From positions 1-64,000 of the forward strand of contig MARA01000015.1 of NCBI GenBank assembly GCA_001792895.1: DNA of 64,000 nucleotides, given 5' to 3'. Below are positions 1 to 64,000 of the stretch, piece by piece. The position numbers and the translations under genes are program-made. This DNA is from Lentinus brumalis (Eukaryota > Basidiomycota > Agaricomycetes > Polyporales > Polyporaceae). The notes beneath the pieces were generated by a model. It saw only the letters and a program-made list of their open reading frames with translations. It was not told where the DNA came from and ran no database searches. Numbering within the stretch: position 1 is the stretch's first letter; the number at the start of each line of letters is the position of its first letter.

Positions 1-126
1 ACCTAACCCTAACCCTAACCCTAACCCTAACCCTAACCCTAACCCTAACCCTAACCCTAACCCTAACCCTAACCCTAACCCTAACCCTAACCCTAACCCT
101 AACCCTAACCCTAACCCTAACCCTAA
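1..126. repeat. Telomeric repeat array (CCCTAA)n
   Basis: About 21 uninterrupted copies of CCCTAA begin at the first base and stop at position 126, where the sequence changes to ggtacaagg. Read outward on the minus strand this is TTAGGG, the usual telomere repeat of many filamentous fungi. It marks the window start as a physical chromosome end. Confidence 0.97.
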
Positions 127-2475
127 GGTACAAGGAAACTATAGTAGATAACAATGCCGTGGGTGATCATTGACTCCAACAAAAAGACCCATAGCTGAGG
201 CTAATGTCAGTCCACCACCCATTAGATCTGTTACTATGCTGTTTATATGTCAACAATATGATGAATTGCACTCATTAGTTATGGATGTCATTGCTTGGTA
301 CTGGCAATCAAATAGGGCAACAGTGATGACACTATTTGCTGGTGTAGTTGATCAGTAAGTAGTTTAGTAAGATGGTGACTAACAGTACAGAGTAATAACA
401 TATTGCTGATGCTGTTGAGTAAGTTGGCTGGACCATGTGAGCTCAAGATAATTATGAGTGTCTTATAAGTGGTTGCAATTGATCAATTCAGAGACTGACA
501 TGCAGCATTTGTCCTAACAGATCACACTAGAACCATTGATATTCAATTAGATCACAAGCTTACCCATTACTTGTGATGCTTCTGGTTACTTTTATGCTAC
601 TATCACCCTTTCTTACCTTTGTTATTGCCCAGACTACTGCCTTTGTTACTCTACTTCTGGACTGCTATGTAGTACCTTGCCTGTACATATATTTGCTTGA
701 TACCTGCTTGATGCAAGTCCAGCTTTATATATGTCTATGTCACTGCATGAGGAGGTTCTCTCGTGAGGGGCATCCGGGACAACCGGAGATCATCTCGGAA
801 TTTGTCTCATGGGTGATCCCAAGGGTCTCGTCAGGGGACTTGCGAGATTATCTCTGGTCATCTCAGGCCCTGGGGAAGAGACAAACTCAATACAGCTAGC
901 AATAAATACACGGTGAAGGGAGAGTCGAGACATTCTCAAAGGGCCCCCGAGCCAGCAGAAGCTTGATTCCAAATACTTAGCACTATGGTCGGGTGACACT
1001 CTCTGTTCATGCATATCATGGTAGGAAGCACCTGAGCTGTCATTGCAATTATATAGACCATGTTCAATACAGAGTGGACTACAGATGTACGCCTCATTGC
1101 GACGACTCCAGCGAGGAGAATATTACAAGTTACACAAAGCCAACAAGTGGGCACCTGGATTCAAGATGTATGCACATTGCAGACACCTTGCAAAGTGGGC
1201 TGGCAAGCCAACCCCTTCAATACATACCTAAGCCAAGAGCTAGACCATGATGCACCCCTCAGCACGTGCAGCAGGCCACAGTACAAAGAGCATGACCTAG
1301 GATCAGACCAGTAGGCTGCCGAGATACAATGAAGTGTGGGCTGAGTTAGCCATATAGTACCAGCCGGAGAGTAAGTGCAAGTCATGGTTGTTGCAGTGTC
1401 ACCGGAGACACAGAGTGCCAGAGAAGTATGGATCCATGCAATTTATGTACCTCGGAAAGCCTGACCAGAGAGCCTGCCGCCAGCAATGCAGATGACAGTT
1501 AGAGGATGATGCAGAGCCAACATTGAACAGGCGCAACCACCAGTGACCACCCCAGCACTGGCAGTACTGGTGGCAATCTGAGCGGCTGCCTCTGTTCCCA
1601 CCTACAAGACTATTAGAGATGACCTCTATTTGCTTTAGTGCTTGGGATAATCCTACATGCTGACACACAGCCGTACAAGTTATTCTGATGTACTCCTCCA
1701 ACAGCCCTGGACGTCCATCAGGCCTTGGACACCCCTTCTGAGACTACTCAAGCTCTTCTCAGGTTATCTCTGCTTGTCTCCGATGGACCTCCCAAGAGAC
1801 CACCCTCAGGCAGTGTGTGTGTTTGCTGCCTGAGCTCTTCAAACTGCAACTGCTTTTTGATACCTTACCATCCTTGACCTTGACCCCATCTATACCATAA
1901 GAACTATCTTGGAAGCAGTTGAATGGCATTCACAATTGGACCCATGTGAAAGATTGTTGCGCTCTGGGCTGAGTCTGTCATAAACCATAATAGTTAAGAC
2001 CTTGGTGGTCATAGGCATCAGATGCGGTACTGAAGAAGCATCTCTGAATGATAGACATAGCGGCCCAGCTCAGCTTAAAGATGACCAGCTTGAGAGCCTA
2101 CAAACCAGCTTCCAGCCGGGCTCAGCACATCACTAAGCTGCAGCATAATCATGTGTACTGGGTAGATAGAGAGACAGAGAGTGCAGTGCAGCATAGTTCA
2201 ACTACAAGTCTGCCTTACAGCATCTTAGAAGTCTATATTGCATTCTATATCTACTACAAAAATGAAGCAACACTCAGAGTTGTTGGATGAGCAGGACCAT
2301 GCTGGACTTGCGTTACAGAGCTGCATGAGCGTCTGCCAACCCTAAAGCTGTGCACTCCTAACCTCAATCTGGGGTTCCACGACATAAGAAAGTTTCTTAC
2401 CTGGTTCTTACATGCGCTTATGTAATCACTTACTACTGACTATCGGAGTTCCAACAACTTTCCCACGGACATCAG
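127..2475. other. Subtelomeric region without a supported gene
   Basis: This stretch is AT-richer than the rest of the window. Its open frames are short (at most about 108 codons), overlap on both strands and show no recognisable motif or splice-linked exon series. I see no terminal repeats, poly-A or tandem array in it. It may be a subtelomeric repeat shared with other chromosome ends, but a single window cannot show that. Confidence 0.5.
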
Positions 2476-4656
2476 TTGTCGTTACCTTCGCTGGCAGGAA
2501 TCGTCGTACCTAAAAGACGATTCTCTTCGTTCCTCATCAATCGTAACTTTGCTGAAGACGGCGACGCATACGAGGGCCACGTTATCTATCACCAGGAGTG
2601 CAATAGGCGGGTCACAGCGTATGCCGGGGACTGTCGGAGGCAGAGCTTTGGCATCCGAGATGAGATTCGCATGGGAGGTCAGGCCCTCAAGGAATACCTC
2701 GAGGGCTGGCAGGACACGGTGAGTTCATAAAGCCGGACCCATGCGCACACTGTTGACACGCATCTGCAGACCCGCGAGTTTTTGGAGAGTGAGCCTGTCC
2801 TGTGGATTCCTTCCGACACCTGGTTTCTGTATCTCTCCGTTCGCGTGGATGAGCTTCAGCATCTCCAGGTGCGCATCAACAGGCAGAAGCCGCCCAATCG
2901 GGGGTGCTAACTAGCCTCCTGTGCCATCTCATCAAGGAGGTGTCGAGCACGGACCTCATTCCTCCGGCACACGTCCGAGAATCGTTGGCGCTCCTCGAGG
3001 CCCAGACTGTGATGAACTCGTTCGGGCAATGTTTCTGCACACACTCGATTTTGACGTCAACGTTATGATCCCGGAGATACAGGAGTACGACACCGAGACG
3101 GTGCTGAGCTCCCTGAAATTCTCCAGCGGTCAGACACGACGTGCGCAGCGTCAGGACGAGCTGCATCTTGCCCTCCCGTCCGTACGGTACCCTCTTGGGC
3201 CTGCCCCGGTGTGGTCAGCAGTCCTCAGCGCCATCGATGCGGATGCTGAGAGCTTCCTCGAGCCTTTGATGTACCCGCCATGGTTGGATGTCAACGAGGC
3301 AGCTTCCCGACTCTTCATGCTGTGCACCGTGCAATTGTACGCCCTCCTCAATGATGCCTGGACTCTCAAACCCTCGATTGAGCCCATGGAGAGCCTCCAA
3401 GATGCGATGGACTTCTGGACCGTGCGAACTTTGCGCGACTACCTCGTCCGGGTGGCTTTCACTGCGACTAACGGCGGGCTCGAAGGCCCAGTTCGAGGCC
3501 ACAGGGAGCTCTCCTTCAGGGAGCGCATGGTCATTTTCTTCCCTCAGCCCGACAGCCATCACATCCGAAAAGGGTCACAGTGGTGGGTTTTTACGCTGCA
3601 AATGGGCTATATCGCCGCATACCACAGGGAGCTCGAATCCCGCAATGAGGCGGAGGCTGAGGACCTGCAAACGGCATTGGAAGACATCTTCAGCCAACTC
3701 CAGGTGCTCCCCATGGTCCAGGCACCCACGGCGGAGGGCCATGGCATTGTTTGGCCTCGTAAGCGAGAGTGTGTCGCACTGGTCGTGAATTCCACCTACT
3801 ACAAGATGGAGCGGATTGGCAGCGGGGCTGCGACGCGGAAAGGGGGCTCAAGGCTCACAGTAGGGTCGACGAAGTTCATGAAGAAACTGGAGGAAGGCTC
3901 TCGTGTGGGCATACCTGACCTTGTGGCCTTGAACCGTGTCCAGAACGACCTCCGTGCCCGGGCGAACAAGGCGCGGACCGGGAAGGCGCTGAACAAGCGT
4001 AAGCCACCCCCTAGGAGGACGAACCACATTGGGACGTCAGCGAGTGCCATGCACCAGCAGCGTCAGAGGCTCGCGGCGCAGGACGAGTCGGACGATGAAA
4101 TGGACCAGGACCAGGAGGGGGCGCACAATGAAGTCGAGCAAGACCAGGGAGTTTCACACAGTCCCGCAGTGGCCAATGGCGGTGGGGGGGTGGTCGAGCG
4201 GCTGAGCAGATGGGCCAAGACTTGCCTGGTGGTGAGGACAGGATGCATGTGGAAGAGCACGAACAGGAGGGCGCCGCCAATGTGGATAGGGCAGATGCAG
4301 AGGACGATGTGGTCCGCAGTGGAGATGAGGAGGATATGCTCGGCGGGGAGGTGGGCAGTGACTACTGGGGTTCCGACGATGAGGGCGGGGAGTTCCTCCC
4401 ATTCCCTCTTGGCGAGGATGAGGACGAGGAGGATGAAGACTACTGGGAGGAGCCAGGGCCTGACAGCCCAATTCCTCATGGGCGAGGTATTAGAGGGCAG
4501 GACGCCGCGGACGTGGACATGGGGGGTATGGGTGAGGAACTCTCCACTGATGAAGGAGAGCCGGAGCTCTCTGAGGGCGAGAGGCCGCTGAGAACACCCA
4601 CGGTGGTGCGTACGTATGGCCGTGTTAGGAGCTTCAGGTTTGCTGCTAGTCCATAG
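2476..4656 (+). CDS. Unknown protein with acidic C-terminal tail, frameshifted at a G run and lacking a clear start
   Basis: I do not recognise the family. Likely exons are 2476-2718, 2770-2868 and from 2915. Introns 2719-2769 (GTGAGT to CTGCAG) and 2869-2914 (GTGCGC to CTAACTAG) are phase 0. The first exon has no ATG and follows a CAG, so the true start is upstream or lost. Exon 3 encodes a mostly alpha-helical region with many hydrophobic and charged residues (for example LFMLCTVQLYALLNDAW), then a basic linker near 3960-4020. At the run of seven G at 4184-4190 the open frame changes from frame 2 to frame 1. Frame 1 then gives a strongly Asp/Glu-rich tail (4210-4653), while frame 2 becomes arginine-rich nonsense. 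That is what a one-base indel in a homopolymer produces, either a real mutation or a sequencing error. A second frame conflict may exist near 3000, where an alternative frame also looks protein-like. Confidence 0.5.
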
Positions 4657-5078
4657 TGCTCGAACGAGTGCGAGGCTCAAGGACCTGCTTAATGTCTTCT
4701 TGGGTTAACCGTCTCCCGTACTTTGTCCCTGGGTACCTCCATTACATCGTCATGTCCATGTACTAGCGGCTCATCGGTATTCAAATCTAAGAGCACTCAA
4801 TCCCCCACCAGCTCTCATTGCCCCAGCAGCCCTGGGGGTATAGTAAGCGGTTGCATGACATTTCAAAACACAACACCAAGACAGCGCGAGCCTGCGACGG
4901 GATAAACTAACTCGATCACCCCCGACCAAGACGGAGCACCATGCAGACACAAGCGTACATGCGCGTACCCACTCCATTGAGGCACTTCCATATGTGCAAT
5001 CCCACTTGCGCCATCCTGACAACCCTTCGCGCGCATGCAGCGGTCGGGCGGCAACGGCAAATGCCAGTGCATCTGGCC
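4657..5078. other. Intergenic region holding an out-of-frame kinase tail
   Basis: The only coding-like signal is on the minus strand around 5000-5060. There an RPTA motif followed by basic residues resembles the C-lobe end of the kinase gene that stops at 5079, but in a different frame. Nothing else is recognisable. Confidence 0.4.
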
Positions 5079-6028
5079 TCATTGCCGGTGATCCAGCCGG
5101 CATATGTCTCTAGCATGCGGCGCTGCCAACTCCGGGCGGTCGTAATCTGTGGACGACCCAGGTAAGTCAGGGTTTGACCCCAGTAATTGCTCTGGAATCG
5201 GATTGCCCACCTCCAGTATGCCTGTGAACAGAACACCGACGCAGTACATGTCCCATGCATAGGGATCAAAGACGGGCCGGTCTGCGAACTTCGGGACCGC
5301 GCTGGGCGGCAGCTCAATGGGCTCTTGCTCCCCTGGGCCACGTGCAAGCACACGGGAGCTACCGAAGTCGATGAGGTAGATGGTTCCCGCCTTCGTGTTT
5401 GCATGCTTGGTGGCCTCGTATGATGTGGCCATGAGCACATTGCCCTCATGGATGTCCTATGTGGGCTATATCAGAACATTGCAGGCATGCATGCGGGTGG
5501 CCGCACATACAAGATGCGCGATCTTGACCGCGTGGAGGTCTTCGATGCCCTAGCGTACGCCAACCCCGAGTTATCACACGTGAACGGTGACAACACAGTA
5601 AGGGAGCCACGAACCTGCAGAACCTGGTGACAAAAATCCAGCACCTCCTCGGTGTCCCATTGCCTCGGAATTGCGAACGGATCCAGGAGAGCCGGCATCA
5701 GCAGGAAGTCGCTACGTTCATCACGCACAACCTCCGCGGGTATGATGTGGGCGTGGGCTAATCCGTCTGAAGCCAGCAGTTCGTAGACTGGGGCTTCCAC
5801 ACTACCTGGGACCAGTACCTTAACAACGTAGCACGGTGCATCCCAGTTACCCTCCACATCCTCGACGGTGCGCCACACGCGCGGCTATAAGCAGGCCTTG
5901 TCAGCCGTGGTCCATCAAGATATCACCTCTGAAACACCCACCGCTTGCCACCAAGGTGATGCGAGGCTGATGGCACGTGCGGCGAGGGCCGGATGGTGAA
6001 CGAGCCAGTCTGGGGGTGATTCAGTCAT
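5079..6028 (-). CDS. Protein kinase-like protein, C-lobe degenerate
   Basis: Four exons on the minus strand: 6028-5927, 5884-5615, 5549-5511 and 5456-5079. All introns are phase 0, with GT...AG ends of 43-65 bp, giving 262 aa. The N-lobe carries YVVKVL, a plausible beta-3 lysine, and a hinge-like segment DFLLMP. Joining exons 3 and 4 forms the catalytic loop AHLDIHEGNVLM, where HRD is replaced by HLD but Asp and Asn are kept. YLIDFGSSRVL is the DFG motif, and FDPYAWDMYCVGVLF matches the alpha-F region. This arrangement is typical of basidiomycete kinase-like proteins of unknown substrate. The frame then stops at 5079, while an RPTA-type C-lobe motif continues about 30 bp further in another frame, so the 3' end is probably damaged or mis-spliced in this model. 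Confidence 0.66.
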
Positions 6029-6277
6029 GGTGGACGTTGTAAATCAAGGAGTGCGCTGGCAGCAAGCGCGCGTGCTTGCTGGCCGGGTCATGACCGGGCC
6101 ACCGGGCCGAGAACGGCATCGGACTGGGCAGGCACAAGGTTGGGGCACTGCCTTAAGGTTAACCTCGCGGGAGAAGTACAGCAAGGCATATATATAGTCC
6201 TGTGAATCGCCGGCACAGGCCAACCGTCTCTCTCTCCCCTGCGCCGATTTCCCCTCTCATCCCCGCCCCATACGACG

Positions 6278-6883
6278 ATGGCCGCCGCCGCTGCTCAAAC
6301 CCCCGAAGTGCGCCACCACCAGAGGCGTGCGGCGTGGGCGGAGGCCAAACAGATATACTTCCCTGCCCTTAGCTATGAAGGGTTTGTGCACGCCCCTGTT
6401 GCCGGCAACCGTAAGTCGTACATTGTGCTCCTGACATCAACGCTCTCATGCGCAGGTACAGTAAACGGCGCCGGGAGGCCGGTGAACCTCGCTCAACTCG
6501 GCGACGACGGCATCAGGGCCATCATCGATTTCCTGACGATGCTGATCGTGCGGGAGCCTCCGTTCTTAGGTCAACCCCTCTGGTTTCTACCGGCCGGGCG
6601 GAGGCTGTATGAAGGAATCACTATGAACCATGACGGCCCAGGGGCCTATTCCTGCGCTTTGTGGCGCCGCGACATCACCGCGAGCGAGGCACAAAAGATG
6701 GGGCCGCGCATGCGGTACCTTGTCAGTGTTTGCCGAGAGGCGCAAGGCGTCGGCACCCTCTGCATCGACGTTCTGACGGCCGATGCCACGGACGCTGCGG
6801 CGAACATGGCCAAGTTCTACGCCAATTGCGCAACACTCCGTGGACAAGTCCATCAGGGTAGGCCGCCCGATATTGCAGCCTAG
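6278..6883 (+). CDS. Small unknown protein, two exons
   Basis: The ATG at 6278 follows a pyrimidine-rich leader (tctctctcccctgcgcc). A TATA-like tatatata lies near 6189-6196, about 85 bp upstream, which supports this start. Exon 1 (6278-6410) is joined to exon 2 (6456-6883) across a 45-bp intron with a consensus GTAAGT donor and CAG acceptor. Unspliced reading is also open, but the perfect donor favours splicing, giving 186 aa. The product has an N-terminal Ala run and a central hydrophobic stretch (IIDFLTMLIV). No family motif is recognised and there is no signal peptide. It is transcribed divergently from the kinase-like gene to its left, with about 250 bp between the two starts. Confidence 0.6.
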   Translation: MAAAAAQTPEVRHHQRRAAWAEAKQIYFPALSYEGFVHAPVAGNRKSYIVLLTSTLSCAGTVNGAGRPVNLAQLGDDGIRAIIDFLTMLIVREPPFLGQPLWFLPAGRRLYEGITMNHDGPGAYSCALWRRDITASEAQKMGPRMRYLVSVCREAQGVGTLCIDVLTADATDAAANMAKFYANCATLRGQVHQGRPPDIAA

Positions 6884-7490
6884 GTGTCATGCACGCTGCT
6901 GCGCTGCTGGATTGGGTACGTGCGCACCACCTCGACATTATCTCTCACTCACCGACCCTTCAGATGTCGCGCTCGCACTGAGCGAAATCCACATTGGTTG
7001 GCACGCACTGGTTGCTGTGTCGTCTTTGTCGTGCGTGTTCTCGTGTTCGTGGGCGTCCCGTCGTGTTCTCGTTTTGCTGTCGTTTTCCTGTCTGCGCTGT
7101 ACAATCCTCCCTCCCCGTCCGCTTCGTCAAACACGGCCAGTTTCCGTATTTCCGGACATCGATGCCTCGTAGTTCCATTGTATGTTCTGCCAGCGATGTA
7201 TATGCAAGCATGTTCATCACGCGTAAATGTCGTGCGTGTGCCGACCTCACCGGTAAGAGTAAGATCGCGCATCCACCTGCACCGCTTGGCTGGCATAGCC
7301 ACCTGAGGGGTTTTGTGACGCAGTACTGCACGTCTGCCACATTTGGCTTGCCCCGGGTCGCAATGATGCCGTCGTTTGTGCCCGTCTCCGCCTACGCATA
7401 CAAAAGGCCATGCTATGCGTTTGCAGGCTGTCTGAAAGAGTTGAAATTGCGATAGCCAGGGAGTGCACCAGGTACTTTGTCATTTCAGCC
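6884..7490. other. Gene-poor stretch downstream of the small unknown gene
   Basis: Overlapping short frames occur on both strands, with T-rich runs such as tgtcgttttcctgtctgcgctgtac that suit a 3' untranslated region. No gene, repeat or RNA structure can be supported. Confidence 0.4.
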
Positions 7491-7589
7491 ATATCTCCAT
7501 GAATAGCCGTATCGCTGCCATCCGGATTTACGCAGGCACCATAATGCGCACCCATGTAGATGTATGTGCAAGAGCATACATACATTCAT

Positions 7590-8700
7590 ACGGGTCTATG
7601 AGTCGGCGGGACACACAGGACCCATGTGGGCCTCCTGACAGGCGCACAGAACAGCCATATCTCCACGGCCTGAAGTTAGAGCTCTCTGATAGTTCGTACC
7701 AACCTGTGCTCATGCGTTTAGAGGGCATGCAAGCTGCTGTAGGGGCTCTCTGAGTGCACGGAACATGTAGGATCCATGCGGCCCTCCTGGCAAGTGGTCA
7801 GAATGGTCGTATGGTGGTTGTCCGGCCTCGGGCAGGTGCCGTCCTTTGCACCCATGTGTGTCTATGTGTCGGTAAAAGGATGCAACTCTTGCCGGGGGTC
7901 TACTTGTCTGCGGAACACGCAGGACTCATGTGGCCCTCCTGGCGGGTGGTCAGAATCGTGACACCGCCACTGTCTGCCTTCGTGCAGGCTTCATGCTTTG
8001 CACGCATCTGTATCCATGCATTACAAACGGGGCACAGCCCTGTTTGCTGGTCTATCAGTTGCCAGAACACCCAGAACCCATGCTGCCCTCCTGGCAGGTG
8101 GTTAGAATGGCCATATTGCAGTTGTCCGACCTTGGGTGGGCGTCATACTTTCCACCCATGTGTATCTATGTGTCAGTAAGTGGGTGCAACTCGTGCCGGG
8201 GTCTATTTGTCCGCGGAACACGCAGGACCCACGTGGCCCTCCGGGCGGTGGTCAGCCCAGCCATATCCCTATGGCCCGGGGTTGCAGCTCTCTGACAATT
8301 TGTGCTATTGTATGTGTATGCCCTTGGGGGCCATTAAAACCCTTGGAGGAGGCCTTCGAGTGCATGGAACATGCAGGACCCATGTCGCCCTCCTGGCGGG
8401 TGGGCAGACCAGCCATATCTCCATGGCCAGGGGGTGCAGCTCTCCGACACTGTGTCCAATTGTGTATCTACGTTTAAAGAGTTTTTATCTCTTGTTGGGG
8501 AGACTTCAGGGGCGGAACATGCAGGACCCATGTGGCCCTCCTGGCAGCCAGTCAAGCTGGCTGTATCAACTGCGTCTGGGATCGAACAAGCTCCATAATA
8601 TGGCCCGGTTTGGGTGTATGTATTTGATGGGAGACATAACTCTTTGTGGGGGCCTTTAGATGGGCAGGACATGCAGGACGCATGCACAGCTCCTGCGTGA
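7590..8700. repeat. Tandem repeat array, ~151-bp period, 8 units
   Basis: The core GAACAYGCAGGACCCATG followed by TGGCCCTCCTGGCGG recurs with substitutions at about 7610, 7761, 7913, 8065, 8216, 8367, 8515 and 8667. The spacings are 151, 152, 152, 151, 151, 148 and 152 bp. Each unit also carries a TTTGCACCCATGTGTATCTATG-like half and a GCAACTCTTG...GGGGTCTA half. The period is not a multiple of three and no single frame stays open, so the array is not coding. Units are diverged, so it is an old array. Confidence 0.85.
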
Positions 8701-8839
8701 GCGCTGAACGTCGCCGTAACTCTGGGGCCAGGCCTTGCTGTGTCACCAGACCTTGTGCAATACCTTCTCTGAACATTGTGCACCCCTGATGCATGACTGC
8801 TGGCCTTGAAGCTAGTAGCTCATTCCCCAGCATAGGTTG

Positions 8840-9010
8840 CAACACCACGGGGGTGATGGCACTCACTGAGAACAAATGTGCCCCATGTGGTCCTGTTACT
8901 TTCACCCTTGGATGCCCTTGAAGAGCACTCTTTGCAGAGGATGGGCCTAAACATGTATTCGTACTGATTCTACACCATATCAATAGTGGGCGTATCGCGA
9001 ACAGCGCCAT
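8840..9010. repeat. Tail segment of the repeat block, copy 1
   Basis: This segment shares several anchors in the same order with 11490-11640: a CACTGARAACAAA box, CCCATGTGGTCCTG, and CTACACCATAT about 100 bp later. It follows the 151-bp array as in the second block, so array plus tail form one larger duplicated unit on both sides of the F-box gene at 9090-10764. Confidence 0.65.
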
Positions 9011-9089
9011 ACCATACAACACAGGAATAGTGATGCGCAGCATATAATAGGGAAGTTGACCTAAGCTCCTACATCCTAGTACACCTGAA

Positions 9090-10764
9090 TCACCATTCAT
9101 CGACACGCGAGAGCTTGTACAATATGTCGATACGATAGACGTCGCCCAAACAGATATTCCGGTACCGGGTTCCGGGAAATGTGTCGTGAAGAAAGTGAGT
9201 AATGGACGTTGGATGCGTGGAGCAGATGTACCAGCAGTAAGGAACTGTCGGCCAATCGCCACAGGTGAATGGCGTGTGGCGTTCGAGGTCGATTGGATAC
9301 TCATAGGCAAAGGGATCGCAATCGGGGCTGCGGTCGCCCGCTGGGTCTGGGGTGATGTGATTATGAGGGAAGGCCATCAACGCAAGCCACCGCGTTCTTG
9401 GGGTGCAGTCCCAGAGGCACGGCAGATAGAGGTCGGAGAGTAAGGAGCATCGCTGTGCAAAGTGCACGAGCTCTCGGACGTCAATCAATGAGTTAATCTT
9501 TTCTACGCAGAATGGCGTCGGTTCGAGAGGACTCGAAGAAATGCACAAAACACGCAAGGAACGGTGGAGGAACGATGCAAGGGTGTCGAGGTCGGTTCCT
9601 GTGACTACCCGTTTGTGGAGGTCGGGGCGGAACACAAGGGAGAGTTCTTGAAGCTGTCCCATGCGGATGAGCGGGTCAACGTCGGCAATAGGGCTCAGAA
9701 ATGGGGGTTTCCAAGGTATGACTGGGCGGGATAAGGAAGGAGGAGAAACCGTCAGCCTAACAGTGGTCAGGTGTGGGAAACGGGCAGCGCACATGAGCGA
9801 CATGTCGTGAATGTTGCCCGCGTGCCGCATGACAAAGTCATGGATGTGGAACTCGGCCACTTGCGGACATTGCACATGGCCAAGCGCGCGAATGACCGCC
9901 TGTGCACTGGTGGAGCCATGGAAATCAACACTCAGGAGGTCTGCCAGGGTGACGACCGCAGCCTCCAGGTCTGCCGCTCCCAGAATATCAGAGGATCCCA
10001 GTGTGAGACCGAGTCGCCTCAGCCGCGGGAGTGGAGACAGCTCGGGGAGTCCCCAAGCATGCGACTGACGCCAGAGAGTTATAGCCTCAAGCGTCGTGCA
10101 TTGGGCCACACTCTCGGCCATGGCCGCACAGTTCCATCCAGCCCAGGTGAGCTGCAACGTCCGCACTGAGGGAAGGTGGCAGAGAAGGTCCGCTATTTCC
10201 TGTGGAAAGTCAGACCAATCACGGCATGCAAGCCCGTCGATGTTGACAGAGTGCAGGTGAGCCGTGTGCCAGAACAGCTGCAGGCTCCCACTTCTCGCGT
10301 ATGGCACCTTCCACAGTAATGTGCGGAGGTTGGGAAAAAGGGCCTCACCAGCGCGACAGAGGCCCAGAAGCTGCTGCACTCCGGTGGCCGGCATCGGAGG
10401 CTGGGGGTGTGTCTGCACATCAATGAACCGAATGAATTGGTAGACGGTGGGGGGTGAGTATGCCCCGCGGTCAGATGAGGCCTCGCCGCTGCTTCCAGAC
10501 TTGTATGTGAACACCACATTAGCTGGAGAGTAAGTGCAGCACCGGTGAGCAACTCACCTCTGCAGCTGCACGACCCTGGCTGTTATGAGCTGCTGTGCCG
10601 GCAGCGACCAGTAACAGTCGGAGGCTGTAGATATTCTCCCGTTGAATGCTGGTACCCAGCAAAGCCAACCCCTTGCATGCGCAACGGACAGATCGGAGCG
10701 GGAGCATTTGTGGTGCTTCATCGAGCTCAGATAGGGCGAGGATACGCAATATCGACGTGGACAT
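9090..10764 (-). CDS. F-box / leucine-rich-repeat-like protein
   Basis: Two exons, 10764-10558 and 10499-9090, with a 58-bp intron (GTGAGT to ACAAG, phase 0), give 538 aa. Exon 1 starts at the ATG at 10764 and holds an F-box-like helical segment (ILRILALSELDEAP...LRSVRCACKGLALLG). Exon 2 has irregular leucine-rich segments such as LPSVRTLQLTWAGW, LPRLRRLGLTLGSS and MGQLQELSLVF. This layout is usual for the large agaricomycete F-box families whose products are expected to recruit substrates to SCF ubiquitin ligases. The frame is intact to the stop at 9090. Blocks of the same 151-bp tandem repeat lie on both sides. A different, uncharacterised LRR-type protein is possible, since the F-box itself is weak. 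Confidence 0.72.
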
Positions 10765-10947
10765 CTCAACCGGGCAGACAGGATGGACATGACTACTTGG
10801 GATGGTCTTCTGAGGTCTAAAATGGCATGTTGGCACGGTACATAATCCCGTCAATGCAGTCTACTGACCTGTGATGGCAGATGGTGGTCAGTGGGAGAAG
10901 AGAAGGAGGCATGGGGTGAACCTTGTCGGACTTATAGCCTGCCCTAA

Positions 10948-11650
10948 ATGAGCATGTCAGCCAATGAGTGTGGAGACTTCATACTTTGTGCCCATGTGTA
11001 TCCATGCATTTCAAAGAGGAGACGACTCTTTCTGGCGGTCTATTGCTCGCCGGAAGGTGCAGGACCCATATGGCCCTCCTGGCGGGTAGTCAGAATCGCA
11101 ATATCGCCACTGTCTGTGGTCATAGGCATTGCATACTTGGCACCCATGTGTATCCGCACACCCGGCACAGGATGCAGGTGTCCCTGGGGGCCTATGGGCC
11201 CATGGGAGACGCAGGACCCATGTGGGCCTCCTATCTGTGCGTTTAACCCGGGCATAACTCTGGTTCAAGTGCTTCCTCGGTGCCCAAATCTTGACACCTC
11301 GCTCTCCCAATAAATGTCTACCACTGCATGTGTAGGTGAGGGTCTCTGGGGCAGTAGGTCATCAGCTTGCAGGCCAGCTGCAGGCTGCCTACTGCTATTT
11401 GGCAAATTGCTAGATAACCACTCTTCCGTTTGGCTGGCAATTGGTGTTCCCACACATACATAACCCAGTAGCATACAATACAACCTCACGGGGGCCGTGG
11501 CGCGCACTGAAAACAAAATTGACCCATGTGGTCCTGCCACTTTTATGCCTAAACGTCCTCCCCAGGTCGAAAGTGCATCAAATGACCCTAAATGGGTACT
11601 CATAGCACTCCTACACCATATGAGCTGTGCCCGAAGTCACATACACCCTC
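10948..11650. repeat. Second copy of the ~151-bp repeat block
   Basis: Two units of the tandem repeat (cores at about 11053 and 11206, 153 bp apart) are followed by the tail segment at 11490-11640. Orientation is the same as in the left block. The shorter array and shared tail suggest duplication followed by unequal loss of units. Confidence 0.75.
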
Positions 11651-12525
11651 TTAAGGGCCTAGGGGGCGGCTATGTAGCACCGATGGGCGCTACCGTGCCC
11701 CATTGGCCATACCTCGAAAACGGGTCCGCCAATATGGCTAATATTATTTGTGAATACTCTCCTATGTATGTCCTATATGCATGCCAAATTTCAGGCCGAT
11801 CGTCCAACTATCACCGGGGAGATGTCTGGGCACAATGAGTCTAGATATGTAATCATCTGCGTACCTCGGCGATGCACCGCTGTGACTTGCATTCCATGGG
11901 TGTGCTTCTCAATGTTTGTGGTACGCCAAAGCTCTTTCTGATGTCTGCATTATTCTGTATACCACTAATGTGCATCTCTATGTATGTATATACTACACTC
12001 CATTGCATGGCACTGCATAAAATGCGCAGTTTTGCTGATGATGCAGCGAAGCACTGCGACGCGCACAGCTCTTGCCGAACATGTGGGGCGCGTATGTGGT
12101 GCACGGATGGTCGAAGGACGGGCTGGTGGTGGTAGGCAGATGCCCAGTGCCAGGTGGCAGCCATGCTGACGCCGTCCGGGAGCGGATGTCCCACGCACAT
12201 CGCGCCCACCAACTCCAGCCACGCTCCAGCCTCGGTTCGGTCGAGTAGGCAAGGAGTACACATCGACAGCGAGAGGCTGGAATCACTACTACAACCAAGC
12301 AAGCAAGCCCAGATTGCAAGGAGCTTGCTTAGGCTCGCAATCGGACTCAAGAGTCAAGCGCGCTCGGAGATCGCGATCGGCGTAATCCTTCGCGAGCGTT
12401 TTCGGAATTTGCTGATGAAGGCGCCAAACCTGGAGTCCAACGTTGAACCTAACCACCACACCCACACCTCGACGCCCACCTCGCAACTGTCCACTCCTCT
12501 GCACACTTCTTTCTCTCGACTCGTA
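11651..12525. other. Region without a recognised gene
   Basis: Only short overlapping frames occur. The segment 12160-12520 is pyrimidine-rich on the + strand and probably holds the promoter and leader of the gene starting at 12526. No terminal repeats or RNA genes were seen. Confidence 0.4.
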
Positions 12526-13485
12526 ATGTCCTCCAGGAAACCTAGCAAGATCCCTTCTGCACCCAAGGCAGGTCAACTTCTTTGTCTGACCCTTGAGCGA
12601 TGTTGACCATATCATGCTAGTCCACCGAGTCTCGTCACCACCCGTATCAGAAGGCTCACTCCCGCGCTACACGGGGAAATGTGCCCTCGTCAAGTCCTCT
12701 AGATGCGAAACCACCGACTCAACCGGCGGTATCGGATTTGCGACCAGGCCCGTCTTCCGTCCGTCCCCGCAATGATCGCACGATGCGCGACGTCTACATG
12801 GCCAATATCCGAACCAAGTACCCTACATACCAACCACGCCATGATTTCGACGTATACGTGCTCGGCGATTGTCGTTACAAGGGTCCCGAGAAGGAGATAG
12901 GCGCGTGGTTAGATGACGAGTTGGCGTTTCAAGCTGCGATGTTCGGAGACGCGCGACTAGCAATTGAAGCTGCCCGGGATATGCTGAGTGGTCCAGGGGT
13001 TGTGACTGGAGTGAGTGAACAGCCGTGACGTACCTTCTTTTTCACTGACGCACTCGTCGTAGTCCAAGCCCACGCCTGGCGACGCCGGTGTCGCGGGGAT
13101 TTTCGTCCGACAGATCCCTGATAGCGTGTACTCCATCCGTCTCTTCCCTGGCTCTGCGTCCTTCAGGCAGTACTGTCTAGACTTCGTCGAGACCAGCACG
13201 CACCGGCCTGTCAACACGCCGATGAAGTTCGAGTTGTGGATGGTAGGCAGTCACACAAGCCCTCACGTTTGTGGGCCCGTCCGTCTGCACTCTTTGGAGA
13301 GTGCCTTTGGGCACTCGCCGAAGGACATTGCGCCAGGAGAGGAGAAGTTCGTGCTCACGGACGGCATGACTTGCGTTTTGACACGTCCAGGACACAAACC
13401 CGTCCGGTTTACCGTGCCTACCCGTGCTCACGCCCTAGAACCGTTTGATGGGGTCGATCTAGACTTGCCGCAGCATATTGATTAG
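12526..13485 (+). CDS. Unknown protein, three exons
   Basis: The favoured model is 12526-12571, 12703-13010 and 13063-13485, 258 aa. The second intron is well supported (GTGAGT donor, TCGTAG acceptor, phase 0). The first is less sure: the donor GTCAAC is weak, and the acceptor at 12702 was chosen because it is preceded by a pyrimidine tract and restores the long frame. The N-terminus is a Ser/Pro/Lys-rich tail. The body (from about MRDVYMANIRTKYP) is mixed alpha/beta with the pattern FDVYVLGDCRYKGPE, then a C-terminal half ending in DGVDLDLPQHID. The in-frame sequence runs through a possible GTAGGC donor at 13241 without needing it. I cannot assign a function. There is no signal peptide and no membrane segment. 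Confidence 0.55.
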
Positions 13486-13668
13486 GTCCCATACCATTCC
13501 TGCTTACTATGTTTTCCCTCCCTTCTGGGATTGTACCATTTTGTACGAGTCTTTAGAAGGTTCTTCGATAAGCACCTTGTATACCGACTCTCAGTCCCAG
13601 TCTGCGTTCGCGTCCCAGCCTGATAATTTCGCCAGCCCCCGAGGCTCATTCAGCGTCGTCTGGTATAC

Positions 13669-13880
13669 CTGTAATGGAGCACATTATGCCCGTAGCGAGG
13701 TGCTTCGTGTTCGTGAACTCGCTCAAGCTGCGTGTAGTGACCTGGCGGACGCGACTCGCGACTCAAGCGAGGAGCGGGTGCGCAAGAAGTGCGAGCGAGG
13801 TACTATCCGGTGCAGCGGAGAACGTAGCGTCGGTGGTTGTGGGTGTGAGCGGCAGGAGGGTCAGCGAATGCAGAGGTCAT
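13669..13880 (-). pseudogene. FunK1-core first-exon remnant (copy F)
   Basis: The minus strand from the ATG at 13880 aligns by eye with exon 1 of the intact FunK1 core gene at 41427. Shared segments include GCTGACCC...GCTGC, GAGTCGCGTCCGCCAGGTCACTACACGCAGC, the encoded pattern SLSEFTNTKHLA, and an ATTACAG junction followed by a GT donor. Internal stops and length changes break the frame. No second exon with HGDIN follows, so only the first exon survives. It is divergent from the family X remnant starting at 14051, with about 170 bp between. Confidence 0.62.
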
Positions 13881-14050
13881 CGTCGAATCGCGAGCAGAGG
13901 CCAACGAGCTTCAGCCACAGACGCGTCGACGCGTATCGTCAGATTCCCACGGCCCATCCTGCCTTACCGCAACTCGTTCTCGTCTCAGCCCATACGCTGC
14001 TTGCCTGATTATACAACTCGCTGCGTTCTCCGTCGACTTCGAAGTTCGGG

Positions 14051-15426
14051 ATGACTATCGACTACCTCGCGATACTTCCGTTGCTCGTCCAGCCCGCCTT
14101 CAAGTAAACCCTCTTGAACTCAAGATCGACGTCCTCCGCATCTTCGACGATGCCCAGCCGCTGACCGCGACATGACAGCGCTGGACGGCGGCATGAATGA
14201 TTGGCTGACGGGCCAGGAGGTTGCTCGAGTGTAGTACCAGCGTTGTCTGCATTCTCCAAGGCTCCTCCGTGCGTACCTCGTTTGTCATGCCATCCATGAT
14301 CCAACGCTGCTAACATCGTACACAGAACGCCGCCGGCATGTTTGAGGACTGCAGGACCATCAAGAACTTTAAGATTGCGGACAATATCGTGCTTTACATC
14401 AGACGTCCGGAACGCGTTCGACAAGCTCACCGCACTCATCACTGGCTTCCCCGTCATTACCTCCGCCGATCTCAAGTATACAAGTACTTCTTTCTCAGCC
14501 CAGCCCGCGTTGGAGGTCGAAGGCGAGTGTGCTGGCCGCAGGGAGATTCAACGCGCTCGGCATGGAACCGGTGAGTCGCAAATCCTCAGTGTCCGCATGT
14601 CGTACGAACACGCACGTAGCTATCCGCCGTTCAACGCGTCCCCACGGTCATTCTTCTTCGCGAATCGCTCTGTCGAACGTCCCGTCAGGACACCAGCAAC
14701 ACCGCCTGCTCGGCTTGATCGAATTCGGCTCGCCGCCCTGCAACCTCCTCGCCCACCTCCCTATGCTTCACCATGAATCCGCGCATTCCATCTGTGTCCG
14801 CTGCTGGTGCGACGCCGAGCCGTCATCCGCCAGCCTCCATCCTCCGGGCGGGTGGAAGAGCCGCTTCAGGATCCTCAAGCAGAGCCTGCTGCGGCCGCGA
14901 GGATGGCCGTCTGCGGTCGCGTATAAGAAGACCACCTGCGCGTATGGACACGACGAGGTGCGTGTCTCGTTGTTGAATGCCGTCTCCTGCTGATCTGACA
15001 TAGACTCGCTGGCCAGGTCGTCGACCTGACCCTCAAGCTCATGCGCTGGCGTATCCTGAGCCCCCCCGCACTCGACTTGGAGATGGTCGCGACCACGCGT
15101 TGCCTACCCCTCGGACCAGGCACGATTGGATGGTACGTGCTCTTTTGAGATGTGTAGTGCCGCCGTAAGCTGACCGGTCGCAGGGCTGGGACGTGCGGAC
15201 TTTTCGTCGGCTTTAATCTCGGTCGAACAGGCGAAGTCGGCCGCGCGCCGCTCGAGAGGCTCATCAACGCGCACAGCGACGTCGTGTGCCTGCTCACGGA
15301 CACGCGCGACATCTGGCGGCTGCCGATTCAGACGGTGCTATGCGCGGCGAGGGCACGATCGTCCGGAACGCCGCGCTCGGGTCCGACGTAGTCCTCGTCA
15401 TGCCCAAGGGCGACTGCACTGATTGA
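14051..15426 (+). pseudogene. Family X gene remnant (copy 1)
   Basis: The family is unknown. The ATG at 14051 opens MTIDYLAILPLLVQPAF, after which a one-base shift is needed to continue into LELKIDVLRIFDDAQPLTAT. Further pieces lie in changing frames: NAAGMFEDCRTIKNF near 14325, DVRNAFDKLTALITGFPV near 14400, [20 protein letters not shown] near 15020, then after a clear intron (15133-15184, GTACGT to CGCAG) LFVGFNLGRTGEVGRAPLER near 15200 and GTIVRNAALGSDVVLVMPKG near 15350. The same opening occurs at 46870 (+), and later parts at about 28900 (-), so this is a dispersed family. Several frame changes and stops mark it as broken. Confidence 0.6.
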
Positions 15427-16650
15427 TAGCATCGCGCCTCCGGATGTGAGTGCCGCCCTCGGGAGTGCTGCTGAGCGTGTTGTGCCGACCAGGGCCTGGC
15501 ATGGCTCTTAGTCGTTCTGTCGCTCACGGACCGGACCCTGGACCCTGGGGGAGCCGCAGATGTTCACCGTCTTGCGTCCGGCGGCGTCGCTCGCTGTCGA
15601 GATCCTCGTGTCCAAAAATTCGTGCCCCGCCTAGGCCTTGTTCTCCGCGGGAACTCCCTCCACCGACTCCTCTGCGCACGAACACATCTGCATCCTCGGA
15701 CTCGTCTCGCACCTGCTGCGCGGGCTCCTGCCGCACTTCCGGGACGAGGCTGTATGTGTACGGATGTACGGTGTAGTGACCTCTCGGTGCGGCTCATACG
15801 CTGAGGCTCGAGCTCGATGTATGCGTGCTTTGGCTACGTTGTGCTTTCGGCGCGGCGATGCGAAGTAAGTAACTTGTACCTCTACAACATTCGCGTGGGG
15901 GATCCGGGTGCTGATATAGTCCGTATGCAGGCGTACCTCCTGCCGATGTGTGCGTCTCGTCTCCCGTCTCACGACGCCGGCGCGAGTATGCGATTCGCTG
16001 CAGACAGTACTTAGACTGCAGACCACGGCGCATCTCGCTGGTTCCTGGTCGAAATTCCATCCGATGCCAGCTATCCTCCTGTTGACACGCTCGCGCCCCA
16101 CTCTGCGACGCTGCTCGACCAAAAGAAGAGTCTGTGCGCGCTCATCGCCGTTGCCCCGACTTGTTCATGGAGGGCTACGAGGAGGTCCGCGCTGCGGAGA
16201 TGCTCGTGCACATCGATACTTCGCCGTTGCCTGGTAGGTCGTCGAGGTAGCTACGGCGGGAAACGCCCTGGACTTTGCGCTGAAGGGAAGCACTTGTACT
16301 CCGACTCCGACTCTCGTTGACTGGTGCCCGGGCCCGAAGGTGGAGAGCCTCGAGGTCTGGCTCCCGCCAAGGGCAGGCACTCTCTTGCTTGTGGGTACTG
16401 CACTTCCCTGGCCGTCGCTCGCTTGCTTCGCGTCCGGCGCCGTTGTGTTCTCAAGTGGTGCGTCCGTGAACGCGTCATGATGACGAACACGGCTTCTTGC
16501 TTGAGTGGATGAGTAGTCGGATTGCAGCCGCTGAGCTTGATAGGAACGAAGCGGTCGCGTCTCAGATTTGGCGAAGCCCTGACCACTCCGAGTTGGGAAT
16601 CGAGAGCGAAGAAAGTCGAGCGGGGAGCGGTGCACGGCGACGGGAAGCTG
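15427..16650 (+). pseudogene. Decayed coding sequence, possibly the 3' part of family X
   Basis: Fragments that look coding appear in alternating frames, for example MFTVLRPAASLAVEILVSKN near 15559 and HICILGLVSHLLRGLLPHFRD near 15680. No continuous model fits. It could be the continuation of the family X remnant or a separate dead gene. No known domain is visible. Confidence 0.35.
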
Positions 16651-16950
16651 GGCGTTGGTGACTAGCCAGGGGGGCGCGCATACAAGGATGCCGTACTTGT
16701 GGACTGCGCTGATGTGCAGTGGTTTGATCTGCGGGTGCGCGGTTGTGTGACCTTGTGGGTCCGACGGGCGCCTATCTTAGTGGCACACGCGGAGCGTTGA
16801 ACTGTCTCGAACCAGAAGCGGACGCGCCACTCTGTCCTCTCCGCCGTCTTCGTCATGGGCCAGTCATGGGCAACAGCATCGACGGGGGAGCGTCATGGGC
16901 GATGACGTCGACACTCCACGACGCGTCCGTCTGCGTCACCGTCCAAGCCC

Positions 16951-16963
16951 CGCCCTATAAGAC
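16951..16963 (+). promoter_or_regulatory. Core promoter of the HAM1-like gene
   Basis: CCCTATAAGACC at about 16953-16964 lies about 80 bp before the ATG at 17037. It is preceded by a GC-rich box (GCCCCGCCC at 16947) and two TGACGT-type half sites near 16900. This is the cleanest TATA-type promoter in the window. Confidence 0.5.
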
Positions 16964-17036
16964 CCGCAGCGCACGGTGCCCGCTCACGATACCTCTGCTC
17001 TTCGTTCACGACTCACGACTTTCACGCACGCTCATC

Positions 17037-19613
17037 ATGGACAAGTCTTCCTCCGTCATCGCCGCCCTCAACGCCGGCAAGCTCCCCTCCCAGAAGCAAA
17101 TCTCACAAGGCATCGACCGCCTCCTCGCCTCCCCCTTCCTCACCAACGACCCCTCCACCGGCATCGGCGAGCTCAGCGCCCAGGGCAAGCAGCTCCAGGA
17201 CGATGTCTGCAGCCTCCTTGCCGCGTACAAGAAGCTCGGAGAGGACAAGAACGGTGAGTGTTCCGTCCCCGCGTGACGTCACCCCGCCATCCCTCTTCTC
17301 GCAAGTCGCGAACTCCGTTGACGCGTTCTCCAGCCGACAACATCATCCAAGAGTCTCTATGGCATCTCTCCGAGGCCGACATCTCCAACACATCCACCTC
17401 TGCGATGGACGTCGACGCAGATCAAGCTCAGAAGGACGCCCACGCACTCGCAAAGGCCCTCCGCACCCTCGTCTCCATCGCCTGGGAGAACGTCTCCCAG
17501 GAGGGCCGCTCCGTATTCCACGACTTCGCCTCCTTCATGCGCCTCGCCCTCGCAGACGCCGCTGAACACGTAGGCGACTCTGCAAAGACCGCCGCAGACG
17601 CTCTTCGCGAGGTCGACAAAGACGTCCAGGAGGGCCAGCGCAACGAGCTCGGCATCAAGCGCAAAGCAGAGGACGACCCCGAGGACGCGGACGCGCGTCA
17701 GAAGTTCGAGCGCGCCATGGACTCGACCAAGGAGGTCGGTTCCAAGGCCATCGGTGCCGGTCAGGTCGCGATCGCCACCGGCGAGGACCTTGCGAACCGC
17801 ACCACCTCGCGCCTCCAGGACGCGTTTAACAAGGTACGCTCTCTCTTCACGTCGTTGTATGCGCATGTCTAACCCATTGTACAGCTCTGCGACCGCGCTC
17901 AGAGCGACGAAGCGTACCACAACTCCATCTCCACCATCTTCAACATCGTCCAGAAGTGGATCCACCGTTCCCTCGACGCCGCTGGTGACGTCAACCAGGC
18001 AACCTCTCTCGACGCCTTCATCGACGACCCCACCCCCGACAAGCACCTCATCACCGCCATCCGCGGCCTCCGCCAGTTCGTCGAGCGTCTTGCAGGCGGC
18101 AAGTCTCTCGACGACGTCTTCGCTGCCCTACGCGTCTGCGGCGTCGACATCCAGCAAGACAAGGACGTTCGCAAGTGGTTCGACGAGTTCATCGCCCACT
18201 GCCGCAAGAGCCTCGATGAGCGCGGCTACGTCCGCAGCGACGAGGCCCAGAAGAAGCGCAACAAGCTGCGCGACGAGTGGAAGCAGCTCCTCGACAAGGA
18301 CTCGGACAAGGGCCGCAAGTGGAAGGAAGACGTCGCCAAGCTCAAGCAAGAGGCAACCGAGTTCCAGAACGCCGTCGACCAGGACGAGGACCTCCGCCAG
18401 ATTCGCCGCACGCGCGCGAAGCTCGGCGAGGACATCGAGAACACCTTGCTCACCGCTGCCAGCGCCGGTGCGCAGAGCCTCATGGAGCGCGCGCCGTGGT
18501 TCTGGCAGGACATCTTCAACGTCTACCTCCCGAAGATTGTCTCCGCCGTCAAGGACATTCCTATCCCAAGGTATGTGTGCTTGCCAGTTCAGTACCCTCT
18601 CCTTGCTGACTTTGCGTAGAACGGAGTACAAAGACGATCAGGTCGAGTTTGTCCTCGAGGACCTCGACATCTCGACGTTTGCACTGCTCCCCGGCCATGC
18701 CTACATCCGCAACATCACCGACATCGACATCAAGGCGCCGTCTGCCGGCCAGGTCGACACCTCCGTCGGCACCCTCACCCGTGTCTACCTCCAGGGCATG
18801 CAGATACAGCTCAAGGAGGTTTCGTTTTACTACCACGACAAGAACGCGGGCATGGGCGTGCCGTCGGAGTTCAGCGGCATCCTCGAGTTCACGCTCCCGC
18901 CGCAGGGCGTCGACGTCGACATCGTCGTCCGCTCGATCCCGAACTCCAAGGACGGCCTGCACGAGCGCGAGCGCCGCGAGGGCTTCATCGACATCCAGCG
19001 CGTCGACGTGAAGGTGTCCGAGGACATCGACCTCACGATCAAGGAGTCGAACCACCAGATCCTCGTGTCGGTCTTCCGCCCGGTCATGGTCTCGCGCTTC
19101 CGGGACGCGCTGCAGACCGTGCTGGCGCAGCAGATCCGCGGCGCGCTCGAGGCGTCGGACGCGTTCGCGTGGGACGTCGGCCGGCGCGCGGAGGTGTTCG
19201 AGGACACGGGCCTCCCGCGGGGCGCGAGCCTCGTCGCGGGCATGTGGTCCGAGCTCGGGCACCTGCAGCGCATCAGCGACGGCGGGCTGTTCACGGGCTG
19301 GAAGGCGACGGGCACGGGGCTCATCAAGAGCGACAAGAACGCGACGTTCGCGATGGGCGCGGAGCCGCAGGTGCTCTCGGGCGAGAAGCGCGGGCCGAAG
19401 GGCAACTTTGCGGACAGCGTCGGGGACCGGATGGACACGGAGCTCGATCTGGACGCGAAGGCGGCGCAGGCGAAGGACGTTGCGGTGCAGGCGAAGGAGA
19501 CGGTGAAGGCGCAGGTGCAGAAGGTCAAGAGCTGGAAGGATACCGTCAATGCGAAGGCGGAGGAGGAGCGGGCAAGGCCGGGCTGGCAGAGCGGCGCGTT
19601 TGACTGGCAGTGA
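17037..19613 (+). CDS. HAM1-like protein (HAM1 N-terminal and C-terminal domains)
   Basis: Four exons, 17037-17253, 17334-17833, 17885-18570 and 18620-19613, give 798 aa. All introns have GT-AG ends: GTGAGT...CCAG, GTACGC...ACAG and GTATGT...GTAG. The ATG at 17037 follows a good promoter. The first ~560 residues are helical and charged (for example RKWFDEFIAHCRKSLDERGY and WFWQDIFNVYLPKIVSAVKD), fitting the fungal HAM1-like N-terminal domain. From about residue 470 the sequence turns beta-rich with VEFVLEDLDISTFALLPGH and GTLTRVYLQGMQIQLKEVSF, the pattern of the C-terminal HAM1 domain, which relates to lipid-binding BPI/TULIP folds. In other fungi such proteins are linked to anastomosis and membrane or lipid functions; the exact role here is inferred. 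The C-terminus has Ala/Lys helices (residues ~745-785). The frame is intact and strongly GC3-biased, unlike its decayed neighbours. Confidence 0.88.
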
Positions 19614-19923
19614 GCGGTGTCGGACTCTGTGCTCGTAGTGTATTCCCTTGTATAGTCTTGTAGCGTATAATAACAATGTATTCTACTCGTTCTCGCCTTT
19701 GATGTTGCGTCCCATCCGCTTCCAGTTTCGTTGCAGACATGTCGTTGTTTTGAGTTGCACTCTCCATTCACGCAGCGCATTCCGTGAACTGAATATCGAT
19801 CGACATCGGTACGTACATACGGTCCCTGCCTCCTATTCCGCAAACTCACAACATATCCTACCTGCAACATCTTCTCAATACCCACACACACGCGCCTCCC
19901 TCGCACGCCCCGGACTAGTCAGA

Positions 19924-20943
19924 CTAGTAGAACCCGTACCGCCGCATCCGCAGCCTGCTGTGGTTCTCCCACCTGTACGGCCCCGGACGCGGGTGGCGCC
20001 ACGCTGCGGCCGAGTAGGGCACGTCGAAGTCGACGAGCGCGCCCTCCGTGTGGCCTTGCCAGTGTCCTTCACCTTCTCCTTCTCCTTCTCCTTCGTCCTC
20101 GCCCTCGCCCTCGCTTTCGCACTCGCCCTCGCCTTCGCACTCGCCCTCGCCGGCTCGGCCGTGTCTGCTACTGGACGCACGCCTCTCGGGCTTGGAGTCG
20201 GGCTCGGACGCGGGACCTTCAGGCTGGGACTGGGACGCAGACTGAGAGTCGGGAGCGCCTCCGGAGGACGACTCGGACGCACGAGCACAGCGGAACTCGG
20301 ACTCGGAAGCACAAGGGGACTCGGCACTTGGAGCGGGCCCGGAAGCGGGCCAGTCGAGGATGAGGATGGTGTTCGGGTTGATGTCGCCGTGCAGTACGCC
20401 TGCGCGTTCGTGCAGCTGCTGGTGCGCTGTTCGGGGGTGCGCGATACGTGTGGGTTAGCATACATACGGAGGATCGGGGGAGCGGGACGGATCGGGTATA
20501 GGAGCAAATTCGGAATAAGGGAGAGCGGGAGACATTGCTCGTGAGAGACGGGAAAGGGAGGGAGGAGAGACGAGAACGGGATGGGTGAGAAACGAGAAAG
20601 GCACGAACTCACCTTGCACAGCGCCGTAGACGACGGAAATGAGCTCGTAGCTCGACTTGATCTCGCTCAAGCTGCGCGGGGAGACGTGGCGGACGCGTGT
20701 GCGGGGCCGACTCGGAGCATGGGCTGGCTCTGCGTCCTCGAGGTTTGTCTGCTCGTCGTCCGTGGTCGTACTCCCGGACTCCGATGCAGGTTGGCTGTTC
20801 ACGGGTGCCACCGGTACTGTGCGGTCGTCCGCGGGCCCGGGAAGGTCGACTTGCATCTGCGCGTCGTCGCTGGTTGTGCTGGCCTCGACTCCAAAATTGA
20901 GCACTGGTAGGTTTGACCCGGACTCGGACGTGGGCTTCGACAT
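19924..20943 (-). CDS. FunK1-like kinase-core protein with acidic insert (copy A)
   Basis: Two exons, 20943-20613 and 20426-19924, with a 186-bp phase-1 intron (GTGAGT, a branch-like GCTAAC, CGAACAG), give 277 aa. The N-terminus is a low-complexity Ser/Asp/Pro region. RVRHVSPRSLSEIKSSYELI leads into the exon junction, and exon 2 begins AHQQLHERAGVLHGDINPNT. These match the alpha-E helix and catalytic loop of fungal FunK1 kinases (family consensus near HRDIS.NNI), with HRD changed to HGD and Asp and Asn kept. ALVDFDVPYS replaces the DFG region with DFD. About 100 residues rich in Ser, Glu and Gly lie between the two motifs; in the paralogs at 41.4 and 54.4 kb this gap is about 5-16 residues. 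There is no N-lobe, lysine or C-lobe. It is likely a non-catalytic core protein. Confidence 0.68.
20060..20160. repeat. Hexanucleotide-type minisatellite inside FunK1 copy A
   Basis: Runs of CTTCTC, CTCGCC and TCGCAC repeat over about 100 bp. On the minus strand they encode alternating Glu, Gly and Cys/Ser. All units are multiples of three, so the frame is preserved. They account for part of the acidic insert between the catalytic loop and the DFD motif. Confidence 0.8.
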
Positions 20944-21079
20944 CGTGAACTGTCTCGGTAATGCCGACACCCGGTCGTGCTCGAAAGGCAGAGACAGGGA
21001 AGTGGTGAGAGATAGAGAGCAGAGGCCGAGTCGCCACTGGATACGGCGCAAGGTGAGCCACTTGCGATACGGACCAAGC

Positions 21080-21360
21080 TCATTGTTCTCCCTGTGTGGA
21101 AGACAAAGGAGTCAGGACGAGGATCGTCGATCGGGTTGCGCAGCACTCGCGCGACGAGTTCGCTCAAACTGTGTACGTACTCTGGGATCCCGAACTTTGC
21201 TCGGGCTACGCGGACTCCATGCGAGGAGTGAGTGTACTCTCAGCGCGACTCGGACTATGCTTTATCGCGCTCTTCGCTCAGAAGACCCGGAGTCTCGAAG
21301 GGCCAGAGAGGGTTGTAGACTTGCACCTGCGCCCGGTGTGTAGTCCGAGAAAGTCCTGGT
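21080..21360 (-). pseudogene. Possible decayed FunK1-core first exon (copy H)
   Basis: On the minus strand, a segment encoding TTHRAQVQVYNP resembles the TTSDDAQMQVDLPG region of copy A. A later segment LSELVARVLRN resembles the SLSE...ELI stretch before its intron. Frames change between them and no second exon is present. It sits directly upstream of copy A on the same strand, consistent with a tandem duplicate. The similarity is by eye and weak. Confidence 0.3.
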
Positions 21361-22316
21361 CAGTCTAGATAGGTCGATGAGCGGAAGTCAGCTTCGAAAT
21401 CGTAACGTATGAGCTGGGGGACTTATACGAAAAACTCGGCCGGACTCACTGATGCTCTCGATCGTGAGCGCGGAAGTCGCACATCAACCGAGATCCCTTC
21501 AAATACCTTGCAGACGTAGAAGGGGGTATCACTGGAGAGTAAGTAGATGGTGGGTGTCTTCAACGTGTATGGCGACAGACGAGGAACCGAGGAACCGGAA
21601 GTTCGGGCCGCCGGGGCGAGTGCGCCGTCTCACGCCTCGTCGCTTCTTTACTCGTACAGTCGTGTTCTCATACTTACCTCCTCATACGAGAATTTTACTG
21701 GTGACAAAGGATACTGGAAATACACGCGTACCAGTGAGTTCTGCTGATGAGAGCACCAACCTTGGACTGATGCAGCCCGTCACCCTCAACAGATGACTTC
21801 GCGCGCGATAGCTTGTCACGACATTCTGCATGAAATCTTCCTGCATCTCGCCCCCGCGCGGCAGCCTGAGAATAATATATGGAGCGCCGTTCACGACCGA
21901 GAGAACAGAAGAAAATGTGCTACGCTCGCCGCATGTGCGAGGGTCAATCGAATTGTATCCGAACACGCACTGTCTTTCCTTTGGCGAGTGCTCGACGGAG
22001 TAGAACCCCTCCTGGACGTCCTCGCGCATAGTGACAAAGTGAATACGCCTCCATGTGTTCTGCAAGGTACTGATAGGAATGCAGCAGCAGAATTTTCCGG
22101 GCGTCGTGGACGACTTCTCTTGGGGCAGGTTCCGGAGATATGCCAGCCTCGTCCGGGAGTTGAGGCATTATATGGGAGCACTGAGCACGCTCCCAATGTC
22201 CGGATTCATCGCGGAGAGACTCGATGGAGAGCCTTTCTTCCCGCATCTCCGGCGGCTCGAAATGAGTGCCGACCTCGCCCGCACACGCTGCGGTAGTCTC
22301 CTCCTCCTCTCTCCAT

Positions 22317-23556
22317 GGGCAAACAGAATTTGACGCGACCTGCCGCGACGTGACGCGCCGCGTCAGTCCGCGTCACGTCGCGTCAGTCGCGTCACTGCCA
22401 CCCACCATGCAGCTCGTTCTGCCTCGTAGCTCACTCCTGGGACCTTCTAACGTCCTTTGACATGTACTACTTCATCAAGGTCGCTATCAAGCTATCTTTT
22501 AGGCTGCTATGAGGTCGTACAGCTGCGTTTGTATAAGCGCTCATCAGTCTGACCAGCTTTGAGTTTGACTCCCGAAGGCTGAATACCACTTGTAGCTGAT
22601 CATGAGCTGTTGTAGCCAAGTCATACACTACAAAGTACCATGAAAACTGGAGAATACCCCTCAACTTATATCCCAATTCATTGTGATCGCGTCTCAGTCG
22701 CGGCACCCTCGCGGCACACTCCGCGTCACGTCGCGTCAAGGTCGCGTCTCAGTCGCGGCACGGGCGCCTAGGTCGCGTCAAGGTCGCGTCAAGGTCGCGG
22801 CACGGCGCGTCTCAGTCGCGGTTGTCGCGTCAAACGTCGCGTCACGGTGCGTCAACGTCGCGGCACGGTGTGTCAAGTCATCTGCTTCCTCAACTCTCTG
22901 ACGACCGTACACTGCCCTCAATGTCGTAAGTATCGGCCCAACTTCTGAAGTGCGACAACTTTTGACAGTTCCCGGTTACTCACTGCAGCATCTCTCACTT
23001 GAGTCTTGACGCCATCCAGTGAAATAGACAGCAATCAATTATTTTCTGCGGCCTGCGCGAACCCCTGTGGTGCAAGCCGGCTCGTAAGTACATCGCCGCA
23101 TTCAAAGGGCGGTGATGATCATACCTGAGCAGTTGGTGGCCTCCCTGTTTACTTGTGCCCTTTCACAGATTTGACCTATTTTCAGATCTTCGGCAGACTC
23201 AAAGCTACCCAGAGCTGCCTCAGGTAACCTCTTCTGACGATTCCAGACTTGTACATTCTGAACTAACACATAATCTTACTTTGCGCGCCGGCGTGACCGT
23301 GGATTGATGAATTAGCGCTCTGATTGTCGCGACCTTCAGCTGGGCGTTGACCTCAAGGATCTTTCCCCTTGCCGCCTTGGTACAGCATGGTATAGCGGGA
23401 ACATAATCTGCGTCAAGTTGGGCCAACATTTTCCTGGGTCACGGCAGACTTCGCGTCAAGGCGCGTCAGGTCGCGTCACGGGTCGCGTCAAGCGCCGCGT
23501 CAATGCGCGTCACGTCGCGGCACGTCGCGTCACGTCGCGTCAATTTACTTGTGCCC
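22317..23556. mobile_element. Non-autonomous DNA transposon with 9-bp target duplication
   Basis: The 1,240-bp insert begins GGGCAAACAGAATTTGACGCGAC-like and ends with its imperfect reverse complement (about 18 of 23 positions match, both ending in TTGACGCGAC). It is flanked by the direct repeat TCTCTCCAT at 22308-22316 and 23557-23565, which is host exon sequence. Subterminal and internal arrays of CGCGTCA/TGACGCG-like motifs lie at 22330-22395, 22685-22880 and 23450-23545. No transposase frame is present. A 9-bp duplication with long motif-rich ends is typical of Mutator-like elements; the superfamily is inferred only. Confidence 0.82.
22680..22880. repeat. CGCGTCA-motif array within the transposon
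   Basis: Irregular copies of GGTCGCGTCA, GTCGCGGCAC and GCGTCTCAGTCGCGG are packed over 200 bp. The same motif clusters near both ends of the element, where transposons often carry multiple transposase-binding sites. That role is inference. Confidence 0.7.
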
Positions 23557-24650
23557 TCTCTCCATCCGTATGTGACCTGGACTTCGGTAGTAGCATTTAT
23601 AACTCCTGTGTGTCCTTCGCGGAACCCGCCGGCATCGTGAACGCGGTCCTATCCTCAATATCTTCCGAGGTTCCCTCACCCAGTGGCGTGCCCGGCGCAC
23701 TTCCCCATGTGGCACGTCATCTGCAAACCATCGTACGATTGGCCGACCTGTGCAAGCTACGCATATGCTTCGGTCTCGATCTATACTACCCCACCATGCA
23801 GGCGCTCTCGACGCTAGTGAATCTGCGGGAGCTCCATGGGTGCGTCTCTTTCACGGAGATGGAAGCGCATACGCCCTGTCGAGGGGGCCTCAGGGCCTTG
23901 GAGTCCTTGTATGTGCACGGCTCTCTTGCGGACGTCGAGGAGGCCATACAGATGGTATCACCGCCCCGGCTACACACGTTCCAGCTCGGCATCCTCGACT
24001 TCAAGTGGGCCACCATACGAGGCTTGCGAAGACTCCTCCAGAAAGTGCGTCTCGCGGCGTCGGGTCTCACCTCATTACACCTGTTTTCAACCGGGGTCCT
24101 CGACGAGACGTTATTGGCCCCCATATCTCTTGTGGAACTGCTCGAATCCATCTTGCCACTCCGCCATCTAGAACAGCTGATATGGAGACTGAGTGGGCAT
24201 GTAAATTTCGCCTGTGATCGGGACTTGGCCGCGTTCGCCGCCGCCTGGCCGAATCTGCGGATGCTGCGTCTCCCATATGGACCGCGCCGCCTGCCACCCC
24301 AGGGCATCACTTTCCCCGCCCTCCTCGACTTCTTGCGTCGCTGTCCTCGTATCGAACTTCTCCATCTCGATCGCCTGGATGTAGCGCACCTCCCTGCCGC
24401 ACACTCAATTCCACGCATCGAGCAGTCCCGCGTCCGATTCTTTTTCTTCGGCAACATGGCTTGCGAGCAGACCACGTCCCCTGCGGACGTCTTGATTCTG
24501 GCAACCTTGGTTGACCGACTCTTCCCCAATGTAGATATCCCATATAGCAGGTGCGAAGTCGGTCGGGGTTCGCTCGCGTTCCAGGTATTCGAGGCGTTGC
24601 AGGATATGCGAGCTACGCTTCCAGCCAGTACAAGTACGGACACTCGCTGA

Positions 24651-25800
24651 CCGCTCGTCACTGCGTACCGGGTATGCGAACTTCTCCAAGCTGGTGAGTG
24701 CTTCCTTTGACGTCTGACCTCGGGCTGTCTAAGTACTAATTCCAGTAAAAACTATAGCCCAAGCATCGATCGACACGGAGGACGACCTCAATTTCTTGTC
24801 GCATCGTTGACTATAAAGGAGCGCGACGTCTCCGATCCAGGACCCCTCGCACTTCAAAACGATCTCGTTGGATTGCACACGAGCGCGGTCCGATGAGCCC
24901 TGGCCCTCCTCTCACGCAATCCCGCCACGATACATAAATTTGTCGAATTCGCGCTCGAGTAGTAAGTACTAGTACACAGTTCCCCCACATGTACATTCTC
25001 TCCTCGTCCGACGCCGTCCTCAAGCCTCTGAGTGCCATGACACATGAAGTCATGAAGCGGAGGCCGAGTCCGAACGCTGCAATGTGCACTGAGCTACGCT
25101 TCGTCAACAGCGTGCCTCCCGAACACTCCTCGCGCTCTGGTCACACGCCATATCAGTACACGATTCCCCGCCCTATTCCCTTTGCGTCAAGATTTTTGCG
25201 TCGCAATGATCATCAGCGCAGCGCGAGTTCGATGTCCTCGGACCTCCCGACTCAGTTGAAGCTTGAATTTCCCCACTTCGGTTGAACTAGGAGTGGCACA
25301 ATTTGCACACATGCGGCAGCGTTGAGCGGAAGGACGTTCGGCGGCGAGGTACAAGGGGATAGAGACGAATCGCCGCTTGCTCCCCAAGATCGTGTCTGCG
25401 AGTTCGCATGTCTGGGACCGTTGTAACTTGTCGCGCAACTTGGGCACAGAGATCTGCGTGTATTGCCCATAAGTATGATAGTTACCTCTGCGAGAACAAG
25501 CGTGCGCACTATGTCGGACTCGGAGAAGAAGCCTCTGAGATGGAAAGTATACACAATCCAGGCAGGCATCTCCGTATTACGAAGAACGCATTGTTATGTG
25601 TGTGTAGGCGCGCCCGCATTGACACCACTGACCAGCCGGCGGCGATCTACGTACTAAGTATGATCGTACCTGGGCTACAGTGGTTCCGCCGAGCTTTTTC
25701 CTGGAGGCTCGTCCTGTATGCTTGTCTCGCAGCCAAGACCTGCCTCGAGCCTCGCATTCATATGCCACCGGGCGGCTGCAGCTATGCACGGGCCATGAAC
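24651..25800. other. Intergenic region without a supported gene
   Basis: Several frames of 60-110 codons exist on both strands but none shows a domain or clear exon structure. The right part (25400-25800) resembles, by eye, the region 49450-49750 upstream of the second BTB copy. It therefore belongs to a duplicated block rather than being unique. Confidence 0.4.
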
Positions 25801-25890
25801 GACAAGGCCACGCAGCGGGTCAGATCAAAGATTACGCGGCGCATTGGCCGTGCTCGACAGCGAGGTCAATGCTTCGGCTCGGGCTATTTG
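25801..25890 (+). promoter_or_regulatory. Conserved BTB-gene promoter (inverted CCAAT and TATA-like)
   Basis: The segment with GCGGCGCATTGGCCGT at about 25835-25850 and GCTTCGG..GGGCTATTTGAG near 25871-25892 lies 110-200 bp before the ATG at 26003. Nearly the same block, with ATTGGCC and GGGCTATATAC, precedes the second BTB copy on the minus strand (49310-49375). ATTGG is an inverted CCAAT box. Conservation in two diverged copies suggests a functional promoter. Confidence 0.55.
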
Positions 25891-26002
25891 AGCAGCGATC
25901 CCGTCCTACGTAGAGTCCTCTCCTCAAGTTCACACATCCATCCCCTCGTCAGAGCCGACACGAACGACACTCACCCACAACCTCTTAGCGACTCACTTGA
26001 CC

Positions 26003-27576
26003 ATGGCCGCCTTCTCCTATCGCTATCCTCCACTGGTTCCGCTAGCAGGCTCAGACGGCCGTCCCGCGCATCTGTATACGCCACTCCGAATCACCGATCT
26101 GCCGACTGTCGCCACTCTCCCGAATCCCACCCCAATCAAGTTTGAAGAGTCGGATGAGGAAGAGATAGATGAACTACAGGACGACTCCGACGACGAGAAC
26201 GGCATGGATGTCGAGCACGAGATTCTTGCTCCCGATCAATTGCGTCGAGCTACCCAAGAGGCCACAGTCCGACGCCAGGTTCCTGACGAACGCAACGAGC
26301 ACGCGGCCAGCAACAGCTTCAACCGCGCACTCGCCACTGCCCGTCGGTCCAACCGTGCATGGCACGTAGTCCGCAGACCGGAGAGGCCACACACCCAGAC
26401 CCAGACCCAGACCCAGACCCAGACGCGAGTCAGCCGCCCGCCCCCGCACCGTATCTGGGACTTGACCTCCCCCGCCCAAGCCATACGCGACGCTCCGCAA
26501 GGCGACGTGCGCTCGCGCAAGTACTGGGTGCGCGACGGGACGATCGTGCTGCGCGCCGGGCGGATGCTGTTCAAGATCGGCCGCCAGCTCTTCAGCACAA
26601 AGTGCACGCGTCTCCGCCAGGCCATCCAAGACTTCCCCATGCCCGGCGCAGTACCCGCGGGGACGGAGGTCGTCGACGGCTGTCCCGTGTTCGGCCTCAA
26701 CCTCAGGACCATAGGCATCGGCGGGCTCGACTTCGAGTGGTTCCTGATTGGTTTGTACTGCCCCGACCGGTACGTCCCTGCGTACACCCGTGAGTTGTTC
26801 TGGCTGCCGATGCTGACGAGATCGTAAATAGACCTAGAGAGTTGAAGACCCTGCCCGATAGCGTGCTCATCTCGCTGATGCGCACCGCACGCCTCCTCGG
26901 CGAGCACACCGACGTGTACCCCTGGGCCTGCAGCGAGCTCGGAGGTCGCTACCGACAAGACGTTCCTCCTCCTCCGCGACCGCTGCAGCAGGGCGAAGAC
27001 GCGCCTCACAAGACCGCACTCCGCGTCATCGCCCTCGCACGCGAGCACGCCATTCCCGGACTCACGAAGTGCGCCGCATACCGGATCGTGGCGGACCCGC
27101 GGTTCTGGGCGAACATGGACGCCGTCCTGCAGCGCACCGGGCAGATAGTCGTCGACGTGCTGAACGAGGCGGAGGTGGTGAAGCTGGGCATGGCGCGGGA
27201 GTGGCTGCAGCGCGAGTGGCGGACGCTGGTGTCCACGCCCCCGTGTCCGGTCGAGGATGGGAAGGAGAGACACACGCCAGCAAACGACACGGCGTGCAGG
27301 AGTCGCATGGAAGGGAGACGCAAGGCCGAGTGGTGCGCGCAGACGGCGGGTCGGGAGCGGGAGCAGGAGTGGTACTGGGCATGGAGCAAGCTTGTCGATA
27401 ACGGCGCGGACGATCCGTTCGCAGCGCTGCGGTGGCTGAACACCCAGTCGGCGGTGCGGCTGGTGCTGCGGGAGCGGTGGTGTGAGCGGTGTCTGGACGA
27501 GCGGTGGACTGTCTGGAACGCGGCGAGGGTGCGCTGGTGGGCGCAGATGGATGGGAGGCTCAGGCTCGCGTGTTGA
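26003..27576 (+). CDS. BTB/POZ domain protein (copy A)
   Basis: Two exons, 26003-26769 and 26832-27576, separated by a 62-bp phase-2 intron (GTACGT to AAATAG), give 503 aa. The N-terminus is followed by an acidic stretch (EESDEEEIDELQDDSDDE) and a Thr-Gln repeat coded by CAGACC units near 26395-26425. The BTB core is about residues 178-258: DGTIVLRAGRMLFKIGRQLF, then CPVFGLNLR and FEWFLIGLY. Exon 2 continues LMRTARLLGEHTDVY...ALREHAIPGL-like helices usual in agaricomycete BTB proteins and ends with a Trp-rich tail (WWAQMDGRLRLAC). BTB proteins often link substrates to cullin-3 ligases, which is only inferred here. The frame is intact; the copy at 47.7-49.2 kb is frameshifted. Confidence 0.78.
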
Positions 27577-28618
27577 AAGGCTCGACCGTGTCGTCTAGTC
27601 AGAAGTGTACGCCTTGCAAAGTCGTTCCACTGTGAACGTGGGCAGGGGAGGCGTACTACACAAGATGCTATCCGATGCAGAACCTGGACGTGCTGGTCAG
27701 CACCAATCGACGTAGAAGCGTAACTAATATCACTCACAATCAAACTAAACACCACGTGAATGTTTCGGGGGACAAGTGGCTCAATCCCGCGCGTACTAGA
27801 AGCGAAGGACGTCTGGTCAATCGTCGGTGCGTCTGAATATCGTGCTTGGCACTTCAGAGGTGCCCGATGAGTTGGTGGGCATGTAAGAGATTCGTCGTCG
27901 CTGTAGGGCGAGAAACCCCTCGTATAAAGAATTCACCAGTCAGCCAAGTCGTAACTCGTCCAATGGTCGCTGGCTGCGATCGTCCTGGTTCGCAAAGCAC
28001 TCTGATCCGTGTCTTCGGGAGAGAGGGTAGTCCCAGGACCTGCGGCGTGAGTCGTAGTTCATGCTCGACCGCCTACGGTCTCATATGTCGGGCGGAGGAG
28101 TGATGACGTCGAGTCGTCGCAAGGGTGCGTCGGTGCGTCGGTGCGTCGGTGCGTCGGTGCGTCGACGGAGTTCATGCTCGACTGCATATGGATATGGTCT
28201 CGTAAGTCGGATGAAGGAAGATTCTGCGCACACGTCCGTGTGCCACGACGTATCAGTGGAATTCTCCACGTCTCCTGCTGACAGCTACGGCCAGCAGAAC
28301 GGCGTGAGCGCACGAGCAAGGCCACGGTGCGTCGTCGTCTCCGCTTAATCAGTCCCAGGCCTCAGGCGTACACGATCTGCAGGCACAAATAGAATGCAAT
28401 GAACAAATCAGTGTATCGACGGCCGCAAGATCCTAGCAGACCGTTCAATTCGTGATCAAACAATGGCCCACTTCGTGCCGCGTCCCAGCGGTTCGGGTTG
28501 AGGCCGCATGAGCTCAGAGAGTAGAGCACTCCATCGCTTCACACGAACACGTCGGACATAAGTACAGGGACAGAGACTCATCAGTTCCACGCCGATCACG
28601 TTCACCGCGCCGAGTCAT
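27577..28618. other. Intergenic region with a short duplication
   Basis: No gene is supported. Two related segments, 28050-28105 and 28165-28220, share AGTTCATGCTCGAC, GGTCTC and GTCGG..GA.G and flank a short octamer array. Confidence 0.45.
28124..28163. repeat. Octamer tandem repeat (GGTGCGTC)5
   Basis: Five nearly perfect copies of GGTGCGTC lie in noncoding sequence between the two halves of a short direct duplication. Confidence 0.85.
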
Positions 28619-28990
28619 TCTACCTCATCTCCCAGCAGAGAGTCTGGAGCGCGCGAGTCAGTGGAAGTGGTTGTGCTGCTTGAGATCTCAGTGAAGGTGA
28701 TGACGAGCAAGCGGCTTGAGTCTGCGGTAGACTTGACGATGATGCTTGTCGGCAACTCGGGTGATATCGCAGCTTTATCCGCGCTCTTGAGGTCCTTGAC
28801 TGTCTTAGTCGTCTTGAACACAGAGACCGCGTCCTGAGGAATCCTTTTTTTCGATGTTAGCACTGCCGGATGACTATGACGGAGGAGGCACGCACCGGGG
28901 AACCCTGGAGAACGCGTTTCCACCATCGGTGAGCTGCACCCGAGCGCAATCTCCTACCCAATCCGTAACCGTTGACCGCGCAGGCAGCGG
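28619..28990 (-). pseudogene. Family X remnant (copy 2)
   Basis: The minus strand carries an exon-like segment ending in a GTGCGTGCC donor (GGGTTCCCCGGTGCGTGCC), parallel to GGCTCCTCCGTGCGTACC in copy 1 near 14260. It also has the reading QDAVSVFKTTKTVKDLKSAD, parallel to the MFEDCRTIKNFKIAD part of copy 1. The 3' end stops at 28619 with a Ser/Thr-rich tail. The first exon is not clean and earlier parts are lost. It lies head-to-head with the start region of FunK1 copy B, now 12.3 kb away because of the nested insertion. Confidence 0.5.
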
Positions 28991-29102
28991 TGTATGTCGC
29001 GGGCTGTGTGTCGACGGAGGACGTACGTGCCAGCTGGACTCGACAGCGAGGACAGCGCGAAGTTGGCATGGGGCGTGGGAACCTTACGTCACGCGTCGAC
29101 GC

Positions 29103-29110
29103 GTCTGTGG
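29103..29110. repeat. 8-bp target duplication, left copy (GTCTGTGG)
   Basis: Identical to 41370-41377. The two copies flank the outer inverted-repeat element exactly, and joining them gives host sequence alignable with the paralogous locus near 46740 (minus). Confidence 0.8.
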
Positions 29111-29334
29111 AGGACCCCGGCAAAAGCGCCCGGAGCTCATATGCCAGGATCACCGAAAATGGGCCCCGAGGGCCCCGAAAGTTGCATGCCAATCACCGAA
29201 AATGGCCCCGGAGAAGTGCGATGTCACATCCCCGAAAGTCCCTGGAGAGGTCGTGCTGATATGTCGGGATCACCGAAATCCGGCCGGGTGGGGTCCTTCC
29301 CGGGATGAGCACCGGGGTCCACCGACTCCCGAGC

Positions 29335-29352
29335 AACCAGCTTGAGCCGATG
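29335..29352. repeat. 18-bp LINE target-site duplication, left copy
   Basis: AACCAGCTTGAGCCGATG is identical to 41126-41143 after the poly-A. The first two A may belong to the tail, so the true length is 16-18 bp. Confidence 0.88.
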
Positions 29353-30057
29353 AGAGGGCTCCTCTTCCTGTAACCGCCACCATGGCGCGTTTTCCCACGG
29401 TCAATGGCTGATAGGAGCAGCTATACCGGGGTCATACTCTATGCTAGGAGACGTGTACCGTACGAATGTGCCAGTATGCATGCAAATATGCCTTCCTGCA
29501 AGGGAAAAAGGGTGCAAGGCCCTTGTCATGTAAAGCGGGTCACATACCGCGGTTGCTGCGTCCACGACGCGTGTGCTGCTTGGCACTCCTACCTGGGGAC
29601 ACACGGGCTGCGTTCCAAACCCCAGAGCAGGACAAACTGCGCCCCTCCTCTGGAAACTCAGCAGAGACGTGCCAGCGCACGAAGCCAGGAGCCATACATC
29701 TCTGTAGACGTGGCAGCAAGCGGCTATCAGGTTGCGACGTAAACACGAGCGCACGAGCGCCTCGGAGACGCGTCGACGACGCGCCGCCATAGGCGGTCAC
29801 GTGACCGCGATGCGGGACCAGGACGGCATGCCTCATACATGCGGCGGGCAGGCCCCTCCCTTCTATAGGCCCGAATGACGAGCGAGGCTTACCTCGGGCA
29901 CAAGGGAGGGAGTATACGTCCTAGTAAACTTATCGAAGAGTGTGTTGCAGGAATTATACGACAGTCAGCGCGTGTAATAGTGCCCACCATCCCCGTCTCT
30001 CTCCCCTGGATCAATCCCTGCTAATCTACATAGCTCCCGCTCCCAGCAGCTGCTATC

Positions 30058-30969
30058 ATGTACCGTACTATGCCTCGTCTGAGTACCCTTCATGGCTGCA
30101 AGGTCGGCGTTTCTGTTAACTATCTGCAGACCTTGCTACGCCAGAACCCTGCTCCTGGCCGTTTCCCTGCTATCTCTCCTCGTCCTGACCCTCTCTATTT
30201 CGCGGTGGGCCTCCAGGCCGATTTTGAGAACCTTCGGTCCCAATTCGCTTGCGATCATGAAGGGGCTGACCCTACAACCGATGTCCAACGAGACGCTTGT
30301 AGCAGCCAGTGTTATATATGCTGCCTCTACAACCAAGGTTGTCTTAAAATCCTCTCCCATCTCCTCGTCCCCGCTCACTACATCCCCTCCACGCCTACGT
30401 GCTGTCAGAGCGGTCCAACAGACGGCTGTTTCTCCCCACGAACGATGCCCACTCTCGTCCCTCCGCCTCAACGTGATCCCACTCTCCTGCTAATCGCAAG
30501 GTGGAAGGGTCCCTTCAAGTTCGACTACGAGGCCGCTAACGGCGGATTGAAGCATGAATATACGCTTGCGATTACGCCGGGCGAGCCTATAACTGTGGGC
30601 AGAAGAGTCAAAATCCTCGCGATCTCGCCGATTGCGCACCACCAACCTCATACCCCTTCTAATCAATATGACACCTACGACCCGCATCTGGTGGGATGGG
30701 TTGCGGATATGCGAAGAGTGGACGAGGGACGAGGGCGGGCGAGGATAGTCAACGTTTGTTGCGGAAACGCGATAAAGGAGATTGCGTTGATATTCCCATG
30801 CGAGAGGGCGCCAGTCGGGGAGGACGGGTACGGAACCCGCGACGGGACGCTCAGGACGAGCTCGACGAGAGGTCTCGAACATATCACCTCGGTGCGGCCG
30901 ATGCCGACGTGGCTGGAGTGCGGAGCGGAAACGTGCTGGGCAGGCGACCAGAGACAGAGCCTAAGCTAG
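30058..30969 (+). CDS. Open frame in the LINE 5' region, unknown product
   Basis: A 303-codon frame starts at an ATG following a pyrimidine-rich leader (ctccccatctcc-like, 29985-30010). The product has a Cys-rich middle (CSSQCYICCLYNQGC) and a beta-like segment near residues 160-185. A second overlapping frame (30092-30493) encodes a hydrophobic stretch (LLLAVSLLSLLVLTLSI). Neither resembles a known LINE protein. It could be an extra ORF of the element, part of its 5' untranslated region, or captured host sequence. Confidence 0.3.
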   Translation: MYRTMPRLSTLHGCKVGVSVNYLQTLLRQNPAPGRFPAISPRPDPLYFAVGLQADFENLRSQFACDHEGADPTTDVQRDACSSQCYICCLYNQGCLKILSHLLVPAHYIPSTPTCCQSGPTDGCFSPRTMPTLVPPPQRDPTLLLIARWKGPFKFDYEAANGGLKHEYTLAITPGEPITVGRRVKILAISPIAHHQPHTPSNQYDTYDPHLVGWVADMRRVDEGRGRARIVNVCCGNAIKEIALIFPCERAPVGEDGYGTRDGTLRTSSTRGLEHITSVRPMPTWLECGAETCWAGDQRQSLS

Positions 30970-31093
30970 ACTCAACATGCATGTACAACGCGAGAATGGA
31001 GTCTAATGTGAGCCTAATGAACGAGACGTACCTCGCCTTCCATCCTCCGATGCGTGACAGCAACCCTTGACAGGTGGCGCGGTCGACCGTAAA

Positions 31094-31121
31094 CTTCTCT
31101 AGAAGAAAGGTTCTAGAGAAG
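31094..31121. other. Perfect 11-bp stem hairpin in the LINE 5' region
   Basis: CTTCTCTAGAA (31094-31104) and TTCTAGAGAAG (31111-31121) are exact reverse complements around a six-base loop. It lies between the 5' open frame and ORF1. Confidence 0.75.
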
Positions 31122-31630
31122 AGTGTAAGCGGTGCAGAGGTTAACTGCAGGCCCTGACGCGCCTCTACAAATCTGCTTCAGAGCGCAGAAGAACGACTCG
31201 CAGCAAGGACGGGAAGAACAGAAGAGACAAGCCAGCGTACGCTCCGTCCGCTTTTGGGGGCACTAGACGCCCTCTGCTAACAATCGAAGACGTCGCCTAG
31301 AAGCCGCTCGATGCCGCTGCATGCACGGGAAACGCCGGCCTCTGGTCGAGGAGCGCAACTTCCTTCACGAGCGTTCTCAACCCCCGCCGAGTCCTCCGGT
31401 CAAGTCCTGCAACCCGATGGCGGGCAAGCGATGCGCGACATGGTCGGACGCGACTGCTGGCGACCGATGCGACGGAGCGAGGACCACGGACGTACGAGCG
31501 GCCAGCAACAGAGGGTCTGCGAGTCTTAAGTCAACGCTGCCCGCTCCTCTCCCTTTCCCCCGAGTACTCGCTTCATCTCCTGCCAGCACTCTCCCATCTC
31601 TGCTACTGCTCAAGTCGCCTTCTCGCCGCA

Positions 31631-34600
31631 ATGGATGCCACCCCGCGTCAGAACGTCCCCCAGAGTCCTAACGACCCCGCTCGTACGCCCCGCACGTCAA
31701 GGATTCTCGTCCCCGAGACCCCGATTGTGGCCCACCAAAACGACCCAGGCACCCCGCTAGCAAGAACCGCTCAGCCCCAGAGCGGCTCGCTCACGCCGAT
31801 GGTTATCGAAAACACCTTCGACAACGAAGGTACGCCGCCCCGCGACGGAACGGACTGGCACTACGCCATAAGTCCAGCCGACGAGCAGACTCCACGCCCT
31901 CCTCCTGCCACCCAGCCCCCGAGAGCCTTCGCTGGAGGCCAAGCCGAGTCTTGTGGCGAGGAGTCTGGCAACGCGAGTACGATCGGCATGACGCGAGGAG
32001 GCGACGCGTACGCGACGAACGAGCTGGCGTCCGCCGGTGCACCTGCAGTGAGTATCCTGTGTGCAATCTACGGCCAAGACTGACCCCGCCACGCGTTAAG
32101 CTCGCGATGCCGCGGGCCTCCGTCCCTGCTAGCTCCATCGAAGCCTCCATATCCATGTGGGGAGGTGCCCAGTCAAGGGCGGCGAGACTGAGCTCGTCCC
32201 CGCTCAGTTTTGACTGGGATACGACTCCGGCGGCCTCCCCCACGCCGAACTCTCGCCCTCCGCGCGCGACACACGTCCCGGCTGCGGACGAAGCCTTCAT
32301 CGCCAATATAGGAGAAGATACGGCGATAGGCGATGCAATGGCCTTCGACGAGGCGGTCGCAGCCACTGGCGCGGATGTCTTCGCGGCTACCGATGCTACG
32401 ACTGCGACGGGAAATGCGCGGAACGACGCGGTCACAACGTCCCAGGCGAGCACAGACCTCTTCCAGTTCTTCTGTACGCCGCCCTCCTTTGTAGACCCCC
32501 AGCACTACCGCGACCATGCGATACGCGACCCGCAGATCCCGGACTCGGGTGCGGCCCCAGCTAACTCTTACACCACCCTCAATGGTGAGCCGGCTCGAGC
32601 CCTCGATGTTGATGACCCGCCTCACCCTAGGAAGCGGACATGTATGTTCTCGCCGCACCCGGAGGAGACGGCACGGGCGAGGGGACGCACGCGGCCCGAG
32701 GGCTCCACGCCGGACCTCACGGGATGGGCGGAGAACGCGGGAACGGGCAGGAGAGGAACTATAGAAGGAGGACGCGGGCGGCCCGGAGAGCTGCCAAGCG
32801 ACTCTAATCCATGGGCGAGCGCGAGAGGTCTTATGGCTAATAGGACGCCCGAGGAGAGGCTAGTTCCCAGTGTCGATCGTGTAGCCTGCGCCTCTACGTC
32901 CCGTCCTGCTGTAAGCAGCCACGTTATGTCGGCTTCCAATGCTCCTCCGGATGATCGTGTCGCTGTCCCGGCCACAAACTCCCAGAAACGGCGAACGGAG
33001 ACTGATGCGGCGGAGCTTCCGTCTAGCACGCCCCGTCCTCCTCCGCGTACTACTCGTCCCGGCGACCACGCTCCACATACAGACCAGGCCACCTCCGACA
33101 TGGACGTGGACGGCCAGGCCTCCGATAGGGACTCCCCGGAGCCTGAGTATCTCAAAAAGGACAAAGGCAAAGCTAGAGCGACGTCCTCTGCCACGGACGA
33201 TGGCCCGGCCCACGACACGGACGTACCTGCGGACGATCAGACAGGCTGGGACGACGCTGAACTCCTCGAAGCGAGGCAACAGAGTCTTGGACAGGCCCTA
33301 CGCGACCGCGCAGGACAGAGAGCCCGCCGCGAGACAGGGCGTAGCGAGCCATCCCAGGCGGGCGCGACGCGCGCTGGCCCTTCGCGCGAGGGACCTATGC
33401 AAGGCAGCACCGAGCAACGCGAAGGTGACTACGCCCCGCTAGGCTGGGGAGACTACTATCACCAGCCGCGGGACGCTTACTCCTCGCGGTGGGCTGGTGA
33501 GCTTCCAGGTCTTGACGCGTCTCGCAGAGACTTCGCGGGCGAGAGAAGAGACGTCCGCGATGGCCGACACAGATCCGCGTCAGGCTTTGTCCCTCTCCCG
33601 AACACGCGCGCTGCAGCCTTCATGGCAAATCAATTCCCACTATCGTCTACGCCGGCATCTATGCAGAGGTCCCCGCCGACGCGAATCAGAGGCCTTGATC
33701 GCGCGATATCGCCAGAATGGAGGGCCGGTTTCGACCAGTCAACGGTCCGAGGATACGAGACGAGACGGGAGGAGCAGGATCTCGCGCACGATCTTCGGGA
33801 CGAGGCCCATCTCGACGCCGACGACGACCAGATGAGCGTCGTCAATCGACAGGAGGCCCGGGAGGTGCTCCATGGACGTCCGCAAGCCCAAGACTGGCAG
33901 GAGGACGGAGAGGTCATGCCCACCATGCTCCAGACGAGGCAGCAAGCGGAGAATGACTGGCCAACGCCGGTGCCAGAAGGTGGCTTCCCTTCCCTCAATC
34001 GTGACGACCCGGACTCTATCATACGTGGCGAGGCGATGGATTGGGTGAGAGAGTTGTGGGGAGACCGGCCGAGCACAAGCCTTCTCCTTGCCATCTTCAA
34101 CTACAAGTACTCGGAGGATGATGCGTTCAACATGCGCGTGGCCGACTCAATCCGATGGGCAATAGAGCAGGTTGCGGGCGAGAGGGGGTTCGACGTGGTG
34201 CCGCCGGAACCTGAGGAGAACCAAAATGTACGTGCCAGGGACCTCCCGGTGACATGGGCGGTCAGAGGGCTTTCGCCGAGAGGCGTGGAACGCGTTCTTG
34301 CGAGATCGGTGTGGTCTTTCCGCCTGATATCTTTCCGTGCTCTTCCGCGCGCGACGACCCTCCCATCCTGGCTTTTTGCACTCGAAGGCTTCCTGACGGG
34401 CGACGAAGACAAGATACGCAGGGCGGTCCAGCGCGTGCTCATCGAGGACGATATGAGAGCCTGGATGGAGGCCATGGTGGCGGCGAACCCGGAGCACGCG
34501 GGAAGACCGGTCGAACAGGTTGTCTCCGAGATTCTGCGCACGCTGAGAGTTGAGTCGGTGCAGCTGTCGAACGGCAGCTATGTCAACAACGTCTTCATGC

Positions 34601-35058
34601 GATCGCCTACGAGGAACCCCCGGGAGTGGAGAGAATGGGTCGCTTACCTGCGTACAAGACGTTTCCGCAGCTTCGCTATCGGTACTGGCCGGGTCCGGTA
34701 TGTCGCCCCCTGCGTAGGCTGTAGGAGCGTCTGCCATCCCACTCACCTGTGTCCGCTGGCACGGGTGGCAGGCTGGAACGGACCTATGCCCGGCCAGGGC
34801 GTTTTCGGGCAAGCGGGCCATGGACCCAGCCTGCAGCCGCCTCGTATGCGTGCGCAAGCCGCGAGGGCTAGTACGTCCCAGCACGAGCAGCCCTGGGGTA
34901 GGACACGCAGGGATCGGTCGCCCTCGAGGAACTCTGGGAGACCCCAGCGCACTCCAGCCAGGCGACGCTCGGACAAAGAGCAGAAGCGCAAGGGCGACAA
35001 GCACCGCGACAACGAGCGCTATGGAGGCAGGGGAGGACGAGGCGGCTACCAAGGCTAA
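31631..35058 (+). CDS. LINE ORF1, gag-like protein with CCHC zinc knuckle
   Basis: The leader frame starts at the ATG at 31631 and runs 139 codons to 32047, where GTGAGT begins a 53-bp intron-like segment ending TTAAG at 32100. The main frame then stays open to 35058. Spliced this is phase 0 and gives about 1,124 aa; translation from the internal ATG at 32107 would give about 983 aa. The N-terminal two thirds are low-complexity (Pro, Ser, Asp, Arg). A folded region follows (about 34020-34700: WVRELWGDRPSTSLLLAIFN, then WAVRGLSPRGVERVLARSVW). After it comes the zinc knuckle CVGCRSVCHPTHLC (CX2CX4HX4C) and a basic tail. ORF1 proteins bind element RNA and help form the retrotransposition particle. 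Confidence 0.78.
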
Positions 35059-35676
35059 CGAGGAGGACTGCACGCGCGCACTCTCTAAGCACGCTACGTA
35101 CGACGTCTCACAGTATGTCAACCGTCGCGCGAACGACTCCTCTTGCTCTCTCACTTCCTGACAGGCTACGCGCCTTTTCTTGACGCCGATTTTGGAGGCT
35201 GTACCTGTATCTCTGATGATAACTTCTACGATGTGTTCCTATAACTGTGCTGCTACTGGAATGATCATGAAGTATGAGTAGTCCTGCGCAGTGAAAGCTC
35301 ACGATGGCATACGCACCAACTGTGTAGCGACGGCAACTCGCCGATGAGTAGGCTCCCAGTTGGGGCGAAGCCAGTGCCCTAGACGGCTCTAAACGAGGAA
35401 GAGGTAGTGTAGGTGATGGTCAGTGCTGGTGTACGTACGATGAGGAGGTGGTGTATCTTACTGGAAACCGGCCTGGTGCGCCAGGAGTGACGTCCTGGAG
35501 AACGCAGCCGCCAGATGGATGGCGACGTATTCAGGGTGCGTTGTCTGAAACCTGGAGAGACGGTGTCAGCTAGAGACCCAATACACTGGCCTACGGGCGC
35601 AGGAAAGTCTCTGGTGCGCGACTCACGGTCAGCCTATTCAGGCGTCGACGGACCGAGCCTAGGCTAAAGCGAGGAG
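35059..35676. other. Spacer between LINE ORF1 and ORF2
   Basis: This 618-bp stretch has no long frame in the sense direction. Nothing in it was recognised beyond its position within the element. Confidence 0.5.
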
Positions 35677-38600
35677 ATGGTGCCTGCACACCGGACCCCC
35701 GCGCTACGTCGCCCGAGACGGAGGGAGGAACCGTCTAGAGCGGAAGTCATGGTTGTTGCTTCCGCCGACAATACAACTGCGAACACAAACCTTCTGAACC
35801 AAATCATACCGGATACACGTACCAGTCAGGGCCATTTGCGATCTGCTGAGGACAGAGAGAGGAACCAGGATAGTGCGCTGGTCCCTCCTGATGACGGCCG
35901 AAGCAGAACTGGAAGCACATCGACGGAAGAGAACCGAGGGCGAGCGCGGGAGGACGGCAGGAGGCCGAGAGCCCGCAAAAGGAAGAAGAAAGAGGCACGC
36001 AAGGCCGTGCTACAGATTGCCTCCCTAAATATCAATGGTTATGGAAACCTTATCCGTGATCATCGAGACAACAAGTGGGGTCGGATCTATAGAATGATGT
36101 CAGAACAGCGAATAGGCGTACTCCTCCTACAGGAAACGCACCTTACGGAGGAAAGAAGGGCAGCCATTCACAAGATGTTCGCAAAGAAAATCAGAATCTT
36201 CATGTCTGCCCACCCGGAGGCCGCGACACAACGCGAGGGCGTTGCTATCGTCCTAAACTCGCGTTATGTCAACACATCGGGCGCGGCCGCGACGGAGATA
36301 GTACCTGGACGAGCAATTCAGCTGTCCCTTCCATGTCAAGGAGGGGACACGAGGCACGTACTCTGCGTTTACGCGCCAACTTCGAGCGGGGTTGCAGAGC
36401 GCGCAGCCTTCTTCAGGACAGTGCGTAAGTACTACGAGGATCGTCCTGACTTCCCCACACCGCACGTTATGGCGGGTGATTTCAATAACGTCGAAGATGC
36501 TATCGACCGTCTCCCGATAGGCGAGGGCCCAGACTACTCTATGGGTGCACTGGACGAGCTGAAGATGAGTCTGGGTCTGATGATGGCGGATGGCTGGCGC
36601 GTGACTAACCCTAGCAGGAGAGAATATACGTTTCATCGCGGCACTGGCTCGAGTGCCGTTTTCTCCAGACTTGACCGAATCTATGTGACCCCGGCACCTT
36701 TGACGGTGCAAGAGAATGGAGGTCGTGCGAGGCTGGAATATCGACGGACCACGCACTCGTTCTGGTGCAGCTAACCCCAGAAAACGCGACGGTCGTCGGC
36801 CAGGGGCGCCCAATCTTCCCTCTATCGCTGCTGCGAGACAAGATCCTGTCCAGAAAAATCAAAGAGAGAGGCCTCAAAGCGATTGACGAACTTACGAAGC
36901 TCGAGGCGACCGGGGCCAGGTCGGACGTCTCCAACCCCCAACGGATTCTCCATTCCCTCAAGTCTGACATCATGTCCCTAGCGCGCGAAAGGGAACGTAA
37001 TGTCGTACCCAAACTTCTGGCGGAAATCAAAGAGCGCGAACGAGCCCTAAAGAACGTCAAATCCAACCGCACGCTCTCGGAGCCCTCCAAGGTCTCGGAG
37101 GCGGAAGCGCTAACAAAACAGATCCGCGAGCTTAAACTGAGGAGGTTCAGACAACAACAGCAGAATTCGAGGGCTACGCACCGGCTCTACGGGGAGCGTC
37201 CGACAAAGTACTGGTCTCGTCTCCACAGGGAGTCCGCTCCGCGAGACATTATCACTGCTTTCGAGAAAGAGGGACAGGTTGGCGTCTCCGGGGAGAAGAT
37301 CTTCGAGACGGACTCCGTGCGCATGGCGGAAATGGCGCGGGCCCATCACATGAATGTTCAGCGCGACGACCTCGATGTGAAACCGCCGGAGGCGAGAGAG
37401 ACGGACATAGAGGCGGCTCTGGCCAGCCTGGACGCCAAAGTCACAGAGGCGCAGGGAACAGAACTCGGTGCGGAAATCACTTACGAAGAATGCGTGCTTT
37501 CACTCCGCCTCGCTAAGTGCGGAACGGCTCCAGGCCTTGACGGCATACCTTTCGAATTGTGGAAAGCCGTCCATGCGAGGTACACAGAAGATCGCCGCTT
37601 CGCGGAGCGGCCGGCTTTCGATATGGTACGACTCTTCAGAGCCGCGTTTGAAGACATGCGCGTACATGGGGTCAGCACGCGCACTGCTTTTGCGGAAGGC
37701 TGGATAGCACCAATCTATAAGGAAAAAGGCGAGCGCACTAGAGTGGTCAATTATCGGCCAATCACTCTGCTAAACACAGACTACAAACTCTTGAGCAAGA
37801 TCCTCGCCGTCCGGCTCGCAGAGGTGGCGCCAACCATAATCCATAAAGCCCAAGCAGGTTTCGTCCCCGGAAGAAGAATACATAACCATACTCAGTTGGC
37901 CAGGATGATGATCTACTGGGCCGAGGAGCACGAGGCCGACGGAGCCATAGTGGCCCTCGACCAGGAGAAGGCGTATGACCGGGTCGCGCACGACTATCTC
38001 TGGCGCGTCCTCGAAAAATTCGGAATCCCGGCGTCGTTCACCCAACTCATTCAATCGCTCTACCGAACAGCTAACACGGCGGTAATGATAAATGGTATCC
38101 TTAGCAACACTTACCGTATATTTAGAGGAGTCCGCCAGGGGGATCCACTATCCTGCCTGCTCTTCGATCTGGCTATCGAGCCATTGTCAGCTATGATCAG
38201 AAACTCAGACCTAGAAGGTTTCAACATACCAAGGTGTAATGAAGTCCTGAAAGCGGTCCTCTTCGCGGACGATACGACGGTCTATTTGACCAGTCGCGAT
38301 GACTTCCGCACGCTCCAGGACGTCTTAGATACATGGTGCTCTGCGGCAAAAGCAAGGTTTAATATTGGCAAGACAGAAATAATCCCCATAGGGAGCGCGA
38401 CTTTCAGAGAAGAGATGTCAGTGACTTACCGAACTACAGGCGCCTGGAAGAACTATCCTAAGGACGTCCATGTCGCCCAGGAAGGCGAGGCGGTGAGAAT
38501 CCTTGGGGCTTTTTTCGGTAACGGTCTAAACCAGGTCGAAGTCTGGACGCTTGTCCTGAACAAGATAGTAGCTATGAGACAGCCCCTAATGAAAGTCATC

Positions 38601-40874
38601 GCACGCTGGAAAGCGGGGCATGCCACAGTCCAGGGCAAACGTCACGTTGTTCAGATGATCGTAGGGGGTATCACGCAATATCTGACGGCGGTTCAACGTA
38701 TGCCTGAAGCCGTCCTGCACAGACTTACCAAAATCATTAGAGGGTACTTGTGGGACGACAGAGCGAATACGCCTGTGGGTATGCAGCACGTATGCCTCCC
38801 AATAGGCAAGGGCGGACTGGGCATGGTCGACCTTGAGTCTAGAAACGAAGCGATCGATGTCATGTGGCTAAAGATGTACATGGATCTCAGTAACGATCGC
38901 CCGCTCTGGGCATATCTTGCGGACGACCTACTTGCTACGAATGTTACCAAGGACTGTAGACCCAAACTTCCGGCTCTACGAATGAATACGTTCCTACAAC
39001 GCTGGAAACCTAAGGTCTATGATATCCCGCCCGAACTGAAAGGCATGATGGACGTTAGCCGCAAATATGGCGTGAGATTAGAGGGACTCGCCTTCTCTAG
39101 GAGTATCCTGAACGCCATGCCAATGTGGGATCACGCCCGAGCGGATCGGATCCGGCTAGGGAGACTGTCGGTGCCGTCGAAGCTCCTCTCGTGCATTCAG
39201 CAGAACCACGGAGCAAGATCAGTGGGTGACTTCGCAGACCTGGCACGTATCCTCGAAGGAACAGCTCACCGGCCGAAGGCATCGTGTACGTGCGGCGCGT
39301 GTGCACGCCTCAAATCCGAAAGTTCCTGCGAGAACCCTCATCTCTGCGGCACCAGGGCGAAAGAAATGCTAAATACGCTCCCGGCCAAATGGGACCCGAG
39401 AGCTAGTCAACCGGAGGATTTTGAAGAGCGCGATATGGGAAACCTACGGCGTGAATGCCAAGACGAGACGGTCGCGCACTTCGACCGCCGAGTCACAATT
39501 CATGGGAATCTGGGCCACGCCATCCGAATCTTCACGGGCCCGGAACCGGCCTCCGACGAGGCGCCACTGATGGAGCTGGACGAGGACGGATCCAGGATGA
39601 CCATTGCTACAGACGGGTCATGTCTGAACAACGGCGAGAGGTGTGCGAGAGCGGGCGCCGGGGTATTTGTTGAGACGAATCAGAACCTCTGCATGAGCCT
39701 CCGCCTTCCAGACTGGATGGACCAATCCAATCAAACGGGTGAAATTGTCGCGGCGCTCATCGGGGCGTCCACGGCCAGTAACCGCACGAGGGTTGTTCAA
39801 GAAACTGATTCGAAGACAACGATGGACTCTGTTACGAAGTGGCGTCAGAGGCATGAAGATACAGGTTATATTATGCAGAAGAACGCTAATCTCACCCGCG
39901 CCACGATCGCAAAGCTGAGGATGAGAAGAGCGCATACGAGTTTCAAATGGATCAAGGCCCACAACGGTCACCCGCGGAATGAGGCGGCAGACGCATTGGC
40001 AGGAGTCGCAGCAGCAAAACCTCACGGCGACCAGATATCCCTCACGTTCCCTGCAGCTCTCAAGCTCACAGGAGCTAAGCTCCAATCGATGACTCAAAGT
40101 CTAGCGTACCGCGCGATTCGGAGTCGAAGAGAGTCCGCAGTCGAACCTAGACCTATATCGATCGCAAATATGAATATGATATCAGGCGGGATAGAGCGGT
40201 CTTTCGGGACTCAGCTACACGACGAAACGATATGGAAATCACTCCGAGGAAGGCATGTCTCCAGAGAAGCATCCCAATATATGTGGATGGCAATCCATGA
40301 CGGTTATATGGTGGGTACGCACTGGCTCAGGACGAATATGTCGCCGGAAATGCAGGCGAGAGCGATCTGTACAGTATGCGGTGTGAGAGAATCCATGTCA
40401 CATATAGTCCTACAATGCGAAGCGAATGGTCAGCAAAGGATATGGTATCTCCTCAAGAAGCTCTGGCTCCTGACAGGGGCGATCTGGCACGAACCTTCCT
40501 GGGGAACGATTTTTGGCGCGGCATGCGCAATCTTCAAGGCTGACGATGGAACCAGGAAACCGGCTATTGAGCAGTTATGGTGTATACTCGCTACGGAGGC
40601 GGTACATCTAATCTGGAAATTACGGTGTGAGCGTGTTATACAGAGAGAAGGAAGAGACTTCACCGAAAACGAGATAACGAATCGCTTCTACTCGACAATT
40701 GACTCCAGGCTGAACCTTGACAGAAGGACGGCGGCAAGAGCCAGAGGGAAGAGATCAATTCGGCCGCAAGAAGTGGATCGAATATGGAGGCCAATTCTGA
40801 ATGATAAGGATAATCTTCCACTTAAATGGGTAGTCGACAGCGGGGTTTTAGTGGGTATCGTGCGCGGAGGGTGA
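35677..40874 (+). CDS. LINE ORF2: endonuclease, reverse transcriptase and RNase H, with one frameshift
   Basis: The first frame (35677-36774) encodes a basic N-terminus and an APE-type endonuclease with IASLNINGYG, LLLQETHL, VCVYAPTS, AGDFNNVEDAIDRL and SRLDRIYV. Near 36700 the homologous reading passes to another frame (GTFDGAREW...GISTDHALVLVQL, the conserved DH motif), which then stays open to 40874. One missing base at CCCCGGCACC would explain it. The RT domain shows APGLDGIPFELW, VNYRPITLLNTDYKLLSKIL, QAGFVPGRRI, IVALDQEKAYDRV, RGVRQGDPLSCLLFDLAIEP and the catalytic FADD (about 38268). RNase H follows with ATDGSCLNNGE, GEIVAALIG, ETDSKTTMD and IKAHNGHPRNEAAD. A C-terminal CX2C...HIVLQC zinc-like motif lies near 40375-40420. 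All catalytic residues expected for RT and RNase H appear present. Confidence 0.88.
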
Positions 40875-40878
40875 GTGA

Positions 40879-40901
40879 GGAAGACGGCCTATGCGTCTTC
40901 C
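40879..40901. other. Hairpin directly after LINE ORF2
   Basis: GGAAGACG (40879-40886) and CGTCTTCC (40894-40901) form a perfect eight-bp stem with a seven-base loop, five bases after the stop codon. LINE reverse transcriptases often recognise 3' structures, so a role in template recognition is possible. Confidence 0.55.
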
Positions 40902-41108
40902 GCCCTCATCCTCCACACTCTGAGTCCCACACATCGTGCGTAAGTGCATTTCCTCGCGGTGGTCAATGATAATTATTTATTGCGATCCATTCAAGGCCAC
41001 GAGCCTAGAAGGGATCGCCTAGCGCGTCTGGCTGGCATTCGCCGGCTATAAGCTATATGACAAGCCCTTTTAGGGATTATTGTAGCTAAGGACATTTTGC
41101 GCTCCACC

Positions 41109-41127
41109 AAAAAAAAAAAAAAAAAAA
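41109..41127. repeat. Poly-A tail of the LINE
   Basis: A run of 19 A immediately precedes the right target-site duplication. It marks the 3' end of the element and fixes its orientation as plus. Confidence 0.92.
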
Positions 41128-41426
41128 CCAGCTTGAGCCGATGCTCGTAAATCAGACGGCCGGTCGTCTTACACAAGCGTAATGGCATCCGGCCGGCTCG
41201 GCGGCGGGAAACCGGCCGCTAAGCGCCCGAAATGTTATGTGCCGGCGAGCACCGAAAACCCAGCGGCCGGAGAGACCTTACGTGCCAATAACCGAAATTC
41301 ATCCTCCGCAAGACCACCGAAACTGGCCCCGGCCGGCATATGACCTCTGGGCGCTTTTGCCGGGGTCCTGTCTGTGGCTGCCCTGGTTGGCGTCTGTTGG
41401 CGTGTCTGCTCTCGACGACGTCTGCG

Positions 41427-41868
41427 ATGGCCGACCCTCTCGCTGCCTCTCCTCACGCGTCTTCCGCTGCGCCCGATACTGCCTCGCCCGTCTTGCCTGC
41501 GCAACCCGCGAGCCGCGTCCGCGAGGTCACCACACGCAGCCTCAGCCAGTTCACCGACACCAAGCACCTCGTCACCGTCATGATGGACGCAATCACAGGT
41601 GTGCCCTTCTCTCTCTTTCCCTCCTTTCTGCTCCTGAGCGCGCGCAGCCCACAAGAGCCTGTACGAGCTCGGAGGCGTCTTGCACGGCGACATCAACAAC
41701 AACACCATCATCATCCTTGACTTCCCCGGCGGCGACACAAGGGGCGCTCTCGTTGACTTCGACCTTCCCTACTCTATGCCGGCCACCCGTAAGATCGGCG
41801 ACCCCGACCCCGTCGGCCCACCCCCGCAGCGTAACCGGCCATACTACTGGCGTGCCCCGGGTGTTTGA
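41427..41868 (+). CDS. FunK1-like kinase-core protein, minimal form (copy B)
   Basis: Two exons, 41427-41598 and 41648-41868, with a 49-bp phase-1 intron (GTGTGC to GCGCAG), give 130 aa. After a short Ala/Pro-rich N-terminus comes RVREVTTRSLSQFTDTKHLV, then MMDAIT across the exon junction and AHKSLYELGGVLHGDINNNT, followed closely by ALVDFDLPYS and a Pro-rich C-terminus ending WRAPGV. Residues 30-105 thus track the FunK1 kinase from the helix before the catalytic loop to the DFG position. HRD has become HGD and DFG has become DFD. No other kinase subdomain is present. This is the shortest and cleanest member. The ATG lies 50 bp from the right end of the nested transposon, so its promoter is now split or replaced. 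Confidence 0.72.
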
Positions 41869-42182
41869 GGTGCGCCTGAGATCGATCGCCATCTCCTTGC
41901 AGGTCTGACTTTCGAATCGCATACGCTCTCAGTCATGTTCTTGTTGTCCTCCATGCTGTGATGCTTCGTGCATATGCTTTCGTCCTCGTGTTGTGGAATG
42001 TACGATAGAAATCTAACCACTTTGTACAATATGCTGTCAATGCTCGCACAGATCAAGACCACTCATCGACTTTGCTCTCTCACCATCACCCGCCTCGTCG
42101 CGCAAGCTACCCCACCCGCAGCCGCAACGCTGCCCGCAGAAACATCTCACTCACGCAATCTCGAATCTCGACGCTTTAGCTG

Positions 42183-42560
42183 GTGGATGAGACCGGGCAC
42201 GCTGAGCAGAATAATCCCGGACACTCGCAACCACCCTGTGGTCATGCTCGCCCGTGCCGCGCCTCCCTGAATCGACCCGAAATCCAGCAACGAGCTCGTC
42301 CATGTCATGTACCTCGCCGTCCAAGGTTACGGCGAGTTGACGATGAGTTCGCATCCCGTTGCATCGCTTAACGTTCAACCCCACCTTCTATCCGTGCTCC
42401 AGAATACTAACAAGTAGACGTACTGCACGGCGACATCGACGTATGTCCGGATTCGCCGAGTCTGAGGCGAGTCCCCCCAGCGGCGAAGACAAGGCCGGGG
42501 GCCACCGATCGTCGACTTCGCTGCGCCCTCGCCTTGGCAGCCTGGCGCGATCCGTGTCTG
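42183..42560 (+). pseudogene. Decayed FunK1-core gene (copy C)
   Basis: SNELVHVMYLAVQ (about 42285-42323), followed by a G and a gap, corresponds to SHELVYVVAGAVR before the intron in copy D. VLHGDID (about 42419-42440) matches the catalytic loop start. Stops and frame changes separate them and no DFD motif is readable in frame. It lies tandem to copy B on the same strand. Confidence 0.55.
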
Positions 42561-42635
42561 GAGCCGTGCGGGTGTGGCAGGACCACGTAGCAATATATGC
42601 ATGTGGCGGTGCTATAGGACATTCAGGCTCGTTGG

Positions 42636-44211
42636 CACCCCAGGCAGGGGATCAGACCACCTCTCAGGTGGATTCCTTGTGCATGGGAAATCCTCCTGAG
42701 AGGACCCCTCCCCGCACGGACTTCCCGCACCCAGATCCAAATATGGCCTGGGCGCTATTGCCAATTCTGGGCTGTCCGCTGCCTTCGGGATGGGCGCCAT
42801 TGTCTCCGCGCCGCCGCCCGCCCTCCACCTCCGCTGCCTCCCTGCCCCGCGCGTTGTGGTGTCTCATTGTCATGTATATTACGCACACTCTGTAGACCAT
42901 TAGCAAGCGATTGAGTGATGCCAGAAGCCGATTTACTTGCCTGATAGCGTGAAATCATGGCCACGATCCAGAAGGTGACTTCAAACAACTTTCAGAATCA
43001 TTGGGTAAGTAACCTGGAAACTCGGATGTCCGTACCGACCGCTGCTCAGACGTCCGCTACGGACGTCTGGTCGCATGTCCGCTACGGACGTCTGGTCGCA
43101 TGTCCGCTACGGACGTCTGGTCGCACGTCCGCTTGCCTGTTCCTGGAGTTCACGGCGCTACACAGGTCCGGGAAGCATCCCCGATTTGGATTCTTGTCGG
43201 GGTTCGCGCCGCCTCGTCCGGGTGCGGATACCTGCTGTCAGCAGCCAATCAAAGCTCGGATATCAATCCTACTGAATGTTTTAGATTTCTGACATACCCT
43301 TCAGGCCCTCGGGAGCTGTAGCTGTGTGCCCATAAATATTTGGCAGGGCTATGGAGACCAGTTGTAGAGATACAGGTTGTTTTTGACAGTCTTCTTTGGG
43401 GTCTTTTGACATTGTGTACCTGTTCTGCCAGGAATGCATTATGAGTTCATATAGTGGAGTATACTGAAGTGCATACTCAGCGCATACCTTGTATATGTGC
43501 ACCTTCATTGTCCTCCTGCATGCAGAAACCAAGTCAGCATGAGACCTAGACTGCTTGGGACTTCACTGAAGCAACAACAGAGGTCATACCAATGAGAACA
43601 AGGTAGATATATGTTCTGGCTTTTTAGTAGAGCGCTTGGGCTGAATAGACGTGGTTCGCATTTTTACTTTCTGGTGTGTAGTACACCACCCTTTGTTGCT
43701 AGTATCATTCTGGCATTTCTATGAGCTCATGGTCGAAATTATAGGTCATTCAGACCAGAACTTAGCCCAAAAAACATACCAGTGTACAGGAGAATTTTGA
43801 GCGTCAACCCAAGAGGGTCCGGACGGATTTGGATGCCCGAGGTCCCTCCGGAGGTCCGGTCTGATGTCCCTACAGTCGTCCGGAGGTATGGTCAGTATGG
43901 ACGTCCGTGCAGACATTCCTGCACATGTACGAGCGTAGCCAAAAGCATTAAAAGTGAGTTGTAATTGACTGAACAACTTCAAGACGAGCTACAGAGCATA
44001 AAACACAAATGCGGCATAGGACACAGCTTCAGACGCCCGCGCGGTCGTAGGATGAGTGGTCGAAAAAGGCAAGCCACGAGGCTCCGGCACCCGGAGCCGA
44101 GGAATCTATTTTTAGGCACAAGCAGACGTCCGCAGAGGAGGGGTCCTCTCAGACCTATTTCCCATCTACAAAGTATCGGCCTGAGAGGCCCAGTCCTCCC
44201 CTGCCCTAGGT
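42636..44211. mobile_element. Inverted-repeat DNA transposon with 9-bp target duplication
   Basis: The left end (ACCCCAGGCAGGGGATCAG, then CCTCTCAGG, ATGGGAAAT and CTGAGAGGACCCCTCC) is matched in the same order by the reverse complement of the right end over about 80 bp. GCTCGTTGG flanks both sides (42627-42635 and 44212-44220). The ~1.58-kb interior is AT-richer and has no transposase. GGACGTCCG-like motifs cluster at 43025-43130 and 43800-43930. This organisation resembles the element at 22317 and suggests a Mutator-like, non-autonomous element; the exact termini are uncertain by about one base. Confidence 0.7.
43055..43130. repeat. 25-bp tandem repeat, 3 copies
   Basis: The unit GTCCGCTACGGACGTCTGG plus TCGCAT is repeated three times almost perfectly within the transposon. 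Each unit contains the palindrome-like CGGACGTC motif. Confidence 0.85.
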
Positions 44212-44220
44212 GCTCGTTGG

Positions 44221-44713
44221 TTGCGTCCGTGCAACGTGAACTCCTACGGTCGTCGTTCCGCAGAGACGACTGCGTCCTTGGATCATGTGCATGAAGCAGG
44301 ACGCATGTAGCGAGTACTCATGGTTCCGTATCCAGGATATAGACTCTTGCGTCGAAGTTCGTTGTCTCGTCGACACGGGCTGGACTCAATGACTCCTCCA
44401 TAATATCGATATCTACATCCAAATGTACGATGTCGGTGTGCGACGGCGTATACTAGCAGCCGATGCTGGTCACTACTCTACATGCCGACCTCCAGTACAC
44501 TCAAACCGCGTCCTCGCAGAGACGACAAACGTAACCGCCAAAGCTGACATAGCTCCGTGAAATAGAGCGTGACGTGGTCCATAGAGTGAGCGACATACTT
44601 ATGGGCTCCTGTACACGCCGCAGAGCTCTCTGACTCTGCTGTTTCTACGGCGGATGGTACTTAATGGTAAGTGACGCGCTCCTGGTTTGGAGTTCAGCAA
44701 CTCACCGATCGAA
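44221..44713. other. Short intergenic region
   Basis: No gene or repeat is supported between the transposon's right flank and the stop codon of the F-box gene on the minus strand. Confidence 0.4.
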
Positions 44714-46367
44714 TCACGTCTTCCATAGCTGTCGAACGAACGCCGAGTCATCCGCTTCGCCTGGTCGCCCTTTCGAAGCGCGAAGATTGCTCAATATGTG
44801 GAAGACACGGTCACAGAGCGCGGAGGAGTCAGGTGATCCTTTGCCGCACCCGTAAGGGTGCTCGTTAGTAAAGTCCAATCGGGGGAAAATCCGGTCGACG
44901 AGGGCTGCAAGCTTGGAAAGCTCGGCACCAGACAAGTTAGCCTTGTCCATGCTATTCCGGAAGGAGATGCGGCCGACGAGAGACTGCTCCATGCGCGGGA
45001 TGAAGTCCGGATCAGGGAGGTGCTGCACGTTCAGCTTCGGGAAGCTGAGATACTCCAACTGGGGACAGAGCGACGACAGGTGGAGGAGCGCAGGTAGAGT
45101 GATCGCCGGTGCGTCGTCGTGAGACCCGTTGGTGTAGACGGCCAAGCTGCGCAGCCTGGGCCATGCCGCAGCAAGGGAGGTGATGTCCTCGTCCGAGGGA
45201 GCGAACGGACAGTTCAACTCCTCCATGTTGCTGAGGAAAATCATGGGCCGAAGGAGAATGCCAAACGCCACGGATACAGCGTGTTTGTATGATGTTTGCA
45301 GCACCAACGAGGAGACCCCAGCAGCCACGCAACGTAACGTGTCCAGGAACTCCTCCAGCAATCGCAGATCCACCCTGGTGACGATGGGATTCTCCTGGTC
45401 AAGGAGCTCAAATCTACATCTGTGCAGACGTCGCGACTCTGAGACCATCTGTAGGGACTCATGTACGTAAGGAAGAGGACCGCGCAGATAGAGGATCTCC
45501 AGCGCGGTGAAGCCCCTTCGGCGACACGGTATGTGTGAGTGGGTGGTCGCCCCGAAAAAGACGTAGCAGCTGAGCTTCCGCAGACTCTTCAGGGTTGATA
45601 GTACCTGCATAGTGGGCTGATCTATACCATCTGTCCTAGTGTCGAGTATGCACAGGTCGGTCAAGGGTGCGATTGCTTGCAGATGGCGCGTCACCTGAGG
45701 AAGCGCACCGTGGATGTCAGGCCTCAGGGAGACCGTGGAAGACAGCGAGGCCAGGACGGTATTGACAAGGCCGCGTGAGTGGGAGAATCTCCTCGATGAG
45801 ATGATGAGGTCGAGTTCAAGGACGCGTATAGATGGCGAAAGGACGAGGAGACACAACGAGGGGACTCCGGGGCGGACCGTCACGACAAGCTCAAGCCGCC
45901 GCAGGAGTGGGAACAGCGGCTCTCCGTTGAGTCTCTCCGCGACAGCGAGCCATGTGGCACGCCGTGTTGGATCGAGTTCAAGCTCGTCGACCGCCCGCAA
46001 CTCGCGCACTAGTCGGGCATATTTCCGGAGTCTGCGCCAAGCGGACTCATGAATGACATGATCGACATCCGAATCACGCAGGTGCTAGTGCAGTGCTATC
46101 AGTGTCGATAGTTTGTGCATACGTCGGTCGACTTACTGGGTACGTCAAGATGTCCAGGACTGGATCAACGGTGTCGAGCGATCGCCAGAGGTAGCCCAAT
46201 GCGCATTCAGATAGCGCTGAATTGACCGTGGCACAAGCAGCGAGCGCAGATCGCAGCTCCGCCGCTCTATTTCTGTCGTCTGGATCCCTACGATCTTGCC
46301 GATTGAGAGCAAAGTGTCGGAAAATCTCGAGGAGAACGTCCTCGTGAGAGAGCGCGCGGGAGGTCAT
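44714..46367 (-). CDS. F-box/LRR-like protein (gene B)
   Basis: Two exons, 46367-46137 and 46084-44714, with a 52-bp phase-0 intron (GTAAGT to CACTAG), give 533 aa. Exon 1 is the F-box-like domain: MTSRALSHEDVLLEIFRHFA, then CATVNSALSECALGYLWRSLD. Exon 2 begins HLRDSDVDHVIHESAWRRLR and carries LRR-like segments (LRRLELVVTV, SIRVLELDLI, LKSLRKLSCYVFF, WPRLRSLAVYTN and CPQLEYLSFPKLNVQHLPD). It is closely related to genes A (21793), C (50158) and D (57713), and both intron position and exon 2 opening are conserved. Frames are open throughout, so it is likely functional. Such proteins are expected to act as substrate adaptors of SCF ubiquitin ligases; the target is unknown. Confidence 0.82.
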
Positions 46368-46373
46368 GCCAAT

Positions 46374-46776
46374 CTACTCATCGTGCGAGTCGTCATTCAG
46401 CCTGGTGTTTTGGGACGCTTTTACTCGCTTACTTTCCGGTGAGTTGACCTGACCGACAAGCTTGGCAAGAGAGCGTGACGGTTTGAGTGAAAGAGTGAAG
46501 TACTTCTCCGGGCGGTGCAGTGCACTGCTTGAGGCGGTTGGATTTACGGCCCGAGCGTCCGGTTCTCTGGCAGTGTAGTGCTCATCTGGTGGGTCGGACT
46601 CGTCGATAATCCACGTCACCAGCGGGAGAGATGGGGATGACAGCAGAAGAGGACTCTGTTATCGCGGGATCCATGTCGTCGAGAGCAGACACGCGAAGAG
46701 AGGCGAGCTTCAGCCCGACTTGAGCCACAAACGCGTCCGTAAGATTCGCACGCCCCATGCTGCCTCCTCCCGTCAC
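46374..46776 (-). pseudogene. Possible FunK1-core remnant facing family X (copy G)
   Basis: The minus strand from about 46758 (ATGGGGCGTGCGAATCTTAC) shares with the start regions of copies B and F the run GCGT.TGTGGCT and the exact GCGTGTCTGCTCTCGACGAC that stands just before the ATG of copy B. An ATG follows at the same place (MDPAITESSSAVIPISPAG, then RRVRPTR). Beyond this the frame stops, and a separate frame ends at 46374, only seven bases before the start of F-box gene B. No HGDIN exon is visible. Homology of the flanking region is convincing; that of the coding part is tentative. Confidence 0.42.
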
Positions 46777-46860
46777 TCCTCGCTCTCCGCTGCCTCCACC
46801 TGCTTAAGTGCTTTTATGAACCCTGTGTGATCGGTCGACAATATTTCGGATGGCGATTGT

Positions 46861-47590
46861 CTAGGTCGCGTCGCTCCAGTCGCTCGTCCAGCCCACCTTC
46901 TGGCAACTGAGCTCAAGATCGACTTCCTCCGCCTCTCGGACGATACGCAGTTGGTCACCGCGACATAGACCTCTGGACACATTGTCAAGGATATGGAGAC
47001 CTCGCAGGAACCCCGCACTCGGGTGCCGTCTCGCCCTTGGTCGGGACACGTTCCAGCCTGCACCCGTACGTGCCTCCTCCGTCATCTTCATCCGGCGGTA
47101 TTGATTTCGTTACTCAAAGTTATGCAGGACACGGTCTCTACGCCTGGTGTGTCCATGAACCTCGAACGCGTACAAGGATGCACTCCTCAACTCGGCCCCT
47201 GACGATACTTGGGAGAGCCGTCGACAAGTCTACCGTGCGATCCTCAACTTGGAGGCGGGGAGGACCCTGTCGGCGGACGAACTGCCCCTGTCACTGAAAG
47301 CGATAGCCTTCAAGTGCTCACTATTGGCGGTCCGTACACGTCAGATTGTCATTAAGACCCGTCCATTGAGACCCGTCGGAGATCTCTTTGTCGGCCGTCT
47401 TCTCCAGAGAACTACGTGTATTGCTGCCCGTAGCCGCCTGTGCCATGCAAACGGCTGGGGCTCCGGGAGTACGCAGAGCTTATTCATGATGGAGACGATC
47501 GTTGTTCTTGGAGGCCCGCAGGACAAGGTGCGCGACTCTACGTGCACTTCACAGTCGACTGATGCTGACGAGCAGAAATCAACTATTTGA
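46861..47590 (+). pseudogene. Family X remnant (copy 3)
   Basis: LVQPTF and ELKIDFLRLSDDTQLVTAT (46880-46970) correspond to LVQPAF and ELKIDVLRIFDDAQPLTAT of copy 1, again in shifted frames with stops. A donor-like GTACGTGCCTCC follows at 47064. A later open stretch, 47167-47590, reads KDALLNSAPDDTWESRRQVY and LSADELPLSLKAIAFKCSLL and may be a real downstream exon. Its product is unknown. Confidence 0.5.
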
Positions 47591-47693
47591 TGCATGTCCA
47601 TAGTGAGCTTTCTGGCTACACATGTACACATTGGAACGACTTTGCAAGTCCTATTGTGCCTCCCGCTGCTCTACTACGCCGTCTTCCAGCCTA

Positions 47694-49217
47694 TCAACAC
47701 GAAAGAGTAAGCCTACCGTCCATCTGCGCCCACCACCGCACCCTCGCCGCGTTCCACGCATTCCGCCGCTCGTCCAGACACCTCTCGCACCATCGCTTCC
47801 GCAGCTCCGCCGACCGGTTGTCCAGCAATTGCAGGGCAGCAAACGGATCCTCCGCTCCCTTCTCCACGAACTGGCACCACGTCAAATACCACTCTCGCTC
47901 CCGCTCCCGACCCGCCGTCTTGACGCACCACTCGGCCTTGCCTCTCCCTTCCAAACGACTCTTGCATGCCGTGTCGTTTGCTGGCCCGTGCCTCTCCTCC
48001 CCGTCCTCAGGCACGTACTCGACCGGACACGGTGGTGTGCAAACCAGCGTCCGCCACTCGCGCTGCAGCCACTCCCGCGCCACGTACAGCTTCAGCACCT
48101 CCGCCTCGCGCAGCACGTCGACAACAAGCTGTCCGGTGCACTGCAGCATCGCTCCCATGTTCGCCCAGAACCGCGGGTCCGCCAGGATCCGGTACGCGGC
48201 GCACTTGATGAGCCCGGGAATGCCGTGCTCGCGCGCGAACACGATGACCCCGATCGCTGTCTTGTGGGGATCCGTTTCGCCCGGCTGTGGCGCTCGAGCT
48301 GGAGGCGGCACGTCCTGCTGGTAGCGAGAACAGAGCTCGTTGGAGGCGGACGGGCCGACGTCGGTGTGCTCGCCGAGCAGCCGCGCGGTGCGCATGAGCG
48401 AGATTAGCTCCGTGTCTGGCAGCTTCGTCATGAGCTGAGGACTGTGTACTATCGCGTCAGTCTCGACATCCAGTCTACGTCCGTACGGAGGGACATACCG
48501 ATCGTCGTAGTACAGAATCAGCAAGAACCACTCAAAGTGCAGCGCGCCGACCCCGAGGGCAGCCAAGTTCTGGCCGAGCACGGGACATCCCTCCACGACC
48601 TCCGTCCCTCGCGCACCGCGCCGGGGTAGGGAACGTCCAGGAGGGCCCGGCGGAGACGTGTGCACTTGATCCCGAGCCGCGCGCGTTTGATCTTGAAGAG
48701 CGTCCGCTCGACACGCAGCACGATGTCTCCGTCGGCCTGCCAGTGCCTCTCTGATCGGGGGTGCACCGGCTGCTGGGCCGTGGTGTGTCTCTGCACGCCG
48801 TGGTCGCGTTCTTCTGAGCCCCAGATATGGAGCTGGGGCATCGGGCGGCCATGTTTCTGCTTCTGCGTCTGCCCCGTCTCTGCTTTGTGGGGAGTCTTGG
48901 TGTGGGATGCACCGTCGAGGGCGCGGGTGCTGCTGGTCCGGGCGGTCTGCTCATCGCGCTCGTCAGCAACCTGAGCCCTCTTCACTCGCTAAACGCACCT
49001 CATCACGAACGACTTCCCGCTCCACGTCCATCCCATCGTCGTCATCGTGGTCGAGCTCATCGAGCTCATTCTCCTCTTCCTCATACTTCATCGGGTCGGG
49101 CTCCGGGAGAGTGGCGATGCTCGGCATATCAGAGAATCTGAGTGGCGTGTGCATGTGCTGATGCGCCGGGCCGCCGTCGAGGGTAGGACAATGATAGGAG
49201 GAGCCTGAGGCGACCAT
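47694..49217 (-). pseudogene. BTB/POZ gene copy B, frameshifted
   Basis: The start MVASGSSYHCPTLDGG at 49217 and the acidic stretch EEEENELDELDHDDDDGMD align with BTB copy A. Near 48975 the reading moves to another frame (AQVADERDEQTARTSSTRAL). The BTB core ADGDIVLRVERTLFKIKRAR continues in it, and near 48610 one G is missing from the GGGACGGAGG context, so the rest (GTEVVEGCPVLGQNL, then FEWFLLILY) is in a third frame. The intron (GTATGTCC to ACACAG) and exon 2 to the stop at 47694 are well preserved. Two indels in an otherwise close paralog mean a recent pseudogene or, less likely, two sequence errors. Confidence 0.72.
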
Positions 49218-49304
49218 CGTCGAGTGAGTCGGTCGAGAGATCTGCGTGTGTGTGGGCGTGTCAGTGCTGACGCGGGTTGCGAAGTGCTTATTTTGAGGAG
49301 GGCT

Positions 49305-49375
49305 CACTGTGTATATAGCCCGGCCGAAGCATTGTCCGCGCTGCTGAGGACGGCCAATGCGCCGCGCGGCGTGGT
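49305..49375 (-). promoter_or_regulatory. Conserved BTB-gene promoter, copy B
   Basis: On the minus strand GCGCATTGGCCGTCCTC (complement of CCAAT at 49354-49358) is followed by GCTTCGGCCGGGCTATATAC, about 100 bp before the ATG at 49217. It matches the block before BTB copy A. Confidence 0.5.
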
Positions 49376-50157
49376 CCTTGGTTTCTGCTGCGTGGTCTTG
49401 TCTTTCAAAATTTGGGCCCTCGCACAACAATGCAGCCGCAGGGAGGCGTGGAGCTCGAGGCAGAACCTATGAGACTCGAAGGCGAGCTTGATGGAACCAA
49501 CTCCGGTGTCAATGCGGGCGCGCCTATGTAGACACGAAGGACAATGCGTTGACGTTCTCCGTGATATCCAGAAGCTTGTACGTATCTGCCTACAATGTAT
49601 ATACTACCAGACGCTCTTCTCCGACATACATATCGCGAGGTCCTTGTTCTCCGACAGACAAGCCACTCGTCTCCGTTGGGCTTTGCGCAAGTGCTCGAAC
49701 CTGATCGACGCCACTCGCAAGCCCGATACGGTACACCCTTGCGTGACACCGTACACGACATGCAACGAGTAGCGACGACTCATGATGAGCGATATCACGG
49801 TGCTCAGTGGAGAGAAATTGGGAACGCAGTCAGCGGAGGAAGGCGTATACTGGTCGGCGTGCGACGACAGGGATCTGGCTCTGGAGCTCATGCGGAACGG
49901 GATGCACGTTACGTTCGTCGAAATAGGTCCAAGAGATAGGTACTAGAATCATGATGCTAAGTACAGAGGAACGGGAGTACGCGTGTAGACGACAATGCGA
50001 CGTTGATGATGTATAGTGCTGGACGACACTGAGGCTATATTGTGACACGTCAACTCCGAACGTCCTCAAACGAAGCTGCCATGACGAACGTACCATATCG
50101 ATCCTGCATGCGTAGACCTCGGAATCGCTGCACAGGGTGATGCCAACCTCCGAACAT
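49376..50157. other. Intergenic region
   Basis: The left part (49450-49750) resembles the region upstream of BTB copy A near 25400-25800. No gene is supported in the remainder. Confidence 0.4.
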
Positions 50158-51743
50158 TCAATCCGCCTCCGAACCACCGTGCCTTGACGCCCGGAGGGTT
50201 GTCAGTGGCTCGAGCACCTCAGGTGGCAGGCGGGACGTCCCCTGCGCGTCCGGCGCGATGACTAGATAGGGACACATTCGATCGATGAGACGTGGCAGTA
50301 TCCAGACGTCGGCGGGGGACATGTAGCCCTTGACTCGGACTTTGTCGAATTTCACACGTTGAACGCGCGACTACTCCATACGGGGGACAGAGGACGGATC
50401 CGGAAGGTCCCGGGCCCATGCATGCAGATGGCGGAACAGGATGGACTCTAAACGGGGACAGCGGAGAGCGAGGTCGAGGAGCGCGGCCACGGAGATGCCT
50501 GCGTCTGAGCGGCTGTATCCTCCTTCGTGGAGCTTCAGCACCCGGAGGTCGGGCCAGGCGGTGGCGAACGGAGAGATATCGCGGTCCGAGAGCGTCACTA
50601 GTAGCGAACTAGACTTGAACCGACAGATCAGTTCCTGCAAATCGTGGAGTGAGAGTACAGGCTCACGGAGTTCTGCAAGACCGAGAGACGTAGGTGTGTA
50701 GACCAAACAATCCAGGTGCAGCCACAACGAAATTATTCCGACAGCTGCGTGACGAAGGCTATCGAGGAATGTCGTAAGCCGTTGTACGTTGACGCTCATG
50801 AGGATGATGATCTTCAAGCGGCGTAGATGCGAGGATGCCACCATCTGCAGGGCCCCCTCTATATCAGGGAGAGACCCGCCGGTCATGCAGAAGGATTCCA
50901 GTGCGGCGAAGCCCCCTCGACAGGACACATGCGAGTCCATGTCTTCAATCCGGACGTCGCCGCTCAGCTCTCGTAGATTGGCCAGCGCAGAGAGCATTTT
51001 CATTGCGAAATAGCTCATAGGAAGCTGCTCATAGGAAGTCAGCACATCGAGTTCGCGCAGTGCTCCCTACCGTCCGATATGACGCGTCACTTCGGGTGAA
51101 GATGTCGCCGGTCCATGGGGCTGCGGAACACAGGGAGACCAAGAGATCGTTGTCAAACGTAGCAGTGTTGAAACGTTTGGACCATTCTGGATGCGTGGTC
51201 TCCAGGACCAACGTGCGTATGGATGGCGAGAAGGCGAGGAGATATGCAGGGGGTTTTGAGACATTAATCGCGACTTCGAGGCGCTGGAGGGAGGGGAACC
51301 ACGGCTCTCCGTTCAGCTTTGCTGCGAGAGCGAGCCATATAGAGTGGAATCGCGAGTAGCAGTTGGTCTTCGTGTGCGCTTCAACTCGCGCACGAGTACA
51401 GTGTATCTCTGGAGCCTGCACTACGCGGATTCGTCGATACTGTCGGAGCCTTCGTGCTATTGCATTCCTATTAGACCTTCCTCAGTAAAACCGAAGGTCG
51501 ACTCACATTACTATTATGCGCTAGGATCTTCATGACCGGCGTTATGTTGTCGAGCACTCGCCAAAGGAAAGGCAGAGCGCATTCGGACATGATGCGGTTG
51601 GCGGTAGCGCAAGCTGCGATCGCGCACCGCAGCTCTCTTCTCTGGTACAATTCGTATGCATCACAGTTCTGGGGCTTCCAGTCGGGGGCAAGGTGGAAGA
51701 AGATCTCATATAGGTCTTCACAAACTACGGCGCGCGAGGCCAT
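50158..51743 (-). pseudogene. F-box/LRR-like gene C, multiple lesions
   Basis: Exon 1 from 51743 (MASRAVVCEDLYEIFFHLAP...CALPFLWRVLD) and the GTGAGT donor match gene D. In exon 2 a TAG stands where gene D has TGG (about 51420), and the frame then slips before LAAKLNGEPWFPSLQRLEV. It slips again near 51045, before LTSYEQLPMSYFAMKMLSAL. A TAG replaces the CAG of the MEQSRVQ motif near 50374. Sequence similarity to gene D continues to the same C-terminus (PPEVLEPLTTLRASRHGGSE). The gene is clearly dead but recent. Confidence 0.82.
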
Positions 51744-52142
51744 CTGAGAGCGAAGCGGGCGAGTGAGTTCAAGCGATCACCAGTCTGCAGAACATACCTG
51801 CCCGTTGTATCGATGAACTTATCAACTTTGGTCTCGCCTAAAGTCACCGTATGAGCGGGAGAGGCAAGGCAGGAGGAGGCGTACTAGTATTTACGTAACA
51901 ATTGTGTCTTGTTGCCGGACCACAAACTCATATTGATGTTCCTTATGCCAGTTTACTTACCGTGCACTCCGGCCTACTCCGGCTTTCTCTCCCTTCTCCT
52001 CCAGCTTTGTTTCTGACTCTACACTGACTTCACCCTTCTTACGGTTCTTGCTCTTGTGCCGAGCGTTCGACGGAAACTTGGCACCTCTGGGCAGCATATC
52101 CAGCTTCGGACTTATAGATCTTCTCTCTTCATCGTCACCGCC
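51744..52142. promoter_or_regulatory. Divergent promoter region between F-box gene C and the kinase-like fragment
   Basis: The two starts (51743 minus, 52143 plus) are 400 bp apart. The same head-to-head arrangement is found at 57250-57712 with a 463-bp gap. No individual binding site can be named with confidence. Confidence 0.4.
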
Positions 52143-52700
52143 ATGCCTACCGTCGAGCTCACCTATTGCAACGAACATATCAAGAACACCAGAGGCGTGT
52201 ATACTGTGCATGCAGACGAGGACGGCGCCGTCGGCAATGTCCTGGAGAAGATATGGGATAAGCATCCAGTCCAGCTTCGTGGGCGATGGCCAATGTAGGA
52301 TAGAGTCGGACTCGCGGGGCTTGGTTCCCTTGGTACGTCCACACAGACTCGAGCTGCTGCAGCATTGACTTCAGTAGAGAATTTCGGTACCTCTCTCGGA
52401 TGAAGATGACCTGGCAGCGATGTCTGCATGAACTCAGGACGGCGTCGACGCGAACAGCGCTCCATTTCTGTGTCCGCCATGCAGCAGCGTACAAGCCTTG
52501 TCGGCTATGAGCTGCGCGTGGACCTCACGGACAGCGGCTCTCATGCGAACATAGTCGGAGCAGGTGAGTACTCGTTTCGGGCAGTCAAGCTGTTTGCGGG
52601 AAAATTGCGGTTCGACGACGTGCATGCGAAAATGATAACAGCGTACGCTGGACGCCTCAGCCGCGTGCTCGTCCACCCTTTACGTTGCCGTATGAGGCTT
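52143..52700 (+). pseudogene. 5' fragment of a kinase-like gene
   Basis: The ATG at 52143 opens MPTVELTYCNEHI, then AVGNVLEKIWDKHPVQL, closely matching the gene starting at 57249 on the minus strand. After RWP a few extra bases shift the frame and a TAG follows. The continuation (LVRPHRLELLQ, then VGYELRVDLTDSG near 52500) is out of frame, and the kinase-like C-terminal part is absent. It is a truncated copy in inverted orientation relative to the 55.2-57.2 kb gene. Confidence 0.65.
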
Positions 52701-53252
52701 GTGAGCCCAAATGGCATCCACGAGGGGGGACCGAGTGTCCGAAAGATAGACCAGCCATCTCGCCTCTGAGTCTTCGTCACGGCACGACGAGTCAAAGCGT
52801 CGACGAACTCCCTCGCGGCCGACTTACATCATCTCCATGCTCGCGTCGATCGGCCAGCTCAGTACGCTTAAACTTCCGGATGATCCAGCAATCAATCTCG
52901 CCGCGCCGCTCTGCACGGGTTGACTTTGACTAGGCGGGCGAGGATGGGTGTGGCTGAATGTGAGGGACGATATCGATTAGGCTGAAGGTGCTGGACCTGG
53001 AGGACCGATACATATGCAGCACGATCTGGAGATGCTGAGTATCTGGCGCGATTCGACATGGCAAATCACGTCAATTCTACTTCGTTCCGTATGTCAGTGA
53101 TATGGCTGCCTGCGTACGTCAAGCCTAGCTACGTATGTGCATACCCTTCTGCCTCTTCATGATGTTGCACCACGTCGGCCTGCTCGCCCTTCAATCCAAC
53201 CCCTCGCTCTGACTCCAAGCTCTAAAGAACTTGAACACTCGCCTCTCATGCT
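52701..53252. other. Intergenic region
   Basis: No gene, repeat or RNA structure was recognised. Confidence 0.4.
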
Positions 53253-53969
53253 TCACCACCGCGCCCCCGGACCCATAACCTTCTCCCTCCCCTCCGTGCT
53301 CGTCGCCGCCCGAAACTCCTCCGTCTCAAACGCATCCAACGACTCCCACTCGTGTATCGCGAGGTACTTGCCCGGCGCCGCGCGCGGCATCGCACCCGTG
53401 TCCGACACGACGCTCGTGCCCTGCACGCTCAGCACGCTGTGCGCGACGAACCGCCGTGTGCGCACCCACCCGGGCACGCGCGCGAGCATCGGGACGTGCT
53501 CGCCGTCGTACCACGCATTCAGCGCGGCCTCCGCAGATGGATCGTCCCGGATCGTCAGCTCGACGACGCTCACGTACGCCCCGTGCTTCGACTCTGGCAC
53601 CCTAGGAGCGGCGACGGGCGGGAGCGGGGTGTAGATGCGGCGGTCGAGGAACTCGAGGCGCGCGAGGACGGAGAGCTCGTGCGGGCTGCGGGAGGTCGCG
53701 AGCGCGACGTAGGGCTGCTCGAGGACCGCGCTCGGGGAGGAGAGCGTGTAGAGGGCGAGGTGGTGCGGGGTCTTGGCGTCCGCGGCGGTCCAGCGGGTGC
53801 AGGCGAGGAAGAGCGGGCCGGCGGGGCCGCGGAGGTTCATGCGGAGGGGGATGTGCTCGTTGTTGTACCAGTCTTCGAACTCGTCTTCGGGGATGGCGGT
53901 GCCGCGTTCGGTGTAGACGAAGAGCAGGCCGGTGGTGGGCGAGGGCCCGGAGACGGTGTTTGTGGACAT
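53253..53969 (-). CDS. EthD-like dimeric alpha-beta barrel protein
   Basis: A single uninterrupted frame of 238 aa starts at the ATG at 53969. Two related halves each carry the typical helix entry of EthD-like proteins: EDWYNNEHIPLRM (residues ~29-41) and NAWYDGEHVPMLARVPGW (~152-169). Each is preceded by a beta strand (LLFVYTERG, YVSVVELTI) and followed by another (YLAIHEW near residue 210). This fits a tandem ferredoxin-like fold of the dimeric alpha-beta barrel superfamily. Many such fungal proteins have no proven reaction and some relate to small-molecule degradation. No signal peptide is present. It is GC-rich and intact. It is one of the few single-copy genes here and lies between the arms of an inverted duplication. 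Confidence 0.75.
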   Translation of the reverse strand: MSTNTVSGPSPTTGLLFVYTERGTAIPEDEFEDWYNNEHIPLRMNLRGPAGPLFLACTRWTAADAKTPHHLALYTLSSPSAVLEQPYVALATSRSPHELSVLARLEFLDRRIYTPLPPVAAPRVPESKHGAYVSVVELTIRDDPSAEAALNAWYDGEHVPMLARVPGWVRTRRFVAHSVLSVQGTSVVSDTGAMPRAAPGKYLAIHEWESLDAFETEEFRAATSTEGREKVMGPGARW

Positions 53970-54375
53970 CGTGGGCAGACGCAGTTGTCAGAGGTAAGCC
54001 TCGGTCAGCGTGAGGATGGGACTAATTGCCTGAACATGTCCTCTTATATGGAGGAGCAGGAACCCGGACAGGATTGGGCTACGGAAGGTCAGCTGTTCTA
54101 TTCTTCTCGCCGCGCTCTCACCAGGATCTGGACAGCGCTCGGGAAGTCCTCGTCCAACGCATCGTCTCGGTCATATGTTCACCTTCTAGTCTCGACATCT
54201 CATCGATTCACGCGTATATTCCCTATCGTACATCACAAGCCTGCCATCTTCCGCGCTCGGCCCCTGCGACAAACCGACCTTCGCGCAAAACGAGTCAATA
54301 TGGAGACGATGCAACTGTACCTGCAGATCAACGCACCTCTCTCCCGGTATATGTTGCGAGCTCCTAGCCTGCCGT

Positions 54376-54907
54376 TCAGCTAAACTTGTACGGCCACGGA
54401 TGCACGAGCTGTCGGATCCCCTCGAGCGAATACGGCACGTCAAAGTCAACCAGCGCGCCCTCCGTACGCGCCTTGCCTTGCGCCGCGCCATCCGAGTCGC
54501 CCTCGCTCGCGGGCCAGTCGAGGATAAGGATCGTGTTCGGGTTGATGTCCCCGTGCAGCACGCCCGCCTCCTTGTACAGGCGTTCGTGGGCTGTACGCGT
54601 AGTAGTTAGCATGTATGTAAAGGAGCGGGCATGGGCATGCGGAGTGGTGAGGCGTACCTCGGACAGCTCCAGCTACGACATACACGAGCTCGTGCGAGTT
54701 CGTGAACTGGTCGAGGGTGCGAGGGGACACTCGACGGACGCGCTGGAACGGTTTCGCACCCGGTGCTTTGGTTTCCTGTGTGCGGGTTGACGTTCTATCC
54801 GAGTCCTTTGCTGGAGGATTTGGGTCGACTTGCATCACGTCTGGGTCTGGAGCTAGTGAGGAGTCGTCGCTGGCGGTGACGGTCTGCGAGCTATTGGCGG
54901 TGGCCAT
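54376..54907 (-). CDS. FunK1-like kinase-core protein (copy D)
   Basis: Two exons, 54907-54658 and 54590-54376, with a 67-bp phase-1 intron (GTACGC, GCTAAC branch, GTACAG), give 154 aa. The N-terminal ~60 residues are Ser/Asp/Thr-rich. RVRRVSPRTLDQFTNSHELV leads to the junction, and exon 2 reads AHERLYKEAGVLHGDINPNT, then ILILDWPASEGDSDG, EGALVDFDVPYS and a short tail ending YKFS. The intron position and phase are identical to copies A and B. As in those, the catalytic-loop Asp and Asn are kept, HRD is HGD and DFG is DFD, and N-lobe and C-lobe are missing. It could bind a partner kinase or act as a decoy; that is inference. Confidence 0.72.
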
Positions 54908-55161
54908 CCCAGGAGAGTGGCGGTGGTGGTGGTGGTGAGGAGAAGAGGGTCGTGGCGTCCATATTAGGCATCGACACTGCCCTTGAGTTGTCCGCGGCGA
55001 CTCAATTGCACAAACCACCGTTGTATTGTTCTTCTGACAATGGGTCTTACGTGTATCGCTCGTGCCACGTCGATGTCTTCTACTTCGTCCGAGTACTACA
55101 GTAACATCTACGTACGCTACATTGCTTAGACCTGTCCGTCCCATTGTCCCGTCGTCGCCAC

Positions 55162-57249
55162 TTAAGTCGTTACCTGTAGCAATAGCCCACAGTCTCGGGC
55201 TGCAGGCGCAGCGTCGATTACAGTTCGGACACTGCTCGAGCCCGACGAAGCGTAAGTAAGTGAGACGTTCCTTGACTTCTGAAGAGTGTCGATGACTAGG
55301 AGTGCGGCTGTCGGCGTGGTGAACCAGTTCTCTCGCATCTCGGTCTCATTCTCACAGATAGCTGCAATCTCGCCCCACACGTTCAGCCACGCCGGGTACC
55401 GCACCCGCCCGTCCTCGCCCGCCCAGTAAAAGTCGACGAGCATCGCGCCCGCCCGTCCCTCGCGTTTGACGACCATCACGTTGTGCCGGTGCACAGGGAC
55501 GTCCCGACGCGTGCAGCACCTCGAGCGCACTCAACACGCCCTGCACGACCCCCCTGGGGAGCGACGCCCGGGGGTACTCCGACGCAGCGTTCACGCTCGC
55601 GCCCCCGGAGACGATGTCCATGCCGACCATTGTCACCCCGAGGAGAAGGGGCACGCAGAAGTGCAGCTTGGGTGCGAGCGGCGGATCGTGCTCGGCGAGC
55701 AGCCGGTGCCACGCGCGCTCTCCGTACCGGAAGCAGAACTTGACCAGCACTTCGTGCTCTGGCTGCGCCTCCGAGGCGTCGAGCAACGCGTGGAAGAGTG
55801 CGCGGCTGGTGTTCGCGACGTCTCCGGCCGGGTGCCGCCAGGGATAGTCGAACCTGTCCACGAAGTGCAGTCCGCAGGGCAAGGCGCCGTCGAGAACATA
55901 GGGTGGGATGCGGCAAGAGGTGCGTGGGGGCACGTCCGGGTCCGAGTTCAGGCGGCGGAGGGACTTATACCATCCCCGCAGCTCGTTCGGTGGCTCCCAG
56001 ACCACCTGCAGGATCTTCGCGACGTACTGAATACGTCCCTCCTCGTACGGATCGCCGCCGAGATAGATGTAGTCCGTGAAGGGCTGTACAATGAGAACGT
56101 CGACCAGGACCGCGCCGTAGAAGCAGATGTACGGTGCGGCGATGGCGACGATGATGGCTGGGCATAAAGACACGTCGACTGCGTCTCGGTACTGGTAAGG
56201 GCGTTAACTTCGCACGGATCAGGGAGAGAAAGTGGACTTACTCCCGGGGCGAGGGCCATGCACTCCTGGAATTGCCACGCGCTCTGCAGCCCGCTTGCGC
56301 CGCCCCCTTTGAGCTCGTACTGCAGCTCGACGAGGAGGAAGAGCTCGTAGGCGTCAGTGCTCATGCCGTCCAGCGCGACAGGATTCACGCCCTCGGCGGC
56401 TCGTCGACGGCGAGGATGTCGCCCAGAATCGGCAACAGTGCACGCTCGCGTGTGCGTGTGTCGGTGTAGACTTCGCAAGCAGCGCACCGGTTTTCGCGGT
56501 GGAGACCGGTCGCGAGGTCGTCTTGCAGTTGCGCAGCGTGGAGCTGGCTAAGCTTCTCCTTCAGTCGAGAGAATGCCGGGATGTATACGGTCACCGGAGG
56601 GCCAGACAGGTGTGCAGGACGTACGTTGTAGATCAGCCGCGAGGCCTGTCGTCTTTGCAGCTCGTCGACGTCGGGCTGATCTTCATCGAAGGGGCTGTAC
56701 TCGGCGACGCGCTTGAGTGTGTCGATGCGGGCTGGCTTCGATGTTCACGAAGTTGCACATTGCAGACGTGCCAGCTGCTCGCGCGAACGTGCGAGCAGCT
56801 GGCACTGGATTGCGAAAACACGATGAGGACTCACCTGCTGCAACAAGCGAGCCGCTGTCCTAAGTGTCAAGACGCAGCTCGTAGCCAACATGGCCCCTCG
56901 GCTGCTGCGGAAGGGCGGACAGAGAGAGCGGGAGGAGAAGCAGCTGTCTGTTCGCGGGGATGCAGTCCTGGATTCGCGCTTGAGGCGCCGCTGAGTCTTC
57001 ACCGGTCGCAAGAGCACCGGCTTGGTCTGCTAGAGTGAAAGACTGTCCCAGCCCGAGTCTGGGTGGACGTACCAAAAGAGCCAAGCCAAGAGAGTGCATG
57101 TCTATCCTGGGCCACCGCTTTCGGAGCTGGACACGATGCTTATCCCATATCTTCTCCAGGACATCGCCGACAGCGTCGTCCCCGTCGGCGTTCACAGTAT
57201 CCACGCCTCCGGTATGTTTGCTATAGTAGGTGACTTCGACGTTGGGCAT
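55162..57249 (-). pseudogene. Kinase-like gene with conserved N-terminal header, frameshifted
   Basis: The start MPNVEVTYYSKHTGGVD at 57249 is followed by AVGDVLEKIWDKHRVQLRKR and LVRPPRLGLGQSFTLAD, running to a stop at 56860. Downstream pieces on the same strand read VAEYSPFDEDQPDVDELQRR and VTVYIPAFSRLKEKLSQLHA (about 56700-56500). Then, after a frame slip near 56400, come EGVNPVALDGMSTDAYELFL, KFCFRYGERAW, LLLGVTMVGMDIVSGGASVN and YPRASLPRGVVQGVLSALEV. Another slip near 55510 precedes VPVHRHNVMVVKREG and AMLVDFYWAGEDGRVRYPAW. This is the order of a kinase-like C-terminal domain. The catalytic loop reads HRHN, so the usual Asp is lost. Introns are likely in the middle, and at least two frameshifts suggest a pseudogene. 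The header resembles no family I can name. Confidence 0.62.
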
Positions 57250-57712
57250 TGCGAAGGTGCGAAGCTGGAGGAGCCAGAATTGCTTGAAGTGCCAAATTTC
57301 CTGCGGACCTTCTCCGATACGACGCCCCAAGAACCGCTAGAGCTGGAAAAGAGGGGAAAAGCACGAACCTTCAGGAGAGGAGGAAGAGGAAGGAGACAAT
57401 AGGAGAACCCTGGAAGCCCGCGGTAAACCGGCAGGGAGAACATCAATATGGTTTTGTAGTCCAGTAAGCCCTTTCAACAAGCACGTCTTATAAAATATCA
57501 ACGTTACGTAAGCAGTTAACTACTTATAGGTAAGTAGCACTTACCCGGGCCCCTGCCCGCCCCTTGTCAATGTCCTCCCCTGTCTCTTGCGCTCATACTC
57601 CGACACGAAACTTGAAATTTCGATTCATTCAGCGTACCGGTATGTTCTGCACATCAGATTGCCGACCGGTGACCGCTTGAACTCATCCGCCGGCTTTGCT
57701 CTCAAGTACTAG
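57250..57712. promoter_or_regulatory. Divergent promoter region between the kinase-like gene and F-box gene D
   Basis: Head-to-head starts at 57249 (-) and 57713 (+) mirror the arrangement at 51744-52142. The middle holds an AT-rich patch (about 57480-57540). No defined motif was recognised. Confidence 0.4.
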
Positions 57713-59309
57713 ATGGCCTCGCGCGCTGGAATTTGTGAAGACCTCCTATATGAGATCTTCCTCCACCTTTCCCCCGAGTGGATGCCCCATCCATGTGATG
57801 CGTACGAATCATACCAAAGAAGAGAGTTGCGGTGCGCGCTCGCAGCTTGCGCCACCGCCAACCGCATCATGTCCGAATGCGCTCTGCCTTTCCTCTGGCG
57901 AGTGCTCGACAACATGACGCCAGTCTTGAAGATCCTAGCGCACAACAGTAATGTGAGTCGACCTTTGGTTCTCCCGGGACAGGTCTGATAAGAATGCAAA
58001 GCACGAAGGCTCCGACGTCATCTCCGAATCTGCGTGGTGCAGGTTCCAGCGATACGCCTGTCTCGTTCGCGAGTTGAAGCACAGGGAACACGACGAAGAT
58101 TATCGGACCTCGGCAACCTCTCGCCTTCTATGGCTAGCTCTCGCGGAGAAATTGAAGGGAGAGCCGCTGTTCCCGTCCCTTCAGCGGCTCGAAGTCGCGT
58201 TGCGTCTCCTAGATCCCTGCTATCTCGTCATTTTCTCGCAATCAATACGCACGCTGGACTTCGATGCCGTAAACTTAGGATCATCTGAACCCGGTGACGA
58301 TGTAGCTGCTCTTACCAGCGCTCTCCTTGTCTCGCTATGCTCTGCGGCCCCATCGCCCGGCGACATTCCTGCCATACTGCCCCCGCGCCATCTGCAGCCC
58401 ATCGGAAGCCTACGAGGGCTGCGCAAGCTCGACGTGCCGACTTCTTACGGGCGTGTTCCTATGGATTATCCTGCGATGAAGGTGTTCTCTGCGCTGGCAA
58501 ATCTGCGAGAGCTCAGCGTCGAAGTCCATTTCAAAGACATGGGCTCGCAGGCACCCTGTCGCGGAGGCTTCGCCGCACTAGAAATTTTCAGCGTGGGCAG
58601 CGCATATCTCCCTGACATCGAGGAGTCCCTGCAGATGATGGCATCCTCGCGCCTACGCAATTTGAAGGTCGCCATCCACAGGAGCGTCGACGCACAACAG
58701 CTTACGGCATTCCTCGACAGCCTTCGTCGCACAGCTGTTGGGATCTCCTCGTTATCGCTGAAAGTATACTGTTCCGTCAGGACGCAAACACCCATCGCTC
58801 GTGTAGAACTCCTCGAGCCCGTACTCTCACTCCGCCACATGCAAGAACTGACCTGTTCGCTCAGAACCTACTGCGACACCGAAGTCTCAGATCACGATAT
58901 CGCCGCATTTGCCTCCGCCTGGCCGGACCTCCGAGTGCTGAGTTTCATCGAAAGAGGATTTGCAGAAAACGGTGTCACCATATTCGCACTCCTCGACATC
59001 ACGCGCCGCTGTCCCCGCATGGAGTCTATGTCGTTCGGGCAGTTGGACTGTCGCCACTTCCCAGAAACGCACTCAATTCCGTACATGGAGCAGTCGCGCG
59101 TCCAACACCTGGAATTCAAATACCTCTTGGGCTACATGTCGCCCGCCGATTTCTGGATACTAGCATCTCTCATCGACCGAATATTCCCTCACCTAGTCAT
59201 CGCGCCTGACACGCAGGGGACGTCTCGCCTGCCGCCCGAGGTGCTCGAGCCACTGACAACCATACGGGCTTCACGGAACGGGGGTTCGGAGATGGATCGA
59301 ATGTTCTGA
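57713..59309 (+). CDS. F-box/LRR-like protein (gene D)
   Basis: Two exons, 57713-57952 and 58002-59309, with a 49-bp phase-0 intron (GTGAGT to CAAAG), give 515 aa. The acceptor was chosen because all four paralogs splice to a CAC/CAG codon at this point. Exon 1 holds the F-box-like domain (EDLLYEIFLHLSPEW, CATANRIMSECALPFLWRVLD). Exon 2 opens HEGSDVISESAWCRFQRYAC. It contains LRR-like segments (LQRLEVALRLL, LRGLRKLDVPTSYG, LANLRELSVEVHF, WPDLRVLSFIE and CPRMESMSFGQLDC) and ends after PPEVLEPLTTIRASRN. All frames are open. It is the intact partner of pseudogene C in an inverted duplication, and probably a substrate adaptor of an SCF ligase. Confidence 0.82.
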
Positions 59310-59929
59310 TTGGCGTCAGCCTTGCGCTGCGATCCCTGCAGAGACTGATATGGTACGTTCAACATGCAAGCTTCATTCAGGACGTCCCGAGCTAACGTGT
59401 CACAGTATAGTCTCAGCGTCGTCCTACGCTCCTATCAAAATCGTCCTTCGTCTACACGTACACCTGTTCCTTTGTACTGAACCCGGTGACTGTATGCCGC
59501 GGACTCAATTCTCCACGCACCACCTTGCCCTCAAGTACCCCGTACCAGTTTACTATGTGCTTACCTGACACGGTTCTTTAGTTCCCTCCGTCCGTTGCGC
59601 TTAGACGTGTTAGTCTATGTAGTGTAGCTGCACTCCCTTCATCGTCTATCCCTACACCTTCGCCAGATCCAGCAACGCGCCCCTAGGAAGCCCTTCTCGG
59701 TCTATCTCGTCCTCGTACATGGTTTGTACCCGTTTAAAAGATACATTTGTCGACGGACTGAATGCGTGAACCTTTGACTACATTCGGTCTTCCGCACACG
59801 GAGCGATCTCACAAGCTGCTACTTACCTGGCACTCCGTCGCTACCAGTACGCTGCACGCAATCCTTCCGGGGTCTGTGTGAGCTCGGACAACTGCGTTGT
59901 TCTCCGTGCTCCAGCGTGTCTGCATCGAC
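59310..59929. other. Intergenic region
   Basis: Short frames only. No repeat or structured element was recognised. Confidence 0.4.
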
Positions 59930-60330
59930 GAGCTACGGCTTACGGTACGGGAGAAGAGACGTACCGATGCATCCGCAAATTGCTGGCGCTCTCCGAGTCC
60001 CGCTAGCACGTCAGGGACGTGGATGGCGCCAAGCAGCCGTCAAGTATCTAGGGCACGTCGAGGTCGACGCGTGCACCTTCCGTGAAGCCCTTCAACAGAT
60101 CCCTTGCGTCCGACGGACTGACCTCGAACTCGACGGACCGGTAAGCACTCGGCTATGACTCAGTCTGGATAATGGTGCGGGATGTCGTTTGGGTTGCGCA
60201 AGCGGAATCTGGAGCCCTCGATGCTCACTCACAGACATAGATAATATGTAAATGTCGTTGTTGTCGTGCTCGGGAGGTAGACTAACATCTACGCCTCGTC
60301 TATCTCCGTCGTTGCGGGGGTATCCTGTGG
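59930..60330 (-). pseudogene. Decayed FunK1-core gene (copy E)
   Basis: On the minus strand, EGARVDLDVP is followed by a stop, then PSTSLTC, and SNLRMHRYVS at about 59960 corresponds to EGALVDFDVPYS and SRLRMRRYGFY of copy A. EHDNNDIYIL (about 60245-60275) may correspond to the HGDINPNTILIL catalytic loop. Stops and indels prevent a continuous frame. Confidence 0.5.
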
Positions 60331-60397
60331 ACCTAGACTTCAATCAGACGGTCAGAATCTGACGGGCGAGTCAGGGGCATCACTACTCACATCGTCA

Positions 60398-61747
60398 TCA
60401 GACCTCCGACGCCGACACCCTATGCCGCAATATCCCTCGGCGCACACACCCTTGCAAGTACTTCTGAATACCCTTCGTCCATCGGCCGTCGGCATCGCTG
60501 TCGTCCTTGCAGTATACCACCCAAAACATGTCCGTCAGCTCCTCGTAGGGCGGAACGGAGAGCAGCTCGTCCAAGCGGAGTCGACGGAGCTGGTCGAGCG
60601 CAATGTCTCTGCCCTGTCCCTCGCACCGGTGAAAGAACGCCAAACGTTTGATTGTCTTCGATTGCAAGTGGCGCAGCGCAGCGGCCACCAGGCAGATATC
60701 CTCCTTCGTGAACGTCATGTACAGACTGACCAATCGGGACAAGGACGCAAGCCCTGAATAAATATATAACTCGTCAACAAAGCATGCGGTCGCAAATTGG
60801 GAGGTGCCGACCTGAGTAATGGTGCTGGTCAGTTTTACGGTATGGTGCTTCGAAAACCAGCCTTTGCAGCGACGAAGTCCCTAACGGCATGTTCGGGTTC
60901 CACCTTTGCGGCGAGAAACAAGCTGGCGTCGGTTCCAACTAGCAGCGTCGCCGTCAGCGATTTGACATCGTTCGCAGAATAAATCGTGACATCTTACGGC
61001 GAGTGTTCTGAGGCCGTTGTCCCGTTCGAGGGCAGCACCACTCGAGATCCTCCCAACGGACGCCCACGACACGCCTCGGAGGGACAGCTCCTGGAGAGCA
61101 GGAAATATGCGAGAAAGCCCCAGAATCTCGGCATATTCGTCGAAAGGCCACACCCGCAGCGTAACGTTTGTGATCTTCTCGCTAGACTGGGAGAACGACC
61201 CGAGAAACGCGGTGAGACGTGTATCTGGAGGTCCGTCCGCGGCTACGAGGTTCGGGAATCCCGCAATGTCGAGCTTCCGCAGGTTTCTCATCCGTGCGAC
61301 AACATCGCCGCCAAGCGGAGGGGCCTGAATGTCCGAGACCAACTCCCACGCCGGCCAGAGGTGGAGACGGAGTTTGCGGACGAGGATAGCTAGGTCGGGA
61401 CGGTCTCGCAAGGTCCGTTCGAATGACAAAAAGTCCTTCAGTCTCCAGAGCCAGACGTCGGCATAGAGGTGCATTTGGGACCGCTTGACTGCGCCCCTGC
61501 AAGTTAGGGCACAGCTGTAAAGCGTTCTGTAAAGCGCTCGGCAATTCCACAGGCAGCGCTGAAGATTGTACGCAGCGGCGAAACTGTCCATCACCAGGAA
61601 GAAAAGGTCGAAAGGAAGGGATCTGCTCATTTGACGTGACTCCGAGATGGTAGAGGCTGGTTGCTCCTCAGCAGTCGTTGGCGGCGATGCCGATGGCACA
61701 AGTGTTGTAGACTTCCCGGTCGTTCTTGAGCGTTTTTTCGGAGGCAT
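60398..61747 (-). pseudogene. Second F-box family, copy 1, frameshifted
   Basis: The frame from 61747 (MPPKKRSRTTGKS) is open to 60881 and contains the F-box-like SLPFDLFFLVMDSF and YSCALTCRGAVKRSQMHLYA, then LRR-like segments (MRNLRKLDIAGF, FPALQELSLRGVSW). Near 60950 the frame is lost. A shifted frame reads LGTSSLQRLVFEAPYRKTDQ, parallel to the intact copy 2, and a third frame (60742-60398) carries the C-terminal part (LVSLYMTFTKEDICLVAAAL...GIQKYLQGCVRRGIL). At least two indels separate these parts. Confidence 0.72.
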
Positions 61748-62163
61748 GGTGACTGGTGGTGGCGAGGCGGCGAGCGGCGAAAGGGGCCCCCGCAAAATAT
61801 TTCTCAACCGCGTTGTTTACGGTTGTTGTTGTTCAGCCACAGACGCGACGGCATCGCCATCAACGAATCCGATGTTCGAGGCATGAACATGTACAAGCAC
61901 CGTTACTGCTACAATTAATGGCCAGACAGACCTCATGAGAGGCGAGGTTGCCTTACGCCGGTGCCCGGGTTCTCGTTCGACTTAACTACTTCGGAACTCG
62001 ACGCTCGAATCGCGTCCTGCCGACAAACAAAGTGGTTACGCTTCCTCCATTGTGCTGGCCGGCTTGGCCCTCGTAAACATTCTACGTGAACCTACGCTAA
62101 TTATGAATGAGAACGAGATCAGATGATAGCCAGGTTTGAAAAGCGGGGAGCACACAAACACGG

Positions 62164-63462
62164 TCACAACCTGACGATGCTGCACCGCAGTATGCCACGA
62201 CTCTCACATCCTTTCAACCGCTCCCTGATCCCGTTCTTCCACAGCGGGTCCGCAGCATCGTGCTCGCGGCCCGGACGCACCACAGTCCGCCATACCACCG
62301 ATGTAAGGTCGAGATAGGGAGCAACGGCGAGCAGGTCGTCAAGCTGCAGTTTGCCGAGCTCGTCGAGCGCGGAGTCGCGACTTTGACTCTCGCACATGTG
62401 CACAAACGTCAACTGTCTGATCGCTGTAGACCGCACATAGCGCAGAGCAGCGGCGACGAGGCGGATGTCTTCGTCCGTGAATGTCAGGTGCAGGCTTATC
62501 AGTTGAGGAAAGCACGAAAGCCCTGTCGGGAAGCTACTCGTCAGAGGCGAAGCAGTGAGGGCCGGAGCGGCACTCGACATACCGGTGTAGTAATCCTCCC
62601 TCGTTTGTTCATGAGGCACCTCGAGGCTGAGCTTCTGCAGGGACGCGCTCCAGCAGGGCAGGGTGAGGTCCCATCGCGACGCCCAGTAGGAGTCCCCATG
62701 TCTCAACTGTCGGCGAGCATCCGTTAATGCTAGCACGGTCAGGTTCAATCGGTTGGAACTCACAGTGAGTGCCTTGAGGCTCTTCTGACTTCCAGTCTGT
62801 GCGGGTCGCGCGGGCAGCCTTCCGAGAGATGTCACCGACACGCCGCGAAGCGACAACTCTTCGAGACAGACGAACTTCCCGGCAAGCTTGACGATGTCGG
62901 CATACTCCTCAAACGATAGGATGCGCAGCGTAACCTTGGTCATCTGTCGGCACGAACAAGCGAGTGATAGAAGGAACGAGTAGATATGCGGGCTCGGGGG
63001 TGACTCTTCGTCCGACGACAGGCTGAACACTCCCGCCATGTCGGACTCCCGGAGGTTCGTCATCTGGGCGACAGCGCTAGCCTTGAGCGGAGGGGCCTTC
63101 ATATTGTCTACCGAGCCCCATGCTTGCAGAGAGGCCCAGAGCCTCCGGACGAGCGCACCCAGGTCCGCGCGACTTCGCAGTGTCCGACCGAACGACGAGA
63201 ACGCTTGGCGTCTTGAGAGGTACACCGTGGAATAGAGGTGCATCTGAGAGCGGGTGAGTGCACTTCGGCATGTGAGGGCGCAGCTATAGAGAGTGGCTTG
63301 ACGTTCCTCGCCCACCCCTTCCATTTCTGCAAAGCGGTCGAGCACGAGGAGGAAGAGGTCGAAAGGCAGGGGTTTGTCTCGACGTGAGTTTGAGATGGCG
63401 GTAGGTCGTTCCTGCTGACCTCGCGGTGCGGACGCGACGGGTTGTGTAGGGTTTCTTGACAT
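62164..63462 (-). CDS. Second F-box family, copy 2, intact
   Basis: A single-exon frame of 432 aa runs from the ATG at 63462; an upstream ATG at 63549 in the same frame would add 29 residues. I favour 63462 because MSRNP directly precedes the low-complexity tail shared with copy 1. The F-box-like region is PLPFDLFLLVLDRFAE, then YSCALTCRSALTRSQMHLYS. LRR-like segments follow: FVCLEELSLRGVSVTSLGRL, LQKLSLEVPHE, CFPQLISLHLTFTDEDIRLV and AIRQLTFVHMCE. The C-terminus is basic (GIRERLKGCESRGILRCSIV). The probable role is a substrate-binding F-box protein; the target is unknown. It is unrelated in detail to the family at 21.8-59.3 kb and has no intron. Confidence 0.75.
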   Translation of the reverse strand: MSRNPTQPVASAPRGQQERPTAISNSRRDKPLPFDLFLLVLDRFAEMEGVGEERQATLYSCALTCRSALTRSQMHLYSTVYLSRRQAFSSFGRTLRSRADLGALVRRLWASLQAWGSVDNMKAPPLKASAVAQMTNLRESDMAGVFSLSSDEESPPSPHIYSFLLSLACSCRQMTKVTLRILSFEEYADIVKLAGKFVCLEELSLRGVSVTSLGRLPARPAQTGSQKSLKALTVSSNRLNLTVLALTDARRQLRHGDSYWASRWDLTLPCWSASLQKLSLEVPHEQTREDYYTGMSSAAPALTASPLTSSFPTGLSCFPQLISLHLTFTDEDIRLVAAALRYVRSTAIRQLTFVHMCESQSRDSALDELGKLQLDDLLAVAPYLDLTSVVWRTVVRPGREHDAADPLWKNGIRERLKGCESRGILRCSIVRL

Positions 63463-63566
63463 ATTCTGCCGTTTTCTAGGAGATACGATGAACGTCGGAG
63501 TGAGAGGAGTGAAGATAGGAGTCGAGTCGTGCACAGTTTTCAGCCACAAGCGCGTTATTTACCTTT

Positions 63567-63960
63567 GTTATTGCCGCCACAGCCGCGGTGATCTTCACGC
63601 AATGAAGGTTCGTTATGCGAGCGTCGATAGTTGAGACCTCAGACAAGCGGAGGTTGTGAATGGGCGTAGGTTTGCCAGCGCTGGAAGAGGGGACGAGGTA
63701 ATGGACAAGCGCACCGAGGTTCGAGCGTTGACGCGAAGGTGCGAAAGTGATTTCGCTTCTCGACATAGGAGTGACGATGCACCTCCGCAGGTCAGGGCGC
63801 AGCTACGAAAGGTGCTCCGACGATAACAGTGTCAACCTCTGCCTTTAGAGGATTAAGCGAAGCTGTCCAGCACGAGGTAGAAGAGAGCAAGATTTGTGGG
63901 TCGGTCGCGATGCTGAGGCGGTACGGAGTAGATTCAGCTTGTCCTTCAATATGAGAGATC
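63567..63960 (-). pseudogene. Second F-box family, copy 3, decayed N-terminal remnant
   Basis: On the minus strand, LALFYLVLDSFA followed by a stop, then CALTCGGASSLLCREAK in a shifted frame, parallels LPFDLFLLVLDRFAE and CALTCRSALTRSQMHLY of copy 2. No LRR part remains, and copy 2 begins about 100 bp downstream. Confidence 0.55.
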
Positions 63961-64000
63961 GCTGAATAGGACAATACGTCGGCGTTGCATGTCGGGAGGC

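What the first reader, a model, noticed from the sequence alone, without database searches (positions are those of the whole stretch)
41427..54907. A family of tiny genes that keep only the catalytic-loop core of FunK1 kinases
Seen: three intact two-exon genes (19924-20943, 41427-41868 and 54376-54907) share the intron position and phase, the order SLxxF...ELV...A|H..LY..GVLHGDIN..TI..LD...GALVDFD.PYS, and nothing else of a kinase. Family knowledge: these segments correspond to the alpha-E helix, catalytic loop and DFG region of fungal FunK1 kinases. HRD became HGD and DFG became DFD in all three, so the changes are fixed rather than random decay. With no N-lobe and no lysine they cannot bind ATP as a kinase does. 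A stable shrunken core that has multiplied suggests a new role, such as a decoy, a regulator of full FunK1 kinases or a subtelomeric selfish gene.
Basis: partly seen in the sequence, partly recalled or inferred. Interest (0 to 1): 0.82.

Follow-up and report, generated by a model that had tools for sequence, protein, structure and literature searches.

The report
Dead mini-kinase gene family in polypores
Near one chromosome end of a wood-decay mushroom sit three small genes that kept only the middle slice of a fungal kinase, with key catalytic residues replaced; the same slice is conserved in related mushrooms, so it is probably a working non-enzyme protein of unknown job rather than debris.

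Summary
The three two-exon genes are real: A 19924-20943(-), B 41427-41868(+), C 54376-54907(-). Each matches Pfam PF17667 (FunK1) above its cut-off, but only within profile positions 264-346 of 387; no other significant FunK1 piece lies in the window. Their phase-1 intron is the ordinary FunK1 intron (37 of 38 modelled FunK1 loops): truncated FunK1 genes, not retrocopies. They belong to one clade of small proteins from 11 Polyporaceae genera. HRD reads HGD and the Mg-binding Asn is Thr/Ser/Ala in 46 of 46 database relatives, while 38 of 38 FunK1 loops keep Asn. 'DFG to DFD' is not a change: FunK1s here have D[FW][DE]. Ten relatives lost even that motif yet keep HGD. The core changes more slowly than N-tail and loop in 6 of 7 orthologue pairs. 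Genome searches found intact copies only in this subtelomere, with three relics beside them. Best reading: a conserved, catalytically dead, FunK1-derived binding protein, perhaps a microProtein-like regulator. Expression and partners are untested.

The parts
20613..20943 (-). Gene A, exon 1 (variable N-tail with MQVD, then RVRHVSPRSLSEIKSSYELISVVYGAVQ)
   Evidence: PF17667 over residues 87-136; closest relatives P0002, P0003, P0005
20427..20612 (-). Gene A, phase-1 intron, GTGAGT...ACAG
   Evidence: same site and phase in 37 of 38 modelled FunK1 loops
19924..20426 (-). Gene A, exon 2 (HGDINPNTILILDWP, long acidic EGEG loop, TEGALVDFDVPYS, C-tail)
41427..41598 (+). Gene B, exon 1
   Evidence: relative P0004 at 98%
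41599..41647 (+). Gene B, phase-1 intron, GTGTGC...GCGCAG
41648..41868 (+). Gene B, exon 2 (HGDINNNTI catalytic-loop remnant at 41683-41709, DFD segment, RKIGDPDPVGPPP tail)
54658..54907 (-). Gene C, exon 1 (N-tail with MQVD, then RVRRVSPRTLDQFTNSHELVYVVAGAV)
   Evidence: relative P0001 at 95%
54591..54657 (-). Gene C, phase-1 intron, GTACGC...ACAG
54376..54590 (-). Gene C, exon 2 (HGDINPNTILILDWP...TEGALVDFDVPYS, short C-tail)
13667..13831 (-). Relic 1: B-type exon 1 only, stop in the N-tail, no exon 2 found nearby
   Evidence: 66% aa identity, E 6.9e-8; 71% over 31 aa; blastn 79.8% over 94 bases, E 2.5e-18
42280..42610 (+). Relic 2: A-type copy in broken pieces (42280-42327, 42406-42440, 42506-42610), just downstream of B
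   Evidence: window-wide blastn E 1.2e-5 and 5e-4 for two pieces; looser search of the short region alone E 1.8e-11, 4.9e-5, 1e-3. The first piece rests alone
59960..60089 (-). Relic 3: A-type exon-2 end, frame broken
   Evidence: window-wide blastn E 6.5e-9, tblastn with P0005 E 0.003
1..126 (.). Telomere repeat (CCCTAA)n: genes and relics lie about 13-60 kb from a chromosome end

Best explanation
A conserved family of small, catalytically dead FunK1 derivatives. Shown by sequence: a FunK1-type gene was cut down to the end of one exon, the old phase-1 intron and the next exon; nothing matching the profile before position about 264 or after about 346 remains; the loop lost its Arg and Mg-binding Asn; and the product descends as one clade through Polyporaceae, its core changing more slowly than N-tail and loop. 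In this genome three intact and three dead copies lie at one subtelomere, which reads as local duplication and decay. Inferred: the protein works by binding, not catalysis. Because it copies the FunK1 segment around the active site, the most likely role is a microProtein-like competitor that occupies a partner, substrate or dimer surface of full FunK1 kinases, with the variable tails tuning or localising it.
For: PF17667 partial matches above cut-off. No significant FunK1 piece in the window outside the three genes. Shared intron site and phase with 37 of 38 modelled FunK1 loops. One clade: 38 rows, support 99/93; 36 rows, 100/99, after leaving out eight long or doubtful rows. Loop signature: Gly in 46 of 46, Asn in 0 of 46, against Asn in 38 of 38 FunK1 loops. 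Core (68 sites) against N-tail plus loop, one grouping for all pairs (counts): A-P0003 1/68 v 29/126, A-P0002 3/68 v 32/148, A-P0005 12/68 v 46/90, B-P0008 9/68 v 20/30, C-P0001 0/68 v 7/70, C-P0006 17/68 v 35/55; Fisher p 0.013 or less in these six of seven. A C-tail holding PPP occurs in 21 of 46 relatives and in 0 of 38 FunK1 readings. NG86 dN/dS of 68 core codons: A-C 0.25, B-C 0.29. Model of B: the 22-residue helix is the firm part, and the highest structural alignments are kinase segments.
Confidence: 0.45

Rival explanations
1. Exapted binding or scaffold protein with no remaining link to FunK1 signalling: the helix and catalytic-loop slice is a stable fold reused with new tails.
For: Family-specific PPP C-tail (21 of 46 relatives, 0 of 38 FunK1 readings). 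Ten of 46 relatives read YWD/YWE/YWV where FunK1 has DxD or DxE, yet keep HGD; the eight of them in the tree form one clade (100/99). The FunK1 matches listed on this contig lie at 732 kb and beyond, not beside these genes (a capped list).
Against: The most conserved part is the former FunK1 active-site loop (H70, G71, D72, N76 of B invariant in 34 rows), which suits mimicry of a kinase surface.
Confidence: 0.35
2. Subtelomeric selfish or non-functional genes kept by duplication alone.
For: Subtelomeric; three decayed relics beside three intact copies; a LINE-like retroelement next to B.
Against: No intact copy listed elsewhere in 53.4 Mb. Polyporus arcularius has a close relative of each of A, B and C, and named relatives come from 11 Polyporaceae genera. 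Core slower than N-tail and loop in six of seven pairs.
Confidence: 0.08
3. Exons of larger, full FunK1 kinases whose other exons were missed.
For: Shared FunK1 intron.
Against: tblastn with 124 FunK1-like frames from 37 loci of the same genome: outside the three genes the best hits have E 0.013 (overhanging the end of C) and 0.024. Named relatives are annotated as proteins of 79-262 aa (P0050, 313 aa, apart); four of them (P0005, P0007, P0026, P0027) are marked partial.
Confidence: 0.03
4. A residual enzyme or nucleotide/metal-binding protein that uses the HGD Asp.
For: HGD Asp in 46 of 46. HGD also occurs in one FunK1 with Asn kept (L038). P0014 (Ganoderma) has sub-threshold Kdo and APH matches.
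Against: Profile positions before about 264 are missing, Asn is lost in 46 of 46 and DxD in 10 of 46.
Confidence: 0.06

Closest known systems
FunK1 fungal kinases (Pfam PF17667, Pkinase_fungal)
   Same: Homologous over profile positions about 264-346; same phase-1 intron; DxD in place of DFG; HxD loop
   Different: Rest of the profile missing; HRD to HGD; Mg-binding Asn to Thr/Ser/Ala; the Ser that FunK1 carries after HRDI (PMC3203195, legend passage; 37 of 38 here) is Asn in 43 of 46; variable tails, and a PPP C-tail in 21 of 46
Pseudokinases (BubR1, named in a passage of PMC3591445; MLKL is among the structural neighbours)
   Same: Kinase-derived, lacking catalytic residues
   Different: Those keep a two-lobed domain (recalled); these keep about 80 of 387 profile positions
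microProteins (plant miP1a/b; PMC8418433 seen as a listing with the start of its abstract)
   Same: Small derivative of a larger gene family that could act by competition (general concept recalled)
   Different: Competition with the parent family is not shown here
Gloeophyllales proteins P0050 (Heliocybe, HGDINPNT) and P0051 (Neolentinus, HGNIDINT)
   Same: PF17667 match only at the same slice (profile 279-339 and 262-342)
   Different: 313 and 319 aa with a long N-terminal part without a Pfam match; very long branch, membership doubtful

Membership tests
FunK1 kinase (PF17667) | Sequence similarity above Pfam's curated cut-off | tested here: met
   36.3, 51.6 and 42.7 bits against 24.1
FunK1 kinase (PF17667) | Complete domain along the profile | tested here: not met
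   Only positions within 264-346 of 387 matched; no other significant piece in the window
FunK1 kinase (PF17667) | HRD catalytic loop with Mg-binding Asn | tested here: not met
   Window genes read HGD and Thr; 46 of 46 relatives lack Arg and Asn; FunK1 38 of 38 Asn, 34 of 38 Arg
FunK1 kinase (PF17667) | Phase-1 intron before the catalytic loop | tested here: met
   37 of 38 modelled FunK1 loops share site and phase
FunK1 kinase (PF17667) | Phosphotransfer activity | not testable with these tools
   None; the sequence argues against it
microProtein | Small protein derived from a larger family, keeping part of its domain | tested here: met
microProtein | Binds the parent protein or its partner and modulates it | not testable with these tools
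   No interaction data
Mobile or selfish element | Dispersed copies in the genome | tested here: not met
   Intact copies listed only in this window. Relics as decayed as the three here could be missed elsewhere: the DNA searches did not list these either

The most novel reading that the evidence does not exclude
A Polyporaceae-wide lineage of kinase-derived microProteins: about 70 residues around a dead FunK1 active site, with newly gained tails, kept since before the Polyporaceae genera split, regulate the large and functionally unexplained FunK1 kinome by mimicry.
Probability: 0.3. Interest if true: 0.75.

Novelty: new variant of a known kind. Interest (0 to 1): 0.5.

Why it matters
FunK1 is an expanded fungal kinase family whose function was described as not established (PMC3591445 and PMC3203195) and among the least understood (PMC6001611; passages read of all three). 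A natural, conserved, inactive slice of it would point to the surface through which FunK1 proteins act and gives a small handle for genetics. It would also be a very small kinase remnant, about a fifth of the PF17667 profile, kept across a fungal family while losing residues needed for catalysis.

Tried and rejected
Rejected: DFG-to-DFD as a fixed change (normal FunK1 state). Rejected: retroposed origin (intron kept). Rejected: exons of a bigger kinase. Disfavoured: dispersed family.

Tried without result: YN00 dN/dS (failed); sequence search of solved structures (best E 0.19); Foldseek in the PDB (no E <= 0.001); first fold, of C (pLDDT 53); Rfam on the window (0 matches); third protein search, with P0050 (2 hits, itself and P0051). 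Literature on truncated FunK1 proteins: in the listings and passages seen, nothing describes this family. Not possible: species-level dN/dS and expression, as no coding DNA or reads of relatives were available.

Limits. The PF17667 genome search (107 of 235 candidates scored) did not list the three window genes themselves, so it cannot exclude further diverged small genes; the statement on copies rests. The protein searches scored only the 7991 and 7990 candidates sharing most words, so relatives outside Polyporaceae may be missed. In one search the next FunK1 intron could be modelled in 19 of 38 loops, none of them of the nearest group (C48: L027, L028, L046, L052). In one search the splice choice was guided by a profile of the small proteins. 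Rows dropped: the 46 relatives leave out P0018, P0019 and P0039 (unspliced frames) and P0050, P0051 (doubtful); of 48 fetched FunK1 loci (L001-L008, L017-L056), 37 gave the 38 loops used and 11 gave none matching the pattern; one loop (L055, phase 2) was left out of the trees. My first grouping for the Fisher tests put the loop with the tail for A but with the core for C; one search repeats them with one grouping.

Full report
What is there. The window is the start of contig C44 of a 53.4 Mb, 136-contig genome and opens with a telomere array, CCCTAA repeats at 2-126. Three genes with the same two-exon plan lie at 19924-20943(-) (A), 41427-41868(+) (B) and 54376-54907(-) (C). Splicing at GT-AG sites gives open proteins of 277, 130 and 154 aa. 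All match PF17667 above its cut-off, over profile 274-323, 276-346 and 264-343 of 387.

Nothing else of a kinase. 124 FunK1-like frames from 37 loci of the same genome (of 50 loci screened) were searched against the window with tblastn. The significant hits fall in the three genes; outside them the best have E 0.013 (overhanging the end of C) and 0.024.

Origin. In 38 FunK1 catalytic loops of this genome the script's best model has a phase-1 GT-AG intron at the position of A|H (A|M in some) in 37. The choice was guided by a profile of the small proteins, which helps the agreement, but many exon matches in the independent PF17667 search also end or start at profile position about 298, the same place. 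The small genes therefore kept a FunK1 intron. In 19 of 38 loops where the next FunK1 intron could be modelled, it starts 16-20 aa after DxD. C ends 20 aa after its DFD, A 32 and B 34, which fits a stop near or inside a lost intron (inference).

Relatives. A profile search found 20 proteins and a second round 45. The named ones come from 11 Polyporaceae genera (Polyporus, Lentinus, Cerioporus, Earliella, Daedaleopsis, Trametes, Lenzites, Cubamyces, Pilatotrama, Ganoderma, Dichomitus; family looked up for Pilatotrama, Ganoderma and Polyporus, the others recalled), except P0050 from Heliocybe, Gloeophyllales. Polyporus arcularius has a close relative of each of A, B and C, all reported with a contig length of 54,981 bases, so probably one cluster. 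Members with near-consecutive tags occur in Trametes pubescens and T. versicolor. Frames P0012, P0016, P0037, P0039, P0048 and P0049 show an insertion just before the AH/GH that follows the intron, as expected if they read through a shared intron.

Tree. With 37 FunK1 rows and 38 small proteins the latter form one side of a branch (99/93). After leaving out eight long or doubtful rows, the 36 small proteins remain together with 100/99; their join to the C48 FunK1 group has 87/78 and is flagged as a possible long-branch artefact. B groups with P0004 and P0008, apart from A and C, which share a seven-row clade (99/95); so the copies are older than the species split with P. arcularius. The alignment has few columns, and many forks are unresolved.

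Signature. Position 2 of HRD is Gly in 46 of 46 database relatives; the Mg-binding Asn is Thr 36, Ser 7, Ala 3. FunK1: Arg 34, Cys 3, Gly 1; Asn 38 of 38. The residue after HGDI is Asn in 43 of 46 and Ser in 3; in FunK1 Ser in 37 and Asn in 1. DxD: 35 relatives keep D.D, 10 read YWD, YWE or YWV, 1 was not found; FunK1 DWE 25, DWD 7, DFD 4, DFE 2. The window's three read HGDIN, Thr and DFD. So DFD is a FunK1 state, and the fixed changes are Gly and the lost Asn. The relatives were collected with profiles that already carry HGDIN, so a member with another loop could have been missed. P0050 also has HGDINPNT; P0051 reads HGNIDINT.

Constraint. With one grouping for all pairs, the 68 core sites changed less than N-tail plus loop in six of seven pairs: A-P0003 1/68 v 29/126, A-P0002 3/68 v 32/148, A-P0005 12/68 v 46/90, B-P0008 9/68 v 20/30, C-P0001 0/68 v 7/70, C-P0006 17/68 v 35/55 (Fisher p from 2.6e-7 to 0.013); B-P0004 is uninformative (1/68 v 0/32, p 1) (counts; gapped sites set aside). 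NG86 on 68 core codons gave dN/dS 0.25 (A-C), 0.29 (B-C) and 0.71 (A-B); the last is weak evidence. PPP in the last 50 residues is found in 21 of 46 relatives, and in none of 38 FunK1 readings over their last 60 letters; of the window genes only B has it.

Turnover. Genome-wide searches with C, B and a piece of P0034 listed intact copies only here; apart from relic 1, their other matches were weak hits to FunK1 genes. Three relics lie in the window: 13667-13831(-), about 42280-42610(+), 59960-60089(-). This looks like birth and death at one chromosome end. Equally decayed relics elsewhere could have been missed.

How it may work. A kinase mechanism is very unlikely on sequence grounds; binding is inferred. 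Mimicry of a FunK1 surface (microProtein-like) is my first choice, a re-used scaffold a close second. FunK1's own function was described as not established (PMC3591445, PMC3203195, PMC6001611, passages read; PMC8955403, one passage). PMC3203195 also says that FunK1 shares only about 35% of the ordinary kinase domain, mostly its C-lobe, so the loss of the N-lobe is stated here relative to the PF17667 profile. The listings and passages seen gave no description of this family; subscription journals are mostly missing from that library, so this does not prove absence.

Noticed in passing
window 36765-40874(+): LINE-like retroelement frame (reverse transcriptase plus RNase H), with an A-tract at 41109-41127, about 300 bases upstream of gene B.
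   Followed up: partly
window 1-126: Telomere repeat CCCTAA, 20.8 copies; the contig starts at a chromosome end.
   Followed up: yes
window 20065-20151: Gene A's acidic EGEG loop is encoded by hexanucleotide and 18-base tandem repeats and differs in length between species.
   Followed up: partly
N-tails of window A and C and of P0001-P0003, P0005, P0006, P0009, P0011, P0021, P0023, P0025, P0029: Short MxVD motif recurs in the otherwise variable N-tail (11 of 46 relatives, two of them using the start Met); possible linear motif.
   Followed up: partly
L038 (G000:C45:667800-670800): A FunK1 with HGD in place of HRD but with Asn kept.
   Followed up: no
P0029, P0033-P0035, P0042-P0044, P0046, P0048, P0049: Relatives with YW[D/E/V] in place of DxD, a further step of catalytic loss; the named ones are Trametes, Cubamyces and Pilatotrama.
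   Followed up: partly
P0050 and P0051: Gloeophyllales proteins with the same PF17667 slice behind a long N-terminal part without a Pfam match.
   Followed up: partly
window 22709-22877 and 23451-23543: CGCGTCA-rich minisatellites, unexplained.
   Followed up: no
window 17754-19613(+): Frame with HAM1-like N and C domains, next to gene A.
   Followed up: no
window 41335-41369 versus 29111-29145: 35-base stretch upstream of B matches the other strand at 94%; a further 30 bases match 46675-46704 at 90%.
   Followed up: no
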